Shown: piece after piece, positions 1 through 64,000 of the stretch
Position numbering within the stretch: the stretch's first letter is position 1
Layout of the letters: every line of letters begins with the position of its first letter
Assembly: GCA_023251095.1 (NCBI GenBank)
Contig: JAHEZL010000015.1
Span: forward strand, 1 to 64,000
DNA from: Flavobacteriales bacterium
GTDB lineage: Bacteria > Bacteroidota > Bacteroidia > Flavobacteriales_C > GCA-002722245
Reading direction: 5' to 3'
Length of the DNA stretch: 64,000 nt
The notes under the pieces: generated by a model
What the model was told of the DNA's origin: nothing
Seen by the model: only the letters and a program-made list of their open reading frames with translations
Database searches by the model: none
Made by a program: the position numbers and the translations under genes

Positions 1-85
1 ATTACTTAGACAAGCTTTTGCTATGGGGAAATATGAAAGAGAATATCAAAAAAATTATCAACCAATATTTGCAAATTAACACAGT

Positions 86-134
86 TCATTGCGAAATTTT
101 TGTACTCAAAAATGAAGCAAACTCATTTTTGATG
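86..134. repeat. dispersed intergenic repeat, copy 1
   Basis: About 49 bp (TTCATTGCGAAATTTTTGTA, then ACTCAAAAATGAAGCAAACT and CATTTTTGAT) closely match 34303-34354, allowing a few substitutions and single-base gaps. A shorter, weaker match lies at 34525-34552. All are non-coding and tens of kilobases apart, so this is a dispersed repeat of the chromosome, not part of a gene. Confidence 0.6.
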
Positions 135-140
135 ATGAGG

Positions 141-186
141 TTGCTTCGTCGTCCCTCCTCGCAATGACGTAGAGGGTGCAATGACG
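141..186. repeat. GCAATGACG-type short repeat
   Basis: The stretch reads TTGCTTCGTCGTCCCTCCTC followed by two direct copies of GCAATGACG (161-169 and 178-186). On the other strand this gives CGTCATTGCGAGGAGGGACG, a pattern I recall as a common intergenic repeat in bacterial genomes. It has no coding potential. Confidence 0.45.
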
Positions 187-229
187 AGTGTAGGTAGTGT
201 TACGTTTATGCTTGTATAAATGGAAGTAA

Positions 230-952
230 TTATTTCTTATCCCCCACCAAATTCACCCAATCTGCCGACATTTCATGAATCCCATTTTTTAAAACGCTTG
301 CCCATTGTTCAGTATAATGGCGCAAATCTTTTTCTTCAAAACGGTGTTGTTTGATGTTGAAGGAATCTTTTTCATAAATGAATACATCAATCGGATAACC
401 TACGTCGTTTGCGCAAACTTGAGTGGAATCAAAAGATAGTAATCCGGTTTTTAATGCGAATGGAATACCAACTTCTTTGGTGATAGATCTACTCAGAATA
501 GGTTTGCCATAACCTGAATTTCCAATGATCATAAAGGGTGCAGAAGCTCCTACTTCAATCCAATTCCCTTGAGGATAAATTAGGTACAAATGATGTTCCG
601 TATCACCTTCCATTTGTCCGCCGATAAGGGTGTGAATATTAAAATTTAATTTTGCCTCTTCTAAATAAGTTTTGTCTTCTTTGGCAACGCGGCGGATTTG
701 CTCGCTAAAAACATTCACTACTTTGAAAATTTTATCCATCGGTTCCGACTTTTCCGCCAGCACTTCTTTAAAGTAAGTCAGCGCTTTATCGCGTACAGAG
801 CGCAATCCCGAAGTCATTAAAAACAAAGAATTATTTCCTTCCTGATGGGTAAATAATTTTTTACCCATTGTGGTTTCTGTTCCTGAAGTGATACGTGTAT
901 CGGCAATTCCAACGATACCTTCTTTCAATTTTATTCCTAAGCAGTAAGTCAT
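230..952 (-). CDS. Anbu, proteasome-related Ntn-hydrolase subunit
   Basis: A 240-residue protein of the bacterial Anbu (ancestral beta subunit) branch of the proteasome/HslV superfamily. It begins MTYCLGIKLKEGIVGIADTR. Removal of Met1 would expose Thr2 as the N-terminal nucleophile, with Asp18 and Lys31 or Lys32 in the expected places for the Thr-Asp-Lys arrangement. Length and N-terminus fit the family, and there is no signal peptide, so it should act in the cytoplasm as a ring-shaped assembly. It is the last gene of a tight minus-strand operon; its ATG lies one base beyond the stop of the transglutaminase gene. Anbu genes are known to travel with exactly the three families found upstream. 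The natural substrate is not known, and proteolysis by Anbu is not firmly established. Confidence 0.9.
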   Translation of the reverse strand: MTYCLGIKLKEGIVGIADTRITSGTETTMGKKLFTHQEGNNSLFLMTSGLRSVRDKALTYFKEVLAEKSEPMDKIFKVVNVFSEQIRRVAKEDKTYLEEAKLNFNIHTLIGGQMEGDTEHHLYLIYPQGNWIEVGASAPFMIIGNSGYGKPILSRSITKEVGIPFALKTGLLSFDSTQVCANDVGYPIDVFIYEKDSFNIKQHRFEEKDLRHYTEQWASVLKNGIHEMSADWVNLVGDKK

Positions 953-953
953 T

Positions 954-1814
954 TTATTGTATTTGTTGCACGTTAACCTGATGTTCCGAGGATTGTTTAT
1001 TTGCAGATGAATTTACAACTCCTGAAACAGGTAAGCAATCATCATAATCATATCCGTGGCAAATTTTAACATAATTATGGTCACATAAAAGTTTATTTGT
1101 AGGATCTATTCCAACCCAGCCCATTTCAGGAATATGACATTCCACCCAGGCATGCAGTTGCGATGCTCCGCGTGTGCCTTCACCCTCGTGTAAGTAGCCG
1201 CTGGCGTAGCGTGCAGCAACACCATTACTTCGAAGCAAACCCAAAAACAAATGGGTAAAATCCTGACAAACACCTTTGCGTAAATTCAGTACTTCTGAAG
1301 CTTCTGTATTTGTGGTGGTAACACCGGAAATGAATTCAACAGTACTGTGCACCTGATCCCTTAGTGCAATAATTTTATCCAATAAATTTCCCTCGTTCAG
1401 CCATTGGAAATTTGCATTTTCCTGTGGAGATAAAAAAGTTTTCGGACGCAGTTTAGTGAGATGAATAAATTTGTAATTATCGATGATCCAGTCTGGCGAC
1501 GACAATATATTTTTTTCCTGATCAACAGGTAACGACAGTCGTTCAAAGGGATTGAGATCCGGCACATAAATCTGCACCGAATAAGAAACTTCCAGTGAAG
1601 TGAATTTATTGGTGCTTTTAAAATAAATTTCACTCACTTCTTTTTGTCGCGCGTTGCTGATCCACCAATCTCCTTCCACATTAGTGGAAAAAACAGGATT
1701 GTTGATTTGCACGCCCAGTGCGGCATAGGGGTGAATTAAAAATTTCAAATATGCGCCCCAAACCTGAGATGCGTAGGCATTATTTGCCTTGTATTCTAAT
1801 TTATAGTGTTGCAT
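954..1814 (-). CDS. transglutaminase-like cysteine protease of the Anbu cluster
   Basis: A 286-residue protein with an N-terminal beta-rich region (about 1-100, the bacterial transglutaminase N-terminal type) and a transglutaminase core. The catalytic triad is visible: Cys183 in GVCQDF, His221 in QLHAW and Asp237 in GIDPTNK. In bacteria such proteins usually act as peptidases or amidases rather than crosslinkers. No signal peptide is seen, so it is probably cytoplasmic. It is third in the four-gene operon, one base from its neighbours on both sides, which indicates translational coupling. Comparative-genomic work on the family suggests that the ATP-grasp and alpha-E proteins make or modify a peptide that this enzyme and Anbu then process. 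The substrate is unknown. Confidence 0.9.
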   Translation of the reverse strand: MQHYKLEYKANNAYASQVWGAYLKFLIHPYAALGVQINNPVFSTNVEGDWWISNARQKEVSEIYFKSTNKFTSLEVSYSVQIYVPDLNPFERLSLPVDQEKNILSSPDWIIDNYKFIHLTKLRPKTFLSPQENANFQWLNEGNLLDKIIALRDQVHSTVEFISGVTTTNTEASEVLNLRKGVCQDFTHLFLGLLRSNGVAARYASGYLHEGEGTRGASQLHAWVECHIPEMGWVGIDPTNKLLCDHNYVKICHGYDYDDCLPVSGVVNSSANKQSSEHQVNVQQIQ

Positions 1815-1815
1815 G

Positions 1816-2754
1816 TTAAAAGGAAAAATATTCTTCCACTAATTTATTCCCGATAAGATAAATATCATATTCGGTTTTTAGGATAAAGGAAGGTAAATCT
1901 TCGTTGATTTCCTCAATGGTAAGGTGTTTTAATCCGGAATATTTTTTGTTGGCTAAAAATTCTGCCGAATCTTTAGAAGGTGTTTTTGCATCGCTGATGA
2001 CGTGAATTTGCTGGGTTACTTTTCTGAGGCAACTCAGCACGGAGCGAGGAAATCTGTCATTGAGCAAGAGAAATTCCAGTGAGTCGTTTAAGTTTGGAGC
2101 ACGGCGGTAATGTTTTCTGCTCATGTCGAAAGACTCCAATCCGCGCAGCAAAGCAGCGAGCTGATGCGAGAGCAAAGAAATATTTTCTATTTCATTTCCA
2201 CGCAGTGTTTGAATGTCGTCCCACTTGGTTTTAATGGCGCGCAGAATTTGTGCGGCACGTTCCAGATAAATCCCCAGTTTAATAATCGACCACGCTTCGT
2301 TGTGCACCAAAGTGCCGTCCATCTGGCCTTTGATGATGGTGAGCTGTTCTATGGAGTTTTGCGTGAAGTCGAATAAAGCTTTGGTACGGTAAGCTTCCTG
2401 ATTGTAATTTAAAACGAAGTGGTAATATTTATTAATGGATTCCCACAATTCAGTACTGATGATATCCCTTGCGCCACGTGCGTTTTCGCGTGCATAGATG
2501 ATACTTGTGATAATGGAAGTCGGATTTTTTTTATCGAAAGCAACCGTTTGCAAAACATTTTGTTCATTGAAATCTTTCTTAGGCAAAGTCGCGCCATTCA
2601 TTCTCAAAATAGAATTCAGTACCAGTTGTTTTTTAATGAGAATAGGTGCATCCATCGCCGAAAAATAATTCACTTTGGTATAGCGCGCAGTGTGCTCTAT
2701 CCGCTCGAGGTAGCGGCCCATCCAAAATAAATTATTTGCAATTCGTGATAACAT
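1816..2754 (-). CDS. alpha-E domain protein (DUF403 family)
   Basis: A 312-residue, almost wholly alpha-helical protein starting MLSRIANNLFWMGRYLERIE, the hallmark opening of the alpha-E family. The conserved opening includes the NLFWMGRYLER helix, followed by several helices rich in Arg and Glu (for example the YARENARGARD segment). Alpha-E proteins occur with circularly permuted ATP-grasp enzymes, either fused or as adjacent genes, and are thought to help in peptide-bond formation or modification; no catalytic chemistry is proven. It lies nine bases after the ATP-grasp gene and one base before the transglutaminase gene, so the set is co-transcribed. It is full length for the family. Confidence 0.9.
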   Translation of the reverse strand: MLSRIANNLFWMGRYLERIEHTARYTKVNYFSAMDAPILIKKQLVLNSILRMNGATLPKKDFNEQNVLQTVAFDKKNPTSIITSIIYARENARGARDIISTELWESINKYYHFVLNYNQEAYRTKALFDFTQNSIEQLTIIKGQMDGTLVHNEAWSIIKLGIYLERAAQILRAIKTKWDDIQTLRGNEIENISLLSHQLAALLRGLESFDMSRKHYRRAPNLNDSLEFLLLNDRFPRSVLSCLRKVTQQIHVISDAKTPSKDSAEFLANKKYSGLKHLTIEEINEDLPSFILKTEYDIYLIGNKLVEEYFSF

Positions 2755-2763
2755 TTTTCTATT

Positions 2764-4218
2764 TTAAATCACCCAGGTGTCTTTTGAACCACCACCCTGA
2801 GATGAGTTTACAATTAAATTTCCTCGTTTTAAAGCAACGCGGGTTAAGCCGCCGGGCAATACATATTCTGTATTTTTTCCAAGCAAACAAAAGGTACGCA
2901 AATCAATGTGTCGCGATTCAATAATGTCTTCTCCTTCAATAAAAGTAGGATGAACCGATAGCGACATAATGGGCTGCGCGATATATTTTCTGCGGTTTTG
3001 CTGGATTTGTAATTTAACTTCGTTGATTTCTTCTTTTGTTAAAGTATTTCCGATAGAGATACCATAACCTCCGGATTCATCTACAGGTTTAACCACCAGT
3101 TTGTCTATGTTTTCCAAAACATATTTTAAATCGGCGTCTTCACCGCAGCGATAAGTTGGAACATTTTTAATGATTTGTTCTTCGCCTAAATAATACTTTA
3201 TGATTTCCGGCATGTAAGCATATACTGCTTTGTCATCGGCAACGCCTGTTCCCGGAGCATTCACCAAAGTAACATTGCCGGCAAGATAAGCGCTCATTAA
3301 GCCGGGAGTTCCCAAAACCGAATTAGGATTGAATAACAGCGGATCTAAAAAAGGATCGTCGATGCGGCGGTAAATCACATGAACTCTTTGTGAACCGTGA
3401 ATGGTTTTCATGTACACCACATCATTTTTCACAAACAAATCTCTTCCCTCTACCAGCTCAACACCCATGGTTTGTGCTAAAAAGGAATGTTCAAAGTAAG
3501 CGGAATTGTACATTCCCGGACTCAACACAACACAGTTGGGAGCGCTGTTTCCCGGACTCACCGATTGCAGCATCGTGAGTAATTTCTCAGGATAATGGAT
3601 GATGGGTTGAGGTTGACATTTGCTGAATAATTTCGGGAAAGTTTTTTTCAGTGTATTGCGATTCGCTAATACATAGCTCACTCCCGAAGGACAGCGCACA
3701 TTGTCTTCCAGCACATAATATTCACCGTCGCTGTGGCGAATTAAATCGGTTCCGGATATATGATTGTAAATGCCGCCGATGGGGTTAAATCCTTCCATTA
3801 CCGACAACATATTCACGCTGGAATAAATCAGTTCTTTCGGAACAACTCCGTCTTTCAGTATTTTTTTATCGTGGTATAAATCTTTTAAAAATTCATTGAT
3901 GGCGCGATTTCTTTGAAGGATACCTTTTTCAATTTTGGTCCATTCGTCGTGAGGAATGATGCGCGGAATAAAATCAAAAGGAAATATTTTTTCGGAACCC
4001 AATGGATTGTCGGAATAAACCGCGAAGGTAATTCCTTCATTAAAAAAAACAATTTTGGCTTCTTCGTTGAACTTGCAATAATCGTTGGTTTGGTATTGGG
4101 AAAATTGTTGTGATACAAGATTGTAGTGCGCTCGGACTTTCATTTCTTTCGAAACGAACTCATCGTAAACTCCATCTTTGGGTGTATACTCGGAATTAAA
4201 AAGTCGGCCTTGTTCCAA
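2764..4218 (-). CDS. circularly permuted ATP-grasp protein (DUF404/DUF407 type)
   Basis: A 484-residue member of the circularly permuted type 2 ATP-grasp family. Recognisable segments include PFDFIPRIIPHDEW and the following GILQRNRAINEFLKDLY, the GTDLIRHSDGEYYVLEDN nucleotide-site region, VHVIYRRIDDPFLDPL, and the C-terminal VVKPVDESGGYGI and FIEGEDIIESRHIDLRTF stretches. ATP-grasp enzymes ligate a carboxylate to an amine with ATP. This family is predicted to add amino acids to a peptide or protein, but no product is known. It is the promoter-proximal gene of the Anbu operon and precedes the alpha-E gene by nine bases. No signal peptide is present, so it is cytoplasmic. Confidence 0.9.
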   Translation of the reverse strand: MEQGRLFNSEYTPKDGVYDEFVSKEMKVRAHYNLVSQQFSQYQTNDYCKFNEEAKIVFFNEGITFAVYSDNPLGSEKIFPFDFIPRIIPHDEWTKIEKGILQRNRAINEFLKDLYHDKKILKDGVVPKELIYSSVNMLSVMEGFNPIGGIYNHISGTDLIRHSDGEYYVLEDNVRCPSGVSYVLANRNTLKKTFPKLFSKCQPQPIIHYPEKLLTMLQSVSPGNSAPNCVVLSPGMYNSAYFEHSFLAQTMGVELVEGRDLFVKNDVVYMKTIHGSQRVHVIYRRIDDPFLDPLLFNPNSVLGTPGLMSAYLAGNVTLVNAPGTGVADDKAVYAYMPEIIKYYLGEEQIIKNVPTYRCGEDADLKYVLENIDKLVVKPVDESGGYGISIGNTLTKEEINEVKLQIQQNRRKYIAQPIMSLSVHPTFIEGEDIIESRHIDLRTFCLLGKNTEYVLPGGLTRVALKRGNLIVNSSQGGGSKDTWVI

Positions 4219-4568
4219 TAGACTAAATTATTAATTAGATTCAACTAAGATAAAGATTTTACCAATCAAAACCCAGTAAAATATTTTTTCATGAGAATAT
4301 ATTTTTCTTTTCATGGCCTCATGCCTGCCTGTCGGCAGACAGGGAATATTCATTGTTGTTTGGTCCTTTTTAAGGAGAATGAATATTTCACCGGATAATT
4401 TTATGCCTTGGTAGAATTTAACAATAATATTTTCTTGTTCCTTAAGTGTAAATCCATTCGCCGGCATTTAAACAACATGACCTATTTATCAATACTTTAT
4501 GTAAACAAAATCTTGTGCTATAAACGCATAGTGATTAAATTTAACTAATTGATAATCAGATTTATAAC
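4219..4568. other. intergenic region between divergent genes
   Basis: This AT-rich stretch separates the Anbu operon (minus) from the beta-helix gene (plus) and should hold both promoters. It contains a small palindromic repeat (4325-4344). A 78-codon minus-strand frame at 4231-4467 runs through that repeat and resembles no family I know, so I do not call it a gene. The right part (about 4480-4565) is strongly AT-rich. Confidence 0.5.
4325..4344. repeat. short palindromic repeat CCTGTCGGCAGACAGG
   Basis: Within ATGCCTGCCTGTCGGCAGAC and the following AGGG, CCTGTC and GACAGG form a 6-bp stem around GGCA. GC-rich palindromes of this CCTGCCTGTCGGCAGACAGG type are scattered through many Bacteroidota genomes as intergenic repeats. 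Only this copy was noticed in the window. Confidence 0.55.
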
Positions 4569-4599
4569 TTGACACTGGCACGTTTTAGATGTATTATTG
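4569..4599 (+). promoter_or_regulatory. putative Bacteroidota promoter of the beta-helix gene
   Basis: TTG (4569-4571) and TATTATTG (4592-4599) are 20 bp apart, matching the Bacteroidota sigma-factor pattern (TTG near -33, TAnnTTTG near -7) with one mismatch. Transcription would begin near 4606. This argues against a TTG start codon at 4597 and for the ATG at 4636. Confidence 0.45.
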
Positions 4600-4635
4600 T
4601 GCGGGGGTATTCATAACACAAACTTTTGTATAAGT

Positions 4636-6498
4636 ATGAACATTATCAATAACCCGCTTCGTCGTTTTTTTATCCCTTTATTCTTCCTTATTTTTTTAAG
4701 CTTCAATGGCTATTCTGTGGTTTGGTATGTTAACGACAATGCCACTGCAGGAGATATTTATTGTTCGGCCGTTGGCAATGACGGAACAGGAACCGGCTCT
4801 TCATCGGCTCCATATTTAACAGTGACTTATGTGCTCAACAATAAAACTTTAGGAGCTAATGATATCGTTTACATTGACGCCGGGACTTATAATGAACGCT
4901 GGCTCATCAATTCGGATGCCGACGGCGGAACATCGGGACATCCTTTAAGTTTTATCGGAGCGGGAATTACTTTGAGTAAAAATATAGTGACCTCTGCTAT
5001 TGAAGCGGTATCTATTGGTAATGGTTCGGGAACAGGCAACAGTTATATCACCATTAAAAACATGTATTTCGAAACGCAAAACAGTGGAAGCAACACTGCT
5101 TATGTGGGGTCGAATACAACCAACATTATTTTTCATACCTGTTCTTTTAAAACAGTTGCCGCCGTTTCAGCAATGTTTTATCAGGCCGATAATTGCAAGG
5201 TGATTTCTTCGATAGTGAACACCAGCGGAAATGGATTGGAAATATACTTTGGTTCAGGAAATACTTTTGATGGCAATACCATCACCATGACTTCCAAAGC
5301 AACAGGGAACCGTCAGGGAGTTTTTATAGTCGGCACCGGCGCGGGTACCGATGTAGCCAACAACAACACAGTTTCCAGCAACAAAATCAGCGGCGGGAAT
5401 TATGGTTTGGATATTCAGCAGCAAGGCACCGGGAATGTTTGGCAAAACAATTATATATGGGATTGCGATTATGGAATTTTTGCTGATAACGGTGGTGTAA
5501 CACACGGTGCTAATACTTTTAAATTCAATTCCATCAGAGCCGATAAATATTGTATCCGCGGAGATTTTGCATCGTGGACCATTAAAAACAATATTTTCTA
5601 TCTCGTTGGAGGCACCGGCTACTACTGTGTTTATATGAACGATGCTTCCAATGATCCCACTACTTTAAATTACAATTTATATTACTATCCAACAGCAGGC
5701 GGACAAGCGGGGTATCGCAACGGCACATCGTATGCGGCTTTGGTGGCCAACTGGAGAAATGTTTTCAATAGCGATGAAGCCAATGGTTTAACGGGGAATC
5801 CTAATTTCAGCTCTTCTACTGTTTTGGATATTACTGCGGGATCGGCGGCCATTGATGTGGCAAATTCTGATGCGACAGTCACCGATGATGTGAGAAGAAA
5901 TCCTGCTTATATAAGAGCAAGCAGCAATCAGGACATCGGTGCTTTTGAATACAACAATGCCATATTACCCGTGCAATTACTGAACTTCACCGCTGTTTAT
6001 GATCCGGCAGGAAATAAAATAAAATGGACCACTGTTGCGGAAATCAACAACGATTATTTTACGCTGGAACGTTCTTATGATGGAATAACCTTCGTTACCA
6101 TTGCCATTGTGCAAGGCGCCGGGAATACCAATGCTATTGTGAATTACAGCTATACCGATACTGCTGAAAATGCAAGTGTGTTTTATTACAGATTAAAACA
6201 AACAGATTACAACGGTACTTTTTCGTATTCAAAAATTGTAGTGGTTGAAGGACAAGCGGAAGCAAAATCTGCTTTTTTACTTTATCCAAATCCTTCCGAC
6301 GGCAGTAAAATTTCGCTGTTGTTTGAGGTGCCCAACAATGAAAGCGCAGGTATCATTAAAGTATATAATGCGCTGGGACAGTTAATTCTTGTCTTTAATT
6401 CTGTTGGTTCTTATTCCTTTGAATTCAATGAAAATCTGGCTCGCGGGGTGTATTTCATCAGTTGGAACAATCAGAGTCAGAAGCTAATAGTTGAATAA
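4636..6498 (+). CDS. secreted right-handed beta-helix protein with T9SS type A sorting domain
   Basis: Starting at ATG 4636 the protein has 620 residues. The frame extends to a TTG at 4597, but that codon lies inside the likely -7 box, and the ATG gives a clean signal peptide (MNIINNPLRRFFIPLFFLIF and onward to about residue 28). Residues about 35-330 are repeats rich in Asn, Gly and Thr (for example NTITMTS, NNTVSSNKISGGNYG), typical of parallel beta-helix or pectate-lyase-like folds. Residues about 440-535 form a fibronectin-like module (LLNFTAVYD, YYRLKQTDYNGTFSYS), followed by a T9SS type A domain (LYPNPSDG, ALGQLI, GVYFISW). It should be exported and surface-attached or released. The substrate is not evident; polysaccharide binding or cleavage is a family-level guess. 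Confidence 0.8.
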   Translation: MNIINNPLRRFFIPLFFLIFLSFNGYSVVWYVNDNATAGDIYCSAVGNDGTGTGSSSAPYLTVTYVLNNKTLGANDIVYIDAGTYNERWLINSDADGGTSGHPLSFIGAGITLSKNIVTSAIEAVSIGNGSGTGNSYITIKNMYFETQNSGSNTAYVGSNTTNIIFHTCSFKTVAAVSAMFYQADNCKVISSIVNTSGNGLEIYFGSGNTFDGNTITMTSKATGNRQGVFIVGTGAGTDVANNNTVSSNKISGGNYGLDIQQQGTGNVWQNNYIWDCDYGIFADNGGVTHGANTFKFNSIRADKYCIRGDFASWTIKNNIFYLVGGTGYYCVYMNDASNDPTTLNYNLYYYPTAGGQAGYRNGTSYAALVANWRNVFNSDEANGLTGNPNFSSSTVLDITAGSAAIDVANSDATVTDDVRRNPAYIRASSNQDIGAFEYNNAILPVQLLNFTAVYDPAGNKIKWTTVAEINNDYFTLERSYDGITFVTIAIVQGAGNTNAIVNYSYTDTAENASVFYYRLKQTDYNGTFSYSKIVVVEGQAEAKSAFLLYPNPSDGSKISLLFEVPNNESAGIIKVYNALGQLILVFNSVGSYSFEFNENLARGVYFISWNNQSQKLIVE

Positions 6499-6528
6499 AA
6501 AAGGGGAAGATTTTAGTCTTCCCCTTTT
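6499..6528. terminator. bidirectional hairpin terminator
   Basis: AAAAGGGGAAGA (6499-6510) pairs perfectly with TCTTCCCCTTTT (6517-6528) around a 6-nt loop, with A and T runs on the flanks. It lies between two convergent genes and can end transcription from both sides. Confidence 0.85.
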
Positions 6529-6549
6529 CTGATGCTTAAAAAGTAATAT

Positions 6550-7911
6550 TTATTTCAGCACAATTTTCTTTGTCACCAAAGTATTGCCATTGTTGTCTTT
6601 CAGCGTAACAAAATAAACGCCTGCGCCGGTCCATGAGCTTAAATCGATGGAAGCTGTTTGCTGAGTAATTGCGGAATTATACACTTGTTGTGATTGTGCA
6701 TTGACGATGTTGATCGTGTAAGTATTGAAATACTGGAAATTCCCGAAATCAATGGTTAAATGATCTTTGGCCGGATTAGGGAAAATCTTTACCGACAGTT
6801 GATCCAGCAGATTGACTCCTGTTTTAAACTGAATGAAAAGAGTGTCTGTGGTATTCACATAAACAGTATCATGGAGGTAGGTAATATCATGAATATAAGT
6901 GGTGTCGTGGGTGTAAAGGGTATCATGCACAGTCCCTGCTTTTCCTGAAGAATCAACTTCCAGTGATACGTTGTCAGTAGTGTCCATACATTGATCAGAG
7001 GACACGATACATCTGAATACATCTTTATCCATGGAAAGTGCTACCACATTGATGTCCAATGTTGCACTTTGCGAATAAAAACAGTTGTTTGGAACATTGG
7101 TAAATCCATTTCCTGTATTGATTTGCCATTGGTAATTCAGGAATTTGTCTTTAGCGCCCACCCAGAACCAAGCGGTTCCACCGCCTTTCGCGTTATAATC
7201 TACAGGTTGTTGCGTGATAAAATTGTCGCAAGGATTTCCTTCGCTGCACAATATTTTTGCTTCCTGTGTAGACAAAGCCCTGTCGTAAATTCTGATGTCG
7301 TCAATTTTCCCCTGAAAAAATTGGTTGCCTGCCCATCGTGATGCACCAACGATGGTTTTACTCAAACCATCAACAGAATGCGCTAAGCCGGCGGTAGTCT
7401 GACTTAGCTCAAAGCAATCCAGATAAATTTTGGATGAGTTGGCTGTTTTTATCATCAAAACATGGTGCCATTCATTTTTAGTGATAGGTGCTTCTGCTCT
7501 TTGATATCCTAAAGCAAAAGTTACTTTATCCACTCCGCTTGAATTGATAACATTTACATAAGACAAGCCATTTACAACAGTAGAATAATCTGATGCATAA
7601 ATTACTCTGGCGGTAGTTTCAATCAAGGAGGTGTTGAACCAAAAACTAATGCTTCTTTCCGGAAGATCATAAGGGCTTTGTAAATCAATATAATTGCTGA
7701 TTCCATTGAAGGAGTATGCAGATTTCGGATTGTTAAAACGATCGGTAGTTAAGGAAGCTCCGGTAATTAGTCCGTTGGAACCTGATACTTTGTTATCGGC
7801 ATTTCCTGCAAAAGGAAAATAGCCCACTAAGCCCGAGTCGATATTGTTTTGAGAAAAAGCTGTATTTGTAAATAAAATAGCAGCAACAGAGAGAAGTAGC
7901 AATTGTTTCAT
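6550..7911 (-). CDS. secreted LamG-like/Ig-like protein with T9SS type A sorting domain
   Basis: A 453-residue exported protein. A signal peptide (MKQLLLLSVAAILFTNTAFS) is followed by a concanavalin/LamG-like domain at about 25-220 (GLVGYFPFAGNADN, SISFWFNT, WHHVLMI, GKIDDIRIYDRALS). An Ig-like module follows at about 225-325, and then a linker at about 328-358 made of five imperfect HDTxY repeats (HDTLY, HDTTY, HDITY, HDTVY, then TDTLF). The C-terminus is a T9SS type A domain (IFPNPAKDHLTIDF, GVYFVTLKDN). LamG domains usually bind glycans or proteins, so an adhesive role at the surface is likely but unproven. The gene stands alone and converges on the beta-helix gene with a shared terminator. 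Confidence 0.8.
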   Translation of the reverse strand: MKQLLLLSVAAILFTNTAFSQNNIDSGLVGYFPFAGNADNKVSGSNGLITGASLTTDRFNNPKSAYSFNGISNYIDLQSPYDLPERSISFWFNTSLIETTARVIYASDYSTVVNGLSYVNVINSSGVDKVTFALGYQRAEAPITKNEWHHVLMIKTANSSKIYLDCFELSQTTAGLAHSVDGLSKTIVGASRWAGNQFFQGKIDDIRIYDRALSTQEAKILCSEGNPCDNFITQQPVDYNAKGGGTAWFWVGAKDKFLNYQWQINTGNGFTNVPNNCFYSQSATLDINVVALSMDKDVFRCIVSSDQCMDTTDNVSLEVDSSGKAGTVHDTLYTHDTTYIHDITYLHDTVYVNTTDTLFIQFKTGVNLLDQLSVKIFPNPAKDHLTIDFGNFQYFNTYTINIVNAQSQQVYNSAITQQTASIDLSSWTGAGVYFVTLKDNNGNTLVTKKIVLK

Positions 7912-8082
7912 TAGCGCGTTTTTTTAGTAGTGGGAGCGAAAATAAATAAAAACTCAATACAAGTCAAAAGTTGATTTTTGCGATATTCTTTCTATTCTTT
8001 CTCTGTTTCATTGTACAGTCGGCAACTATCTTTATATTAGCGGGACGATCACAATCCGTAAACAAAAGAGACTTACAAGCAG

Positions 8083-10689
8083 ATGGCAACCTTAGAGAAA
8101 TTTCAAAATAACGTAGCGGTTAAGTACCAAATTTTCAATAGTTTATTTTTAACTCTTCCTTTTGAAGAGGTCACCAATATTGGCGTTACGTTGCCTTTGT
8201 TGTTTCAGGATTGTAAGGATGGCTTTGAGCAAAATAAAACGCCTCAGGAAATTGTAGAGCAATTTTTTAAGAAGAGAACAAAAATTAAAAATCAAGACGA
8301 AATCAATTTGTTGATTTTTAAATTCATTCAATACATCGAGCGTCAGGTGGTTTTGTTTGACGCCATTGAAGATTCGGCCTTTGAAAAAATCAACGATTTA
8401 GACGGTCAGGGCACCATCAAATATTTATTCAGCCGCTCACAAAACGCCAATCGCATGGAGAAGCTGGTTCAAAAACTGAACGACTTTAAAGTGCGTCCGG
8501 TTTTAACCGCCCATCCAACACAGTTTTATCCAAGCAGGGTTTTGTCGATTATCAACGATTTGGAAGTTGCCATCCGCAAAAATGATTTGCGCGACATCAA
8601 CGATTTGTTGCGTCAGCTGGGAAGAACTCCTTTTGTTACCAAAGAAAAACCTACTCCGCTGGATGAAGCCATGCGCTTGATGTGGTATCTGGAATATGTG
8701 TTTTACCATTCCATTCCTAAAATCCACAGTCGCATGCGCAAGCAAATGAAACTGGCTGGCGTGGACGTGGAAGATTTCGATAATAATTTAATTGATCTGG
8801 GTTTCTGGCCGGGAGGCGACAGAGACGGAAATCCTTTCGTTACAGCTGATATTACAAGGAAAGTAGCATCTGAACTGAAACAAAAAGTTTTTATTTGTTA
8901 CTACCGTGATTTACGCGCACTGCGCCGCCGATTGACTTTTAGCGGGATTGATGAGCGCATTGAAATTATTTACGATACCCTTTCCAACACCATTTTTAAT
9001 ACCGACGGCAAACGCTATCACACGAAAGAAGATCTTTTAAAAGACCTGAATTATGTGCGTGTTTTGATTATGGAAAAACACCACGGACTCTTTGTACACT
9101 TGTTGGATGAATTGATCTGGAAGGTGAAAATTTTCGGTTTCCATTTTGCGTTGTTGGATGTTCGTCAGGATTCCCGCATTCACGGCAAAGTGCTGAGCGA
9201 TGTGTTTGAAGCTATGGCTGACGGCAGATTAAAGGATTCGGTAAAAGGTAAAATCCCAAAAAATTACGAGGAACTTTCCCAGGCTAAAAAAATAGCAGCT
9301 TTATTGACGCTGGAAGGAAGCATTGATCCCGATTTGTTTGAAGATGAAATGACGCGTGAAACTTTGAAATCACTTTATGTGATCAAAGACATTCAAAAAG
9401 CCAACGGCGAAATCGCTTGTCACCGTTACATCATCAGCAATACCCAAACCGCAGTAAATATGTTTGAGGTGTATGCGCTGGCGCGTATTTGCGGATGGGA
9501 AAAAGAAATGACACTGGACATTGTTCCTTTGTTTGAAACGATTGATGATTTAGTGAATGCCAACGACATCATGGATGTTATGTACAGCAACGAAGCGTAC
9601 GAAGCACAATTGAAGTTCCGCGGTAAAAAACAATACATCATGTTGGGCTTCTCCGACGGAACAAAGGATGGCGGATATCTGATGGCCAACTGGTCGATTT
9701 TCCGCGCTAAAGAAAACCTTACTGAAATTGCAAGAAAAAATAAAGTGAGTGTTGTGTTTTTTGATGGCCGTGGCGGTCCGCCGGCACGTGGCGGAGGAAA
9801 TACCAATAAATTTTATTCCAGTTTAGGAGACAGAATTGAAGACGATGAAATACAATTGACCGTTCAGGGACAAACCATTTCTTCCAATTTCGGAACCGTG
9901 GATTCTTCTCAGTACAACATTGAACAATTGATTTGTGCAGGTTTGGAAAACTTTGTTTTTAAAGGAGATATTTTAAAATTATCCGATAAAAACCGTGAGT
10001 TGATTGACGACATGGCGAAAGAAGCCTACGATGAATATTGTCGATTTAAAAACGATCCTAAATTCATTGACTACCTGGAAGAAGTAAGCGTTTTGCAGTA
10101 TTTCGGTAAAACAAATATTGGCTCCCGACCATCAAAAAGAAAAAAAGCAGATAAGCTTACTTTAAGCGATTTGCGCGCTATTCCTTTTGTGGGCGCATGG
10201 ACGCAGATGAAACAAAATGTACCCGGATTTTTCGGTTTCGGTACAGCCATCAAAAAATACAAAGATGCAGGCCGCATTGATGAGATAAAAGATTTGTACC
10301 AAAAATCTTTGTTCTTCAGAACCCTGGCTGAAAACTCCATGATGTCGCTTTCTAAAACCTATTTCCCGTTGACAGCTTATCTGGCGAATGATAAAAAATT
10401 CGGAAAATTCTGGAGCTGGATCCACGAGGAATATACCATCACGAGAGCGCTCTTGCTGGAAATTTCAGGAATGACCGAACTCATGGACAATCAGCCGTCC
10501 AATCAGGCTTCCATTCAAATGAGAGAAAACATTATTCTTCCGTTGATTACCATTCAGCAATATGCTTTAATGAATTTGAAAGACATTGAAAAAGGCGAAA
10601 GAAAAGATGTGGAGAGAGCTCCTGTGTTTGAGAAAATGATCATTCGTGCTTTCTTCGGAAGTATTAACGCGAGTAGGAATTCGGCTTAA
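8083..10689 (+). CDS. ppc: phosphoenolpyruvate carboxylase
   Basis: An 868-residue cytoplasmic enzyme that carboxylates phosphoenolpyruvate with bicarbonate to oxaloacetate, refilling the TCA cycle. The family signatures are intact: VRPVLTAHPTQ with catalytic His144, GFWPGGDRDGNPFVT, HFALLDVRQDSR, MLGFSDGTKDGGYL and the glycine-rich FFDGRGGPPARGGGN loop. The C-terminus ends with INASRNSA, resembling the usual IN-x-GLRNTG tail but altered. Length is slightly under the roughly 880-930 usual for bacteria. It begins 171 bp after the start of the divergently oriented LamG gene and appears monocistronic; a long inverted repeat follows the stop codon. Fumarase near the right end of the window belongs to the same central metabolism but is not linked. 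Confidence 0.97.
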   Translation: MATLEKFQNNVAVKYQIFNSLFLTLPFEEVTNIGVTLPLLFQDCKDGFEQNKTPQEIVEQFFKKRTKIKNQDEINLLIFKFIQYIERQVVLFDAIEDSAFEKINDLDGQGTIKYLFSRSQNANRMEKLVQKLNDFKVRPVLTAHPTQFYPSRVLSIINDLEVAIRKNDLRDINDLLRQLGRTPFVTKEKPTPLDEAMRLMWYLEYVFYHSIPKIHSRMRKQMKLAGVDVEDFDNNLIDLGFWPGGDRDGNPFVTADITRKVASELKQKVFICYYRDLRALRRRLTFSGIDERIEIIYDTLSNTIFNTDGKRYHTKEDLLKDLNYVRVLIMEKHHGLFVHLLDELIWKVKIFGFHFALLDVRQDSRIHGKVLSDVFEAMADGRLKDSVKGKIPKNYEELSQAKKIAALLTLEGSIDPDLFEDEMTRETLKSLYVIKDIQKANGEIACHRYIISNTQTAVNMFEVYALARICGWEKEMTLDIVPLFETIDDLVNANDIMDVMYSNEAYEAQLKFRGKKQYIMLGFSDGTKDGGYLMANWSIFRAKENLTEIARKNKVSVVFFDGRGGPPARGGGNTNKFYSSLGDRIEDDEIQLTVQGQTISSNFGTVDSSQYNIEQLICAGLENFVFKGDILKLSDKNRELIDDMAKEAYDEYCRFKNDPKFIDYLEEVSVLQYFGKTNIGSRPSKRKKADKLTLSDLRAIPFVGAWTQMKQNVPGFFGFGTAIKKYKDAGRIDEIKDLYQKSLFFRTLAENSMMSLSKTYFPLTAYLANDKKFGKFWSWIHEEYTITRALLLEISGMTELMDNQPSNQASIQMRENIILPLITIQQYALMNLKDIEKGERKDVERAPVFEKMIIRAFFGSINASRNSA

Positions 10690-10698
10690 TACATCCAG

Positions 10699-10793
10699 GG
10701 CGATAGATCCTTCCTTCGTCAGGAAGACATACTCGTCACTATTCTTGAATATGGTTCATATTTGTCCTCCTGACGAAGGAAGGATCTATCGCC
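10699..10793. repeat. long perfect inverted repeat (26-bp arms)
   Basis: GGCGATAGATCCTTCCTTCG and six further bases (10699-10724) are exactly complementary to 10768-10793, with 43 bp between. Pairing continues imperfectly on both sides of each arm. The element lies ten bases after the ppc stop and 31 bp before the next start. It could act as a terminator or mRNA-stabilising hairpin, or be a small non-autonomous mobile repeat. No T-run follows, so a simple intrinsic terminator is less likely. Confidence 0.85.
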
Positions 10794-10823
10794 TTGTATA
10801 TGAATAATTAGTATTTTTCCATC

Positions 10824-13622
10824 ATGAGGTATTTCATTGCACTCATTACGGTTTTTTCTTCTCTGCTTTTTACACCCGTTTTTGCCGGTGATGAAGGCAC
10901 TCCTCTTATTACTCATTTTCAAAAAGCTTCTTTGCACGCTTCTTCCGAATGCTGGGATATTGCGCAGGATAAATTCGGCTTTGTGTACTTTGCCAACAAC
11001 GATGGTTTGTTGCGTTTCAATGGCGTGAAATGGGAGTTGATTTGCAGAGTGCCTAACTTTTCTATTGTGCGTTCAGTTGCTGTTTCCCGCGATAAAATAT
11101 TTGTGGGTGCGGAGGATGAATTCGGTTATGTAAGCTATGATGGTTCAGGAAAAGCGTTTTATACTTCTTTATCTGCTACCTTAAAATCTGCACCTGTCGG
11201 TTTGGTGTGGAGTATTATCATTCAAGGAGAAAAAGTTTTTTTTCAAAGCACAGAGAGTTTGTTTGAATATAGCAACGGACAGTGTTCTGTTGTAAAATCC
11301 GAACAGGGTTTTTACCGCGCTTTTTCTGTAAATAACGAGCTGTGGATTTTTAATCAAAAGACAGGATTGTCTAAATACAACAACGGGAAATTAGAATTTG
11401 TGAGTGGCTCGGAAATATTTTCCGGAATGAAAATTCGCTCCGTTTTGTCGTATGGAAATGATTCTCTTTTATTGTGTACCAAAACCAATGGCTTGTATGT
11501 TTATCACAAAGGAATTTTTAAAGCTTTGCTTATTCCGCTGAATGATTTAGTGCTGTCTTCACAAATCACCAATGTTGTAAAATCCGCTAAGGGCTTTGTT
11601 TTTGGCACCATTCAAAATGGATTGATATTTACCGATGCTCAGCTGGAAATACAAAAAGTGATCGACAGTAAATCCGGATTGCTCAACAACAGCAGTTTGG
11701 ATTTAATGATTGATCCTGCCGAAAACATATGGGTGGCGCAGGAAAGCGGATTGTCATACCTTGAAATCAATTCGGGATTTTCTTTGCTTTCTCAGGCGCA
11801 AAATTTATTCGGAACGGTTTATACTTCTGTGATTTATAAAAACCGATTGTATGCAGGAACCAACAACAATCTGGTTTTCAGTGAAGAATTAGGCAAAGGA
11901 AAACCTTTTTTATTTTCTCCTTTATCTGAAATAAAATCTTTGGTTTATGATCTTCAGGTATTTAATGGGATGTTGTTTATTTGCAGTCACGACGGGCTTT
12001 ATGTCTGGGACGGATCACAATTAAAACAAATTTACAACAAGGGAACCTATTCCATTGTTGCTGTAAAAAACACTGCCGATTTATTTCTCGCCGGAACCTA
12101 TAGCGGGATGGTTGCAGTGGAGTATAAAAACAATGCTTATCAATTCAGAAATCACATTGGCGATTTTTATAAAGCTGCAGGATTTTTTATTCCCGATGGT
12201 GAATCCATCTGGGCCTGTGGAACAACGGAAGGTTTGTATAAACTGGAAACCGATTCCAACTTCAGGAATTTAAAATCGACACAAAAATTTGGTGCAGCAC
12301 AAGGATTGCTATCGACTTATAAACTGGGTGTTTTCAAGGCTTTCGATCAAATTATTTGTACCACTTTGAAGGGCTTGTATTATTACAACAGTGCTAAAAA
12401 TTGTTTTTTGCCCTGGGATAAAATTCAGGGTTTACCCGAAGGAGAATACATAGAACATATTTATACCAATGCCGAAAACGAAATTTTGTTGTTGGGTGAA
12501 AAACATATTTATCAGTTGAAATTGTTGCAAGACGGAACGTACTCTGCGAGCTTGTCGCCATTGATGCATTTTCAGAATTTCATTACCAATGGTTTTCACA
12601 CTTTGTATCAAAACAGCGAAAATTATTTTATTGGTTTGGAAAACGGACTGGCTATTTATTCAAAACACAATGATCAGGTTTGGCCTGAATTTAAAGCCTA
12701 TGTGACGAATGTGACTATAAATAATACTGATCCTGTTTATTCCTTGTATGCCAATTTAAAAGCAATGCATCAGGAATTTCCCGCAGATCAAAATACTTTT
12801 TCTTTTGAGTTTGCATCAAGCGGACAAGTGGCTATTGAAAAAGTGGAGTTCAGTTATTACCTCGAAGGATTCCGCTCCCAATGGTTGGAATGGCAAGGCT
12901 CTGCCAACACAGCATTCACCAATTTATCTCCGGGAAATTATGTGTTGCATGTAAAGGCACGAAATATTTACGGACATATTTCCCAGGAAGCGGTGTACAC
13001 CTTTACTATCTCAAAACCTTGGTATCTCTCGGTTTTCGCCTTTGTTATTTATGGAATAGTTTTTCTTTTTATCGGATGGTTCCTGTTTTCTTTTGCTAAA
13101 AAACGAGCCGATAAAAAATACCGTGCGCAATTGCAATCGAAAGAAAATGAACTGATCAAAATGAAAAACACGCAGCTGGAACAAGAGTTGTCGGCCAAGA
13201 GCACCGAACTTTCTTCCACTACCATCAATCTCATTCATAAAAATGAAACGCTCATTAAATTAAAAAATAGTTTATTGTCGGCTTTACCCGAGCCCGAAGA
13301 CAAAAACCGCACGGCCATTTCCCGAATCATCAATCAGGTGAACAGAGAAATTATTGCCAATAAAGACGAAAAACAATTTGAGTTGCACTTCAATCAGGTG
13401 CACAATAATTTTCTGGTGAAATTGAAATCTTTGTATCCCGATCTGACTTCGCGCGATTTAAAATTATGTGCTTATCTCCGACTCAATCTCGACACCAAAG
13501 AAACCGCTACGATTATAGGCGTATCGGTTCGAACCATCGAATCTATGCGTTACCGTTTGCGCAAAAAAATGAATCTCGATCCTGAGACGAATTTGAATGA
13601 ATTCATGCTGGGAATTAATTAA
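10824..13622 (+). CDS. membrane sensor-regulator: Reg_prop propeller, Y_Y_Y domain, LuxR-type HTH
   Basis: A 932-residue one-component regulator. After a signal peptide (about 1-22) comes a long periplasmic region of two-component-regulator propeller repeats (about 30-650; for example DIAQDKFGFVYFANNDGLLRF and DLMIDPAENIWVAQESGLSY). A Y_Y_Y domain follows at about 655-730 (YYLEGFRSQWLEW, LSPGNYVLHVKARN), then one transmembrane helix at about 733-757, a coiled coil at about 765-830 and a C-terminal LuxR-like helix-turn-helix at about 873-920 (SRDLKLCAYLRLNLDTKETA, IIGVSVRTIESMRYRLRKKM). It probably senses an extracellular or periplasmic ligand and contacts DNA directly without phosphotransfer. 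There is no kinase or receiver domain. The ligand and target genes are unknown; the phosphatase gene downstream is only a positional candidate. Confidence 0.88.
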   Translation: MRYFIALITVFSSLLFTPVFAGDEGTPLITHFQKASLHASSECWDIAQDKFGFVYFANNDGLLRFNGVKWELICRVPNFSIVRSVAVSRDKIFVGAEDEFGYVSYDGSGKAFYTSLSATLKSAPVGLVWSIIIQGEKVFFQSTESLFEYSNGQCSVVKSEQGFYRAFSVNNELWIFNQKTGLSKYNNGKLEFVSGSEIFSGMKIRSVLSYGNDSLLLCTKTNGLYVYHKGIFKALLIPLNDLVLSSQITNVVKSAKGFVFGTIQNGLIFTDAQLEIQKVIDSKSGLLNNSSLDLMIDPAENIWVAQESGLSYLEINSGFSLLSQAQNLFGTVYTSVIYKNRLYAGTNNNLVFSEELGKGKPFLFSPLSEIKSLVYDLQVFNGMLFICSHDGLYVWDGSQLKQIYNKGTYSIVAVKNTADLFLAGTYSGMVAVEYKNNAYQFRNHIGDFYKAAGFFIPDGESIWACGTTEGLYKLETDSNFRNLKSTQKFGAAQGLLSTYKLGVFKAFDQIICTTLKGLYYYNSAKNCFLPWDKIQGLPEGEYIEHIYTNAENEILLLGEKHIYQLKLLQDGTYSASLSPLMHFQNFITNGFHTLYQNSENYFIGLENGLAIYSKHNDQVWPEFKAYVTNVTINNTDPVYSLYANLKAMHQEFPADQNTFSFEFASSGQVAIEKVEFSYYLEGFRSQWLEWQGSANTAFTNLSPGNYVLHVKARNIYGHISQEAVYTFTISKPWYLSVFAFVIYGIVFLFIGWFLFSFAKKRADKKYRAQLQSKENELIKMKNTQLEQELSAKSTELSSTTINLIHKNETLIKLKNSLLSALPEPEDKNRTAISRIINQVNREIIANKDEKQFELHFNQVHNNFLVKLKSLYPDLTSRDLKLCAYLRLNLDTKETATIIGVSVRTIESMRYRLRKKMNLDPETNLNEFMLGIN

Positions 13623-13763
13623 AAAATTGATAATCAATAATTTACGATTTATCAGCGTAGTGATTCAGTAGTGCTGCAGTAGCCAATCAGGGGCTCATTT
13701 CTTTCCTTCCCTTTCTTTCTTCTCCACATTTGTCAGAGGCCATAATTTTTAAATCTGACGAGT

Positions 13764-16097
13764 ATGAAAACTTTTTTAATCTCTCTTTTACTAAGTGTTC
13801 TTTTGGTGACAACGCTGTTTTCTCAAACCACGATACTTCCCTATGGTGCAACCTGGAAATATCTGGATAACGGGACTAATCAGGGAACGGCCTGGTACGG
13901 AACTTCATTTAATGATGCTTCGTGGGCAAGCGGCCCGGCCGAACTAGGTTATGGAGATGGCGGTGAAGCTACGGTGATAGGTTATGGCCCCGGACCAAAT
14001 AAATACATTGGAACTTATTTCCGCAAAACCTTTACGGTGGCGAACGTGAATGCTTATACTTTATATACTCTGAAAGTGAAAAGAGATGATGGTATAGTGG
14101 TGTATGTGAATGGTTCGGAAATATACAGAGACAATATGCCGGCAGGCACGATCTCCTATAATACACCGGCATCCGGAGCAGCATCCGATGATGGTGCTGC
14201 TGAAATGACCAGCACTTATTCTGTTGGTGCCAGTAAGTTGGTTTCGGGATCAAATACTATTGCTGTTTATGTTTGTCAGAATTCATCAGGCAGCAGCGAT
14301 TTGTCTTTTAATTTGCAGTTAGAAGGTTCAAACGGTAGCGTAGGAGGAAGCGCCGCCAAGTTGACTCGCGGACCTTATTTGCAAAAAGCTACTTCTACCG
14401 GAATTGAGCTGAGATGGAGAACCGACAGTTTGACCAACAGCAAAGTGTATTATGGAATTTCTTTAGCCTATACCGATAGCGTTATAGTAACAACGCCCAC
14501 CACCGAGCATGTAGTTACTTTAACAGGCTTATCGCCTTACACCAAATATTTTTATTCTGTTGGATCAACTACATCAATTCTTCAGGGTTCTGCCCAGAAT
14601 TTTTTCCTGACTTCTCCGGTATATGGCACCGAAGGAAAATATACTTTTTGGGCCGTAGGCGATTGTGGTGCCAACAATACCAATCAAAAAAATACCCTTG
14701 CTCAGTACAATACCTATATGGGTTCTAATATTACCAATGCCTGGTTGTTGCTGGGAGACAATGCATATAGCGGCGGACTGGAAACAGAATATTCCAATAA
14801 TTTTTTTGGTGTCTACCAAAACAGCATCATGAAAAATGCCCCCTTCTGGCCCGTTCCCGGAAATCACGATTATGAAAACAATGCCTTGAAACAAGACAAT
14901 CACATCATGCCTTACTATGATAATTTTGATGTGCCAACCAACGGTGAAGCCGGAGGTGTGGCTTCAAAAACAGAAGCGTATTATTCCTACGATTATGGCA
15001 ATGTTCATTTTATCGCTTTGGATTCTTATGGCGAAGAAAGCAATATGCGTTTGTATGATACCACAGGAGCGCAGGCAGTATGGTTGAAAAAAGATCTGGC
15101 GGCCAACAGCAACAAATGGACGGTGGTTTATTTTCACCATCCTCCTTATACTATGGGTTCACACAATTCTGATGTGGAAGGAGATTTGGTTGCGGTAAGA
15201 GGTAAGCTCATTAAAATTTTAGAGCGTTATAGAGTGGATTTAATTGTTTGCGGTCACAGTCACGTGTATGAGCGCAGCAAATTGATGAAAGGTCATTATG
15301 GATTGGAATCTACCTTTTCTGCTAATACACATCATCTGAGCCAGTCTACAGGCAAGTATGATGGTTCATCCAATTCCTGTACTTATCTGAAAGATTCTTT
15401 GCATACCCTTGAAGGAACTGTTTATGTAGTATCAGGTTCTGCCGGACAATTGGGCGGTACAGGGAATGCAGCATGGCCACACAACGCCATGACGTATTCA
15501 GATGATACGCATGGAGGTTCATTTATTTTTCAGGTAGAAGGCAATCGCTTGGATGCAAAATTTTTGTGCGCCGATGGTGTCATCCGTGATCAGTTTACCA
15601 TCATAAAAGGAGCAAGTAAAGTACGTACTATTAAAATAACTCCCGGACAAAATACGGTTCTCAAAGCATCATGGAAAGGGAAATACGCCTGGTCGCATTC
15701 TTCTGAAACTACAGAGAGCGTTAGCGTTTCTCCTATAACAAATACTACTTATGTTGTAACAGATGAATACCAATGTGTTGCCGATACTTTTAAAATTGCA
15801 ATGGATGTAATTTCTTCAGTAACTATCACTCCGGCTGCTTACAATTTTAATGTTTACCCTAATCCCTCCGGAGATCAAATAACTCTTAACTTTTCGTTGG
15901 ATAAGAGTGCACTCGTTTCTATCGAGTTGTTTGACGTATTGGGAAGAGCAGTTGTTTTGCAAGAAGCAGAACAACTGCCCGGAGGGACCCGGGAATTACA
16001 ATTTCAAAAAAGTAAATTGAGATTGGATGCCGGAATTTATTCGCTTAAAATGAGGGTGGATGATCGGCAAATAGTACGCACGATCTCCTTTGAGTAA
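13764..16097 (+). CDS. secreted purple acid phosphatase-like metallophosphoesterase with T9SS sorting domain
   Basis: A 777-residue exported enzyme. It has a signal peptide (about 1-20), a beta-rich N-terminal module (about 25-195), and a fibronectin-type purple-acid-phosphatase N-domain (about 200-285, LTRGPYLQKATSTGIELRWR). The metallophosphoesterase core carries all metal-ligand motifs in order: GDCG (Asp300), GDNAY (Asp332 and Tyr335), GNHD (Asn367, His368), HH (458-459) and GHSH (His498, His500). The C-terminus is a T9SS type A domain (VYPNPSGDQITLNF). It should hydrolyse phosphomonoesters, perhaps to scavenge phosphate outside the cell. It lies 142 bp after the regulator and 36 bp before the peroxidase gene, so the latter may be co-transcribed. 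No Pho-box-like motif was recognised. Confidence 0.88.
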   Translation: MKTFLISLLLSVLLVTTLFSQTTILPYGATWKYLDNGTNQGTAWYGTSFNDASWASGPAELGYGDGGEATVIGYGPGPNKYIGTYFRKTFTVANVNAYTLYTLKVKRDDGIVVYVNGSEIYRDNMPAGTISYNTPASGAASDDGAAEMTSTYSVGASKLVSGSNTIAVYVCQNSSGSSDLSFNLQLEGSNGSVGGSAAKLTRGPYLQKATSTGIELRWRTDSLTNSKVYYGISLAYTDSVIVTTPTTEHVVTLTGLSPYTKYFYSVGSTTSILQGSAQNFFLTSPVYGTEGKYTFWAVGDCGANNTNQKNTLAQYNTYMGSNITNAWLLLGDNAYSGGLETEYSNNFFGVYQNSIMKNAPFWPVPGNHDYENNALKQDNHIMPYYDNFDVPTNGEAGGVASKTEAYYSYDYGNVHFIALDSYGEESNMRLYDTTGAQAVWLKKDLAANSNKWTVVYFHHPPYTMGSHNSDVEGDLVAVRGKLIKILERYRVDLIVCGHSHVYERSKLMKGHYGLESTFSANTHHLSQSTGKYDGSSNSCTYLKDSLHTLEGTVYVVSGSAGQLGGTGNAAWPHNAMTYSDDTHGGSFIFQVEGNRLDAKFLCADGVIRDQFTIIKGASKVRTIKITPGQNTVLKASWKGKYAWSHSSETTESVSVSPITNTTYVVTDEYQCVADTFKIAMDVISSVTITPAAYNFNVYPNPSGDQITLNFSLDKSALVSIELFDVLGRAVVLQEAEQLPGGTRELQFQKSKLRLDAGIYSLKMRVDDRQIVRTISFE

Positions 16098-16133
16098 AGG
16101 CAACTTTTTTGTCCATGATCTGTAAACTGCAAT

Positions 16134-17951
16134 ATGAAAAAGAAAGGGATATTATTTTTTCTTCTTGTTTCTGTTTGTATTGTCATAGCATGGCAAAAAC
16201 AATCACAGATAAAAGCAGGCGACCAGATAAAACTATATTTACTCAAAGAGATTCATGGAGTGCAAAAGGCGCTTTCGAAGGGCGCAACCTTAAATATAAA
16301 TGAGTTAATGCAAGCGTATCATACTTCACGTAAGCATTACAAACACATTGAATTTTTTGTAGAATACTGGTCACCGCGCGAAGCAAAATATTTTATCAAT
16401 GGTGCGTTGGTTCCGAAACACGATGAGGAGATAGGCACTGAACCTCGACCTCCGCAGGGATTTCAGCGCATTGAAGAGTTGTTGTATGATGAGCATTTAG
16501 ATACTTTGGAAGTACATCGCGAGATTAAATTGCTTTCTACTCAATTTAAAAATCTGGAAGAATATTATAGTACTATCGACATAAAAGAGGAGTTGTTGTT
16601 GGAGATGTGTCAGATGGAATTGTTCAGGATTGCAGCCATGAATTTAAACGGTTACGACGCTACAATTTCAAAAACAAATGTACAAGAAGCCCAATGGAGT
16701 TTGGAAGGTTTGGAAAAGGTTGTTATTTTGTACGCAAATGCCGATGCGCGCACAAAATTTTTGGCCAGAACCCTGAACCAAAACTTAAAGGCAGCATCGG
16801 CATTCCTTTTGGCAAACAGGGATTACGATACTTTTAACCGATTGGATTTTATCGTATTGCACATCAATGAACTCAATCGGTGTTTTATAAAATTGCACAA
16901 TGAATTGGGTTTAGCGTGGAATTCTAATAAGCAGGCCCTCAATTTACAGGAAGGATTTTTGTTCGGACAAGAGAGTTTTAATCTGCAGTATTTTTCTATT
17001 TATTACGAGGATACCCTTCATTTAAAAGAGCAGGCGGAACTCGGAAAAAAATTATTTTACGATCCTTTGCTTTCCGGAAATAATTCCCGCTCGTGCGCTA
17101 CCTGTCACAATCCTTCTTTAGGTTTTAGTGATGGTTTGCAAAAAGGATTGGCGATGGATGGAAATTCTCTGGGGCGCAACACGCCCACCTTGCTGAATGT
17201 CATTTATCAGAAAGCATTTTTTCACGATGGTCGCGCATATCAATTGGAACAGCAGATTGCAGATGTGATTGGCAATCCCCATGAAATGCAAAGTTCTTTA
17301 GAAGAAGCGGTGGAAAAATTAAAAACAAATACAGCATACAAAGCACTTTTTTCTCAGGCTTTTTCAGGAACACAAGATGCGGTGATCACAGAATATACGG
17401 TGCAAAAAGCACTTGCTGAATATGAAAAAACTTTGTTGTCTTTCAACAGTCGTTTCGATCAGTATTTGCGGGGAGATAAAAGCAAATTGAATGCAAGAGA
17501 AATCAACGGCTACAATGTTTTTGCAGGAAAAGCATTGTGCGGATCCTGTCATTTTTTGCCTTTGTTCAATGGAACTGTTCCGCCTTTTTTCAGTGATTCG
17601 GAATATGAAGTTTTAGGAACACCGGAATTTTCCGACAATAAAAATTTAGATCCTGATATGGGGCGTTCTGAAATTACAAGAGTAAAAGAACAGGCTTATG
17701 CTTTTAAAACGCCAACAGTGCGCAATACTGAGCTTACCGGGCCTTACATGCACAACGGTGTGTACAGAGATTTATCGCAGGTAATTGATTTTTATGTGAA
17801 AGGAGGAGGAGCTGGTTTAGGTTTTTCAGTGCCCAATCAAACCCTTCCTTTTGATTCGCTGCAATTGTCTAAAGTGGAAAAAGAAGATTTGATATTGTTT
17901 ATTAAAAGTTTGACGGATACCTCATCTCTAATGCTGTACCGTTCGAACTGA
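16134..17951 (+). CDS. di-haem cytochrome c peroxidase (CCP/MauG-like) with N-terminal helical domain
   Basis: A 605-residue periplasmic protein. A signal sequence or anchor (MKKKGILFFLLVSVCIVIAW) leads into about 270 residues of helical sequence of no family I can name with certainty. The peroxidase part has two haem-attachment motifs, CATCH (Cys321-His325) and CGSCH (Cys469-His473). Typical CCP segments surround them (GKKLFYDPLLSGNNSRSCAT, GRNTPTLLNVIY, KTPTVRNTELTGPYMHNGVY). Classical CCPs are about 330-350 residues, so the N-terminal domain is an addition and may carry an electron-donor or partner site. The protein would reduce peroxide or oxidise a protein partner. A second copy of its last 33 codons lies 5.4 kb downstream. 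Confidence 0.88.
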   Translation: MKKKGILFFLLVSVCIVIAWQKQSQIKAGDQIKLYLLKEIHGVQKALSKGATLNINELMQAYHTSRKHYKHIEFFVEYWSPREAKYFINGALVPKHDEEIGTEPRPPQGFQRIEELLYDEHLDTLEVHREIKLLSTQFKNLEEYYSTIDIKEELLLEMCQMELFRIAAMNLNGYDATISKTNVQEAQWSLEGLEKVVILYANADARTKFLARTLNQNLKAASAFLLANRDYDTFNRLDFIVLHINELNRCFIKLHNELGLAWNSNKQALNLQEGFLFGQESFNLQYFSIYYEDTLHLKEQAELGKKLFYDPLLSGNNSRSCATCHNPSLGFSDGLQKGLAMDGNSLGRNTPTLLNVIYQKAFFHDGRAYQLEQQIADVIGNPHEMQSSLEEAVEKLKTNTAYKALFSQAFSGTQDAVITEYTVQKALAEYEKTLLSFNSRFDQYLRGDKSKLNAREINGYNVFAGKALCGSCHFLPLFNGTVPPFFSDSEYEVLGTPEFSDNKNLDPDMGRSEITRVKEQAYAFKTPTVRNTELTGPYMHNGVYRDLSQVIDFYVKGGGAGLGFSVPNQTLPFDSLQLSKVEKEDLILFIKSLTDTSSLMLYRSN

Positions 17952-18059
17952 CATTTTCGTTTCCGTCATGCCTTTAAGGGATCTCTGCCTATGTTTTTTT
18001 TGATAAATTAGGGAACGATACCAAAAAAAACTTAAATTCACACGCTAAATAATAATTGG

Positions 18060-18704
18060 ATGGCAAGTTTTTTTAAAAAAGCAATGGGTATTTTTGTTGA
18101 ATTCGATGAAAATACCAATAATGAAGTACCCCCACTTTCAAGTCCGGTGCAGGGGATTTCAAGTGACGTTTCACGCGCTCCTGAGCATCACGAAGAAGCC
18201 CAAAAATTTGAAAAATATTTCGATAAACTTTTTGAACAGGCGAATTTTCCCGGTCCCGATTATTTTGAGTTTTACAAAATGATGGAAACTTTGGAGGCCC
18301 ACATTCATGATGAAAAATCCCGACTTTCAGCTACTTTTGCATCCCTTAGTATTCAGGGGCTTACTAAAAAAACGTTGATTGATACTGCGAATAAATACAG
18401 ATTGATTATTGAGAAAGACAAAGCGGATTTTGAACTTGCATTGAGTGATAAATTAAAGGCAGAAGTTGGTCAAAGACAGCAAGAACTGCAAGCTCTTGAG
18501 AAGAAAATAGTTGCTAATTCAGAACAAATACAAAAGCTAACGAAAGAAATTTCAGAATCTCAGGTACTTATCGGCACTTTGAAAACAGAAGTGCTGGAAG
18601 CAGAAAATAAGCTGACCAAAAATGGTAATGGTTACCAGTTAGCAAGTCAGGCGGTACTCAATAAAATTACTACAGATATCCAAAAAATTCAATCAACTAT
18701 TTAA
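18060..18704 (+). CDS. coiled-coil protein of unknown function, first gene of the SBP-OmpA/ABC operon
   Basis: A 214-residue soluble protein with no signal peptide or membrane helix. The N-terminus (about 1-45, MASFFKKAMGIFVEFDE then a Pro/Ser-rich stretch) looks flexible. Residues about 45-115 are helical, and residues about 120-190 form a strong coiled coil (for example KAEVGQRQQELQALEKKI). I recognise no named family. It starts eight bases before the next gene's intergenic boundary and heads six same-strand genes. Since the second gene encodes a membrane-anchored coiled-coil protein, a plausible role is a cytoplasmic partner that assembles on it. Weak likeness to PspA-type proteins (long antiparallel helices) is an impression only. 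Confidence 0.75.
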   Translation: MASFFKKAMGIFVEFDENTNNEVPPLSSPVQGISSDVSRAPEHHEEAQKFEKYFDKLFEQANFPGPDYFEFYKMMETLEAHIHDEKSRLSATFASLSIQGLTKKTLIDTANKYRLIIEKDKADFELALSDKLKAEVGQRQQELQALEKKIVANSEQIQKLTKEISESQVLIGTLKTEVLEAENKLTKNGNGYQLASQAVLNKITTDIQKIQSTI

Positions 18705-18712
18705 TATAGAAT

Positions 18713-19666
18713 ATGGAAACTAATATGTTCCCCACAACACCTCAAGAATTAAAATCTTACTGGAATCGTCCCGGAGGTAAATTCGGAGTGCTTGCCGGTT
18801 TGGCAATTCTTGGATTGGTTGGCTATTATGTGTTTCCGATTCTTACAGAAATAACCTGGAACACTATCAATTTTGGTATTGCCTTGGTTTGCCTCGCTCT
18901 CTTTTTATATGCGGTAACCAATCGTAAATTAAGACTTAGCCTTTTTTATTTCTATGAAATACTGATGAAAAAATTGGTTGGGATTGTAATTGAATTGGAT
19001 CCCTTCATTATCGCTGAAGATTATTTGCGTGATATGGAAGAACAAAGAGAAAAATTATACACGCAGTCCATAGAAGTTGATGGTCAAAAGGAAAAAATCA
19101 ACATGAAAATCAAAGAAAAGAAAGATGAAATTGCTAAGTTAATGACCAAAGCTCAGGTGGCAAAGGACAAAAATATGTTGCCGGAACTTGGAAACGCTAC
19201 ACGACAAATCGGACGTTTGAATGAGTACATCGGACAGTTGACTCCTATTCATGATAATTTATTCCGAATAGGAGACTACTTAACTAAAATCCACAAGAAT
19301 AGCGCCTATCTTATTGAAGATGCCAAAAATGAGTTGGAGCTGAAAAAAGATTTATACAAATCGGTTACCTCCGGAAATGAGGCTTTGAGTTCTGCCTTGA
19401 AAATATTTAAAGGGGATCCCGAAAAAAAATTACTGGTGGAACAATCCATGGAATTTTTGAAAGAAGACATTGCCGGGAAACTGGCGAATATGAAAAAAGC
19501 AATTGGTTATTCTGCCGACTTTATGCAATCCATCGATTTGGATAATGCTACTTATGAGCAGGAAGGATTGCGCTTACTGGAAAGTGTTAATCCTGACAAC
19601 GGATATAAATTGAATACTATCAGCGTTCCGTCACCTGCAAGTAACTACAACGATTTATTAAAATAA
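18713..19666 (+). CDS. two-TM protein with long PspA/ESCRT-III-like helical domain
   Basis: A 317-residue protein. Two membrane helices (about 24-43 and 47-68) are followed by a long charged helical region (about 75-290). The start of that region, VIELDPFIIAEDYLRDMEEQ and REKLYTQSIEVDGQKEKI, is reminiscent of the first hairpin of PspA/Vipp1 proteins (DP-x-K followed by an RDMEEQ-type helix). I infer a membrane-tethered helical-hairpin domain facing the cytoplasm. True PspA lacks transmembrane segments, so this is not PspA itself. It lies eight bases after the preceding gene and 25 before the solute-binding gene, within the operon. A role in envelope maintenance or as a scaffold for the ABC complex is inference. 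Confidence 0.75.
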   Translation: METNMFPTTPQELKSYWNRPGGKFGVLAGLAILGLVGYYVFPILTEITWNTINFGIALVCLALFLYAVTNRKLRLSLFYFYEILMKKLVGIVIELDPFIIAEDYLRDMEEQREKLYTQSIEVDGQKEKINMKIKEKKDEIAKLMTKAQVAKDKNMLPELGNATRQIGRLNEYIGQLTPIHDNLFRIGDYLTKIHKNSAYLIEDAKNELELKKDLYKSVTSGNEALSSALKIFKGDPEKKLLVEQSMEFLKEDIAGKLANMKKAIGYSADFMQSIDLDNATYEQEGLRLLESVNPDNGYKLNTISVPSPASNYNDLLK

Positions 19667-19691
19667 AACCCTCAATTAAAATAAATAATAC

Positions 19692-21458
19692 ATGTCAATT
19701 AAAGTAAAAACATCCGGAAAAGTAGTCATCATCGCCCTTATATTAGGAGCGATTTTTTGTGCTAAAATATTTTGGTGGGACAACCGACCACAAGATGCCA
19801 AAGCATCCACAGAAATCGGTCACCTGGCTTTGCCTGATGCGCCTGAAGCTTCGTTAAAGGGGAATTCAGAATTGCTTGCTTTGCCTAGCAATGAGGAATC
19901 AGTAAATGGTGGAACAAAAATTAGCTGGGAGATAATGGCATGGAACGCGCAGTTCCCACTGATGTATGCGAATGGCGGCGCTTTAACAACAAAAGGGTCG
20001 TTATTAGATAAAGCGAACTTACAAGTAAGCATTATCCGTCAGGATGATTGCAATAAATCAATTGCCGACATCGTGAAATTTGCGCAAGACTATAAAAATA
20101 ATCCAGAAATTCCAGGAGTTTTTGCTTCTTATATGGGTGATGGAATGCCTGCGTTCTTTGCTGCTTTAAGCGCGGAATTAGAGCCGCTGGGGCCTGAATT
20201 TCAACCTATCGCTTTTTACGCCATGGGTAAATCTTTTGGTGAAGATAAAGTAATGGGACCTGCTGAATGGAAAACAAATCCTAAATCGGCTTTGGGTAAA
20301 ACCTGTGCTTGTTATTTGAGAGATGGCGATATGAACATCCTCTTGAAATGGGCAGGTGACAATGGTTTGAAAGTGAATCCTGACGAAACTACTTATGATA
20401 AAGATGCTATCAATTTAATTGCAGCCAACGACTTTTTAGATGCTTGTAACAAATACATCACAGGATATAAAGAAACCAGAAAAATTGTAAAAGACGGTAA
20501 AAAATTAAATGAAGAAGTTACTGTAGGTGTTGATGCTGTTGCTACTTGGACTCCCGGTGACGTGAACATTGCAAAACAAAAAGGTGGTTTGGTGAGCATT
20601 GCTTCTACAAAGGAATATTCTTCTCAAATGCCATGTATCACCATTACCATCAAAAAATTTGCATACGACCACAGAACAGATATCGAAAATCTGATTATGG
20701 CTTTGGGTCAGGCGGGTGATCAAGTAAGATCTTTCAATGAGGCAAAAAAATTCGCTGCTGATGTTTCTGCCAAAGTATACAACGAGCAAACCGGTGATTA
20801 CTGGTTAACTTATTACAATGGAAAAACAGAACAGGACATTCAGGGATTAACTACTCCCTTAGGAGGTTCCATGGCCTTCAATTTACAGGATGCTGCAAAT
20901 ATGTTTGGGATGGGAAAAGATGGTGTGGACAGGTACAAAATCGTTTATACTACTTTCGGAGATATTCTTTCAAAAATGTATCCTGAATTAATGGCTACAT
21001 ATCCTGCTTATCAAAAAGTGGTGGACAAATCATTTTTACAATCAGTGATTGCAAATCATCCTGAATTATTGACAGGCGAGGCTTTGAAAGTGACTTATGC
21101 AAAAGAAATTACCAGTGAAGTTTCTTCTAAATCTTACCAGATTCAGTTTGAAACAGGTAGTGCAGTAATTCTTCCTGAGTCTTATTCTGAATTGGATGAA
21201 ATCTTAAAAAGCTCCGTTGTTGCAGAAGGTTTGAATGTAGGTGTTTATGGACACACTGATAACACCGGTAATCCAGATGCCAATCAAAGATTGTCCGAGC
21301 AAAGAGCGAATGCGGTTAAAAGTTATTTAATAAGTAAAGGATTACTCACCAGTAGAATTGAAGCTAAAGGGTTAGGACAAAGCGAACCTATAGCTGAAAA
21401 TGCTACTGCTGCAGGCAGGGCGAAAAACCGTCGTGTTCAAATTGTTTTAGGGCAATAA
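19692..21458 (+). CDS. substrate-binding protein-OmpA fusion (NitT/TauT or phosphate SBP-like plus peptidoglycan-binding domain)
   Basis: A 588-residue periplasmic protein. An N-terminal membrane anchor (about 9-26) and linker lead into a bilobal solute-binding-like domain at about 70-460 (KISWEIMAWNAQFPLMYANG, GVFASYMGDGMPAF, VDAVATWTPGDVNIAKQKGG), similar to the binding proteins of NitT/TauT-type importers. Residues about 478-588 form an OmpA C-terminal domain (IQFETGSAVILPESYSELDE, GHTDNTGN, GLGQSEP, RAKNRRVQIV). Asp523 and Arg538 match the pair that grips diaminopimelate in peptidoglycan. The fusion would tether ligand sensing to the cell wall while being anchored in the inner membrane. 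The permease and ATPase follow four and one bases apart. The ligand is unknown; the conserved polar pocket would need a structure to read. Confidence 0.85.
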   Translation: MSIKVKTSGKVVIIALILGAIFCAKIFWWDNRPQDAKASTEIGHLALPDAPEASLKGNSELLALPSNEESVNGGTKISWEIMAWNAQFPLMYANGGALTTKGSLLDKANLQVSIIRQDDCNKSIADIVKFAQDYKNNPEIPGVFASYMGDGMPAFFAALSAELEPLGPEFQPIAFYAMGKSFGEDKVMGPAEWKTNPKSALGKTCACYLRDGDMNILLKWAGDNGLKVNPDETTYDKDAINLIAANDFLDACNKYITGYKETRKIVKDGKKLNEEVTVGVDAVATWTPGDVNIAKQKGGLVSIASTKEYSSQMPCITITIKKFAYDHRTDIENLIMALGQAGDQVRSFNEAKKFAADVSAKVYNEQTGDYWLTYYNGKTEQDIQGLTTPLGGSMAFNLQDAANMFGMGKDGVDRYKIVYTTFGDILSKMYPELMATYPAYQKVVDKSFLQSVIANHPELLTGEALKVTYAKEITSEVSSKSYQIQFETGSAVILPESYSELDEILKSSVVAEGLNVGVYGHTDNTGNPDANQRLSEQRANAVKSYLISKGLLTSRIEAKGLGQSEPIAENATAAGRAKNRRVQIVLGQ

Positions 21459-21462
21459 ATTA

Positions 21463-22251
21463 ATGAAAGAATTAAAAAAGTTATTTACTCCGCTATCCAA
21501 TATAAGCAGCAAGTTATATGTTGTTTTAGTGGTTGTATGTTGTGCGATCGCCATTGGTTTGTGGCAAATTTTTGCTGTTGGAGGGTTGATACCAACACCA
21601 GGCAAAATCGCAGAATCTATATTGAAAATTCTGCGGTCAAATAATTTTTATGACAATCTTTTTATCAGTTTAACGCTGACCATTAAAGGAATGGGCTATT
21701 CAATCGTAATTGCATTGCTGATTTGTTATTTGTCTTTAATTCCATTTTTTAATCCCTTAGCCAAGTTTATCATCAAATGCCGTTATCTTACTTTAACAGG
21801 GTTGATTTTTCTATTTACTCTTTTAACGAGCAATGGACATAATTTAAAAATGAGTTTATTGATTTTTGGAATTGTTCCGTTTTTTGTCACTTCCTTTTTA
21901 TCCATTATTGATGCTGTTAATGAGCAAGAATACGAGTTATGTAAAACTTTGCGGATGGGTAGCTGGCAGACTTTGTGGGAGGTAGTGATTGTTGGAAGGC
22001 TGGATCAGGTTTTGGAAGTTCTCCGTCAGAATTTTGCGATTGCCTGGATGATGATCACTATGGTTGAAGGATTAAGTATGTCGGAAGGTGGTTTAGGAAC
22101 GATGCTTATTAAATCCAATAAGTATATTGACCTTGGAACTGTATTCGCTATTTTATTTATCATTTTTGGCATTGGTGTTTGTTTTGATTTTTTACTGAAG
22201 AAAATCCGCTTCTGGTTATTCCCTTATACACGCTTACAAATCAGAAAATAA
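21463..22251 (+). CDS. ABC transporter permease, NitT/TauT type
   Basis: A 262-residue inner-membrane protein with about six hydrophobic helices. It carries the permease cytoplasmic EAA-like loop EYELCKTLRMGSWQTLWEVV at about 159-180, which docks on the ATPase. The opening segment ending GGLIPTPGKIAESILKI resembles SsuC/TauC-type permeases (the usual P-x-P-x-x-V motif). It starts four bases after the SBP-OmpA gene and its stop is one base from the ATPase start, so the three form one importer module. Substrate specificity cannot be read from the permease. It may work as a signalling or force-coupled complex rather than a nutrient importer, given the unusual binding-protein partner. Confidence 0.88.
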   Translation: MKELKKLFTPLSNISSKLYVVLVVVCCAIAIGLWQIFAVGGLIPTPGKIAESILKILRSNNFYDNLFISLTLTIKGMGYSIVIALLICYLSLIPFFNPLAKFIIKCRYLTLTGLIFLFTLLTSNGHNLKMSLLIFGIVPFFVTSFLSIIDAVNEQEYELCKTLRMGSWQTLWEVVIVGRLDQVLEVLRQNFAIAWMMITMVEGLSMSEGGLGTMLIKSNKYIDLGTVFAILFIIFGIGVCFDFLLKKIRFWLFPYTRLQIRK

Positions 22252-22252
22252 G

Positions 22253-23047
22253 ATGTATAAAAAAGAGGAATTAATATTGAAAGTTGAAAACATCTATTTG
22301 AGCTATGATAAGCCGATATTGAGAGATGTCAATTTTGAAGTGCATAATATAACTCGTCCTAATCTTAAGCAGGGACAAGTTGTTTCTCTAGTCGGACGAA
22401 GCGGAATCGGCAAAACACAACTGTTTAAAATTCTTGCGGGCTTACAAGAACCAAAATCCGGAACTGTTAGGATTGGAAAAGATTTACATCCCGTTGAAGC
22501 AGGAGAAGTAGGTATTGTTCCTCAAAATTATATTCTTTTTAATCACAGAACCATTGTCGAAAATCTGAAGCTGGGTTTGAGGGGTTCTGTAAATAAAATG
22601 AGCGAGAAAGAAAAAACAGAATTGATTAATGATTATGCAAATAAATTCGGACTCAAAGAGCATTTGAAAAAATATCCTATGCAGCTTTCCGGAGGTCAGC
22701 GCCAGCGTGTAAGCATCATTCAACAAATACTTACAGGAAATAAATTTATTTTATTAGATGAACCTTTTTCAGGTTTGGATCCTGTCATAAAAGACAAAGT
22801 TTTAGAATTATTAGTGAGCATTTCTCAGTTGGATGAGCTAAACACTTTAGTGATTGTGAGTCATGATATTGAAAATGCGCTTGCCATTTCGGATACTGCA
22901 TTTATTTTGGCTAATGAAGAACATAAAGAAGGTTCTACAATTACAGAATCAATTGATTTGATAGAGATGGGATTGAGTTGGGATCCCGAAATTAAGCACA
23001 ATAAACATTTTCAGGATTTAGTAGCTCAAATGAAATTCAGAATGTAG
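22253..23047 (+). CDS. ABC transporter ATP-binding protein
   Basis: A 264-residue ATPase with all motifs present: Walker A GRSGIGKT (48-55), Q-loop Gln91, signature LSGGQ (145-149), Walker B ILLDEP with Asp169 and Glu170, and H-loop His204 in VIVSHD. After Walker A the usual Ser/Thr is Gln56 (GKTQ), a modest oddity outside the catalytic core. It powers the adjacent permease, which starts the shared module; the genes are one base apart. It is followed after eight bases by a small lipoprotein gene. It resembles the NitT/TauT ATPases overall and lacks an extra C-terminal regulatory domain. Confidence 0.92.
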   Translation: MYKKEELILKVENIYLSYDKPILRDVNFEVHNITRPNLKQGQVVSLVGRSGIGKTQLFKILAGLQEPKSGTVRIGKDLHPVEAGEVGIVPQNYILFNHRTIVENLKLGLRGSVNKMSEKEKTELINDYANKFGLKEHLKKYPMQLSGGQRQRVSIIQQILTGNKFILLDEPFSGLDPVIKDKVLELLVSISQLDELNTLVIVSHDIENALAISDTAFILANEEHKEGSTITESIDLIEMGLSWDPEIKHNKHFQDLVAQMKFRM

Positions 23048-23055
23048 GTTTTCAA

Positions 23056-23322
23056 ATGAAAAAAAGTTTAATATTAATTTTATTTGTTTTTCTATTAACC
23101 TCCGGTTGTTCCACTACTTTTGGCGGAACAGTATTGGTACTCTCTTTCAGTGATATTCTCTTATATGTCTTAATTGCATTTGTTCTGGCATTAGCAATTG
23201 CGTTTAAAAAAATAGAAAGGAGAAAAAAGACATTTTGGATTTGGTTTATTATTAACTTGATTCTTACCCCTTTATCAGGTTTTATTTATTTGTTATTTCT
23301 GTTTAGTAAGAAAGCCGAATAA
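23056..23322 (+). CDS. small lipoprotein with membrane helices, last gene of the ABC operon
   Basis: An 88-residue protein. The N-terminus has a lipoprotein signal (MKKSLILILFVFLLTSGCST, lipobox LTSGC with Cys18). The rest holds two further hydrophobic helices (about 29-50 and 60-84) separated by a basic loop KKIERRKK. I know no family for it. Alternatively the N-terminal segment is a plain membrane helix and the protein a three-TM integral protein. Its tight spacing (eight bases after the ATPase gene) argues that it belongs to the operon. It is the last gene before the duplicated peroxidase tail. Confidence 0.7.
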   Translation: MKKSLILILFVFLLTSGCSTTFGGTVLVLSFSDILLYVLIAFVLALAIAFKKIERRKKTFWIWFIINLILTPLSGFIYLLFLFSKKAE

Positions 23323-23347
23323 CAGAGTTCCCATCTTATATCAAAAC

Positions 23348-23446
23348 CAAACCCTTCCTTTTGATTCGTTGAAGCTGAGTAAAAATGAAAAAGAAGATTT
23401 GATATTGTTTATTAAAAGTTTGACGGATACGACTTCCTATAAATAG
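23348..23446 (+). pseudogene. remnant: last 33 codons of a cytochrome c peroxidase gene
   Basis: In the frame starting at 23348 the sequence reads QTLPFDSLKLSKNEKEDLIL then FIKSLTDTTSYK and a stop. The end of the intact peroxidase gene (about 17837-17950) encodes NQTLPFDSLQLSKVEKEDLI and LFIKSLTDTSS. DNA identity is very high over the central 50 bases (23391-23430 equals 17881-17910 and beyond) and falls towards the stop. There is no start codon or upstream coding sequence, so this is a gene-end fragment. It likely came from a diverged tandem copy of the peroxidase gene. Confidence 0.85.
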
Positions 23447-23449
23447 CAA

Positions 23450-23508
23450 TTTCCCACAGATTTGCACAGAGTTTAGCTTCTGTGCAAATCTGTGAAATCT
23501 GTGGGAAA
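23450..23508. terminator. long hairpin with CCCACAGATT-type repeat
   Basis: CACAGATTTGCACAGA (23455-23470) pairs perfectly with 23479-23494 around an 8-nt loop. An alternative outer pairing, TTTCCCACAGATT (23450-23462) with AATCTGTGGGAAA (23496-23508), is also perfect. It lies just past the stop of the GH3 gene (minus) and after the plus-strand remnant, so it can end both transcripts. Sequences of this kind recur in Bacteroidota intergenic regions. Confidence 0.75.
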
Positions 23509-23513
23509 AAGTT

Positions 23514-25784
23514 TTACTTACTCAACAAAAACCCTTTACTCATTCCATCTATCATCACTGTAAAATCTCCTGCCTCCGTAATCCATTCGTTTTTAGCATT
23601 CACAAAAGCCAAGTCCTTAGGATGAATAACAAAAGTCACAATGGTGCTTTCTCCGGCTTTTAAATTCACTTTGGAGAAGCCTTTTAAGCGTTTGTTGGAT
23701 GGAGTGATAGAGGCTACTTCATCGCGAACGTACAATTGAACTACTTCTTTTCCTTCGCGGGTTCCGGTGTTGCTTACTTTAACCGAAACTTTTATGCTGT
23801 CGTTAAAACCAATGCTATTTTTATCGAGGATTAAATCGCTGTATTTGAAAGTAGTGTAGCTCAATCCTGATCCGAAAGTATATTGCGGATTGATGGCGTT
23901 GAATTTAAAATTAATGTCGCGGGTTTCCGATTTTTTATAATCGTAAGTAGTGAATGATCCAGTGTATCTTGGGTAAGTGAAAGGAAGCTTTCCGCTTGGA
24001 TTGGCATCACCAAAAAGAATTTCGGCAATCGCTCTTCCTCCTTCGTTGCCTGGATGATAGGCCATTACAACAGCATCCACCAATGGTTCAATTTCTGAAA
24101 TAAGACGCGGACGGTTTTCTACCAAAACCAAAATTATTTTTTTTCCAGTTTTTGCTAACTCCTTAATCAAATTGAGTTGATTTCTGTCCATGGTTAAATC
24201 TTCGATGTCACCAGGTTTTTCTGCACTTGGTTTTTCTGCTAAACAAACAATGATGTACTCGGCATTTTGAGCTTGTTTAACTGCCTCTGCTGTATTCACA
24301 TCTTTGTCGTAGGTTGTTCCTTCAACGTAAATTGTTTTGTCGGCTCCTATCTCGTCTTGAATCGCTTGAAGAATAGTTTTTTTGTCTTTGGGATTGTGTT
24401 TGGTTTCAACACCTTGCCAAGTGTAGGTCCACGCGCCATTTAAAGGATTTAGTAAGTTTGCTCCGGCACCGGTCACCAACACTTTTTTGTTTTTTGCCAA
24501 AGGCATAATGTTGTTGGTGTTTTTCAAAAGAGTAACACTTTCCAAAGCAGTTAAATAATTTTGATTGGTAAATTCAGCCGATGCAAATTTCGGATAAGAT
24601 TTGGCATCGTAGTAAGGATGTTCAAACAAGCCCAGTTTAAATTTAACTCTTAGAATTCTTCGCACTGCATCGTCAATTCTGCTCATAGGAACTTTTCCTT
24701 CGTTGACCAGTTCAATCAAGTATTTGCAGAAAGAAACATCGGATGGAACCATGCTCATGTCAATACCTGCATTGATGGCCATTGCCACTGCATCTTTGTA
24801 ACTTGCCGCAACATTGTGAACGTTGTGGAGCATGATAATATCTTCCCAGTCAGTGACTGCAAAGCCTTCAAATTTTAATTCCTGTTTTAATATTTCAGTG
24901 AGGATATGGTAATCGGCATGTACCGGAGTTCCATTGATTTCAGTAGAGTTTACCATCACCGTCATTGCTCCGTTTTTAATGGCTTCTGCAAAAGGAACGA
25001 GGTAATATTCTCTGAGTAAACGCTCAGGCATTAAAATCGGTGTGCGGTCTTTTCCGCTTACAGAAGCGCTGTAGCCTACATAATGTTTTAAGCATGCAGC
25101 CACTTTTTCAGGATTAGAAAAATCATCTCCCTGATAGCCATGGATAAGGGCTTTGCCCATTTGTGTGGCGAGGTAAGGATCTTCACCGAAGGTTTCAAAA
25201 AATCGCGACCATAATGGCTGTCTTCCCAAATCGAGAACAGGGGAAAAATTCCATGGAATGCCTGAAGCACGAACTTCATAGGCAGAAATAGATCCTGCTT
25301 TTTCAATCAGTGCAGGATTCCATGTTGCAGCCAATGCAAGTTCCTGCGGAAATATAGTAGATCCGGCAGTATACGTTGCGCCGTGAATAGCATCGATTCC
25401 ATATAATACAGGAATTTTCAATCTTGTTTTTTGAGTGGCAACTTTTTGGATTTGTGAAATCAGTTCGTACCATTTTTCACGCGGCAGGGCATAGGTTCCT
25501 GTGTTCAATATGGAGCCTACGTGGTAGTGCAATAAAATAGAATCCAGTTTTGCAGGATCAATTTCCATCGTTTTATTGTCATCAAAGGGAACGCCTTTGG
25601 CCACCATATCCAAGGTGAGTTGTGTCATTTGCCCAACTTTTTCAGCTAGGGTCATTTGGGAAATCAGCTTATCAATTTTAGCTTCAGTGTCGTTTTGCTG
25701 TGCGTACGAAGTTGTGTAAAAAAGACACAACAACGAAAGGGGTAGAGTTTTTATATTCACGATTTCAAATTGTTTTATGATCAA
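23514..25784 (-). CDS. glycoside hydrolase family 3 beta-glucosidase (BglX-like)
   Basis: A 756-residue periplasmic enzyme. A signal peptide (to about residue 29) precedes the GH3 N-domain, with KHY at 233-235 and the nucleophile Asp312 in GFAVTDWEDI. A GH3 C-domain (about 400-620) and a fibronectin-III-like tail (about 655-745, GKEVVQLYVRD, LKGFSKV) follow. Length and order match BglX. GH3 enzymes remove terminal glucose from beta-glucosides, so here it would finish oligosaccharides released by the GH16 and GH81 endoglucanases. The start chosen keeps the 12-base spacing common to the operon; a GTG at 25760 is a possible alternative. It is the last gene of the six-gene minus-strand operon. 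Confidence 0.93.
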   Translation of the reverse strand: MIIKQFEIVNIKTLPLSLLCLFYTTSYAQQNDTEAKIDKLISQMTLAEKVGQMTQLTLDMVAKGVPFDDNKTMEIDPAKLDSILLHYHVGSILNTGTYALPREKWYELISQIQKVATQKTRLKIPVLYGIDAIHGATYTAGSTIFPQELALAATWNPALIEKAGSISAYEVRASGIPWNFSPVLDLGRQPLWSRFFETFGEDPYLATQMGKALIHGYQGDDFSNPEKVAACLKHYVGYSASVSGKDRTPILMPERLLREYYLVPFAEAIKNGAMTVMVNSTEINGTPVHADYHILTEILKQELKFEGFAVTDWEDIIMLHNVHNVAASYKDAVAMAINAGIDMSMVPSDVSFCKYLIELVNEGKVPMSRIDDAVRRILRVKFKLGLFEHPYYDAKSYPKFASAEFTNQNYLTALESVTLLKNTNNIMPLAKNKKVLVTGAGANLLNPLNGAWTYTWQGVETKHNPKDKKTILQAIQDEIGADKTIYVEGTTYDKDVNTAEAVKQAQNAEYIIVCLAEKPSAEKPGDIEDLTMDRNQLNLIKELAKTGKKIILVLVENRPRLISEIEPLVDAVVMAYHPGNEGGRAIAEILFGDANPSGKLPFTYPRYTGSFTTYDYKKSETRDINFKFNAINPQYTFGSGLSYTTFKYSDLILDKNSIGFNDSIKVSVKVSNTGTREGKEVVQLYVRDEVASITPSNKRLKGFSKVNLKAGESTIVTFVIHPKDLAFVNAKNEWITEAGDFTVMIDGMSKGFLLSK

Positions 25785-25796
25785 TAAATTAATTCT

Positions 25797-26780
25797 TTAT
25801 GGTTGATAAGGAGTATTTGTAGTAAATGACGCATGATCGATAGCCACCGAAACTTTTTCCGATTGCGCGGGAACTGCATCTGAAAGAAGAATGAAAGCAA
25901 CTTTGGTTAATTTATCGGGTTTTCCGCCAGTGCTCACATCGTCCAATAAGCTTGCGTAGGTTACGCTTACGAGTTTCCAGCCGGTCCAATCCGGACGGAT
26001 ATTGATGTGTCGGGAAGCAACTCCGTCTTCATAAAAATTTATTAAAAGGTTGGTATTGGATTGTCCTGTACCATGTACCATAACATTGAAATAAACTTTG
26101 TTGCTATCGATTGACAAGGGATAATACGTGCCGTAATTGGTAGCTGCATTTTTTGCGAGAGCCTCTATGTAACACACGTACGGAGTAATTACTTTACTTC
26201 CGGGAGAGGTTTCCTGATAAGGAGTTCCTTCCATGAACAGATATTTATTGCCATCGGCTAGCGAATAGGGAGTATTAGTAACATTGATCGCTCCATCGTA
26301 TTTCTGCCATGCAAGAATTTTAAACGGAGTGGCAAAATCGCTGATCAACACATTGTTTTTATCCAGATTTTTTTGTCCGCTTACCGTCAGTGTTTTTGAA
26401 AAAACATCTGTAGTATGTTTGAAAGATAAGGTTGCTGTTACTGTTTCTGCCTGAAAAGAAGGAGCGCCATCGGCATAACCCGTCCATTTGGAACCGGAAA
26501 TATCCACAGTGTTTGAAATGCTTTCAAAAGTTTTTTTGGCACCGCTGGTGTTACCTGTTATTGTTACTATCCAATCGGTTTCCTTTTCAAATTTTGCAGT
26601 AAAATACACCTCTTCATCTTTAGAAAAATCAACAGTGCTTTTGCTTGCGGCGAAAGGCTCGGTTACTGTAACCGGACCGTAGATCCCCACAATAGAAGGG
26701 CCCAGGACATCTTTTCTGCAACCCGCCCCAAACAACAGCAGGGCAATAAGGCCAAAGTATATTAAAGATAAGTTCTTCAT
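25797..26780 (-). CDS. surface or periplasmic lipoprotein, probable glycan-binding
   Basis: A 327-residue lipoprotein with a clear lipobox (LLFGAGC, Cys21). The body appears to hold two beta-rich modules: about 40-140, a PKD-like region (FSKDEEVYFTAKFEKETDWI), and about 150-325, resembling carbohydrate-binding jelly-roll domains (INFYEDGVASRHINIRPDWT, WKLVSVTY, VAIDHASF). It sits between an outer-membrane barrel gene and the GH3 gene with 11-12 base gaps. By position it may do the job of SusE/SusF-type surface glycan-binding proteins, but it shares no obvious sequence with them. The ligand, probably beta-glucan, is inferred from neighbours. Confidence 0.75.
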   Translation of the reverse strand: MKNLSLIYFGLIALLLFGAGCRKDVLGPSIVGIYGPVTVTEPFAASKSTVDFSKDEEVYFTAKFEKETDWIVTITGNTSGAKKTFESISNTVDISGSKWTGYADGAPSFQAETVTATLSFKHTTDVFSKTLTVSGQKNLDKNNVLISDFATPFKILAWQKYDGAINVTNTPYSLADGNKYLFMEGTPYQETSPGSKVITPYVCYIEALAKNAATNYGTYYPLSIDSNKVYFNVMVHGTGQSNTNLLINFYEDGVASRHINIRPDWTGWKLVSVTYASLLDDVSTGGKPDKLTKVAFILLSDAVPAQSEKVSVAIDHASFTTNTPYQP

Positions 26781-26791
26781 AATTTCTTCAA

Positions 26792-28519
26792 TTAAAAGTT
26801 CATGTTGAACATTACTAAAATCTGACTGAGCGAATAATTGTTGGCAGCAGTTGCCTTATCCTGATAAGTAAACAAATGATCCTGAACAGTTAAATATGAT
26901 TTTTCGCTGAAGCGGTATTTCAATCCGAAAGCGATAACGCTTTGCGCTACGTTCATGTTTGTTGTTGTGTAATTGATGGTTAAATCATTGTACACATCTC
27001 TCACGGAAATAAATTCATTTCCTAAAGAAGTCAACATTTTGTATCCCCCCAAAACACTCATCTTTTTGAAAACCTCTACTTCCAAACCAAGATCCAGTAA
27101 ATTGTTTACCAAACTCACTTTTTCAAGAGGATCGCCACCACGTGTGGTTGCTTCGTATTGGTAACCTGCCGTTAAAATCACTCGTTTTTTCCAGTCGAAA
27201 AATTTATGGAAATTGAAATCAACACCTCCTTTTAATACCAGAAAGGTTCTTAATTGACTTGATCCTACACCGGCAATCTCCGACAAATATGCTGCGTCAA
27301 CATCCGCTACAATTTTCTCCAAAGAATCTTTGTATTGGCCATTTAACTGGATGCCTGTTCTGTTTGGCGTTGCTTTTCCATAAGGCTGAGCATTTCCGTA
27401 CATAGGGTTGTAAGTCATTAAACTTCTGGAGATTCCTTGGTTATAAATACCCGGATCTCTTACTAAGTCAAAAATGCTGATGCCGCGTTTCAGTGAATTT
27501 GCATATTGCGGAAAAGCCGAAGGAGTGTTGCTGTAATTTACACGTTTGCTTTGTGCCGCTGAGCTGTAAAATTCAGGAGCCACATAAGAGTAATTAGAAG
27601 TGATGATCAGGTGTTGGTTTTTTAAATTCAATTGCAAACCTGCATCGTAAAAGAATCCTTTGGTAGTGCCTGATTTATATGCTTTGTGTGCATTTTCTGA
27701 ATATCCGCCTTCAGCGATTAACGCCAGTTGAGTATTGGCGCCATTGATGATTTTAAAATTGATTTCACCCGATGCAACAGGGTTGTATAAAAGCACAGTG
27801 TCGGTTTTTAAATTTGCTGCTACATCAAATAAGTTGATATAGTTGGCCGCAATTTTTAATCGTGCACTTTGAGTGATGGTTATTTTTCCGCCGGCATGAA
27901 AAGCAGATGGAAAAGTAGCGTAGCTTGCTCTGTTTCTTAAAAAGAATCCATCCACTCTGATGGTATCGATAAGAGATTCATTGAAAGCAAAAGCAAAATT
28001 TGTAGCAGCCCCTTGTTGCCACCATGCATTGCCTCTGTTGCTTAGGTTTTCGTAGTTGGTATAATCTCTGCGCAAGTCGCTAAATATAAGTGCTTCATTC
28101 ACTGATCCTTCAGAACTGTTGTTGAAAAAAGTGTAGGGAGTTAATTTCATGTACAAGTCCCCAACCTGATAGTTGAAAAATTTGGCAACGGTTCCTTTCA
28201 CATACAACTGACGCAAAGTTGCTGCTGCTCCTGCGGTATAGAAACCGTTGAAGTTATTGCTAAAACGAACGATGGCCTGAATTTCTGTTTTTTTATCAGG
28301 ATTGATATTGATGCCTAAGTCCATCAAAACATTTCCGTTTGCCGTATGGTTCGCATTAGAATCACCGGGAGTATCCAGTGTATTCATTTGCTGAAACGCC
28401 CGGGCATAGGCGCCAAATTTTATTTTATCATCTTGTGCATTCAATAACTGAACGCTGATCAATAATAAACAAAGGATTATTGCTTTTTGATTCATGGTAT
28501 ATGTATATAAATTTTTCAT
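26792..28519 (-). CDS. outer-membrane beta-barrel protein of the beta-glucan operon
   Basis: A 575-residue exported protein. The signal peptide is the hydrophobic stretch KAIILCLLLISVQLLNA. Alternating beta-strand sequence runs throughout, and the C-terminus (QILVMFNMNF) ends in Phe, the usual barrel-assembly signal. No TonB box or plug domain was recognised, so it is unlike SusC. It could be a porin for glucan oligosaccharides or an outer-membrane scaffold. The longer start gives an 11-base gap to the upstream gene, the same as elsewhere in the operon; an internal ATG at 28495 is the alternative. I know no named family for it. Confidence 0.75.
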   Translation of the reverse strand: MKNLYTYTMNQKAIILCLLLISVQLLNAQDDKIKFGAYARAFQQMNTLDTPGDSNANHTANGNVLMDLGININPDKKTEIQAIVRFSNNFNGFYTAGAAATLRQLYVKGTVAKFFNYQVGDLYMKLTPYTFFNNSSEGSVNEALIFSDLRRDYTNYENLSNRGNAWWQQGAATNFAFAFNESLIDTIRVDGFFLRNRASYATFPSAFHAGGKITITQSARLKIAANYINLFDVAANLKTDTVLLYNPVASGEINFKIINGANTQLALIAEGGYSENAHKAYKSGTTKGFFYDAGLQLNLKNQHLIITSNYSYVAPEFYSSAAQSKRVNYSNTPSAFPQYANSLKRGISIFDLVRDPGIYNQGISRSLMTYNPMYGNAQPYGKATPNRTGIQLNGQYKDSLEKIVADVDAAYLSEIAGVGSSQLRTFLVLKGGVDFNFHKFFDWKKRVILTAGYQYEATTRGGDPLEKVSLVNNLLDLGLEVEVFKKMSVLGGYKMLTSLGNEFISVRDVYNDLTINYTTTNMNVAQSVIAFGLKYRFSEKSYLTVQDHLFTYQDKATAANNYSLSQILVMFNMNF

Positions 28520-28530
28520 ATCTGTTTTCT

Positions 28531-30486
28531 TTAGAACATTACTTTCAATTCAAGAGTGCCTTCATTTCCTGAGAATTTCTCAGTGGCGAAATTTTTGTCT
28601 TCAAAGGAGAACCATCTTTGGCGCAGGTACAAGGTGGTTTGACTTGAAAGGGTGAAGTCGAATCCAACTCCAACCGCTTTTCCAATCTGATCTCTTGGCA
28701 AAAGATTCGTTCCTAAATCCGTATCGCTGTTTCCTTTTACGAATTCTATACCTCCGTAAAGCGTGAGAATGAAGTTTTTGTGCAACTGATAATACACGTC
28801 CATTTCATGATATTGAGCTCTGATATAAGCGCTATTATCAAATTTGGCAAAGGCGGAAAATTGTTTTTGAACCGAGCTGAATGTTCCAAGATAGTTCACA
28901 TATAAATCGCGATTGAAGACGCTCATTTTATATTTTAATTGGAAGTCGAAAGCGTTGTAAAACTTTTTAAACTGCGCTTTTCCTCCGGCAAGAGTATCTC
29001 TTAAATGCACTTGTTCGTAGGCACCGCGATAGTAAGTTCCAACTCTGTTGTTGGGCCCGAACATTCCGGGAATCGGGAAATAGCCGGGTAATCTCGACCA
29101 TAATAAACTGTTCACTCTGTGTCCGTAATTTAAAACGGTGCTGTTAGAGATCAATTCTTTTTCTGCAGAAATCTGAGTACCTGTTGATACCATGAATTTC
29201 CAAACTTTAAAGTTGGTGTTTACTGCACCTCCCATTCGGTTGTTCGCTAAATCACCAACATTGTCGAGTGACGGACCAAAGGGCTGTAAAGAGGTGGTTG
29301 CCGTAAGTCCCTGATATCCGGTATATACTTCTTTAATAGTAGTATTGTTGAAATTAGCAACGTTACTGGTGAAGCTTTTTCCAATGGTATAGTAGCGGAA
29401 ATCCAAAGGAATGAAAGTATATTTTTTAGGAATAGCTACATCTAAAATTACACCTTCACTCCAGTTTTCAGGGTAGGTCGGACTCATATATCTTCCTGCA
29501 CCAACTTCACCTTTTAATGAAATGCCTTTTACTTTGAATGAAAACTCAGAAGTGAAAATATTCCACTGAACATCGTTTGTTGATTTTAAACTGTCGGATC
29601 TGTTGAAGTTGTTGAAAGTATTTAAACTCACATACATGTTGTCCTTAAAGTTCTTCTTCAAGCGCACGCCTAAATTTTGAGAAGGCTTTACTTCATTTTC
29701 TCTGTTAATGCCGCCGTTTGCGCCCGTTTTACCATAAAACACATCTATGTTGGCGTTGATTTTATTGATCAACCCGGTCAACATAAAACCTTTGAAAGCC
29801 TGTGTTCCAAACCTGTTGTCCTGGGTAATTGCTCCGCTGTAGTAGTAAGAAGCGTAACGTGTTTTTACATTTCCTGCAGGATCCCACGGACGTCTTTCAA
29901 AAATGCTGTATCTGTTAAAACCAACGTTGGCGCCAAAAGTGAAAGGAGTTAATTTTGTCCATTCAATACCACCGGCAATTAAAAAGAAATTACCGATAGG
30001 GGTATTGATATTTCCTCTTAATACAGCGGAGAAAAATGGACTCACTCCGGGAGCGGTACCAACGCCCGGGCCTTTGTAAACCTGAAATGGATTTCCAATC
30101 ATTACCTCAGTACCAAAACTTGTGGTGGGAGTGGGATTTCCGCCAACATATAAAAACATGGTAGGGTCATAATAACCATCACCTACGCTCATGCTTCGTT
30201 TGGGCCCGTCGCCATAGGTTTGATTCATATCACGGTTGTAAAAGAATCCTCTGTAATAACCTCCGGTAACTATACCGCTGAGGAAATCTTTGAATAAACT
30301 TCTGTCTACCGGAGTAGTTATTCCATCCGATGAATTGTCTCTCACCAAAGATTTTCTAACCAATGCCCAGGGGGTAAAGACCTGCTTCAATGAATCTGTT
30401 TCTGTTTGTTGTGCGTAGGTATTGATACCCGTGCAGCAAGCAAGCAGCAGAAGCAGAATTTTGTTTTTATGTTTTTTAATATGCAT
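28531..30486 (-). CDS. second outer-membrane beta-barrel protein of the beta-glucan operon
   Basis: A 651-residue exported protein with a signal peptide (MHIKKHKNKILLLLLACCTG and on to about residue 26). Repeated amphipathic beta-strands are visible (for example GVRLKKNFKDNMYVSLNTF, MDVYYQLHKNFILTLYGGIE). The C-terminal strand ends LELKVMF with terminal Phe, as in outer-membrane barrels. It has no plug or TonB-box signature. Together with the next gene it makes a pair of barrels where most Bacteroidota glycan loci have SusC and SusD. A role in glucan uptake or outer-membrane organisation is inferred from the operon. The gene is 25 bases after GH16 and 11 before the next gene. Confidence 0.75.
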   Translation of the reverse strand: MHIKKHKNKILLLLLACCTGINTYAQQTETDSLKQVFTPWALVRKSLVRDNSSDGITTPVDRSLFKDFLSGIVTGGYYRGFFYNRDMNQTYGDGPKRSMSVGDGYYDPTMFLYVGGNPTPTTSFGTEVMIGNPFQVYKGPGVGTAPGVSPFFSAVLRGNINTPIGNFFLIAGGIEWTKLTPFTFGANVGFNRYSIFERRPWDPAGNVKTRYASYYYSGAITQDNRFGTQAFKGFMLTGLINKINANIDVFYGKTGANGGINRENEVKPSQNLGVRLKKNFKDNMYVSLNTFNNFNRSDSLKSTNDVQWNIFTSEFSFKVKGISLKGEVGAGRYMSPTYPENWSEGVILDVAIPKKYTFIPLDFRYYTIGKSFTSNVANFNNTTIKEVYTGYQGLTATTSLQPFGPSLDNVGDLANNRMGGAVNTNFKVWKFMVSTGTQISAEKELISNSTVLNYGHRVNSLLWSRLPGYFPIPGMFGPNNRVGTYYRGAYEQVHLRDTLAGGKAQFKKFYNAFDFQLKYKMSVFNRDLYVNYLGTFSSVQKQFSAFAKFDNSAYIRAQYHEMDVYYQLHKNFILTLYGGIEFVKGNSDTDLGTNLLPRDQIGKAVGVGFDFTLSSQTTLYLRQRWFSFEDKNFATEKFSGNEGTLELKVMF

Positions 30487-30511
30487 TATTTCGATGAGTT
30501 ATAATGAGTAT

Positions 30512-31414
30512 TTATAGTTTTTTGTAAACACGAACGTAATCCACAAACATGTACTTCGGAAAAGTTGTTGCTTCATCCGGTGGTCCGGGCCATTCACCGC
30601 CAATCGCCAGATTGAGGATCATGTGAAAGCTTTGATCGAAGGGCCATCTTTGCGGCGATACATCGGTATTCTTTTTAGTGTTGTATAGCTCTCCATCGAA
30701 ATACCATCTGATTTCATTGGGTTCCCATTCAACGGAGTATACATGGAAGGCAGTAGATAAATCACCTTCTTTTGTTTCTATAGTATCTCCGAGATGTGAA
30801 TTGTTTGGCCATGGTTGTCCGAAGTGAATGGTACCATAACAGGTTTTTGGCTGGTGACCGATAGATTCCATAATGTCGATCTCACCGCTTTGAGGCCAAG
30901 TTCCGTAAACCCAGTCGGTAGGCAGCATCCATATTGCCGGCCAAACTCCTTGTTGTACCGGTGTTTTAGCGCGAATATCGAAACGGCCATAGGTCCAATC
31001 CGCTTTTTTCTTGGTATTCAAACGGGCAGAAGTATAAAACTTCCCTTTGTAATTTTGTTTGATGGCTTTTATCACTAGATATTTTCCGCCAACGGTATAG
31101 GAGTTGGCTTTCGATTTAGTATAATATTGCAATTCATTATTTCCTCCTCCGTCGCCGTTTACTTCATGGTTCCATTTGGTGGTGTCCACTTGTGCTTCAT
31201 TGAATTCATCGGTCCACATGAGGTCCCATCCCGGTTTTTTTGCCGCTTCTTTAAAACCGTTATCGGTGGTAGAGGTATTGTCGAGAGTAACTTGTTCTGT
31301 GGTCGATTGATACAAATCGGGTTGTTCAACCATTGTTACCGTAGAGCAGCTGTTTAAGGCAAACAGTGCAGTAAGGAGCAGACAGAATAAACCGGTATAT
31401 TTTTTTAAATACAT
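30512..31414 (-). CDS. glycoside hydrolase family 16 beta-glucanase lipoprotein (laminarinase-like)
   Basis: A 300-residue lipoprotein (lipobox ending NSC, Cys23) with a full GH16 jelly-roll domain (about 62-300). The catalytic motif GEIDIMES supplies Glu178 (nucleophile), Asp180 and Glu183 (acid/base). The flanking WPAIWMLP segment is typical of the laminarinase branch, and the extra Met (EIDIMES rather than EIDIES) marks the beta-bulge type active in endo-1,3-beta-glucanases and relatives. It is probably on the cell surface or in the periplasm, cutting beta-1,3-glucan chains. It lies 12 bases after the CBM-like gene, near the start of the operon. Confidence 0.94.
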   Translation of the reverse strand: MYLKKYTGLFCLLLTALFALNSCSTVTMVEQPDLYQSTTEQVTLDNTSTTDNGFKEAAKKPGWDLMWTDEFNEAQVDTTKWNHEVNGDGGGNNELQYYTKSKANSYTVGGKYLVIKAIKQNYKGKFYTSARLNTKKKADWTYGRFDIRAKTPVQQGVWPAIWMLPTDWVYGTWPQSGEIDIMESIGHQPKTCYGTIHFGQPWPNNSHLGDTIETKEGDLSTAFHVYSVEWEPNEIRWYFDGELYNTKKNTDVSPQRWPFDQSFHMILNLAIGGEWPGPPDEATTFPKYMFVDYVRVYKKL

Positions 31415-31426
31415 AATACTTTTGGC

Positions 31427-32014
31427 TTAGTTTTTAATTTTTTTTACGAAGCGGATTTCATCTAAATAAATGGTTCCCGTAGGCAAAACCATATATAAGA
31501 GTGTGTTCACTCTTGCGAGATCAGCGCCTTTGATGCTGATGGAATATTTTTTCCATTCGGTGCCGATTTCTAGGAAAGTATCGCTTACTTTTTCTTCCGA
31601 CAACTCACCGCCTCCACCGCCAACACCAATTTCAGGGAGAATGTACGGACCTGCTTCAGTTTCTTCGGCGCGGGCGTAAAATTCCAGTTTTTCAAATGTG
31701 GAGAGATCCGGTAGTTTTTGGTCGGGTCTTATGGAAACATTCCATGCGCCGGTAAATTGAATGTGCAATCCTCTCCATGCTTCGGAATTATCAGTGGTGA
31801 TCTTCATGCAATTGTCGCCTTTAAAAGGTTTGTCTTTCCAATTGATGTCGATCTTCATGCTTTTACCGTCTTTCTCTCCCATGAAGCCTGTAGGTATCCC
31901 GTGTTTAAAATAATCGGAATAGATATAGTAGCTTTCAACATCTTGCGGAAGAGCAAAAGAAAAAACTACAGCCATTAAACAAAGGGAGGTTATTATCTTA
32001 TAAGTTTTCATCAT
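31427..32014 (-). CDS. secreted CBM-like protein, first gene of the beta-glucan operon
   Basis: A 195-residue exported protein with a signal peptide (about 1-24, VVFSFALPQ). The mature part looks like a single jelly-roll carbohydrate-binding domain: IYSDYFKHGIPTGFMGEKDG, FKGDNCMKITTDNSEAWRGL, LEFYARAEE, and the closing TIYLDEIRFV strand. No catalytic motif is seen. It heads the operon and precedes the GH16 gene by 12 bases, which supports beta-glucan as its ligand. It could be a soluble or surface-associated capture protein; no lipobox is present. Confidence 0.78.
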   Translation of the reverse strand: MMKTYKIITSLCLMAVVFSFALPQDVESYYIYSDYFKHGIPTGFMGEKDGKSMKIDINWKDKPFKGDNCMKITTDNSEAWRGLHIQFTGAWNVSIRPDQKLPDLSTFEKLEFYARAEETEAGPYILPEIGVGGGGGELSEEKVSDTFLEIGTEWKKYSISIKGADLARVNTLLYMVLPTGTIYLDEIRFVKKIKN

Positions 32015-32431
32015 GGTGCGAATCTGTTGAATAAGTTAATAAAACAATTATAAGGGTTAATTATTCAGAAATCAAGTGAATTGAGAAATAATTTGCCCTA
32101 AATGAAATAATGTAAATAACTGATAATTAGGTAGTTAAATTAATACTATTTACACTTACGTAGCAATCATTCACTACGCTAAAGTACTGATAATAAGTTT
32201 AATTGTAAAAATTACACTAAGTTTTTTTTCCAGATAGGTAACAAAGCGTTCTGCACGTTGAGGTAAAAGATTTTTTTGAGTCGGGAGAGGCTTTTCTTTC
32301 ATTTTGTTTTTTTGAATCAGAAGAAGGTCTTTCGGATTTTTGCAGAAAACGCAAAAAACTCTTTTTCCTTTATGATAATATAATTAGCGGGGTCGGAAAA
32401 GAGAGTTGATCTTTGTCCAAAATTATTACTA
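32015..32431. other. AT-rich control region between the glucan operon and the P450 remnant
   Basis: No gene is seen. The left part lies upstream of the glucan operon (minus) and should hold its promoter. A candidate shared motif at 32132-32166 is listed separately. The right part (about 32230-32430) precedes the decayed P450 gene and may once have held its promoter. No riboswitch-like structure was recognised. Confidence 0.5.
32132..32166. promoter_or_regulatory. candidate shared operator upstream of the beta-glucan operon
   Basis: TAGTTAAATTAATACTATTT then ACACTTACGTAGCAA lies about 118 bases upstream of the operon's first start codon. Similar sequence with the same TAGTTAAA core lies upstream of the GH81 gene (41621) and of the CBM-like T9SS gene (34133), each 105-140 bases from a minus-strand start codon and in the same orientation. 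AT-rich 8-mers recur by chance, so this is a hypothesis. Confidence 0.3.
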
Positions 32432-32870
32432 ATGAAAAATCAGCAAGCGATTCCGAAAGTCAGGCCTCAGAATTCCCTCCTCAAAAACATGCTCCCCTTT
32501 GGAAATGACCCGATTGCTTTTGTAGAGAACAACATGAAAGAGTATGGAGATGTATTCAATGTGAATTTCCCCTTGATTGATTTTATTGTCATTACTCATT
32601 ACTCATTGCTCGCATGTGAAGCATGTTTTAGTCGATAATCAGAAAAATTACACCAAAGGAAGATCCTACGATTTTTTAAAAATGGCCTAATCACCAATGA
32701 AGGAGATTTGTGGCTTACCAACCGCCGTTTAAGTCAGCCTGAATTTCACAAAAAGGAACTTGAAAATTTTGTTCAGCTGATAGTAACACCACAAAAGAAA
32801 TTGAGCATGTAATGGTAAATTCCAGCAGTGCCGACAATGTAAACATGGACATCGCCAAAGAAGTGATGAC
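32432..32870 (+). pseudogene. cytochrome P450, decayed N-terminal fragment
   Basis: Spliced across three frames, this reads like the first third of a bacterial P450. Frame one has the proline-rich entry and the DPIAFVENNMKEYGDVFNV segment (32432 on). A shifted frame from about 32616 gives VKHVLVDNQKNYTKGRSYDF, ending in a stop at 32688-32690. A third frame gives NGLITNEGDLWLTNRRLSQP and EFHKKELENFVQLIV to a stop at 32810. The frame then shifts again to DNVNMDIAKEVMT, ending near 32870. At least three frameshifts and small deletions are needed, and the I-helix and haem-binding Cys region are missing. It cannot make an active enzyme. Confidence 0.75.
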
Positions 32871-33087
32871 AGGAAAACGCAAAAGAGTTTCCTTCGCGCC
32901 AATGGTTTGGATGACGGGAATATTGATGAGTCATGAAGCCGTTCGATATCTCTTGAAAAAACCGGGAGGGCCAGATGTGAAAGGACATTTTTATAATTAT
33001 TGGTCGGCCAAAGTGGAAAAACCTAAAAAGGGTTTGACTAAAATCATCAGAGGATTTTTTGTGAGGAGGTTTCTTTCGAAGTTGTAA
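32871..33087 (+). pseudogene. unrelated gene tail joined to the P450 remnant
   Basis: Where the P450-like sequence stops, the frame continues as GKRKRVSFAPMVWMTGILMS and a basic C-terminus ending FVRRFLSKL. This does not resemble any P450 region. It looks like the C-terminal part of another protein, possibly of the ThiF/HesA adenylyltransferase kind (a weak impression from APMVWMTGILMSHEAV). The junction near 32870 suggests a deletion that removed the rest of both genes. An intact relative may exist elsewhere in the genome. Confidence 0.5.
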
Positions 33088-33094
33088 TCAAAAA

Positions 33095-33123
33095 AAGAGG
33101 ATAATGATTGCTCATTATCCTCT
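33095..33123 (-). terminator. hairpin terminator of the CBM-like T9SS gene
   Basis: GAGGATAATGA (33097-33107) pairs with TCATTATCCTC (33112-33122) around a 4-nt loop. Read on the minus strand it is followed by a run of T, so it fits an intrinsic terminator for the gene starting at 34027. It also ends any plus-strand read-through from the remnant. Confidence 0.85.
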
Positions 33124-33148
33124 CTACTATGGGGTATAGTATTTATTC

Positions 33149-34027
33149 TTAGTTCAAGAACAATCTTTTGGTAGTAACACCTTCATCAGATTTGATGCTG
33201 ATGTAGTAAAGTCCTTTTTCTTTTCCTGCTAAATCAATAGTCAGGTTTGATCCGTTTGTTTTAGAAGAATAAACTTCCTGACCCAAAATATTTGAAACAG
33301 AAACAGAGATCGCATTGGCGTTTAAGTTTAAAGTAACCAATCCGTTTGTAGGATTCGGGTACATTGCAAAAGAAGTATTTGCATTTACTGTTGCGATACC
33401 GCTAGGCAAAGCTGCTCCAATTTGTAATTTGTCGATTTTAATCATTCCGCTTCCTGTTAAAGCCATTTTATAATCAGCTGCATCAGACAGGCCTGCATGA
33501 TAAGTGTATGCGCTGCTAGCCCATCCCGGATTGATTTTGAAACGGATACTTGCAATTTTGGTAGAATCTACCGCTCCTTGTGGCGCGCCATTGTTACCAT
33601 AATTGTCTGTAAACTGCCCCGTGAAATCATAAGTGAAAACCACCGGAGACTGGTCTTTAATAATGGCAAATACGTTTGGTTGAGCTGTCAATGTTAATGG
33701 ATTATCTGCAATATGTCCTTGGTCGTCAACTAAAAAGATTTCAAATGCAACTGTTTGACTTGTGCTGCCTTTTACAGAAAGGATAGGCTTGTTTCCTGAT
33801 GTTGCAAAATTTAAAGGGGTATCAAAAATAATATCAAATTGATCCCATTCTCCGTGACCTGTTGGAGCTGTGATAGTCCAGTTTGATCCATCACTTGCAT
33901 GAGTAAAAGCACCACTTCCAACCGGAACCGGAGCTGTAGAGAAATCATTGCTATATACAATGGTTTGTGCATTTGCAGTTAGTCCTAAGAACATCACACT
34001 TGCAATACTTAGTAAATTTTTTTTCAT
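33149..34027 (-). CDS. secreted CBM-like protein with T9SS type A sorting domain
   Basis: A 292-residue exported protein. A signal peptide (MKKNLLSIASVMFLGLTANA) precedes a beta-rich domain (about 22-205). Segments such as WTITAPTGHGEWDQFDIIFD, PILSVKGSTSQ and a closing MIKIDKLQIG strand resemble galactose-binding-like carbohydrate-binding modules. Residues about 215-292 are a T9SS type A domain (MYPNPTNGLVTLNL, ILGQEVYSS, GLYYISIKSDEGV). No catalytic motif was seen. Between a glucan operon and the GH81 gene, it is likely to bind glucan outside the cell. It is transcribed alone and ends at a clear hairpin. Confidence 0.8.
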   Translation of the reverse strand: MKKNLLSIASVMFLGLTANAQTIVYSNDFSTAPVPVGSGAFTHASDGSNWTITAPTGHGEWDQFDIIFDTPLNFATSGNKPILSVKGSTSQTVAFEIFLVDDQGHIADNPLTLTAQPNVFAIIKDQSPVVFTYDFTGQFTDNYGNNGAPQGAVDSTKIASIRFKINPGWASSAYTYHAGLSDAADYKMALTGSGMIKIDKLQIGAALPSGIATVNANTSFAMYPNPTNGLVTLNLNANAISVSVSNILGQEVYSSKTNGSNLTIDLAGKEKGLYYISIKSDEGVTTKRLFLN

Positions 34028-34132
34028 GGTATCGGTATTAGATAATTAGTTTATAGAACAATGTTAAGCGATAATTGTTGATTTGTCAAGATAAAAACAA
34101 ATAATATTTTTCGTAATAAACTGATTAATATG

Positions 34133-34171
34133 TAGTTAAAATGAACTAAAATACACTAACATTGCGTTTAA
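34133..34171. promoter_or_regulatory. candidate shared operator upstream of the CBM-like T9SS gene
   Basis: TAGTTAAAATGAACTAAAAT, ACACTAACA and then TTGCGTTTAAG lies 106 bases upstream of the start codon. The TAGTTAAA core and the following TTGCGTTTA recur upstream of the GH81 gene. See the entries at 32132 and 41621. Confidence 0.3.
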
Positions 34172-34302
34172 GTAATTTTATAAAATGTTGATAATGAGGG
34201 TTGTTGCTACTTTAATCAAGAGCGCAGTTTGCGTTTAGGCAGCAACTTTTTCTGTAGTAAAACAATTTGGTGATTGTAGTAATGCTTGTTTTTGAGTTGT
34301 CG

Positions 34303-34354
34303 TTCATTGCGAAAATTTTTATACTCAAAAATTAAAGCAACCTCATTTTTTATA
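34303..34354. repeat. dispersed intergenic repeat, copy 2
   Basis: TTCATTGCGAAAATTTTTAT, then ACTCAAAAATTAAAGCAACC and TCATTTTTTAT align with 86-134 along their whole length with a few differences. A partial third copy (TGATCATTGTGAAAACTTTG, TGCTCAAAATT) lies at 34525-34552. The copies are 34 kb apart, intergenic and non-coding. Confidence 0.6.
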
Positions 34355-34379
34355 TGTCTTCTTTTAAAAGAAGTAAATC

Positions 34380-34409
34380 GATACTTTTTGTCTTGAAACA
34401 AAAAGTATC
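34380..34409. repeat. 12-bp stem-loop (ACTTTTTGT/ACAAAAAGT)
   Basis: GATACTTTTTGT (34380-34391) pairs perfectly with ACAAAAAGTATC (34398-34409) around CTTGAA. It is followed by CAAAAAATTCAAGAGCCAAG-like sequence, a combination I recall from dispersed Bacteroidota repeats. It is too far from any stop codon to be an obvious terminator of a neighbouring gene, although the sensor gene ending at 34588 points the wrong way only by 180 bases and could use it. Confidence 0.6.
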
Positions 34410-34421
34410 CAAAAAATTCAA

Positions 34422-34477
34422 GAGCCAAGAGAAGCTGCCATCACACGAAAACCTTCCGCGCGCCCGCCTCTTGGCTC
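34422..34477. repeat. 10-bp inverted repeat GAGCCAAGAG/CTCTTGGCTC
   Basis: GAGCCAAGAG (34422-34431) and CTCTTGGCTC (34468-34477) are exact complements with 36 bp between. They directly follow the stem-loop at 34380-34409 and probably form one composite element with it. GC content is higher here than around it. Confidence 0.55.
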
Positions 34478-34587
34478 GGGCCTTCGCACGAAGTTAGCGG
34501 CCCATTTCGTGAAGCCCACACATGATCATTGTGAAAACTTTGTGCTCAAAATTCCATCAATGGCGTAGGTAGTTAAACTAGTTGTGA

Positions 34588-36450
34588 TTATCCTTTACTA
34601 TCCTCAGAATTCAACACCAACTGGCCCCATCCGTCCTGATCAGTGTTGGTTTTTTTCCTTTTTGCCAATACTTCGTGGATCTTTTTAGTGAAGGTCCAGC
34701 AGGTGCTCTGACGAAGTGTAAGAATATTAGACAACTCCAGCGAAGTAATCTTCTCCTTATTGGCAAATACCAAAAAGAGCAGGTAAAAGGCTTTATTGAT
34801 TGGGAATTTCAATTTATGAAAAATGGTATCCACCGTTGGTGATTCATCGTAGCGGCATTTGGTACAGCGACGGTAGAAATCATCTTTCCCTTCGCACCAT
34901 TTCTGATTGCCGCATTTTTTGCAGGCGTAGCCCTTCGACCATTTGAGATCCACCAGATATTTTAAGCAGCTGTCTTTGTCGGGAAATATTTTACTGAATT
35001 CTTCAAAATTCACTTCCTTCATTAAAACCCTGGCTTTGGTTAACTCCTTAACATTGGTTTTTAAAACTTTATTATCCGCATCCAGTAAGCCATTCATGCG
35101 ATTTATTTCTTCGTAAGCATCTTTGAGCTCCATGTTTTTTTCATCCAGATCTCTTGTTCGTTCGAGCACTTTTTCTTCCAGCTCACGATTCACCTTGTCT
35201 TTCAACTGTTCATTTTCTTTCAGTTGTTCAATCACCCGGAGCTGGGCTTCCTGTTGTTTGGCACGAATGAGTTTAATGCGGTCGCCTAAGGCGAAGGATA
35301 GAATGACAATTTCAAACACAAAACCAATATTGAAAGAATACACAAAGAAGATATTGTCGGTATGAATTAAGCCACTCATTCGGAAGGCCAGAAAAATGAT
35401 AGTGACAATCATAAACGAATAACCAATGATGAAGTAACGTGCCTGGTGCAAGCCTTTTTTAATGCACAAAATAGAGGCGATGTAAATGAATAAAAAAGGA
35501 AGGAGGTAAAATTCAAAATGCAGGCGCATGCCCATGATTAATCCTGCAAAGAAGAAGGCGATATAAAAAAGCATTACAATATTCAGCGCCGTATTAATTT
35601 TTGGCAACAGACTTTTGAGTTCTAAAAAGCGCTTGGCGTAAATTGTAAATGTTAAAAGCAGTAACAAGGGCGCCAGATTACCAATGACTAGGTTTACAGA
35701 CGGCATATTAGGCCAGATGTATTGAAATCCCAATCCGTCTTCCACCATCGAAATCATTGCACAGCAAATAACATACAGCACATAATAGAGGTAAACTTTA
35801 TCACGCAGTGAGAAAAACATAATCAGGTTATAAATGCCCATGATGGCGAGTATTCCATAGAATAATCCGAGCAAATAATATTCGCCTAAAGCATATCTTG
35901 TAAAAGAAGAAGTAGAGCGTATTTTAAAAATGAAGGGATTGTGATTGTTGGATTTCACGCGAACAAAATAGGTTTGAACAACAGTGTCGGGAGAGATGTC
36001 AAACACAAAGTTTTTGTGCTGGTATTTCCTCACACCAAAATCGGAAGTGAAGCCTGCCCTTTCTTTGATGTAGATAGTAGGATTATTGCTTGCTTGCTTG
36101 TACAATTCAAAATCATCAATGTGTGAATCGCTGTTTTCTAAAATGTAATGTTTGCTCAAAGGACTGTTGGCTTTGATGCGGAATTTGATCCAGTAGGCAG
36201 ATTCAGGATTGACTATAAAAGCAAATCGTTCGCTGTTTTTGTAGGGAATAAACCCGTTGAGGTGCTGAGGAGAATTAACGTCTTTAATCGTAAAGGTATT
36301 GGATTTGTCTTCCAGGATTTCTGTAGACTGACCCTCTATCAAATAATCATCGCTGATTTTTTCATCCAGAAGAATGATTTCCTGTGCCTTTAAATCGCAA
36401 GAAGTAAAGAGAATAAAAACACCAAGTATTTTGTAGATATATCGGATCAT
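34588..36450 (-). CDS. 7TMR-DISM membrane sensor fused to an IS1595-type zinc-ribbon DNA-binding domain
   Basis: A 620-residue protein. A signal peptide (about 1-22) is followed by an extracytoplasmic 7TMR-DISM sensor domain (about 23-180, a jelly-roll likely to bind carbohydrate; for example AYWIKFRI) and seven transmembrane helices (about 186-390, ending ALGDRIKL). A coiled coil at about 395-476 leads to a zinc ribbon with Cys510-x2-Cys513 and Cys529-x2-Cys532, and helical sequence (about 540-600, LKFPINKAFYLLFLVFANKE and TSLELSNILTLRQSTCWTFT). The last part matches the N-terminal region of IS1595-type transposases, but no DDE catalytic core follows. Known 7TMR-DISM outputs are kinases, GGDEF, LytTR or HTH domains, so this output is unusual. 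It follows GH81 by 79 bases on the same strand and may control the glucan genes. Confidence 0.85.
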   Translation of the reverse strand: MIRYIYKILGVFILFTSCDLKAQEIILLDEKISDDYLIEGQSTEILEDKSNTFTIKDVNSPQHLNGFIPYKNSERFAFIVNPESAYWIKFRIKANSPLSKHYILENSDSHIDDFELYKQASNNPTIYIKERAGFTSDFGVRKYQHKNFVFDISPDTVVQTYFVRVKSNNHNPFIFKIRSTSSFTRYALGEYYLLGLFYGILAIMGIYNLIMFFSLRDKVYLYYVLYVICCAMISMVEDGLGFQYIWPNMPSVNLVIGNLAPLLLLLTFTIYAKRFLELKSLLPKINTALNIVMLFYIAFFFAGLIMGMRLHFEFYLLPFLFIYIASILCIKKGLHQARYFIIGYSFMIVTIIFLAFRMSGLIHTDNIFFVYSFNIGFVFEIVILSFALGDRIKLIRAKQQEAQLRVIEQLKENEQLKDKVNRELEEKVLERTRDLDEKNMELKDAYEEINRMNGLLDADNKVLKTNVKELTKARVLMKEVNFEEFSKIFPDKDSCLKYLVDLKWSKGYACKKCGNQKWCEGKDDFYRRCTKCRYDESPTVDTIFHKLKFPINKAFYLLFLVFANKEKITSLELSNILTLRQSTCWTFTKKIHEVLAKRKKTNTDQDGWGQLVLNSEDSKG

Positions 36451-36529
36451 TGCTAAAGCTATGGATTCATTGTTTAATGCTGCTGATACTAAAAAAGGAG
36501 CAACTATGTTTCATCTGTAAATAATCTGT

Positions 36530-39500
36530 TTACCGGATAAGAGATACTCTCCCTATCACTGTTTTATAAGTTATTTTTTCATTTTTTCCCATCACTGAAA
36601 AGTTGATTTTGTATACATAAACATCTATTTGTGCATCATGACCGAATTTGCTTTTGCCATTCCAGCCTGTACTTATGTCGGCGGAAGCAAAAATATTTTC
36701 TCCCCATCTGTCGAAAATATCCATTTGGAAATCCAGGAGATTAAAGGCTTTTGGCAGAAACATATCGTTTTTACTGTCGCCGTTCGGAGTAAAAGCATTC
36801 GGCACATAAAAGGAATAAGGACAATTGTCATCGAAGAAAATAGTATCGCTGATTGCCGGACAATCGCCGCTGGTCACGCTCACAAAATATTGTCCGGATT
36901 GAGTAGCTGAATACTGCGCTTTGGTGCTATTGTCCTGCCATACATAAGTTCTATTGCTTGCGGTATCACCGGCATTTAAAAGCACCTCATCTCCCACGCA
37001 CAAGGTAGAATCATTTCCTAAATTTATTTGAGGAAGCGCTTTTACAATGATGACAACGCTTTGCGTGTCGGCCGGACAAACGCCGTTGGTGGTTGTCCAT
37101 AACAAAACACTTTCGCTGCCATTGCTTAAGTCGCTTACTAATGTTGCTGCTGATGTTGGATCGGCTATCGTCGCGCTTCCTGAAACTATGGTCCACAGCC
37201 CTGTTCCAACAACAGGAACATTGGCCGATAAAGTAGTGCTAGTGCTGCAAATGTTTTGATCTTTTCCTGCATTGGCTGCACTTGGTAAACCGTCAATGAC
37301 AATATCTACAGAATCACTTGTTGCACAAGTGCCGTTGGAAATCGTCCAGACAAAGGAGTTTTCCCCGATGTTCAATCCGCTGATTGAAGACGTTGGAGAG
37401 GAAGTATTGTTAAGAGTTGCTGTTCCGCTGGTAACAGTCCATGTTCCGCTTTCGGAAAACAAAGGGCTATTTCCCGAAAGATTTGCAGTACTCAAATTAC
37501 AAAGATTCTGATCTGTTCCTGCATCGGCAACGCTTGGTGTTGCAGCACTAACGATATTTACTGATGTGGAAGATGTCGGACAGGAACCGTTCACTATCGT
37601 CCATACAAAAGTATTGGTCCCCGTTGTTAAACCACTAACAGTTGCATTTGGAGAAGTAACATTGGAAAAAGATCCGCTGCCTGAAGACACTGTCCAGATA
37701 CCCGTTCCGGTTATAGCGATATTTCCCGAAAGCGTTATGACTGAACCACAAATAGTGCTGTCATTTCCTGCGTTGGAAGGAGTAGGCAAGGCATTAAATA
37801 CAACAGGAGTTCCTTTTGAAACCGACAAACAAGGATCGTTCAAATCAATTCCTCCGCTTCCATTGCCATTTCCAACAACAGATGAAATATAATAGGTTGT
37901 TCCATAAACCATAGGATTTGCAAAAGCAAAAGAAGGCAGCGTATTGCTTGCGAATACGGTTCCTAAAAGTGTTCCGTTGTTGCTGTGCAAATAATAAAGC
38001 AATACGTCGTCCCCGTCTAAAACAGTTGAATTTGCAGCAGATACAACAGCATTTGCATTTTCGCAAACACTGATTCCCGTTAGCGACATTGTTCCGGCAT
38101 CGGTAGCGCAATTGCAGTTTTTAGATCCTGAGACAATATTGGGTGTGCAATTGTTTTTGTCTTTTACGATAAAGGAATAAGCCGTACCGCTTGGAATAGG
38201 AGAGCTGGTAAAAGTATTGCCGATTAAAACTCCGGGTCCGCCAGGCCCTGCACCACTTACCAAAACCTGATAGGATAAAGAATCTCCACCGCTCATGGTA
38301 AATGAAACAGTGTAATCCGTTGTTCCATTACAGCTTTCTGAAAATATCGGAGTAGCAGGAGCCTGTGCATTTTTTACTATAATAGTGTCGAAAGCCTTGC
38401 AGCCATTGCCATCGGTGACAGCAACAAAATAAGTTCCTGCATTGGAAACAGAGATGGTTTTTGATGTTGCACCGGTCGACCAGCTGTAAGTTCCCACTAC
38501 ACCTGCATCTAAAGTGATGCTGGAAGCCTGACAAACAGCGGTATCTTTTCCAAGATTGATGGAGAGAGAACAGCCACAGCTTTTTGATCCGGAAATAGTA
38601 TCGTAAGCACAGAGGTTTTTATCTGTTACCAGAAAAGAATATGCAGAGCCACTAGTGATGGCCGAACTTGTAAAAGTGCTGCCGGATATGGATCCCGCTC
38701 CACCTGTAACCGAATAAGGCGCTTCTCCGCCCGAAATATCAAAGCTTAAAGTATAGGTTGTTCCTGCGCCGTTGCACACTGCCTTGATATTGGAGGTGAT
38801 TATGGTGTCTTTGAGTTGAACAGTGAAAGTGTCTTTTTTTACAATACAATCGCTGATGTTATAGCTTACATGATATTCCCCCGGCAATGAAGCCATGTAG
38901 CTCGATTGGTTTGCTCCGCCAATGTTGCTGCCATTTCTGTCCCACTGATAATTGCTGGCGCAGCTGGTATCTTTTGCAGTTAATTTAACAGGGTTGTTCG
39001 GACAAACCACATAAATACTATCGGGCTTTTTCACTTCCGGACATTTCGTGAAAACATACATCGTATCTGCTTTTGGCAGTAGAAAACATCTTCCGTCGGA
39101 AAAGGTGACTTTGCTTTTTGTGAATGCTCCTGCAGGATTGTACACTACATAATTTTTACAACCGTTTTTATTGAATACGGCATAGGTTGGCATATCGGCA
39201 GTAATGGTGGCATCAACGGTTCCCAGCTTATCCAAAGCACCAATCCATTGCATGGTATGTGCTTTTGTTTCTCCGGTTTCAGGGATGTACGAAGCTTCAT
39301 TGCTTGTAAAAGTGCTTTTCGCCGCTGAGGCATCAAACAGTGCCTGAAAGCACCAGATGATGTCTTTGAAATCTGTTTTAAGCGGACCGGAATAAGAGAT
39401 GATTTCGTTGTAATTATTTGAGGCATTTGTTGGATTAAGACCTAAATACAAAGAGCTTCCGCTGATGGGTAAAAAGCTTATTCCATGTACGTATTCAGCC

Positions 39501-41482
39501 TGAACTCCGGGCCAGGTGGCGCTTCCAAACCATGTTTGGTAGTCGGCTCCCCATCCCCATAAAATACCAACTCTATTGTGTCCCCAGGTATTTGGAAGAG
39601 TGATATTGTCTTCGTCAAACCAATATTGACGGGCGGCTTCAATTTCAGTGGTGTATAAAAAAGCCCCTAAATCGCGCAAAGTTTTATTGTCGGTTTCTGT
39701 TCCCCATAGCGCTACGCCTGAAGCAAAATTGATGGCTTCAGAACTCGATTCCTGATTGTTTCCTGCCGTGAAATTGGCGTGACCCGAAGCCCAGGAATGA
39801 CCGGCATAGGGATCAAAAGTGCGTAAAAAAGGAAACTGAGTATTGCTTCTGTCCCAATTGGCCACATCTTTAATGAGCATTTCAACCATAGGCCCCCATT
39901 GGGTTTCCCAAGTGTTGTTCGGTTCATATTTGGCAACCACTGCCGCTGCTTTAACGAAATATCCATATCCGAAATGATGATCATTTAACTGACGATCCGA
40001 TTCAAAAGCAGAAGGCATACCGATTAACGATTGCCAGTTGGAATCATAATAAAATTGATCATCGTTTGGTGCTGCCGCTTTTCCTGTAGTGAACCATCTT
40101 TGTAAATAATTTTTTGTCCAGGAAAGGAAGGTGTTTCGTGAAGTGTAATCGCCCACCATATCTGCCAATTCTGCTAAATCACATACTTTTTGTAAAGCCA
40201 CGCCTGCACCGTAAATAGCCAGTGAAGCATTGTCGGCATAGAAGAAATAGTTTTTTCCTTTTGCTACTTCCTGTAAAACATAGGTGGCAATTGCTGCTTT
40301 GTTATAAGTGCCATAATCCGGTAAAGAATGAAGGAAACCATGATTGGTGTGCGTGTTTACAAAAGAAGTCCCTTCAAAAACTTTCATTTCACCACGAGCA
40401 GTATTCGGGTAAGTATAAGGCGTTGCGGCAGCGGTGGTATGCAGCCATTGATGGCGGTACATGGCCATCAATGTTTTGGTTTCTGTGCTGTTGCCTTGTG
40501 GTTCTGTTTTGAAAGTAAAAGTGTTTTTTACTTCCGATTTACATTCATCATATTCCCATTCAACTTTGGTATCTGTGACAAAGGCGAAGGCGAATTTTGC
40601 ATAATATTCCAGGGTAGCCTGAGAGTTATCGGGTAAAAGTGCAATAGAAAAATAATTTTGTCCTGCAGGTAAGGATACTTTTTGTGCATCGCGCGGCACG
40701 CTGTTCGGAGCAGTCATATCGGCTTCACTTTGATTGAGGATATAAGTGCTTCCAAAGGTGGTTCCGGGCGGACAAAAAATTCCGTAATGCTTTCCTAAAA
40801 TAGTAACACCTCTTGCTACAACAGTTGCATTGGATACTGTTCCATAAGGTGTTGGAACTCCTGCCACATAGCGTAAAGTAGGATCGCTTGCTCCTGTTTT
40901 TTTAAAGTAAACGTAAGGAAATCCGTGTCCGGAAGTGGCTTCCAAAACTCTTCCTGCACCATCATTCCACTGCATCGTTACCGACCAGTCGCCATAACTT
41001 TTAACTCTCGTACCTGTACTTGCGGGAACATCCATCCCGTCCAATCCCACCCACAAATGATTCTCTCTGTAGTTGTGATAATTGTAAGTAGAGGTAACCG
41101 GGTTGTCTTCAGAAGTTATGTTTAAACCATAGCGGGTAGCTGCTACAATCAATGGGTGAGGATGCATGGTGAAGGAGTATGGAGCTATGATCCAGTCGGG
41201 ATAGTAAGCACTGTTTGGCATTTCATAAGACCAGATGGCCGAAGACCACCATTCGTGTGTGGCGATGGGTTGTGAAAACCCCGGTACTATTTTGGGCATC
41301 GCTCCCGTTCGGTCAACATTGTCAACTCTTTGGTAGTGGCTTGTTCCGGGAGCTGCATTATTAGGTAAAATAGTTGAGCCTGTTGGAAGTGAAAGAGTAT
41401 AACTGCCGGCTCCAACAGAAACCGATTGCGAGAAGAGAGAAAATGAAATTAAATAAGTGAGAAAAAATAATCTGATAGTCAT
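36530..41482 (-). CDS. glycoside hydrolase family 81 endo-beta-1,3-glucanase with T9SS type B sorting domain
   Basis: The ATG at 41482 begins a signal peptide (MTIRLFFLTYLISFSLFSQ); the frame opens 20 codons earlier at 41542 without one, so I use the inner start (1650 residues). The catalytic domain spans about 40-720, with the family motif DPYAGHSWASG and the acidic pair in NQESSSEA (Glu598 and Glu602 counted from the longer start). After it come SprB-like and PKD/Ig-like modules. At about 1250-1500 (longer-start count) lie three repeats of roughly 85 residues (GTGIWTV, SGTWTV, GTGLWTI). The end is a gliding-motility-associated T9SS type B domain (YVPNAFTPNGDSKNDMFLPK, FDRWGENIF). The protein would be displayed on the surface and cut beta-1,3-glucan internally. 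It is transcribed with or just before the 7TM sensor gene. Confidence 0.92.
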   Translation of the reverse strand: MTIRLFFLTYLISFSLFSQSVSVGAGSYTLSLPTGSTILPNNAAPGTSHYQRVDNVDRTGAMPKIVPGFSQPIATHEWWSSAIWSYEMPNSAYYPDWIIAPYSFTMHPHPLIVAATRYGLNITSEDNPVTSTYNYHNYRENHLWVGLDGMDVPASTGTRVKSYGDWSVTMQWNDGAGRVLEATSGHGFPYVYFKKTGASDPTLRYVAGVPTPYGTVSNATVVARGVTILGKHYGIFCPPGTTFGSTYILNQSEADMTAPNSVPRDAQKVSLPAGQNYFSIALLPDNSQATLEYYAKFAFAFVTDTKVEWEYDECKSEVKNTFTFKTEPQGNSTETKTLMAMYRHQWLHTTAAATPYTYPNTARGEMKVFEGTSFVNTHTNHGFLHSLPDYGTYNKAAIATYVLQEVAKGKNYFFYADNASLAIYGAGVALQKVCDLAELADMVGDYTSRNTFLSWTKNYLQRWFTTGKAAAPNDDQFYYDSNWQSLIGMPSAFESDRQLNDHHFGYGYFVKAAAVVAKYEPNNTWETQWGPMVEMLIKDVANWDRSNTQFPFLRTFDPYAGHSWASGHANFTAGNNQESSSEAINFASGVALWGTETDNKTLRDLGAFLYTTEIEAARQYWFDEDNITLPNTWGHNRVGILWGWGADYQTWFGSATWPGVQAEYVHGISFLPISGSSLYLGLNPTNASNNYNEIISYSGPLKTDFKDIIWCFQALFDASAAKSTFTSNEASYIPETGETKAHTMQWIGALDKLGTVDATITADMPTYAVFNKNGCKNYVVYNPAGAFTKSKVTFSDGRCFLLPKADTMYVFTKCPEVKKPDSIYVVCPNNPVKLTAKDTSCASNYQWDRNGSNIGGANQSSYMASLPGEYHVSYNISDCIVKKDTFTVQLKDTIITSNIKAVCNGAGTTYTLSFDISGGEAPYSVTGGAGSISGSTFTSSAITSGSAYSFLVTDKNLCAYDTISGSKSCGCSLSINLGKDTAVCQASSITLDAGVVGTYSWSTGATSKTISVSNAGTYFVAVTDGNGCKAFDTIIVKNAQAPATPIFSESCNGTTDYTVSFTMSGGDSLSYQVLVSGAGPGGPGVLIGNTFTSSPIPSGTAYSFIVKDKNNCTPNIVSGSKNCNCATDAGTMSLTGISVCENANAVVSAANSTVLDGDDVLLYYLHSNNGTLLGTVFASNTLPSFAFANPMVYGTTYYISSVVGNGNGSGGIDLNDPCLSVSKGTPVVFNALPTPSNAGNDSTICGSVITLSGNIAITGTGIWTVSSGSGSFSNVTSPNATVSGLTTGTNTFVWTIVNGSCPTSSTSVNIVSAATPSVADAGTDQNLCNLSTANLSGNSPLFSESGTWTVTSGTATLNNTSSPTSSISGLNIGENSFVWTISNGTCATSDSVDIVIDGLPSAANAGKDQNICSTSTTLSANVPVVGTGLWTIVSGSATIADPTSAATLVSDLSNGSESVLLWTTTNGVCPADTQSVVIIVKALPQINLGNDSTLCVGDEVLLNAGDTASNRTYVWQDNSTKAQYSATQSGQYFVSVTSGDCPAISDTIFFDDNCPYSFYVPNAFTPNGDSKNDMFLPKAFNLLDFQMDIFDRWGENIFASADISTGWNGKSKFGHDAQIDVYVYKINFSVMGKNEKITYKTVIGRVSLIR

Positions 41483-41620
41483 CTTTACAGGATTACGTTC
41501 AGAAAGAAAATTAGTTTGTATCCAAAAATTAGCTGTAAGCATAATCCTAATTTAATGTTAATCTTAGCGGAAACAAAGTTAAACTGCTAAAAGTTACAGC
41601 ATAATATGTTGATTTACAGA

Positions 41621-41658
41621 TAGTTAAATTGCTACCAATTTGCGTTTACACAGCAATA
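41621..41658. promoter_or_regulatory. candidate shared operator upstream of GH81
   Basis: TAGTTAAATTGCTACCAATT, then TGCGTTTACACAGCAATA lies 139 bases upstream of the GH81 start codon. It shares TAGTTAAATT and TTTACAC...GCAA with the motif upstream of the glucan operon, and TTGCGTTTA with that upstream of the CBM-like gene. Function is hypothetical. Confidence 0.3.
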
Positions 41659-41735
41659 AGTGAACTTATTAAGTTATTGAATATTAGTTTTTTATGATTT
41701 TACAGTAGGGTGTAATTTTGCACATAGAAAACAAT

Positions 41736-41776
41736 TTCTCCTTAAAAAAATAATGCTTTTATTTTTTTAGGGAGAA
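41736..41776. terminator. strong hairpin terminator
   Basis: TTCTCCTTAAAAAAATAA (41736-41753) pairs with TTATTTTTTTAGGGAGAA (41759-41776), with one G-T pair, around a 5-nt loop. It lies just downstream of the minus-strand stop at 41805 and ends the 1201-residue surface protein transcript, separating it from GH81. Confidence 0.8.
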
Positions 41777-41804
41777 AGATTTCAGATCGTAGAGAGCAGA
41801 TTTT

Positions 41805-44800
41805 TTACTGTTCTTTCAGCAAAGTAACATAGCCCGTTTGCTCATAAGAGGTATTAGAAGAATCAGTGTATTGAACAATCCAGTAATACGTTCCGGCAGC
41901 AGCCAGTTTATTATTGAAATAACCATCCCACACTGGAATATGCGGCTCATCGTCTTCACACATTTTGATGCCCCATCTGTCGTAAACAATGAAATGCATG
42001 GACAGAATATTTTCGCTGTAGAATTTATAATTTCCATTGTAGCTGATGACTTCTTTTTCGTTTCCACATGGTCGGAAATCATCATTTAATCCATCACTGT
42101 TAGGCGTGAATACATTGGGGAAGCATAGTTTTATAGCATCGCATTCTTCGCTAACATGGATGGTATCGGAGGCTGAGCAGGAGAATTGATTGGTGACTGT
42201 TACCCAAACACTGTCGGTATTTGAAACAGAAGTGATATTGTCAACGTCATCATTCGACCAGAGAATAGAAGAATAAGTATTGGCAATGGTATCGGTCCAT
42301 ACTTCACCACCTGTGAAACATACTGAAGTATCGCTGCCAAGAGAAACAGAAGGTTTCGGGTTAACCGTTACCGTTGCAGAATCACTGGTTTGACAATTGT
42401 TTTTATCAGTGACTACTACGGTATGTTTTCCTGATCCCGCAACCAATAAAGTGGAGACGTTGCCTGCAGCAGCGCCATCCCACGCGTAAGTAGCAGGTAC
42501 TGCAATAGTTCCATTAGAAGCGTTCAAAGTGATGGCATCACAAACAGCGGTATCGCTTAAAGCAATAACAGGTAAAGCATATACTGTTAAGGTAGCGGTA
42601 GTGCTATTGGTACAGGTTGTCAACGGATCGATATAAGTATAGGTAATAACATGCGCTCCGGTTGTAGTGGAGGAAGGATCATAATTAGCCCCATTGACAC
42701 CGCTTCCCGAATAAGTTCCGCCAGAAGGATTTCCTCCTGAAAGCGCAAAAGCAGGCAGGTCAGTACATGCAGAAGTCGAAGGTAAATTTAAGCTTACCAC
42801 AGGCAAGGCATCTACAGTCATTTGATCTGTGGCGGTGTTGGCGCAAGTTGTTAGAGGATCGGTATAAGAATAAGTGATTACATGCGCACCCGTTCCGGCG
42901 CCGGCAGCGGTAAAGGTAGTTCCTGCCGTTACTCCCGATCCCGAGTAAGTTCCTCCGCTTGGTGTTCCGCCACTCAGTGCAAAAGCAGCTGAGCCGGTGC
43001 AAACTTCATCGTCGGCTAAAGTAAAAGTCACTACAGGAAGCGCATTGATGTTAATCGCCTTTTTTGCAGTAGCGCCGCAGGCTCCCGGGGTAGTGTAATA
43101 AATGGTATCGGTACCGATGTTTGCCAGTGCAGGATTGTAAAAACCTTGTGCAGCATTGGTAATTCCTGTTCCGCTGAAAGTAGTAAACGTTCCTCCCAGA
43201 ACATTTACTTCAATAGTGTCAATGGCAGAATTGCTGCAATAATCTCTTTTTGTAGAGGTAATAACAGGAGGTACAGCAATCGGTATTATTACAATCGCTG
43301 TGTCGGAAGTTTTCATGCAGGTTTTACCAAGGTCCCCGGTAGGAGCAACTTGTAAGCGGAACCAGCCGCTTCCCGAAATATTCGACAAGGTTGCTTTTCC
43401 TCCCGAAACAACGAGAGTTCCGGTAGAATCCTGCCAGGTAAATCCGTTGTTGTGACTTACCTGCCATTTGTAATCCAGGCCATTGGTTAAAGCTTTTGAA
43501 ACGATGCTTACATTGTTTGGATCACAATCGCTTAAATTACTTGCAGCAGTGTCAATCGCAGGAACATCGGAAATGGGATTACAGCAGATGGCTTTTACCA
43601 AAAGAGGTATCGGATCACAGGAAGTCAATTGATCAAAGTTGATGTTTGCAAAGATATAGTGATTTCCTGTAGGAGGTGTTATGGTAACAATTCCGCCTAC
43701 ATTGGTGGTGATGCTTCCTTGATATTCGAAATCTAAATTTTCACTTGAGCTTAAAGTATAAGTTCCGGCAGGTAAGGTCCAGTTGACATTTACAGTATAA
43801 TTTGAACCACTTGAAGGAGAGCAAGGAACATTCACTGTAGTGGTAAAGGTTCCTGATCCTGAAATGCTGAAAGTAACCGGTTTTGATGATCCTGCAGTAC
43901 ATTGTCCGCCGCCTTGCAACGGAGCCCATTCATGAAAGAAAACCTGAAAGGATTTCAATACGACAGTATTGTTGTTAGTAAAAGTTAAGGAAGGCATTAC
44001 ATTAATGGCATCAGGCCATGAAGTAGTGGATATGTTGGTTGGTCCGCCATTTCCTAAAGCAGCCTGTTGCGGAAGATTTGCTACCCATACTGTTTGATCA
44101 CCTGTTGTTCCTCCCGGCACGGCCCAGTTGTAAGTAATTCCTGTTCCCAATAAAGGAGCCATGTTTTGATTTAACGACCAATTGTAAGACTTCCCGTCGC
44201 CAATAGCCAATGCAACCGTTGAACCTCCGCATTCACTATAGCTTAAGCCTGTAGGAGCAACCGGAACGGAAGAAGTAACAGCAAAAGTTTTATTGAAATT
44301 ACAACCTGAACCTCCTGCGGCAACTATAGTTACAGAGTGATTTCCTGCTGAGGTGATGGTGTAATTGCGTTTGGTGCTGGTGCCCGACGGACCGGTCCAG
44401 GTAATTGATGCAATAGAAGCATTCGGTACATTAAAGCCGGCATCTACCACATATTGAGAAGGACTGCAAAGGTCGAGATCAGGTAAAGAAAGAGACAAAT
44501 TGTTGGTCACCACAATAGTATCGGTAATCGGACAGCCTAATCCGGCTGAATCGATACAAACATAGTAAGTACCGGCAGTACTCACACTTGCTGATGGATT
44601 GGTTGAGCCAATGGCGGCAGGAACTGAGTTTTTCCACACAAAGGTTTTATTGGTGGCACTTAGTTTAGTATCTAACAAAGCATTTCCTCCGCCTGAGCAT
44701 AAAGAGACGCTGCTCGCAAGCTGGCTGGTAGGTTGTAAAGCATTGATGTTTGGAATATTGCTGCAACTGCTGTTGAAGGAGATATCATCCAAAGCCAGGT

Positions 44801-45410
44801 CATTTCCTTGTGATTGTTTTTTCACGTTTTCTAAACCAATCACAATGTTGCTTTGTGCGCCGGCTGGAGATTTCCAAACGACATAATATGGAATCCAGCC
44901 ACCGCTGGTAGTGTAAGGCAAATCAATATCAGCTCCAATGGCAACACCATTGATTCTGAGCTGAACTATGGGAGGATTGTTGAGTCCTTGCGGAGATTGG
45001 TTTGAAACGTTTGCCAGCCAGCAGGAGAAAAAATAAGTGGTATTGGGATTAAGATCGGCAGCCAGAATCGTTTGTTGCCAAAGGTTTGTATTGGCTGAAT
45101 TCCCAACGTCGATTAGCATTAAGTTATTTCCTGTATGAGCAGTGGTATTGGTCATGTAGGTAACGTTGGCGTTGTTGGCATTTTTAACAATACCCCATTG
45201 ATTTACAGCCACGGCACCATTGTAATTTCCGCTGTTTGGTAAAGTACTGGAATAGGAGCCGTCCTGACCGGTTGTAGCACCGCTCCCACCCAATTCAAAG
45301 CTTCCGTTGGTAACCAATTCATTGCTTGGGTTGGGCGGACAGATTTGAGCCATTCCAATCAGCGGGATCGCTGATAAAAAAAGTACGGTATAAATTTTTT
45401 TAATATTCAT
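41805..45410 (-). CDS. large secreted surface protein with Ig-like repeats and T9SS type B sorting domain
   Basis: A 1201-residue exported protein. A signal peptide (MNIKKIYTVLFLSAIPLIGM, cleaved near residue 21) is followed by a jelly-roll domain at about 22-215 (ELVTNGSFELGG, LALDDISFN) of the galactose-binding type, then many PKD/Ig-like modules. Two near-identical units of about 80 residues lie at roughly 800-950 (PSGGTYSGSGV with TGAHVITYSYTDPLTTC). The end is a T9SS type B domain (CFPNVFTPNSDGLNDDFRPC, VYDRWGIKM, AAGTYYWIVQY). No catalytic motif was recognised, so adhesion or a structural role is most likely. It is flanked by its own terminator and by the pdhC terminator, hence a single-gene unit. 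Confidence 0.82.
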   Translation of the reverse strand: MNIKKIYTVLFLSAIPLIGMAQICPPNPSNELVTNGSFELGGSGATTGQDGSYSSTLPNSGNYNGAVAVNQWGIVKNANNANVTYMTNTTAHTGNNLMLIDVGNSANTNLWQQTILAADLNPNTTYFFSCWLANVSNQSPQGLNNPPIVQLRINGVAIGADIDLPYTTSGGWIPYYVVWKSPAGAQSNIVIGLENVKKQSQGNDLALDDISFNSSCSNIPNINALQPTSQLASSVSLCSGGGNALLDTKLSATNKTFVWKNSVPAAIGSTNPSASVSTAGTYYVCIDSAGLGCPITDTIVVTNNLSLSLPDLDLCSPSQYVVDAGFNVPNASIASITWTGPSGTSTKRNYTITSAGNHSVTIVAAGGSGCNFNKTFAVTSSVPVAPTGLSYSECGGSTVALAIGDGKSYNWSLNQNMAPLLGTGITYNWAVPGGTTGDQTVWVANLPQQAALGNGGPTNISTTSWPDAINVMPSLTFTNNNTVVLKSFQVFFHEWAPLQGGGQCTAGSSKPVTFSISGSGTFTTTVNVPCSPSSGSNYTVNVNWTLPAGTYTLSSSENLDFEYQGSITTNVGGIVTITPPTGNHYIFANINFDQLTSCDPIPLLVKAICCNPISDVPAIDTAASNLSDCDPNNVSIVSKALTNGLDYKWQVSHNNGFTWQDSTGTLVVSGGKATLSNISGSGWFRLQVAPTGDLGKTCMKTSDTAIVIIPIAVPPVITSTKRDYCSNSAIDTIEVNVLGGTFTTFSGTGITNAAQGFYNPALANIGTDTIYYTTPGACGATAKKAININALPVVTFTLADDEVCTGSAAFALSGGTPSGGTYSGSGVTAGTTFTAAGAGTGAHVITYSYTDPLTTCANTATDQMTVDALPVVSLNLPSTSACTDLPAFALSGGNPSGGTYSGSGVNGANYDPSSTTTGAHVITYTYIDPLTTCTNSTTATLTVYALPVIALSDTAVCDAITLNASNGTIAVPATYAWDGAAAGNVSTLLVAGSGKHTVVVTDKNNCQTSDSATVTVNPKPSVSLGSDTSVCFTGGEVWTDTIANTYSSILWSNDDVDNITSVSNTDSVWVTVTNQFSCSASDTIHVSEECDAIKLCFPNVFTPNSDGLNDDFRPCGNEKEVISYNGNYKFYSENILSMHFIVYDRWGIKMCEDDEPHIPVWDGYFNNKLAAAGTYYWIVQYTDSSNTSYEQTGYVTLLKEQ

Positions 45411-45584
45411 CGGGGTATGTTTAACAGTCTAAAACATAAGACAGTCCTCTAAGTTACAGGAATGCAGGAGCTCAGGATTGTACAAAAATCCCGATTAATA
45501 GCAATTTTGTCCGAAGAAACGAAGTGAGGTTCTTAACGTGTTTTCTTCAAAGAGAGGCATAGGCATTTAAACCTTTGAAAATGT

Positions 45585-45617
45585 AAAAGGGCCTTAATCA
45601 TCGATTAAGGCCCTTTT
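45585..45617 (-). terminator. strong hairpin terminator after pdhC
   Basis: AAAAGGGCCTTAATC (45585-45599) pairs perfectly with GATTAAGGCCCTTTT (45603-45617) around a 3-nt loop, with T-rich and A-rich flanks. It lies 24 bp past the pdhC stop and closes the long minus-strand run that begins at the porU genes. Confidence 0.9.
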
Positions 45618-45640
45618 ATTATTATAATACGGTTAATTGT

Positions 45641-46861
45641 CTACATGAAAATCAATACCGGATTTTCCAATGCTTTTTTCAATGTTTGCAAGAAAGCAGC
45701 ACCTGTAGCACCATCTACCACACGATGGTCGCAACTCAAAGTCACTTTCATCATATTGCCTGGAACGACTGCATTGTTTTTAACAACAGGCACCTGGCGA
45801 ATTGCACCAACCGCTAAAATACAAGCGTTAGGTGAATTAATGATAGCTGTAAATTCTTCCAAACCGAACATTCCTAAATTGGAAATTGTAAAGGTGCTTC
45901 CTGCGTATTCATCAGGAGAAAGTTTTTTTGCTTTAGCGCGTGCTGAGAAGTCTTTCACCTGAGCAGAAACTTCCTGAACAGATTTAGCATTAGCGAATTT
46001 CACAACAGGCACAATTAAACCATCTTCGACGGCCATGGCCACACCAATGTGAACATGCTCATTGAAACGGATTCTGTCGCCTTGCCATGAAGAATTAATA
46101 GCAGGATGTTTTCCTAAACTAGAAGAAACTGCTTTAATCACCAAGTCATTGAAAGATACTTTTTCACCGCTGGCTTCAATGATGGCTTTTCTTGCAGCCA
46201 TGATTGCATCCATATCAATGTCGATAGTTAAATAAAAGTGCGGAGCTGTAAACAATGACTCACCTAAACGAGTAGCAATGATTTTACGCATTTGAGTAAC
46301 AGCAACTTCGCTGAAACTTTCTACTTGTGCAACTGAAGATCCCGGATTGAAATTATCAATATCTCTTTTAACTACTCGTCCACCTTCACCTGATCCACGT
46401 AATTTATTGACATTGATATGTCTCTCTTCAGCTAATTTTTTTGCCAATGGAGAAACGAATAAACGACCATTAGATTCAACAGGAGCAGTAGCCGTTGCTC
46501 TTGGAGCTGCTAATGCTGTTTTAGCGGCAACAGGAACTGGTGCTGCTGCCGGAGCAGGAGCCGCCGCTGCTGCTGCAGGTTTTTTATCTTTTTCTCCTGC
46601 AATCAATGCAGAGATGTCTTCTCCTGGTGTTCCAAGAATAGCCAGAATAGAATCTACGGGAGCACTTACTCCTTTTTCGCTACCAATATATAACAACGTA
46701 CCATCCTGAAAGGATTCAAATTCCATTGTTGCTTTATCGGTTTCAATTTCTGCAAGGAGTTCACCTGATTTTACAGTGTCTCCAACTTTTTTGTGCCACA
46801 CAGCTACCACGCCGTCGGTCATGGTATCACTTAATTTGGGCATTCTAACAATTTCGGCCAT
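45641..46861 (-). CDS. pdhC: pyruvate dehydrogenase E2, dihydrolipoamide acetyltransferase
   Basis: A 406-residue E2 protein. It has one N-terminal lipoyl domain with the attachment Lys43 in ETDKATME, an Ala/Pro-rich flexible linker (about 95-125), a peripheral-subunit-binding domain (about 133-170, SPLAKKLAEERHINVNKLRG) and a catalytic acyltransferase domain ending DHRVVDG (His379 and Asp383). It moves the acetyl group from lipoate to CoA and forms the core of the pyruvate dehydrogenase complex. It follows pdhA by 16 bases. One lipoyl domain only is fewer than many relatives have. E1 beta and E3 genes are not in the window. Because other acyltransferases share this fold, the pyruvate assignment leans on the adjacent E1 alpha. 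Confidence 0.93.
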   Translation of the reverse strand: MAEIVRMPKLSDTMTDGVVAVWHKKVGDTVKSGELLAEIETDKATMEFESFQDGTLLYIGSEKGVSAPVDSILAILGTPGEDISALIAGEKDKKPAAAAAAPAPAAAPVPVAAKTALAAPRATATAPVESNGRLFVSPLAKKLAEERHINVNKLRGSGEGGRVVKRDIDNFNPGSSVAQVESFSEVAVTQMRKIIATRLGESLFTAPHFYLTIDIDMDAIMAARKAIIEASGEKVSFNDLVIKAVSSSLGKHPAINSSWQGDRIRFNEHVHIGVAMAVEDGLIVPVVKFANAKSVQEVSAQVKDFSARAKAKKLSPDEYAGSTFTISNLGMFGLEEFTAIINSPNACILAVGAIRQVPVVKNNAVVPGNMMKVTLSCDHRVVDGATGAAFLQTLKKALENPVLIFM

Positions 46862-46877
46862 AGGGGTAAATAATTTT

Positions 46878-47885
46878 TTAATCCATTATAAAAGGATAGT
46901 CCTTTTGATAGTAAACGTCTTTGTACAATTCATCCAATTCAGGGAAAGGAGATTCTTCAGCGAATTTTACGCTTTCTTCTATTTTAGCTTTTATTCTTGC
47001 TTCAATAGCCTCTAATTCTTGATCGGTAGCGTATTTTTTTGTTTTGATGGTATTCAAAACAGAGCTGATTGGATCCTGATCTTTGTAGCACTCCAGCTCT
47101 TCTTTGCTTCTGTATTTAGCCGGATCCGACATGGAGTGACCTTTGTAACGGTAGGTTCTGATTTCCAACAGAGTTGGACCATCGCCTTTTCTTCCGCGGG
47201 CTGCAGCTTCTTCTACTGCATCGGCTACATCTTCGCAACGCATTCCGTCCACAGGGAAAGAAGGCATGTCGTAAGCCAATCCTAATTTATATAAATCAGT
47301 AACGTTAGAAGTTCTTTCCACTGAAGTTCCCATGGCGTATTGGTTGTTCTCAATCACAAAGATCACCGGAAGTTTCCAGGTCATTGCCATGTTTAAAGTT
47401 TCGTGGAAAGCACCCTGACGAACTGCACCGTCACCCATGAAACAAAGCGTTACCGCTTTATTGCCATTGTATTTGTCGGCAAAAGCAATTCCGGCACCCA
47501 AAGGAATTTGCGCACCAACGATACCGTGTCCGCCAAAGAAATTGTGCTCCTTGTCGAACATGTGCATTGAACCGCCTTTTCCTTTTGAAACTCCGGTAAT
47601 TTTACCGAACAACTCCGCCATAATTAATTTAGGGTCTGTCCCTCTGCCTATAGGATGTGCGTGATCTCTGTAGGTGGTAATCATTTTGTCTTCTGGGGTA
47701 AGTACTGCTTCGCAACCTGCTACTACTGCTTCCTGTCCGATGTAAAGGTGACAGAAACCTCTGATTTTTTGTTGTATGTAAAGCTGTCCGGCTTTTTCCT
47801 CAAACTTCCGAATGAGGAGCATGAGCTCATACCACATAAGGTAAGTCTCTTTGCCATACTTTTCTTTTGTTTCTTTTTTCGCCAT
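46878..47885 (-). CDS. pdhA: pyruvate dehydrogenase E1 component, alpha subunit
   Basis: A 335-residue thiamine diphosphate enzyme. The ThDP-binding motif runs from GDGAVRQGAF (Gly151) to ENNQYAM (Asn180-Asn181). Typical E1 alpha segments are present: YIGQEAVVAG, TYRDHAHPIGRG, GKGGSMHMFD and YRYKGHSMSDPAKYR with phosphorylation-loop-like sequence. With the beta subunit, encoded elsewhere, it decarboxylates pyruvate and reductively acetylates E2 lipoate. It is cytoplasmic, starts 64 bp after ispF and is followed by pdhC after 16 bases, so the two pdh genes form a unit. Confidence 0.95.
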   Translation of the reverse strand: MAKKETKEKYGKETYLMWYELMLLIRKFEEKAGQLYIQQKIRGFCHLYIGQEAVVAGCEAVLTPEDKMITTYRDHAHPIGRGTDPKLIMAELFGKITGVSKGKGGSMHMFDKEHNFFGGHGIVGAQIPLGAGIAFADKYNGNKAVTLCFMGDGAVRQGAFHETLNMAMTWKLPVIFVIENNQYAMGTSVERTSNVTDLYKLGLAYDMPSFPVDGMRCEDVADAVEEAAARGRKGDGPTLLEIRTYRYKGHSMSDPAKYRSKEELECYKDQDPISSVLNTIKTKKYATDQELEAIEARIKAKIEESVKFAEESPFPELDELYKDVYYQKDYPFIMD

Positions 47886-47949
47886 GATTTTATTGATAGA
47901 TTGAATCAGGCAAAAATATAAATCTTTGGGAGAAAACCTGCAGAAACAG

Positions 47950-48432
47950 CTAGATTTTGTGAATGAGGGCTACGGCATAGGCATTAACACCAAGCTCTGC
48001 GCCTACATAACCCAGCTTTTCATTAGTGGTGGCTTTGATAGAGATTTGCCCTTCTTCTATATTCATGACTCCTGCCAGCGTTGAGCGCATTAAAGGCAGG
48101 TAAGGTGCAATTTTAGGGCGTTCCAGAGAGAGCGTCACATCTAAATTGCCAATGGAGTATTGCTCATTTTTCAGAAGCTCTATCACCTTTGCCAACAATA
48201 TTTTACTGTCGATTCCTTTGAATTCATTCGATGTATCGGGAAAGTGTTTTCCTATGTCGCCTAAATTTGCGGCACCCAGTAAAGCATCACAAATGGCATG
48301 AATCATTACATCTGCATCCGAATGTCCGAGCGCTCCTTTGTGGTGTTCTATTTTTATTCCGCCCAACCAAAAGTCGCGACCTTCCACCAGTTGGTGAACG
48401 TCAAAGCCAAAACCTATTCTGAATGGAAACAT
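47950..48432 (-). CDS. ispF: 2-C-methyl-D-erythritol 2,4-cyclodiphosphate synthase
   Basis: A 160-residue cytoplasmic enzyme of the non-mevalonate isoprenoid pathway. It cyclises 4-diphosphocytidyl-methylerythritol 2-phosphate with release of CMP. Diagnostic features are RIGFGFDVHQL (metal ligands Asp10 and His12), the GALGHSDADVMIHAICDALL loop with another His and Asp, and the closing KATTNEKLGYVG. It is full length; the family acts as a homotrimer. Its start overlaps the porV end region: only two bases separate the porV stop from the ispF ATG. Co-transcription with porV is therefore likely although the functions are unrelated. Confidence 0.96.
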   Translation of the reverse strand: MFPFRIGFGFDVHQLVEGRDFWLGGIKIEHHKGALGHSDADVMIHAICDALLGAANLGDIGKHFPDTSNEFKGIDSKILLAKVIELLKNEQYSIGNLDVTLSLERPKIAPYLPLMRSTLAGVMNIEEGQISIKATTNEKLGYVGAELGVNAYAVALIHKI

Positions 48433-48434
48433 GA

Positions 48435-49676
48435 TTATTCTGATTTTTCTTCAGCAGCTTTGATGTCGTCAAAGTTGAAAGATAAGGTGAAGCGAAGCGT
48501 ATTGTCTAAAGGATTGTTGCGCAACATGGAAACCAGATAAGAGAAATCCAGATTGAAAATACTGTATTTCAATCCAGCGCCCATTGTGAAATACTGGCGA
48601 TTTCCTTTGTTCGGATTTTCATAAAAGTAACCTGCTCTTAAAGCAAATTGTTTGTCGTAAACATATTCCATTCCGGCAGAAATATTGATTTCCGTTAACT
48701 CTTCCATCGCTCCGCCGGGCGCGTCATAAAAGGATTGAAATACCGCTTGTGCAACCGATACATTGGGATCCATTCCATGAGCAATTATTTTTGTGGTACC
48801 GTCGGATAAAGTGCTGTCGCCACCCGAAGTTTTTTTAACGTATTCGGGAAGAGTTGGAACCAGTAATTTATTTAAATCCACCATGAAGGTGATTTTGTTG
48901 TAATCATCAATATCAATGCTCAGGGAAGTTCCTAATTTCAAATTCATAGGAATAAAATTCTGCTTGCCTGAATCGGTATAACGTACTTTAGTACCCAGAT
49001 TGGAAATGTTGATTCCGGAAGCCCATTGGCCTTTGTTCTTTCCTAATTTCACATCGGTTCTGTAGTAGGCCGAAAGATCTGCCGCTACGGCATTTGCAGG
49101 TTTTGTGGAAGCATCAACACCCTGTGTGAGGTTAGAATAAACATATCTCAAACTAAAAGCGCCTGAAAACTTTTTGCCTAATTTATGAGCGTAGCCAAGG
49201 TCTACAGCCAATTCATTAGGTGTACGTGAACCCAATGAGGCTCCGTTTTGATCGGTAAAATCAATTTTACCCAAACTGAAATATCTTAATGAACCACCAA
49301 TGGTTCCTTTGCTGCTTAATTTGTAAAAACCTGAAAGATAGCCGAGGTTAATGTCGGGAACCAAAGTTTTTAACCACGGAGTATAGGCTACGGAAATTCC
49401 TGATTTTTTTTCTATGAAAGCTAATTTTGAAGCATTCCAGTGCATGGAGCTTGCGTCGGGTGAAGAAGCAACACCTGCATCACCCATAGCACCACCGCGT
49501 GATTCTGGAGCGATTAATAAAAAAGGAACTGAAGTGGTGATCGGGTTGAGTCCGATTCTTGAAAACTGATCGGTAGCTTTGGTAGAGGTTTGACTGTAGC
49601 CTTTTACAACAAGGAGAGACAGCGCTATTAAAGCATAAGTTTTTTTGATATATAAGAAATTGAAATTGTTCATCAT
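48435..49676 (-). CDS. porV: type IX secretion outer-membrane protein PorV
   Basis: A 413-residue outer-membrane barrel of the FadL-like type. The signal peptide (about 1-29) is followed by the PorV/LptO opening NPITTSVPFLLIAPESRGGA and AMGDAGVASSPDASSMHWN. The final strand is LRFTLSFNFDDIK with a short extension. PorV shuttles cargo proteins carrying T9SS C-terminal domains from the Sov pore to the attachment complex, and works with PorU. It lies 35 bases after the downstream porU paralogue, an arrangement known for porU-porV. The many T9SS cargo genes in the window would use it. Either of two adjacent Met codons could start it. Confidence 0.95.
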   Translation of the reverse strand: MMNNFNFLYIKKTYALIALSLLVVKGYSQTSTKATDQFSRIGLNPITTSVPFLLIAPESRGGAMGDAGVASSPDASSMHWNASKLAFIEKKSGISVAYTPWLKTLVPDINLGYLSGFYKLSSKGTIGGSLRYFSLGKIDFTDQNGASLGSRTPNELAVDLGYAHKLGKKFSGAFSLRYVYSNLTQGVDASTKPANAVAADLSAYYRTDVKLGKNKGQWASGINISNLGTKVRYTDSGKQNFIPMNLKLGTSLSIDIDDYNKITFMVDLNKLLVPTLPEYVKKTSGGDSTLSDGTTKIIAHGMDPNVSVAQAVFQSFYDAPGGAMEELTEINISAGMEYVYDKQFALRAGYFYENPNKGNRQYFTMGAGLKYSIFNLDFSYLVSMLRNNPLDNTLRFTLSFNFDDIKAAEEKSE

Positions 49677-49711
49677 GCTCGAATTTGTACAAATATATAT
49701 AATAAACCCTT

Positions 49712-52700
49712 TTATTTGAGAATCACTAATTTTTCTGTTTTCTCAGCGTACTGGCCGTTGTCGGTTTGCACTTTCAAGCGGTAAACATAAACGCCTTTTC
49801 CAATGAAATCTCCGTAATCATCCAATCCGTCCCATGGAATAGGTGTAGGTTTATAACGATCAGCCACATCAATTGTTGTATTGATACTTTTTACCAGTTT
49901 TCCCGAGATAGTAAATATCTGAATCTGCACATTCAGCGTTCCGCTTGGATAATTGTGTTCAAACCAGAATTCAGTACGCGTGGTAAAGGGATTAGGATAA
50001 TTCAGCACATGACTCAAAGCCAGTTTAGCGGAAGAAGCAACAATGAATTCTGTGTTTTTTTCAGAAGAATTATTGTTGACATCCCAAACTTTCAGCGTGA
50101 GTTGGTGTTCTCCTTCGGCCAGTTTTTCCAGGGGGTAAGTGATTTTTCCTCTTTTGTAGCTGTCGAGATCGGCTTCGTAAAATGAATTTAAAATAATGGA
50201 TTCATTGCTTTGTTTATCAAGGGTGGCTACAATGTCATGTCCTATGTTATTTCCGGTAGTATTGATACCGCTTTCATCATAGAGCACGGCAAATATTTTC
50301 GGATTTTCATCGGTGAGTCCGCCAAAAACAAAACTGGAATCATTCATATATAAATCCACTTCAGGCCCCATATTATCGGCAGAACCGGTGGTATCACTTC
50401 CTCCTATCAAGAAGTTTTCAAAAAATCCGCAGGCATCTTCCGACTCATTAGCGGCATAGTAGCTGATTTTTCCATTGCCATACTGATAGCTGATGTCTTT
50501 CGGAACAATGAATTCAAAACTGAATAAACCATTGCTTACAGTTGCTTTTCCTTTATAGAGAATATTGCTTTGAACATTAAAGTTCATAGATCCTTTATTG
50601 ATGTTGTTCAGCGTTTTCATTTGCTGTGCTTTGTCATAAACGGTAGGGTAAATGATGCCGTTGTATGCCGATAAAAACAAACCCTGACGATCGGTCATTT
50701 TCCCTTCTATCTTCACTTTCATCAATGCTTTTATGGTATCGGCACCATTGCTTACCGGATGTAGATTGATAGCGGTGGTAATTATTTTTTCCTTTGGAAA
50801 GGCAAGTGTCAGCGCAGGATCTCCCATAAGAAAGAATTTTCTTTTGTTGTTGTAAGTTCCGTTGCCGGTAAGTGTTTTGGCCTCCTGAATAGCTTCTCCC
50901 AAAGTTGGTCGGGCGCCGCTATCTTTAAAGTTTACTTTGAAAAAGTTTTTTGTGAAATCAAGATTGGAAGATCCGTATACCAATCGTGTGGTGGTGAGCT
51001 GACCAATGCCTCCGCCGTTTTCGTTGTTGAGCACATATTCTCCGGCAGCCACTCTTTGGGGATCATCAAAGCGACTGAATTCACAGGTAGCAGTAACAAA
51101 GAAAGGCAGGCGTGAAAAGTTGCTCCACTGATTGATTTGCTGAATGCCCAAAACTCTTTCATCGGCCCAGCCCGCTTCACCACCGTGTCCAACGTAGCTT
51201 ACAATCAGCGCACCTTTGTCCATGGTTTGTGTAATGGCTCTTTCCACATCAGGGTAGCGACCGCCTGCTGCAGAAGCTTGTTTTAAGTAGGCGTCAAAAT
51301 AAATTTTCTGATGGTTGTAATTGCTGTCGATGCTGCGCAACAGATCCGATAATATTTCAGAGCCCTGCACATGTTCGGCATAATCAAAATTTCCATTCGG
51401 ATCGCTGCCGTCATCGGCAATAAAAACAATTTGATTTCTCCAGTCTCCGAAAGCAGAATTGATGGACGGGGTTTCTTTGCTTTCAACAGCTACCTGCGAA
51501 CCCTGTCCCGAATAAGTAATTATTTTATTTACAATTCCGTCGGCCTGAGCAAGGGTGGTAGTTGGAAAACGACCCACACCTATATCCACATTATCCGAAG
51601 AATTAGGATCCATGTTTCCTTCATTGTCATCCAGAAATCCGAAATAATCATCAGTCGCATAAGAGGAAGTAGGATCAACGGATTCGCTGGATTCATAAAC
51701 AGGAACAAAATCACCTGAGGCCACTTTGCTTTTGTAGTCGTAACTGCCGTCTCCAAACAATAAAAGATATTTTGGAAGTTCCTGAGGAGTTCCCGCATTT
51801 TTGTAAAAATAGCGCAGCATATTTCTAATGGCCGTTACATCTTTGGCTCCTGATGAAAATTCATTGTAAACCTGATTGGGCGTTACCACCAGCACATCGA
51901 GATTGTTATAGGTTTTATGAAAATCGGCCAGTTTTTGAGCTGCAGTTAAAAATTCGGGGGCAGAAACCATCACATAATCAACAGTTCCTTTGCCATGAAT
52001 ATCCTGGTTGGAAACTACTTCTACAAATGTTGGCGCAGGGAAGGAACTTCCTGAAAAAAGCAGATACTCTTTCAAGGTGTCGGCAGCTTGTTTGAAAGAA
52101 ATTTGTCCGCCTGAAAAATCATAGTCCTGTGTTTTAATATTGTTAATGTCAGTGACATCCCATAAAATTTCTGATCCGCTGCTCCCTGTAATTTGATATT
52201 GCACAACATTGTTTTCCCCTATGGTTGCTGCATCGCGGAAGAGCATGGAATTTCCCGAGAGGGCAAGATTTCTTTTTACAATAACTTCCAGATAATTGAG
52301 CCAGGCTTCGGCTTCATTATTTCCGGAAGGCAGGTTGTAAGTCATTTTTATGGTAAAGGAAGAGGACGAAGGGGTGAAGGGGTTTGCGAAAGAATTTCTC
52401 AGCACCACATAAGGATCATCATAGCCTCCTGAAATGGGAGAAATACTAGTGATATTTGCGAAGGAAGAACCATTCACCTGAAGATTCATGGAAGATGTTT
52501 GTGTGGAACGAACAGCTACTTGTGTGTTCATTATCGCAGGAGTGCTGAGATCCATATTCGGAAAGGAAAAAAGAGGAGAAGATCTTTCATTGGTTACGAT
52601 ATTGAACTGATCGCCAAACCACGTTTTCCCGGATTTGATAAAATTGTAATTGTCATTTTCCCAAAAGGAGTAATCATCGAATTTTGTTGCTGTGGAAGTT

Positions 52701-53602
52701 GTAATTCCTGCATTTTGTATTTGAGTAGCAACTCTTTTTCCCGCACCTAAATCAAAGGTGAGAAAGTAGTAAGCGGCATCAGAATAAACATTGAATTGGT
52801 GTGAGTATTTGTGTTGCACAGTGTCGTAAGTCCAGGTATGAGGGCCTCTGGCATAAAAAAGCACATAATCATTGTCGTTAAAAACCCCATCGCTTTCTCC
52901 AGCAACCATAATGGCATTTTCTTGTAAATCATCATGGGTAAATGTTTTAATCAGCTCAGGAAGCATTCCGCCTCCGTTGCCGTAAATGCGAATATTCTGA
53001 GGGTTGATGTTGGCAACATCTATATTGTTGTTTTTAAAAAAAGCTTTGTCTATTTTATACAATCCCGTAGCTGTTATTTTTATTTTATACCATTTCCCTG
53101 ATGCTAAAACACTTGAATTTCCTGATTTATAGGAGCTTTTCGATTTAAATGTTGCCGCTGAAAGAACAGCATTTTTTATTTCGAGATTAAAGGAGATTAG
53201 TTTTTCAATTGTACCGGAAGCATTTTTTCTAAGCCCGGCGATGTATACTTCAGCTACGCCATTTTTGCGATGTGTGCCTATTTGCTTTTTTATTACAAAA
53301 GATTCGGGAATAGAAATATTGCCTAAAGATTTTGTTTCTGCGGGAGTTAAAACTTGTGTTTGGTCAACAGTAAATTCAACATCAAAAGAATTGAGTAATC
53401 CTGCAAACAATTGTGTTTGCTGAAAAAATGGCAAGTGGCCGAATTCACTCAGTTCAGTAACATTGTCGAAAGCCGAATTTTCTTTTCTTGCGTTCGGATC
53501 AAACCATTTGTTGTTCCATACCAGATTTATTTCCGCCGAAAATGCAGCAGAAAAAAGAGTAAAAAACAATATGGCGGTTAATAGGTATCTCATTAAATTC
53601 AA
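49712..53602 (-). CDS. porU: type IX secretion sortase PorU (C25 peptidase family), copy 1
   Basis: A 1296-residue protein. A signal peptide (about 1-22) and an N-terminal beta-rich region precede a gingipain-type C25 catalytic domain at about 560-900. The dyad is intact: His806 in VGHGGEAG and Cys840 in TATCEFSRF. The C-terminus (about 1190-1296) is a FlgD/T9SS-like Ig domain (NYPNPFTTRTEFWFEHNYPS, PWDGLDDYGDFIGKG). PorU cleaves the sorting domain of T9SS cargo and links the cargo to surface lipopolysaccharide. It is adjacent to porV, as in characterised systems, so this copy is the better candidate for the canonical PorU. A second, similar gene lies upstream with 24 bases between. It is longer than the P. 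gingivalis protein. Confidence 0.92.
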   Translation of the reverse strand: MNLMRYLLTAILFFTLFSAAFSAEINLVWNNKWFDPNARKENSAFDNVTELSEFGHLPFFQQTQLFAGLLNSFDVEFTVDQTQVLTPAETKSLGNISIPESFVIKKQIGTHRKNGVAEVYIAGLRKNASGTIEKLISFNLEIKNAVLSAATFKSKSSYKSGNSSVLASGKWYKIKITATGLYKIDKAFFKNNNIDVANINPQNIRIYGNGGGMLPELIKTFTHDDLQENAIMVAGESDGVFNDNDYVLFYARGPHTWTYDTVQHKYSHQFNVYSDAAYYFLTFDLGAGKRVATQIQNAGITTSTATKFDDYSFWENDNYNFIKSGKTWFGDQFNIVTNERSSPLFSFPNMDLSTPAIMNTQVAVRSTQTSSMNLQVNGSSFANITSISPISGGYDDPYVVLRNSFANPFTPSSSSFTIKMTYNLPSGNNEAEAWLNYLEVIVKRNLALSGNSMLFRDAATIGENNVVQYQITGSSGSEILWDVTDINNIKTQDYDFSGGQISFKQAADTLKEYLLFSGSSFPAPTFVEVVSNQDIHGKGTVDYVMVSAPEFLTAAQKLADFHKTYNNLDVLVVTPNQVYNEFSSGAKDVTAIRNMLRYFYKNAGTPQELPKYLLLFGDGSYDYKSKVASGDFVPVYESSESVDPTSSYATDDYFGFLDDNEGNMDPNSSDNVDIGVGRFPTTTLAQADGIVNKIITYSGQGSQVAVESKETPSINSAFGDWRNQIVFIADDGSDPNGNFDYAEHVQGSEILSDLLRSIDSNYNHQKIYFDAYLKQASAAGGRYPDVERAITQTMDKGALIVSYVGHGGEAGWADERVLGIQQINQWSNFSRLPFFVTATCEFSRFDDPQRVAAGEYVLNNENGGGIGQLTTTRLVYGSSNLDFTKNFFKVNFKDSGARPTLGEAIQEAKTLTGNGTYNNKRKFFLMGDPALTLAFPKEKIITTAINLHPVSNGADTIKALMKVKIEGKMTDRQGLFLSAYNGIIYPTVYDKAQQMKTLNNINKGSMNFNVQSNILYKGKATVSNGLFSFEFIVPKDISYQYGNGKISYYAANESEDACGFFENFLIGGSDTTGSADNMGPEVDLYMNDSSFVFGGLTDENPKIFAVLYDESGINTTGNNIGHDIVATLDKQSNESIILNSFYEADLDSYKRGKITYPLEKLAEGEHQLTLKVWDVNNNSSEKNTEFIVASSAKLALSHVLNYPNPFTTRTEFWFEHNYPSGTLNVQIQIFTISGKLVKSINTTIDVADRYKPTPIPWDGLDDYGDFIGKGVYVYRLKVQTDNGQYAEKTEKLVILK

Positions 53603-53626
53603 GTTCCAAACGGCTTTGCGAAGATA

Positions 53627-56600
53627 TTATTTTAATATCACGAGTTTTTCAAAAACGTTGTCGGAAGTTCCGTTTTCACTGCGCACTTTAATTTTATAAA
53701 TGTAAACGCCCCTTCCGATGGCGTCACCATAGTCATCCAATCCGTCCCATTCCAGCGGCCCCACTCTTTTGCTGTCGGCATAAACCGATTCTATTATTGT
53801 TTTTATGAGTTTACCGGAAACAGTAAAAATCTGTACCGTGACCTCTAAATTTTTTCCAATCTGATTGTGTTCGAAGTAAAATCCTGTTCGGGTAGTGAAG
53901 GGGTTGGGATAATTCAAAACATGTTCCAGTGCGGTGTTTGCATTGGTTGAAACAATAAATTCGGTATAGCCTCGCGATGAGTTATCGTAAGTATCCCACA
54001 CTTTAACTTCTATGGTATGCTTGCCTTCGCTGAGGTTTTCGAGTTGGTATTGTACTTTTCCTGCCTGGTAGTTGTTGAGTGCAGGTTCATAATTGGCCGC
54101 CAGCTCAATAACGTGTGCAGTGTTATTGTCGATAATTGCCGACAGGTCATGTCCGATGTCGCCCGTCATTAAATTAATCCCGCTGGAATCAAATAGATTT
54201 ACGATCATCAGCGGAGAAGAATTTGTAGTGCTTCCGGTGACGAAGGAAGAATCATTCATGAAGATGGAAAGTTCCGGACCGCTGATATCGGTGGCGGCTT
54301 TATCAAAAGTACCGCCTACAATCATGGTTTTGTTATTTCCCTGTGCATCAATGCCTGCATTGTTGTATGCATACAGGCTAATTTTTCCATTGCCATAAGA
54401 GGATGCAATATCTTTCGGCACTAAAAACTCAAAACTAAAATCGCCTTGTTTTACCGAAGCACTGCCTTTGAAAAGAATGTTTTGCTGAAGAGTGAAATCA
54501 TAGCCGCTTGCTCCGGGATCGTTACCAAGAGTGCTGTAATCCACAGCTTTGTCGAAAATTTTTGGATAAACAGTTCCGTTGAACCAGCTTAATTTATTGC
54601 CTGCCGTGTCGGTGACACTTCCGTTGATTTTAATTTTCATGAGTGCCTTCAATGTATCTGTAGCCGAATTGTCGTAGGTACTTATGATGCTGTTCAGTTT
54701 AATGTCCTGTTTAGGCATGGCCATGCGCATGGCAGGATCTCCCAGAAGCGTGAAATTGCGATCATTTGTTCCTCCGTTGTTAACCACTTTGGTAGTTTTA
54801 AATATATCTCCAAGACGGGTTTTATAGCCGGCGGGTTGGCTGAAGGCAACGTTATAAAATGTTTTATTTAAGTTGAAGTTGGGAGTAGAAAAAACTAGTC
54901 GGACCGTAGAAAGCAGGGCAATTGCCCCTCCGTTCGGATTAAGGAAAAGCAGCTCTCCGGCAGAGGTTCTGTTGGTAAGATCATAACGACTGAATTCACA
55001 GGTGGCCGTTACGAATAAAGGCATTTTTATTCCGTTGCTGAGTCCGATAATATCAGCCGTTTGAAACACCCCTTCACCGGTTAACCCGTCTTCACCGCCA
55101 TGTCCGGTATAGTTCACCAGAAAAACGCCATCGTTGATTTTGTTTTTTATTGCTTCATTGGCATCGGGATATTTATCGCCTTCTGCTGTATGCGTTTGTT
55201 TGAAAGCATCTATGTATATTTTGTCTACATTATATTGTGGTTGCTCATTCTCCACTTTCACGGCAAGCTGGTTGGCCTGATTTAAATGGATGTTATAATC
55301 TTCATCATCGGCGATGAATAAAGCCTCGTTGCGCCAGGAAGTAAAAAGCTGCTCTTTCTTTTCCTCATAAGAGGAATTTGATCCGTCAAAATAATTGCAG
55401 TAAGCCAGCATTTTATCTACCAGATTTTTAGCTTCCTCTTTTGTTTTAGTGGGAAAACGGCCGATACCGATATCTAAAAGATCAGCATCATAAGTTCCCC
55501 AGGTTCCTTCATTGTTATCCAGCAAACCGAAAAAATCATCGGAAGTATAAGAAGCAGTGCTTTTGGTAGAATTGAGAGATTGATAAGTAGGAATGAAGTT
55601 TTTACTGCCTTTCAAAATGTTTTTGTAGTCATAGGTGCCATCGCCAAAGAGCAGCAAATATTTTGGCACTTCATAGGGAGTGGCTGCTTTGTCGTAAAGC
55701 ATTTTCATAAAATCGCGAAGTGCAACAATATCCTGAACACCGCCTGAAAATTCATTAAAAACCTCATTGATGTCCACCAGATTTACACTTAGAGAATCAA
55801 TGTTTTGGTGAAAATCGGCCAGTCTTTTCGCTTCGCTCCAAAATTCAAGCGGAGCAACTATCGTCAAATCAGTGGGGTCCAGTGCATGTAAATTCTGATT
55901 TTTAATTTTTCCGCAATAATCCGGTACTGTAGCGCTTGCAGGATCAAACAAAACAAATTCCCTTAAAGAATCTGCATCTGCAGTAAAAACGACAGAGTCG
56001 CCTGCAAAGGAATTAGTATGAATTTTAGCGGAAGTAAAATTTGTGATTTCCCAAAGCAATAAATTATTTGTAGCGGCACTTATTTTATAATGTGCGGTAT
56101 TCCCAATGCCCAGAACATCATGGTTTCTAAAGAAAAGCGGACTTCCTTTGTAATTTAATTTTCTTTTGGCCGACACTTCAATATAGTTGATCCATCCTTC
56201 CGAAAAAGCATCGGGAGCATTCAGCCGCACATCAATATTTATAGTGTCTTTGTCGGCGATAGCGGAGAAATTGGACATTTTATTTTTAGCAATATCATCC
56301 GTGGAATTGCCCGAGATGAAAGGAATATATAAGGGAGCTGCACTTACTCCATTGCTTGAAATGATGAAATTGCTTCCGTTGTTATTGGTGCTTTTTGCAA
56401 ATAAATGAGTGTTGATATTGATGGTAGAAAGCGGTACAATATCGGGAAAAATAAAGGGGAAGGATTGATTGCCGCTTCCCAGAAAATGATTGCCCAACCA
56501 TAGTCTTCCGCTGGCCAATAAGTTCTCTTCGTCCTTTTCATGAAAGAGGTGTTCATCAAAGGAAGTAAGATATTGATTGTAGGGAAGCGCTGATTCAGTC

Positions 56601-57427
56601 TGGGTTAAAAACGGTTTTGGAGAGTCGGGATTGATGGTAAGGAAATAATAAACCGAGTCAGTATAGAGATTATAATTGTGGGTGTATGTTGTGGTAAGCG
56701 TATCGTATTTCCACAGATGAGGACCTTCTGCGTAAAATAAAATATAATCCCCGTTGTCGAAAAAGCCATTGCCATTGTCTACTCTTTGTACAGCCAATTC
56801 CGGAAGATCGTCGTACCTGCTTTCGCTGTTGGCATAGGGCAGCATTTTCCCGCCGCGACTGTGAATTTTAATGTAATCTAAAGAAGTAATGCTGCTGATA
56901 TCTATTCCTGCATTTTGTATAGCGGCGTAATCAATTTTATAAATTCCGCTTTGGGCAACGCTCCATTTGTACCAGTTTCCTGAATTCAGCGCGGATTGGC
57001 TGGCGGAGTAATAATTGCCTGTGCTTTTCTTTTTGGAAGTTGAAATGACCTCAATGCTATAATCGAAAGATTGAATTCTTTGGATTTCCCCGCTTTGATT
57101 TTTAAAAAGCGGAAAAACAGAAACCGATACTACTGTTCTTTTTGAAGAAGTCCCTTTTTGATATTTCCATTGAAAAGAGGAAGGGAGGTTTTTATAATTT
57201 ATTTTCTGATTTCCCAAAGGAGAAGAAACAACATTATTGATGTTAACCCTTAGGGAATCTACTGTTTCAGTAAAAGTGACCGATTCATTGTGAAAGGCAA
57301 TTTCAAAGTTTTCCTCGTCTTGAAAAATCAACGAGTCCGAATTTATTTCCGCATGATAATTTTGCGCGGCAAGGTTGGATGCGCACAAAATCAGTAGGGA
57401 ATAAAGGATATATGAAATTCGTCTCAC
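53627..57427 (-). CDS. PorU-like C25 family peptidase, copy 2
   Basis: A 1266-residue paralogue of the neighbouring PorU with the same architecture: signal peptide (about 1-21), beta-rich N-terminal region, C25 domain with His776 in TGHGGEDG and Cys810 in TATCEFSRY, and the FlgD-like C-terminal domain (NYPNPFTTRTGFYFEHNQ, EWDGLDDYGDAIGRG). Both catalytic residues are kept, so it is probably active. Identity is clear in the catalytic and terminal domains but low elsewhere (by eye). It may process a distinct set of cargo or be a structural partner. It is first in the minus-strand run. Its promoter should lie in 57428-57600, opposite the porP gene. Confidence 0.9.
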   Translation of the reverse strand: MRRISYILYSLLILCASNLAAQNYHAEINSDSLIFQDEENFEIAFHNESVTFTETVDSLRVNINNVVSSPLGNQKINYKNLPSSFQWKYQKGTSSKRTVVSVSVFPLFKNQSGEIQRIQSFDYSIEVISTSKKKSTGNYYSASQSALNSGNWYKWSVAQSGIYKIDYAAIQNAGIDISSITSLDYIKIHSRGGKMLPYANSESRYDDLPELAVQRVDNGNGFFDNGDYILFYAEGPHLWKYDTLTTTYTHNYNLYTDSVYYFLTINPDSPKPFLTQTESALPYNQYLTSFDEHLFHEKDEENLLASGRLWLGNHFLGSGNQSFPFIFPDIVPLSTININTHLFAKSTNNNGSNFIISSNGVSAAPLYIPFISGNSTDDIAKNKMSNFSAIADKDTINIDVRLNAPDAFSEGWINYIEVSAKRKLNYKGSPLFFRNHDVLGIGNTAHYKISAATNNLLLWEITNFTSAKIHTNSFAGDSVVFTADADSLREFVLFDPASATVPDYCGKIKNQNLHALDPTDLTIVAPLEFWSEAKRLADFHQNIDSLSVNLVDINEVFNEFSGGVQDIVALRDFMKMLYDKAATPYEVPKYLLLFGDGTYDYKNILKGSKNFIPTYQSLNSTKSTASYTSDDFFGLLDNNEGTWGTYDADLLDIGIGRFPTKTKEEAKNLVDKMLAYCNYFDGSNSSYEEKKEQLFTSWRNEALFIADDEDYNIHLNQANQLAVKVENEQPQYNVDKIYIDAFKQTHTAEGDKYPDANEAIKNKINDGVFLVNYTGHGGEDGLTGEGVFQTADIIGLSNGIKMPLFVTATCEFSRYDLTNRTSAGELLFLNPNGGAIALLSTVRLVFSTPNFNLNKTFYNVAFSQPAGYKTRLGDIFKTTKVVNNGGTNDRNFTLLGDPAMRMAMPKQDIKLNSIISTYDNSATDTLKALMKIKINGSVTDTAGNKLSWFNGTVYPKIFDKAVDYSTLGNDPGASGYDFTLQQNILFKGSASVKQGDFSFEFLVPKDIASSYGNGKISLYAYNNAGIDAQGNNKTMIVGGTFDKAATDISGPELSIFMNDSSFVTGSTTNSSPLMIVNLFDSSGINLMTGDIGHDLSAIIDNNTAHVIELAANYEPALNNYQAGKVQYQLENLSEGKHTIEVKVWDTYDNSSRGYTEFIVSTNANTALEHVLNYPNPFTTRTGFYFEHNQIGKNLEVTVQIFTVSGKLIKTIIESVYADSKRVGPLEWDGLDDYGDAIGRGVYIYKIKVRSENGTSDNVFEKLVILK

Positions 57428-57521
57428 GGATATAAAGTAACTATTTTCCTACGGGAATCGTAAATTTATTTCTGCCAAAAAGCATATTAAAACGTTGATT
57501 GTAAAAAAAATATTGTTACCT

Positions 57522-57558
57522 TTTGACTTCCTATCATTATATTAGGGTATTAGGTTTG
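57522..57558 (+). promoter_or_regulatory. putative promoter of the porP-gldJ unit
   Basis: TTTG (57522-57525) and TAGGTTTG (57551-57558, an exact TAnnTTTG match) are 25 bp apart, a little wider than the usual 17-23. Transcription would start near 57565, about 40 bases before the ATG at 57606. The reverse strand of the same stretch should hold the porU-run promoter, which I could not identify. Confidence 0.35.
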
Positions 57559-57605
57559 TAAAAATAATTTGTATAATTGTGCCTGTGGAAAGTAAAACTA
57601 TCGTA

Positions 57606-58592
57606 ATGTTTAGTAAGCTGGGCGTGCTAACGCTATTGATTATTCTAAGCGAATTAGTCAACCCAACGCTTGCCTCTGCTCAGGATCCTGAGTTTACCCA
57701 ATTTTATGCTAACCCATTATATCTGAATCCTGCCATGGCAGGAACGAACAGATGTCCCCGGTTTATTTCGAATTACAGAAATCAATGGCCTGCTATTTCA
57801 GGAACCTTTGTAACATATAGTGCTTCTTATGATCAACACGTAGATATCCTATCAGGTGGAATCGGGGTGTTGGTTACTCAGGACCGTGCCGGTGAAGGAA
57901 CTTTAAATACTTTAAATGCGAGTTTAATTTACTCTTACCATTTAGCGGTTACCAAGTCTTTCTCCATTAAAGTAGGATTTCAAGGGACTTTCCATCAAAA
58001 ATCTGTGGACTGGAGCAAACTGACTTTTGGAGATATGATTGACGCGAAATATGGTTTTATTCTTAAAACCAATGAAGTTCAGCCAAGCACAACAGTATCC
58101 ACTGTGGATTTTTCTGCAGGGATCTTAGGATACAGCAAATCATTCTTTATAGGTGGAGCAGTGTCTCACATCCTTGAACCAAACGAAAGTTTTTTTGGAA
58201 ACAGCAGCCCGCTGCCAATGAAGTTTACCGGTCACGCCGGAGCGGTAATTCCAATCGGCCCGCCGCAAAAAGGTAAAAACAGAGGAGTGCCGCAAAGCTC
58301 AATTTCTCCTAACGTTCTCTTTAGAATGCAAAAAGATTTTCAACAATTAAATTTAGGGATATATGTTACCAAAGGACCTATAGTGGGTGGTATCTGGTAC
58401 AGAAACTCTGATTCTTTTATCTTATTGGTAGGTATTCAACAAGGCTTTTTTAAATTTGGCTACAGTTACGACGTAACGGTTTCAAAATTAAGCAATGCCA
58501 CAGCAGGTTCTCATGAAATTTCACTGGCTTTGATGTTTGACTGTAAACCGAGAACAAAAAAATTCAGACCATTGAGTTGTCCGTCATTTTAA
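57606..58592 (+). CDS. PorP/SprF family type IX secretion membrane protein
   Basis: A 328-residue outer-membrane protein from ATG 57606 (the frame also opens at a GTG, 57579). The signal peptide is MFSKLGVLTLLIILSELVNP and onward to about residue 26. The mature start QDPEFTQFYANPLYLNPAMA is the family's signature, followed by the NYRNQWP segment and barrel strands (GGAVSHI, NLGIYVTKGPIVGGIWYRNS). PorP/SprF proteins help secrete specific T9SS type B cargo such as SprB, so this copy may serve the GH81 enzyme or the 1201-residue surface protein, both type B. It precedes gldJ by 25 bases. Confidence 0.92.
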   Translation: MFSKLGVLTLLIILSELVNPTLASAQDPEFTQFYANPLYLNPAMAGTNRCPRFISNYRNQWPAISGTFVTYSASYDQHVDILSGGIGVLVTQDRAGEGTLNTLNASLIYSYHLAVTKSFSIKVGFQGTFHQKSVDWSKLTFGDMIDAKYGFILKTNEVQPSTTVSTVDFSAGILGYSKSFFIGGAVSHILEPNESFFGNSSPLPMKFTGHAGAVIPIGPPQKGKNRGVPQSSISPNVLFRMQKDFQQLNLGIYVTKGPIVGGIWYRNSDSFILLVGIQQGFFKFGYSYDVTVSKLSNATAGSHEISLALMFDCKPRTKKFRPLSCPSF

Positions 58593-58617
58593 ACTTGAAT
58601 TATTAATAAATAAATAT

Positions 58618-60138
58618 ATGAACCCAAAGTTGCATTTAAAATCAGGTAGTGTTTGTGCGATAGCAGCCATTGCTTTATTCTATGGTTGCGGGAAAGATGT
58701 ATCCAACACAACAGGTTGGAACAATAACGATCCCAAAAATGGTGGTTTTGAAGTTCAACCTTATGGAGAACAGGAAACAGGTCCCGGCCTTATTCTGGTT
58801 GAAGGAGGTAGATTCACAATGGGTCAGAACGAACAGGATGTAATGTATGAATGGGATAGCAAACCGAGAACAATGTCGGTTTCTTCTTTCTACATGGATG
58901 AAACAGAAATCAGAAACATCGACTGGAGAGAGTATGTTTACTGGTTGAACCGTGTTTACGGACAAAGTTATCCTGAGGTGCCTAAAAAAGCCCTTCCTGA
59001 TACATTGGCTTGGAGAGACGAGTTGGCTTACAACGAAGAATATGTAGACTGGTACTACAGACACCCCGCTTATAACGAATATCCGGTGGTGGGTGTAAAC
59101 TGGTTGCAGGCAACTGATTATTGTATCTGGAGAACCGACAGGGTGAATGAAATGATCATGATCAGAGAAGGTATTTTGAAAGTGAATCCGAATCAACAGG
59201 ATGACGATAACTTTAATACAGAAGCTTATTTGAACGGACAATACGTTGGAGAGGTAAAAGGAGATTTAGTTAACCTTGACCCCAACACCGGTGGATTCAG
59301 AAAAGTAATGAGAGAAGATGGTATCATTCTTCCGAAATACCGTCTCCCGACAGAAGCTGAGTGGGAATATGCCGCTATCGGTTTAATCGGAAATACAATT
59401 GATGAACGTATCATCGACCGTAGAGTTTATCCTTGGAATGGTCACTGGGTACGTAACAAAGATGATAAATGGCAAGGAGAAATGATGGCCAACATCATGA
59501 GAGGAAAAGGAGATATGATGGGGGTTGCCAGCAAATTAAATGATGCTGCCGATATCACCGCTCCTGTTCGTTCTTTTTGGCCGAATGACTACGGATTATA
59601 TCACATGGCAGGTAACGTATCGGAATGGGTAATGGATGTTTATCGTCCTTTAACTTTAGAAGACGGAAATGAATTCAGATCCTTCAGAGGAAATGTATTT
59701 AAAACTTTACAGGAAGATGCAAGTGAGCCGGATGTTTTGGCTGAAAAAGACAGCTTGGGTCACATGGTATACAGAGAGGTTGATGTTGAAAAGGACAACC
59801 TTGCTCAAAGAAGAAACTACAAGAGATCAAATAACATCGACTTCCTTGATGGTGATTTCACTTCTTCAGTATACTTTACCGACGAAGGTTATAAAGATGC
59901 TGCAAAACAAAATAAGCTGATGTATGAAAATGCAGCGCCAACAGTAGAAGGTCATTCATTGATGTCACAAAGAACAAGAGTATACAAAGGTGGATCTTGG
60001 AAAGACAGAACTTACTGGATGGTACCGGGAACAAGAAGATATCTGGATGAAGATCAGTCAACTGATTGCATCGGATTCAGATGTGCGATGCACAGAGTTG
60101 GAAGTCCGACACCATTCGGAAACGACAATGGCAAATAA
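58618..60138 (+). CDS. gldJ: gliding motility / T9SS lipoprotein GldJ
   Basis: A 506-residue protein with a lipoprotein-like signal ending in Cys24 (ALFYGC) and a formylglycine-generating-enzyme (SUMF1)-like fold. The recognisable segments are LILVEGGRFTMGQNEQDVMY, SFYMDETEIRNIDWREYVYW, PTEAEWEYAA, MAGNVSEWVMDVYRP and the ending KGGSWKDRTYWMVPG with GFRCAMHRV. This matches GldJ, and its neighbours porU (divergent) and murF (downstream) agree with known gldJ contexts. GldJ is needed to stabilise the gliding machinery and T9SS, and probably lacks sulfatase-modifying activity. The length is somewhat below Flavobacterium GldJ. GldK is the closest alternative. Confidence 0.88.
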   Translation: MNPKLHLKSGSVCAIAAIALFYGCGKDVSNTTGWNNNDPKNGGFEVQPYGEQETGPGLILVEGGRFTMGQNEQDVMYEWDSKPRTMSVSSFYMDETEIRNIDWREYVYWLNRVYGQSYPEVPKKALPDTLAWRDELAYNEEYVDWYYRHPAYNEYPVVGVNWLQATDYCIWRTDRVNEMIMIREGILKVNPNQQDDDNFNTEAYLNGQYVGEVKGDLVNLDPNTGGFRKVMREDGIILPKYRLPTEAEWEYAAIGLIGNTIDERIIDRRVYPWNGHWVRNKDDKWQGEMMANIMRGKGDMMGVASKLNDAADITAPVRSFWPNDYGLYHMAGNVSEWVMDVYRPLTLEDGNEFRSFRGNVFKTLQEDASEPDVLAEKDSLGHMVYREVDVEKDNLAQRRNYKRSNNIDFLDGDFTSSVYFTDEGYKDAAKQNKLMYENAAPTVEGHSLMSQRTRVYKGGSWKDRTYWMVPGTRRYLDEDQSTDCIGFRCAMHRVGSPTPFGNDNGK

Positions 60139-60161
60139 TAAATAATAAAAATATTAACGCT

Positions 60162-60195
60162 AAAAATCCCTCAGCAACACTGCAGAGGGATTTTT
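60162..60195 (+). terminator. hairpin terminator between gldJ and murF
   Basis: AAAAATCCCTC (60162-60172) pairs with GAGGGATTTTT (60185-60195) around a 12-nt loop, followed by a T-run. The murF ATG is 13 bases away, so murF is either expressed by read-through or from a promoter inside this hairpin. Confidence 0.8.
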
Positions 60196-60208
60196 TTTAT
60201 TTTGTTTT

Positions 60209-61486
60209 ATGAGTATTGAGGAGCTTTACAAAATATTTCTTCAGCAAAATCAGAAGATTTGTACCGATACCCGGAAAATTGAAAAAGGAGCAATTTATTT
60301 TGCGCTGAAAGGCGGAAATTTCGACGCCAATTCTTTTGCATTAGCTGCCATTGAAGGAGGTTGCGCTTATGCTGTAGTAGATAATCCGGCTCTTGTTCAT
60401 GATCAATGTATTGTAGTTCCTGATGCTTTAAAAACTTTACAGGATCTGGCTAACTTTCACCGAAAGCAATTTAAAATTCCTGTTTTAGGAATTACCGGCA
60501 CCAATGGTAAAACCACTACCAAGGAATTGGTGGGTGCAGTGCTCTCCACTCAATTTAAAGTGCATTATACAAAAGGGAATTTAAATAATCATATTGGAGT
60601 GCCATTGACCTTGCTTTCGATGACGAAGGATACCGAAATCGCCATTATTGAAATGGGTGCAAACCATCTTTTTGAAATCGAATTTTTGTGCAAAATAGCG
60701 GAACCTGATTATGGATTGGTAACCAACATGGGAAAAGCCCATCTTGAAGGGTTTGGCAGCTTTGAAGGTGTAATTAAAACGAAATCCGAAATGTATGATT
60801 TCGCTTCTTTGCACAATGGAAAAGTATTTGTGAATGCTGCCGATCAATTGCTGATGAAGCAATCGGCTCATGTAAAACAGCGCATTCTATATCAGAATGC
60901 AGGATTTTATGGAGATGTCCGTGCCCTTTCTCCTTCTGTAACCGCGATGTTGCATATAGGTAAAGAAGAAACAGAAATTGCCACTAAACTTTTTGGTGAA
61001 CACAACCTTATCAATATGATTGCTGCCGCTGCTGTTGGGAAGGAATTCGGAATTTCTACGCTCAACATTAAAAAAGCTCTTGAAGAGTATCAGCCCGATA
61101 ATAACCGTTCACAAATCAAGAAATCTCCGAAAGGAAATACACTTATTCTGGATGCCTATAATGCAAATCCAACCAGTATGAGTGTGGCTTTAACAGCCTT
61201 TGCGAAGATCGGTGCTAAAAATAAAATTGCCATCGTTGGAGATATGCTCGAATTAGGAGAAGCTTCCGAGGCAGAGCATAAAAATATCATCCGTTTGCTG
61301 GAGCTCAATAATATCAAAGCCTTTTTGGTGGGTGCCGAGTTCATTAAATGCGCATCGACTTTTCAAAGCTTTCAAAATTCAAGCGATCTCAAGAATTTTC
61401 TTGCGCTTCAAAACATTGAAAACACTACAGTATTAATTAAAGGATCACGCGGTATAAAGCTGGAAGCAGTGGAAGCTGTACTATAA
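60209..61486 (+). CDS. murF: UDP-N-acetylmuramoyl-tripeptide--D-alanyl-D-alanine ligase MurF
   Basis: A 425-residue cytoplasmic ligase that adds D-Ala-D-Ala to UDP-MurNAc-tripeptide, the last soluble step of peptidoglycan precursor synthesis. The Mur ATP-binding loop GITGTNGKTTTKE (94-106) is intact. The N-terminal DTRKIEKGAIYFALKG and the central NNHIGVPLTLL, EMGANH and DAYNANPTSM segments identify MurF rather than MurC-E. It follows gldJ across a terminator, an order I recall from other Bacteroidota. The length (425) is slightly below the common 430-460. Confidence 0.96.
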   Translation: MSIEELYKIFLQQNQKICTDTRKIEKGAIYFALKGGNFDANSFALAAIEGGCAYAVVDNPALVHDQCIVVPDALKTLQDLANFHRKQFKIPVLGITGTNGKTTTKELVGAVLSTQFKVHYTKGNLNNHIGVPLTLLSMTKDTEIAIIEMGANHLFEIEFLCKIAEPDYGLVTNMGKAHLEGFGSFEGVIKTKSEMYDFASLHNGKVFVNAADQLLMKQSAHVKQRILYQNAGFYGDVRALSPSVTAMLHIGKEETEIATKLFGEHNLINMIAAAAVGKEFGISTLNIKKALEEYQPDNNRSQIKKSPKGNTLILDAYNANPTSMSVALTAFAKIGAKNKIAIVGDMLELGEASEAEHKNIIRLLELNNIKAFLVGAEFIKCASTFQSFQNSSDLKNFLALQNIENTTVLIKGSRGIKLEAVEAVL

Positions 61487-61490
61487 AAAT

Positions 61491-61515
61491 AATCCCGGAA
61501 TTTTGTTCCGGGATT
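61491..61515. terminator. bidirectional hairpin terminator after murF
   Basis: AATCCCGGAA (61491-61500) pairs with TTCCGGGATT (61506-61515) around TTTTG, flanked by A- and T-runs on the two sides. It separates murF (plus) from the barrel-like gene (minus). Confidence 0.88.
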
Positions 61516-61523
61516 TTTAATGA

Positions 61524-61982
61524 TTATTTCTGTTTTCCGAAATAGAAAGTGAATTCCAGAAGACCTCTGAATCCCGAGTAAACAAAGGCGTTGAAAGAGC
61601 CCAGTCCCATTGTAATTCCTGATTCAACAGTAACGCTGATTCGTTTATTTCCCATTGGAAAAACTTCTACTCCAATCGGAATATAAGTATTGTAGCTATA
61701 GGTGTTTCCGGTGTTGGAGAGGTAAAAAGAAGAACCTAAACCTATACCAAAATAGGGTTTAGCGTTATCAGAAGTAAAAACCCTGGCGACTCCGCTCACG
61801 CTTGGACTCAGTGTAAATGAATTTGTTCCCCAACCCAATCCTATTCTTCCAATCACACCAAGCTTTTTTTCGTGATCACTTTTGATATTCAATCCGCCAT
61901 TTCCCAATCCCAATCCCAAAATTTGAGAATAGGATAAAGCGCTTACTAAACAAAACAATAATACTGCAGTAATTTTTTTCAT
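61524..61982 (-). CDS. small outer-membrane beta-barrel protein
   Basis: A 152-residue exported protein. A signal peptide (MKKITAVLLFCLVSALSYS) is followed by glycine-rich amphipathic strands (GLGLGNGGLNIKSD, GVIGRIGLGWGTNSFTLS, VEVFPMGNKRISVTVESGIT), ending LLEFTFYFGKQK. This looks like an eight-stranded outer-membrane barrel, but I recognise no named family. It is a single-gene unit bounded by a terminator and fumC. A role in membrane integrity is only a guess. Confidence 0.7.
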   Translation of the reverse strand: MKKITAVLLFCLVSALSYSQILGLGLGNGGLNIKSDHEKKLGVIGRIGLGWGTNSFTLSPSVSGVARVFTSDNAKPYFGIGLGSSFYLSNTGNTYSYNTYIPIGVEVFPMGNKRISVTVESGITMGLGSFNAFVYSGFRGLLEFTFYFGKQK

Positions 61983-62025
61983 GTGAGTAGGGTTTTACGT
62001 TTCTGTAATGTACTAAAATCTTTGT

Positions 62026-63420
62026 TTAATCAAGAGATCCTATCATTTTTTCAGGACGTACCCATTCGTCAAATTCTTCAGGTTTTAAATAACCCAGTCT
62101 TACTGCTTCCTGTTTTAGTGTAGTGCCGTTTTTATGAGCGGTTTGAGCAATTTCAGCAGCTTTATAATAACCTATTTTAGTATTCAAAGCAGTTACCAGC
62201 ATCAATGAGTTGTTCAGGTGTTCCTGAACTCTTTGTGTGTTGGGTTGAATGCCAACAGCGCAATTATCAGTAAAGGAAACACAAGCATCACCAATTAAGC
62301 GGGCTGAATTTAAAAAGTTGAAGATCATCATAGGTTTGAAAACATTCAATTCAAAATGACCATTCATTCCACCTACGGAAATCGCCACATCATTGCCTAA
62401 AACCTGACAACATACCATCGTTAGCGCTTCACATTGAGTTGGATTTTCTTTTCCGGGCATAATAGAGGATCCCGGTTCGTTAGCAGGAATCGATATTTCT
62501 CCAATACCTGAGCGTGGACCCGAACACAACATTCTGATATCACTTGCTATTTTCATTAAGCTCACCGACAGTTGTTTCAATGCGCCATGAGTTTCAACAA
62601 TAGCGTCATGTGCAGCCAAGGATTCAAATTTATTTTCGGCAGTCACAAAAGGATGACCTGTCAATTGCGCAATATTTTTTGCTACCAGTTCAGAATAACC
62701 TTTAGGAGTGTTAATTCCTGTTCCTACGGCAGTTCCTCCCAAAGCCAATTCAGAAAGATGCGCCAAAGTATTATTTAAAGCTTTTAAGCCATGATCCAAT
62801 TGAGATACATAGCCACTGAATTCTTGTCCTAGTGTAAGCGGCGTGGCATCCATAAAATGCGTTCTTCCGATTTTCACTACGCTTTTCATCTCTTTGGATT
62901 TCGCGGCAAGGCAATCTCTCAGTTTTTTAACTCCCGGGATAGTGGTTTCCAGTACAATTTTGTAAGCTGCAATGTGCATTGCAGTGGGGAAAGTATCGTT
63001 GGAAGATTGTGATTTATTTACATCGTCGTTGGCGTTTAGTAATTTTTCGCCTTTGCCCAGTTGGTTGCCTAACACTACGTGTGCGCGGTTTGCAATCACT
63101 TCATTCACGTTCATGTTGGATTGGGTTCCCGATCCTGTTTGCCATACCACCAGAGGAAACTGATCATTTAATTTTCCTGCCAGAATTTCGTCGCATACCG
63201 TTGCAATAGCATCGGCTTTGTTTTTTTCCAGCGCACCTAAAGTTTCATTAGTGCGGGCTGCAGCTTTTTTGAGGTAAGCAAAAGCGTAGATGATTTCCAG
63301 TGGCATCTGGTTGCCGCCGATTTTAAAATTGTCGATAGAGCGTTGTGTTTGGGCTGCCCAGTACTTGTCTGCGGCAACATTGATTTCACCCATCGTGTCT
63401 TTCTCTTTTCTATATTCCAT
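62026..63420 (-). CDS. fumC: class II fumarate hydratase
   Basis: The enzyme interconverts fumarate and malate in the TCA cycle. The internal ATG at 63420 ([15 protein letters not shown]) is preferred to the one at 63447, as it leaves one base after the upstream stop and fits the FumC N-terminus; this gives 464 residues. The signature [13 protein letters not shown] and the substrate-site segments [32 protein letters not shown] and [17 protein letters not shown] are present. The GKENP loop, with the catalytic Ser in SSI, is intact. It is co-oriented with, and one base after, the guanylyltransferase gene. Argininosuccinate lyase and aspartase relatives are excluded by these motifs. Confidence 0.96.
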
Positions 63421-63421
63421 G

Positions 63422-64000
63422 TTATAAGTATTTTTTAAGTTTTGCATCGGAGCTTACATCGGTTACAAATTGTTTTATTTGTTGTTCGTCTCCTTTAGGG
63501 CAAATCAACAATACATTGTCGGAATCAACAATGATGAAATCTTTCAATCCGTTAACCACAACCAGTTTTCCGTTGGATACATTGAAAATGTTGTTTTCGG
63601 AATTGTACACTTTTACATTTTTCCCAATTACTGCATTTCCTTTGTCGTCTTTATCCAGATGCTCATATACAGAGCCCCATGTGCCTAAATCCGTCCAGCC
63701 GATTTCACAAGGCAATACATACACATTTTTTGCTTTTTCCATGATACCGTAATCAATGGAAATATTGGTGCATTCTGAATAAGCTTTAGTGATGAAAGCC
63801 TCTTCCTGAGGCGTATTGTAGGCGTCTTTTCCTTCTTTAAAAATGTTGTTGATTTCAGGAAGGTGTTTTTCCAAGGCGGTGATAATACTTTTTGCCGACC
63901 AGATGAAAATGCCGCTGTTCCAGGAGAAATCACCGCTTTGAAGAAAAAACTTAGCCATTTCCAGATTGGGTTTTTCGGTGAAAGTTTTCACTTTTTTGAG
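63422..64000 (-). CDS. mannose-1-phosphate guanylyltransferase, C-terminal part (cut by window edge)
   Basis: The frame is open to the right edge, so the N-terminal nucleotide-binding part is missing. A GTG at 63991 is internal and not a start. What remains (about 193 residues) carries the GDP-mannose pyrophosphorylase segments [34 protein letters not shown] and [20 protein letters not shown], then the C-terminal [20 protein letters not shown]. The enzyme makes GDP-mannose from mannose-1-phosphate and GTP for polysaccharide or glycoprotein synthesis. It precedes fumC by one base. Confidence 0.9.

Follow-up and report, generated by a model that had tools for sequence, protein, structure and literature searches.

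Why should the genes for a PspA-like membrane protein and for an ABC transporter with a wall-tethered binding protein stand together in one tight operon? The question arises from a locus in the window, i.e. the whole stretch of 64,000 nucleotides of a Flavobacteriales contig (JAHEZL010000015.1) that was analysed here. Six open reading frames on the same strand occupy positions 18060-23322, separated by 8, 25, 4, 1 and 8 bases (Table 1). Re-reading the coordinates and gaps from the ORF listing of the window bore out the original prediction, made from the letters alone, of a six-gene operon with gaps of 1-25 bases.

Table 1. Positions of the operon genes and of the flanking direct repeat within the window.
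Feature	Position	Strand	Description
Left copy of 86-nt direct repeat	17835..17920	+	3' terminus of the upstream cytochrome c peroxidase gene, which is intact
Gene 1	18060..18704	+	214 aa, soluble coiled-coil protein; conserved, first in the cassette
Gene 2	18713..19666	+	317 aa, predicted PspA/Vipp1-like (ESCRT-III superfamily-like) protein, membrane-anchored
Gene 3	19692..21458	+	588 aa, fusion of a solute-binding protein (SBP) and OmpA with an N-terminal membrane anchor
Gene 4	21463..22251	+	262 aa, ABC permease
Gene 5	22253..23047	+	264 aa, ABC ATPase
Gene 6	23056..23322	+	88 aa, accessory; small membrane protein whose start resembles a lipobox
Right copy of 86-nt direct repeat	23345..23430	+	directly past the operon; what is left, in frame, of the 3' end of a second peroxidase copy

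The conserved unit comprises five of these genes, encoding the coiled-coil protein, the PspA/Vipp1-like protein, the SBP-OmpA fusion, the permease and the ATPase. This order was found in 69 of 88 bacterial loci and in 50 of 61 distinct viral contigs, where the bacterial sampling is in effect that of Bacteroidota only (one contig scan, Bacteroidota-derived patterns and the best 80 relatives). Since the order recurs this often while the neighbours of the cassette are unrelated between loci, with no further gene family widespread in both the bacterial and the viral sets, it lies far beyond chance. At one locus (L187) order and strand are retained despite a spread of ~14 kb. Gene 6 stands outside the unit. 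Originally described as a small lipoprotein, it does have a lipobox-like start (followed by two more hydrophobic segments) but is not a conserved member: it matched no family and was detected in only two of the best 80 relatives (L034 and L040), both close kin. The original prediction had named two outcomes that would speak against it, a gene order not conserved in other genomes and a fold of gene 2 unrelated to PspA; we found the order conserved and, as described below, the fold related.

The PspA likeness of gene 2 had first been noted by eye. When a profile of the gene 2 family was compared with PDB sequences, Vipp1 ranked first (E 3.7e-6), collinear over Vipp1 residues 22-148; gene 2 alone gave no match in the PDB sequence search, and the family profile was needed. 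In the AF2 model (mean pLDDT 78), an N-terminal hydrophobic region (about residues 22-95) is followed by a helical hairpin (98-152/156-231), by helices at 236-273 and 277-292, and by a linker and the C-terminal motif YNDLLK. Past the anchor, the helix pattern agrees with PspA helices 1-5. The top 12 PDB fold matches returned by Foldseek are all Vipp1/PspA, with modest E-values (2.9e-3), and the hairpin aligns with Vipp1 at a TM-score of 0.83 and 2.7 Å, so that the comparison of predicted structures, proposed as a check together with an HMM search, favors the likeness for both the hairpin and the helices after it. The HMM search gave a more qualified answer, with a match to Pfam PspA_IM30 (E 0.0063) that at 16.6 bits lies under the curated cut-off of 33.9; the model is matched by 5 of 62 family members (best E 1e-6). 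Of the bacterial rows 74 of 79 have the C-terminal motif, as do 37 of 74 viral ones; after shuffling, about 2 and 1 are expected. By predicted fold, and more tentatively by profile, gene 2 is PspA/Vipp1-like. We file it as PspA-like and not as PspA because a hydrophobic membrane anchor replaces the N-terminal amphipathic helix 0.

Gene 3 encodes an SBP that is neither free nor lipid-anchored. A membrane anchor (residues 11-29) precedes a NitT/TauT-type solute-binding domain (~76-470) and a C-terminal OmpA domain (486-580; Pfam, E 4e-22), the latter being present in 56 of 56 gene 3 relatives. The model of the solute-binding part (pLDDT 95.6, pTM 0.92) matches TauA best (E 1e-10), along with SsuA, NrtA and CmpA. 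Conserved acidic residues (E184, D185, D213 and D290 in the window's protein) hint at a cation or metal as the possible ligand. A fold search was required for this assignment, as the SBP profile gave no genuine match to any chain among the PDB sequences; Pfam models miss the SBP part in the window's gene 3, and three of its relatives match NMT1 (best E 1.4e-6). In BFVD, a fold search returned remote Bug-type SBPs only and no SBP-OmpA relative. D523 and R538 of the OmpA domain correspond to the DAP-contacting Asp and Arg of OmpA-like domains (TD..G / LS..RA), and this motif is present in 83 of 84 bacterial and 52 of 59 viral rows. With its wall-binding residues intact, the domain is predicted to bind peptidoglycan, in agreement with the fusion of an SBP to a peptidoglycan-binding OmpA domain originally proposed.

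The permease and ATPase calls were confirmed by HMM search. Gene 4 matches BPD_transp_1 (Pfam, E 1e-8), with an NCBIfam SaoP/TauC-like match under the cut-off, and gene 5 matches ABC_tran (Pfam, E 3e-28) and has Walker A, Q-loop, signature, Walker B and H-loop all intact. Catalytic motifs are likewise intact in the phage copies of gene 5, with the H-loop His in 56/56. Gene 1, which is without a TM segment and precedes gene 2 in both bacterial and phage loci, gave coiled-coil noise only against Pfam and PDB. No match to an AAA+ ATPase partner was obtained anywhere in the window genome (G000). Such a gene is present at loci L206-L208 and L213, in genomes that include the congener G441 as well as G084, G202 and G289; among 13 phage records, 12 gave no match and one a marginal match (E 7e-4).

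The operon itself is bracketed by the two copies of the direct repeat, which are 88% identical, and the right copy marks a site where DNA around the operon was rearranged or inserted. Rfam found nothing in the window. The Bacteroidetes -33/-7 promoter pattern was not found near the operon, its count in the window being below chance expectation, and a sigma-70 promoter scan stayed at chance level.

Huge phages carry the cassette. Of 40 cassette-bearing contigs tested, 18 encode the Gp23 capsid, a T4-type terminase or a portal, and 12 of these 18 are at least 200 kb long. Gp23 was found in 13 and the terminase in 16 of the 40; 12 contigs have both, and a portal was found in one more (G299). The tail sheath (PF04984) was dropped as a phage marker: it is absent even from contigs with Gp23 and is therefore uninformative. 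PHROGs holds no family for gene 1, gene 2 or the SBP part, the plasmid collection yielded no SBP relative, and the literature search returned no report of a phage-carried cassette or of its movement between phages and hosts. As a separate observation, a pspA-like gene adjoins terD in Jug-phage.

In the unrooted trees, Bacteroidota copies were placed at three positions among the viral copies, from which we conclude that phages and hosts have exchanged the cassette. A tree restricted to capsid- or terminase-bearing phages forces at least four virus/bacterium changes, and within the window's own genus the cassette is sporadic. With the trees unrooted and the bacterial sampling confined in effect to Bacteroidota, we claim no phage-to-host direction. 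It is at best a tentative proposal that Bacteroidota chromosomal operons, the window's among them, were partly acquired from huge phages that hold the cassette as a long-term module to re-engineer the host envelope.

Taken together, we give an even chance to the reading that the cassette is an import-coupled maintenance scaffold of the inner membrane and peptidoglycan, a single machine that phages carry to manage the host envelope and that has moved repeatedly. The five genes of the mobile cassette would then build one inner-membrane machine, in which the PspA-like domain of gene 2 might polymerise at the cytoplasmic side of the membrane into a scaffold that surrounds the transporter, with its conserved C-terminal motif docking a partner. 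Gene 3, held between membrane and wall, would deliver solute only when both are in register, and uptake and ATP hydrolysis would thereby be coupled to maintaining the inner membrane against the wall. In Flavobacterium-type operons, remodelling of the scaffold may fall to an AAA+ ATPase; in window-type and phage-type cassettes, scaffold turnover would have to proceed without AAA+ or through the ABC ATPase. Phages would use the cassette while infecting, to preserve or remodel the envelope of the host, and it has passed repeatedly between them and Bacteroidota chromosomes. We infer the interaction of scaffold and transporter from gene order only. A bolder version, in which huge phages from several lineages use a long-held ESCRT-III-like scaffold and a wall-tethered ABC transporter to re-engineer the inner membrane and periplasm of their host, seems doubtful to us; its purpose might be to keep a long-lived infected cell stable or to provide membrane sites at which the phage replicates or assembles.

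The anatomy originally proposed is supported, and sensing or maintenance of the envelope is a candidate role for it. As all ABC motifs are intact, the cassette could also be an ordinary high-affinity NitT/TauT-type importer, a nutrient-uptake set of the phages in which OmpA just enriches the SBP near the wall and the PspA-like pair just guards the membrane around the transporter. We regard this as a real possibility though not the probable one. The importer is complete, the SBP is TauA/SsuA/NrtA-like, some phages carry a second NMT1-like SBP gene near the cassette, and cyanophages are known to carry pstS (PMC10746233). However, nutrient import does not need a PspA-like partner, an SBP covalently joined to both membrane and wall is unusual, and genes 1-2 stay linked to the transporter roughly as strictly as its own subunits do. 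Genes 1-2 are also sometimes present without the ABC genes, which counts against the importer and also means that the coupling of scaffold and transporter is not obligatory. A role in superinfection exclusion or defence, with a wall-tethered complex that blocks DNA entry or repairs the membrane after phage attack, would fit the patchy distribution, the frequent transfer and the induction of PspA, an envelope-stress protein, by phage proteins. We consider it unlikely: PADLOC has no model for genes 1, 2 and 4, its matches to genes 3 and 5 are generic (OmpA/MotB and ABC ATPase), and the genes read on either side of the operon in the window are not defence genes.

The remaining two alternatives concern the identity of the parts. 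Gene 2 might be a generic membrane-anchored coiled coil, e.g. a signalling receptor, whose PspA likeness is a helical coincidence, given the sub-threshold Pfam score and the appearance of coiled coils from SMC proteins and chemoreceptors further down among the fold matches. This is improbable in view of the run of Vipp1/PspA folds at the top of that list, the fit of the hairpin to Vipp1, the agreement of the helix pattern with PspA helices 1-5, and a profile search in which designed coiled coils rank below Vipp1. That the viral contigs are misassigned bacterial DNA, and the phage link an artefact, we hold to be very improbable. IMG/VR does have such cases, as in the L116/L166 groups, which lie inside Hymenobacter DNA and were rejected as phage copies, and over half of the 40 tested contigs are without a T4-type hallmark. 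Against this stand the 18 hallmark-bearing contigs, 12 of them with both Gp23 and terminase, the phage-typical genes flanking the cassette (thymidylate synthase, RNA and DNA ligases, NADAR, HNH endonucleases), and LR756500.1, a deposited phage genome of 462 kb.

To our knowledge, bacterial PspA/ESCRT-III proteins are mostly known without dedicated energy-using partners. The cassette is a natural AAA+-less case that includes an ABC ATPase of its own. Its carriage by phages with T4-type capsid genes, many of which are huge, would mean that they bring a PspA-like membrane protein plus a wall-anchored transporter, and the cassette offers a concrete, testable way into the management of the host envelope by huge phages. 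Its repeated exchange with Bacteroidota suggests that it is useful to phages and bacteria alike. What phages carry and trade with their hosts is likely envelope-remodelling equipment.

Compared with PspA/Vipp1 (IM30), gene 2 has the same helical hairpin and following helices and differs by its membrane anchor, linker, conserved C-terminal motif and sub-cut-off Pfam score. With the NitT/TauT-type importers (TauABC, SsuABC, NrtABCD, CmpABCD) the cassette shares the SBP fold and the permease and ATPase families, whereas its SBP has an N-terminal membrane anchor and an OmpA fusion and its transporter genes are paired with a PspA-like gene. Gene 3 resembles MotB, Pal and YiaD in being membrane-anchored with an OmpA-family peptidoglycan-binding domain; unlike them, this tether bears a solute-binding domain and forms part of a transporter. 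The closest published systems are given in one sentence of PMC11237479 (mSystems 2024), as PspA/TM-Snf7/AAA+ operons with an ABC ATPase, a permease and PBPB-OmpA (example OGG56892.1). That study proposes a link of membrane remodelling to solute transport, reports a Bacteroidetes PspA/Snf7/coiled-coil neighbourhood (CBH24266.1) and notes that it is not known how assembly is regulated in PspA homologues that lack an AAA ATPase; its main text does not mention phage carriage or name the five-gene form. As compared with the text of that paper, the window's operon shares the TM-bearing PspA/Snf7-type gene, the ABC pair, the SBP-OmpA fusion and the coiled-coil partner, but its type differs in having a single PspA-like gene, accompanied by a coiled coil, and in lacking an AAA+ ATPase. 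The original idea is in outline already published; out of reach of a prediction from the letters alone were the phage carriage, the lack of an AAA+ ATPase and the transfer between phages and hosts.

Genes 1 to 5 of the operon, which encode a coiled coil, a PspA/Vipp1-like protein, a solute-binding protein (SBP) fused to an OmpA domain, an ABC permease and an ABC ATPase, form a cassette that is carried by both bacteria and phages. The six open reading frames of the window and their spacing are as first described, all on one strand with gaps of 8, 25, 4, 1 and 8 bases, and the order expected to recur in other genomes does so for the cassette: of 88 bacterial loci, 69 have genes 1-5 collinear and on one strand, most of the others being cut by contig ends. 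Gene 6 is accessory, being present in only two loci (L034 and L040) among the best 80 of 154 relatives.

Features of the operon and its surroundings (window coordinates)
Feature	Position	Strand	Length	Assignment
Upstream gene	16134-17951			Cytochrome c peroxidase, intact
Left repeat copy	17835-17920		86 nt	3' end of the upstream gene
Gene 1	18060-18704	+		Coiled coil (Pfam: coiled-coil noise only)
Gene 2	18713-19666	+	317 aa	PspA/Vipp1-like
Gene 3	19692-21458	+	588 aa	SBP-OmpA fusion
Gene 4	21463-22251	+		Permease (Pfam: BPD_transp_1)
Gene 5	22253-23047	+		ATPase (Pfam: ABC_tran)
Gene 6	23056-23322	+	88 aa
Right repeat copy	23345-23430		86 nt	In-frame remnant of a second peroxidase copy

The 154 relatives came from searching 84,980 genomes with the SBP alignment; the best 80 were kept. 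Nearly all of these 80 are titled Bacteroidota (Chitinophagaceae, Cytophagales, Hymenobacter), the outliers being two odd MAG titles, one Chlorobiota and one Williamsia. Within Bacteroidota the distribution is sporadic, with the SBP carried by 8 of 395 genomes. No close copy was found in 59 relatives of the window genome; two of them, G441 (from the window's genus) and G481, have a divergent cassette. That of G441 lies at a different locus, and its gene 3 is 66% identical to that of the phage LR756500.1 and only 35% to the window's. In Parachryseolinea silvisoli, a second, partial copy (L041, genes 2-3 only detected) accompanies a complete operon (L039). In the window, the operon is flanked by a direct repeat whose copies are 88% identical, the right one directly following it. 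This repeated peroxidase 3' end points to a past insertion or rearrangement in the operon's surroundings and is consistent with the operon's arrival by insertion beside the peroxidase gene. The upstream gene itself is a fusion of a MauG-type di-haem peroxidase with an N-terminal part resembling EfeO/imelysin (E 1.4e-8).

Among phage records, tblastn matched LR756500.1, an uncultured phage genome of 462 kb with genes 1-5 all in order. Scans of IMG/VR gave 15 and then 66 loci, corresponding after duplicate removal to 61 distinct viral contigs, 21 of them at least 200 kb long; 50 of the 61 carry genes 1-5 complete and in order. Of 40 contigs tested, the T4-type Gp23 capsid protein is encoded on 13, a terminase scoring above the cut-off on 16 and both on 12; one further contig has a T4-type portal. 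A hallmark phage gene is thus present on 18 contigs, 12 of at least 200 kb (the largest 578 kb); the other cassette-bearing contigs are putative phages. One candidate (L116/L166, IMGVR_UViG_2627853892_000001) was rejected as a phage copy, its cassette grouping inside Hymenobacter; it is Hymenobacter DNA, probably host sequence flanking a provirus. Two terminase-bearing contigs (loci L128 and L129, on G309 and G310) retain no more than part of the SBP gene, which may be decaying there.

The flanks of seven phage contigs encode thymidylate synthase, RNA and DNA ligases, NADAR, PARP, HNH endonucleases and, near the cassette, two band-7/SPFH proteins. In bacteria, PspA is known to partner with band-7 proteins. 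When all flanking ORFs were clustered, only the five cassette families recurred widely in both the bacterial and viral sets, the next cluster being antisense to gene 3. Five phage-side loci have a separate NMT1-like (TAXI-type) SBP gene close to the cassette (e.g. at L121:13729-14658). The ABC motifs are all retained in the phages (H-loop histidine in 56/56), and the genes are thus under functional constraint.

In an unrooted SBP-OmpA tree, bacterial sequences occupy three positions within the viral diversity. One is the window's clade, in which phages are nested and also form the sister group; the second is Hymenobacter; the third, together with LR756500.1, is a clade of what we label the Flavobacterium type, the AAA+-bearing form of the operon (the genus name is a guess). 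A tree of joined genes 3-5, its viral side limited to phages bearing capsid or terminase genes, forces at least four virus/bacterium changes. With unrooted trees and a narrow sample of bacteria, transfer may have run in either direction. Locus L170 (G327) has a mosaic cassette: identity to the window is 64% for gene 3 and only 21% for gene 2.

The PspA likeness of gene 2, originally predicted by eye, was borne out by profile and fold. Its Pfam PspA_IM30 match is sub-threshold, and no other PspA_IM30-like locus turned up in the window's genome. A family profile of 62 relatives had Vipp1 chains as top matches (E 3.7e-6), collinear with Vipp1 residues 22-148. The AF2 model was built from 56 alignment rows and has a mean pLDDT of 78 and a pTM of 0.53, with pLDDT reaching 98 in the hairpin. 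Helices 22-69 and 71-95 make up its hydrophobic N-terminal region; the long hairpin (98-152/156-231) and helices 236-273 and 277-292 follow. The model's 12 best Foldseek matches in the PDB are all Vipp1/PspA (best E 2.9e-3, probability 1.00), and the hairpin superposes on 6zvs with a TM-score of 0.83 at 2.7 Å and on E. coli PspA 4whe with 0.76 at 1.8 Å. Since the fold E-values are modest, we call the protein PspA/Vipp1-like rather than a proven member. Invariant Pro97 lies in a D-P motif at the hairpin start, which we take, as a lead, to resemble the E-D-P motif of PspA. Of 79 bacterial rows, 74 have a short motif, [FYW]xx[LFYM][LFI], within the last 14 residues, as do 37 of the 74 viral rows; shuffling gives 2.1 and 1.3, respectively. 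Because the rows share ancestry and include some viral duplicates, this excess should not be read as a probability. Genes 1 and 2 are also paired without ABC genes in other Bacteroidota (L018, L021, L022, L025, L026 and L028), so the coiled coil and PspA-like protein make up a module in their own right.

Gene 3 begins with a lysine-rich stretch lacking a lipobox (partly by eye) and a hydrophobic anchor (11-29), and ends in a Pfam OmpA domain. No Pfam SBP model matches the window's SBP part, and NMT1 matches three relatives. The predicted NitT/TauT assignment proved correct by fold: the SBP model (pLDDT 95.6, pTM 0.92) matches TauA (E 1e-10), SsuA, NrtA, CmpA and Thi5. D523 and R538 belong to the OmpA motif and are the residues that contact diaminopimelate in OmpA-like domains; the motif is retained in 83/84 bacterial and 52/59 viral rows. 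Among the invariant residues of the SBP are E184, D185, D213 and D290 but none that is basic, a weak hint of a cationic ligand.

Beyond the parts, their order, the fold likeness and the intact motifs, which are demonstrated, we infer that the gene products would form a single complex: the PspA-like protein would act as a scaffold on the inner leaflet, surrounding the ABC transporter, and the SBP would be held between membrane and wall. The G441 operon has an extra sixth gene, an AAA+ ATPase (AAA + AAA_lid_6), as do the operons of three genomes from another family (G084, G202 and G289); in G084 and G289 the operon adjoins the ATP synthase genes. This ATPase is absent from the entire window genome. 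Of 13 phage records tested, 12 lacked any match to it and one (G302) had a marginal match. In the AAA+-less form, the ABC protein is the cassette's sole ATPase, and scaffold turnover could, speculatively, fall to it.

The bacterial operon type is already known in outline, and a remodelling scaffold joined to transport has been proposed for AAA+-bearing operons (PMC11237479). The cassette in phages is mentioned neither in the main text of that paper nor in the 2020 huge-phage paper, a jumbo-phage comparative genomics paper or a 2026 jumbo-phage review, and further full-text searches over main texts of openly licensed papers returned none, though unindexed annotation may exist. No PHROGs family covers gene 1, gene 2 or the SBP part, and a relative of the SBP-OmpA fusion is likewise missing from BFVD. 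The surprising part is the cassette's phage distribution; the pspA-like gene noted in a gut huge-phage paper lies beside terD, a context different from the five-gene cassette.

Follow-up and report, generated by a model that had tools for sequence, protein, structure and literature searches.

On the minus strand of the window (the whole stretch of DNA analysed here, 64,000 nucleotides), positions 34588-36450 form a single open frame of 620 aa with an ATG start, in which a 7TMR-DISM receptor is joined to the front end of an IS1595-type transposase. Reading from the N-terminus, the protein has a likely signal peptide (residues 1-22; 36385-36450), read from the sequence as a hydrophobic run ending in KAQ; a 7TMR-DISMED2 extracytoplasmic sensor domain (residues 40-176; 35923-36333; Pfam PF07696, E 1.3e-20); a 7TMR-DISM membrane domain (residues 190-391; 35278-35883), placed by the AF2 model and by Pfam PF07695, which is covered at full length (E 4e-46, 158 bits); a signalling helix or coiled coil (residues 392-478; 35017-35277; RELEEKVLERTRDL), placed from the AF2 model and the sequence; an IS1595-type zinc ribbon (residues 491-534; 34849-34980; PF12760), whose cysteines 510, 513, 529 and 532 are invariant in the alignment; and HTH-like helices (residues 548-602; 34645-34809), matched by the NCBIfam IS1595 transposase model NF033547. 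All of these lie on the minus strand. The receptor half is that of an ordinary 7TMR-DISM, and Pfam gave no match to a histidine kinase or receiver domain in the protein.

The PF12760 zinc ribbon scores E 4.7e-5 in the whole protein, which is under the cut-off, and E 6.8e-6 with the tail alone as query, which is above the curated cut-off. The NF033547 match (26.6 bits against a cut-off of 75) spans just positions 3-58 of the 215 in the model, which means that the protein retains no more than the front end of a transposase; all 53 fusion tails end before the DDE core, and both models match 12 of 12 fusion tails tested. A search of solved structures with the tail returned no significant match. 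The AF2 model, made from a three-sequence alignment (mean pLDDT 54), is informative for the 7TM part only, the tail being of low confidence; it has seven long helices, one of which (residues 366-467) carries TM7 unbroken into the signalling helix. The first-pass annotation had described a 7TM sensor leading through a coiled coil into a zinc ribbon and HTH-like helices, had assigned this output to the IS1595 type and had called the DDE core absent, and each of these elements proved correct against Pfam, NCBIfam and the AF2 model.

Spread of the fusion

The same architecture was read in 52 further full-length copies from several families, two of them in the window's genus. The CxxC...CxxC pattern is present in 53 of 53 fusion proteins, with a C-terminus of 82-108 aa after the ribbon, and an alignment of 13 proteins shows no variation in the four ribbon cysteines or in many residues of the sensor. 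Sampling 395 genomes across the phylum gave ten other fusions in four families, and in one family of genomes (f9; the families are designated f1, f2, f3, f9 and f10) matches occur in 107 of 196 genomes, mostly in frames of 600-700 aa. The combination had been taken for an unusual one; with ten fusions in the phylum-wide sample and roughly 100 in the 196 f9 genomes, it is not rare.

The first-pass annotation had also raised the possibility of two genes joined by an assembly error, which the 52 other full-length fusions rule out. More broadly, the transposase origin of the output domain might suggest a functionless product of chance transposon insertion or misjoined assembly, but the fusion recurs in several families with residues conserved throughout, and the genome has no other IS1595 copy; the gene is the sole PF12760 match in its own genome, leaving no nearby transposon as a source of misassembly. 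We give this explanation next to no weight.

Origin of the tail

In a tree of 92 tails, 53 of them from fusions, one branch (support 95/77) sets the fusion tails apart, and a single origin appears in 94% of bootstrap trees; the inner forks are uncertain because only 145 columns were available. The fusion clade is nested in a small supported IS1595 subgroup which includes an intact transposase, L085 (motifs VEVDETYVGG and TDKWSGY), along with nine diverged copies from genome G171. Since there is one fusion clade within a subgroup that keeps an intact transposase, a single domestication of the DNA-binding part of an IS1595 transposase would be the simplest reading of these sequences. Independent captures are unnecessary, as one branch parts the fusions from the transposases.

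The G171 genome itself (L015, L052-L060, L063-L071) holds at least nine IS1595-like genes of ~300-330 aa, scattered singly and with ~70-90% DNA identity, in which the ribbon and HTH are intact and the DDE motifs degenerate. These are possibly standalone domesticated transposases; despite the degenerate DDE, a role as PUL regulators was rejected, most copies lying away from susCD. Two shorter proteins were also seen: one of 137 aa (L050, genome G169, 1197-1607, minus strand), which has the ribbon and HTH only, with no receptor, and branches beside the fusion clade, and a ribbon and HTH protein of 185 aa with a shortened remainder (L051, genome G211, 9888-10442), just 3' of a susC-susD-like locus.

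Genomic neighbourhood

Outside the window's genus, 43 of 50 fusions have a susC-susD pair downstream on the same strand; among 20 random 18-kb regions from the same genomes, one does. In the unselected phylum sample, susC and susD follow all ten distant fusions on the same strand after 0-3 genes, and at 40 further loci (mostly one per genus, mostly f9) susC-susD is downstream on the same strand in 33. The remaining seven of the 50 are near susC/susD or glycan-degradation genes instead: susC/susD is divergent or upstream at L126, L140 and L153, GH10 or GH43 genes lie beside L157-L159, and GH3 lies beside L141. The first-pass annotation had proposed to check whether the fusion always sits by glycan genes; at these 50 loci the neighbours are susC-susD in 43 and susD or glycan-degradation genes in the remainder. 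The PUL enzymes at fusion loci include GH3, GH5, GH2, GH16, the PF10091 'glycoamylase' family and chondroitinase B, a variety which points to substrates other than glucans at some loci.

In the window's genus, the fusion lies near GH81, GH16 and GH3 genes and genes for secreted proteins, and no susC-susD pair is adjacent in the window. The fusion and GH81 occur together in three genomes (G000, G007 and G009), and neither occurs in the other seven genomes of the GTDB family.

A predicted operator motif

The gap between the fusion and the next gene is ~170-590 bp, mostly 200-350, a size which leaves room for a promoter. A motif search in 46 such gaps gave an 18-bp motif, TGTTTTTtAAGCGTaAAA, almost always on the coding strand; the predicted operator approximates TG-N6-AAGCG-N2-AAA and often occurs as direct repeats. 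Its log-likelihood is 177-182, against 48-62 for eight shuffled sets. The best score reaches at least 12 bits in 37 of 46 gaps, compared with 1 of 30 other susC promoters that have no fusion (same genomes, same strand); on the opposite strand, two of these controls reach 14.6 and 17.3 bits. Second sites on the same strand lie 64-66 bp from the first in 20 of 27 cases. With a matrix built from f9 only, the motif is clear in f1 (p <0.01) and in the window's genus (p 0.006-0.008), and weak in f2, f3 and f10 (p 0.05-0.15, with none at two loci). The evidence for this predicted operator is firm in two families (f9 and f1) and weak in three, and no convincing site was found at the seven fusions that have no downstream susC-susD.

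Sequence divergence among the operator sites correlates with divergence among the tails (Mantel r 0.47, p 0.0005; 0.10-0.40 for flanking offsets), and six loci with LG-x-NT in place of LR-x-NT in the HTH have no AAGCG core in their site; both associations are confounded by shared descent. The six loci form one clade and so count as one event, and this change in the HTH together with the loss of AAGCG is only suggestive of a link between protein and motif. We also asked whether the operator was copied from the ends of the insertion sequence, which is unsupported: the sole clear inverted-repeat end read, that of the cousin transposase L094 (TTGGAATTGCCC), is unlike the operator motif, and none was read for L085.

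The f9 gaps hold a second motif, CCGAAAACGATTGca, of much the same strength (log-likelihood near 180; for example at L130, L133, L134 and L149), so another regulator of the same PULs may act there. This second motif resembles LacI-type operators. Alternatively, the fusion could be a glycan-locus regulator that acts elsewhere or via a partner, with the paired motif belonging to another factor (a global regulator or an alternative promoter element), and the weakness of the sites in f2, f3 and f10 and the seven fusions with no good site nearby would fit such an arrangement as well. The motif is, however, seldom seen upstream of the 30 susC genes taken from the same genomes as controls and also occurs in the window's genus, in which genes other than susC lie beside the fusion, and site divergence tracks tail divergence, down to the LG-x-NT clade and its missing AAGCG core, with the confounding by descent noted above. 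On balance, we consider it unlikely that the motif is another factor's.

The motif also bears on what the tail does. Zinc ribbons often mediate protein contacts and the model of the tail is of low confidence, which would be consistent with a signalling receptor whose tail no longer binds DNA and instead serves, stabilised by zinc, in protein interaction or dimerisation. Yet the ribbon and the HTH-like helices are both retained in all tails examined, and a conserved non-coding motif beside the gene suits a DNA-binding role, such that the loss of DNA binding seems to us quite improbable.

Predicted operators in the window

The 36 promoters of the window were ranked for paired sites with a matrix built without the window's genus. 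The promoter of the GH81 gene came first and that of the GH16...GH3 operon third; the second belongs to the gene at 6553-7911, whose secreted product has a lectin-like Laminin_G_3 domain. The predicted GH81 target (36530-41542, minus strand) is a 1670-aa glucanase in which Pfam finds a CHU_C type IX secretion domain, and it is preceded on the same strand by predicted site 1 at 41716-41733 (TGTTTTCTATGTGCAAAA), the top-scoring site in the window, and site 2 at 41638-41655 (TGCTGTGTAAACGCAAAT), 78 bp away. The predicted target operon (23514-32014, minus strand) encodes a protein of 195 aa, GH16 (30512-31414), three proteins with no Pfam match (327, 575 and 651 aa, at 25797-30486) and GH3 (23514-25784); its predicted sites on the minus strand are at 32226-32243 (TGTTACCTATCTGGAAAA) and 32148-32165 (TGCTACGTAAGTGTAAAT), likewise with a spacing of 78 bp. 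The pairs stand at -191 before GH81 and -229 before the operon. G007 has both pairs at corresponding positions, and G009 for the most part does too, with a spacing of 88 bp before GH81; related repeats in the genus are mostly 77-79 bp apart. A weaker predicted operator, TGCTGCCTAAACGCAAAC (34227-34244), with an adjoining match at 34247-34264 (together 34227-34264, minus strand), precedes a 292-aa secreted protein with a Por_Secre_tail domain (33149-34027, minus strand; Pfam), which is a possible target; this site aligns with sites in G007 and G009. No good site was found before the fusion gene in the scan of window promoters, and autoregulation was set aside.

Elsewhere in the same genome, a search with the strict pattern, which is too degenerate for defining a regulon, gave a single exact match. 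It lies ahead of the gene for a T9SS protein that has a legume-lectin domain, and a partner site follows at a distance of 88 bp. The neighbouring T9SS gene has predicted paired sites with a spacing of 78 bp, making these two large T9SS proteins (G000, contig C16, L240, 3633-11936) candidate further targets. A second GH81 gene in this genome has a weaker predicted pair. The first-pass annotation had suggested the glucan locus as the target; the predicted site pairs ahead of GH81 and the GH16...GH3 operon support this, as does the co-occurrence of the fusion with GH81.

Discussion

Here, we propose that the fusion regulates the transcription of glycan-utilisation genes as a membrane-anchored, one-component protein, which we regard as likely. 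The architecture, the missing core, the single clade, the PUL linkage and the conserved paired motif were computed directly. That the protein may be a membrane-bound transcription factor at glycan loci had been put forward on first reading, and the domains, the tail clade and the PUL linkage speak for it. In short, the fusion is probably an on/off switch for complex-sugar use that has so far gone undescribed.

How might such a switch work? The periplasmic DISMED2 domain would bind a glycan breakdown product and thereby cause a change in the 7TM bundle, and the signal would travel down the long helix that continues TM7. In the cytoplasm, the IS1595-derived ribbon and HTH would bind paired direct repeats before glycan genes, and the bound protein would change the transcription of these neighbours, whether by activation or by repression. 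The target would be the susC-susD operon in most species and, in the window's genus, a secreted beta-glucanase locus (GH81, GH16 and GH3). The DNA-binding part would have come once from an IS1595 transposase, with the catalytic core then lost.

The 7TMR-DISM receptors were reportedly defined in a 2003 paper, and the outputs described for them are kinases, GGDEF and HTH-type domains. The fusion shares with these receptors (PF07695/PF07696) the sensor, the membrane domains and the long helix after TM7; it differs in its output, which is IS1595-derived in place of, for example, GGDEF (PMC5342196). A precedent is given by the ChiS-family DBD proteins of Proteobacteria (PMC8092284), which like the fusion have a 7TMR-DISM and a DNA-binding domain in one piece, but whose DNA-binding domain has a different fold with a cryptic HTH and is not transposase-derived. 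The fusion tail is accounted for by IS1595 models. The first-pass annotation needs correcting to this extent, that a DNA-binding output on a 7TMR-DISM is already known from the ChiS family (PMC8092284). With IS1595-family transposases (NF033547, PF12760), of which L085 is the nearest intact relative, the fusion has in common the zinc ribbon and the front-end helices; unlike them, it has no DDE core, is fused to a receptor and is a single-copy chromosomal gene by glycan loci.

To our knowledge, many environmental Bacteroidota PULs have no assigned regulator. A 2024 review gives hybrid two-component systems, ECF-sigma factors and catabolite repression as the only canonical regulators of hemicellulases and PULs (PMC10766802). 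The hybrid two-component and ECF-sigma/anti-sigma regulators (PMC10766802) and SusR are encoded beside the susCD genes that they control, and the fusion is likewise adjacent to susC-susD at most loci outside the window's genus. In contrast to these, the fusion has no kinase, receiver, AraC domain or sigma factor; its sensor and DNA-binding part are one chain with no phosphotransfer domains. Our literature search, of partial coverage such that an earlier mention is possible, found nothing linking 7TMR-DISM receptors to PULs or to IS1595 ribbons.

Taken more widely, it is likely, if somewhat less so than the regulatory role itself, that the fusions are a widespread class of Bacteroidota glycan regulators, in which a once-domesticated transposase DNA-binding domain is carried on a 7TM sensor and acts through direct-repeat operators of fixed spacing. 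If so, this would be a new class of PUL regulator and a one-component counterpart of the hybrid two-component systems. The target genes could be read from sequence by way of the predicted operator, and the ligand could be found through the content of the PUL. The fusion would also illustrate clearly how the DNA-binding domain of a bacterial transposase can be domesticated as the output of a receptor.
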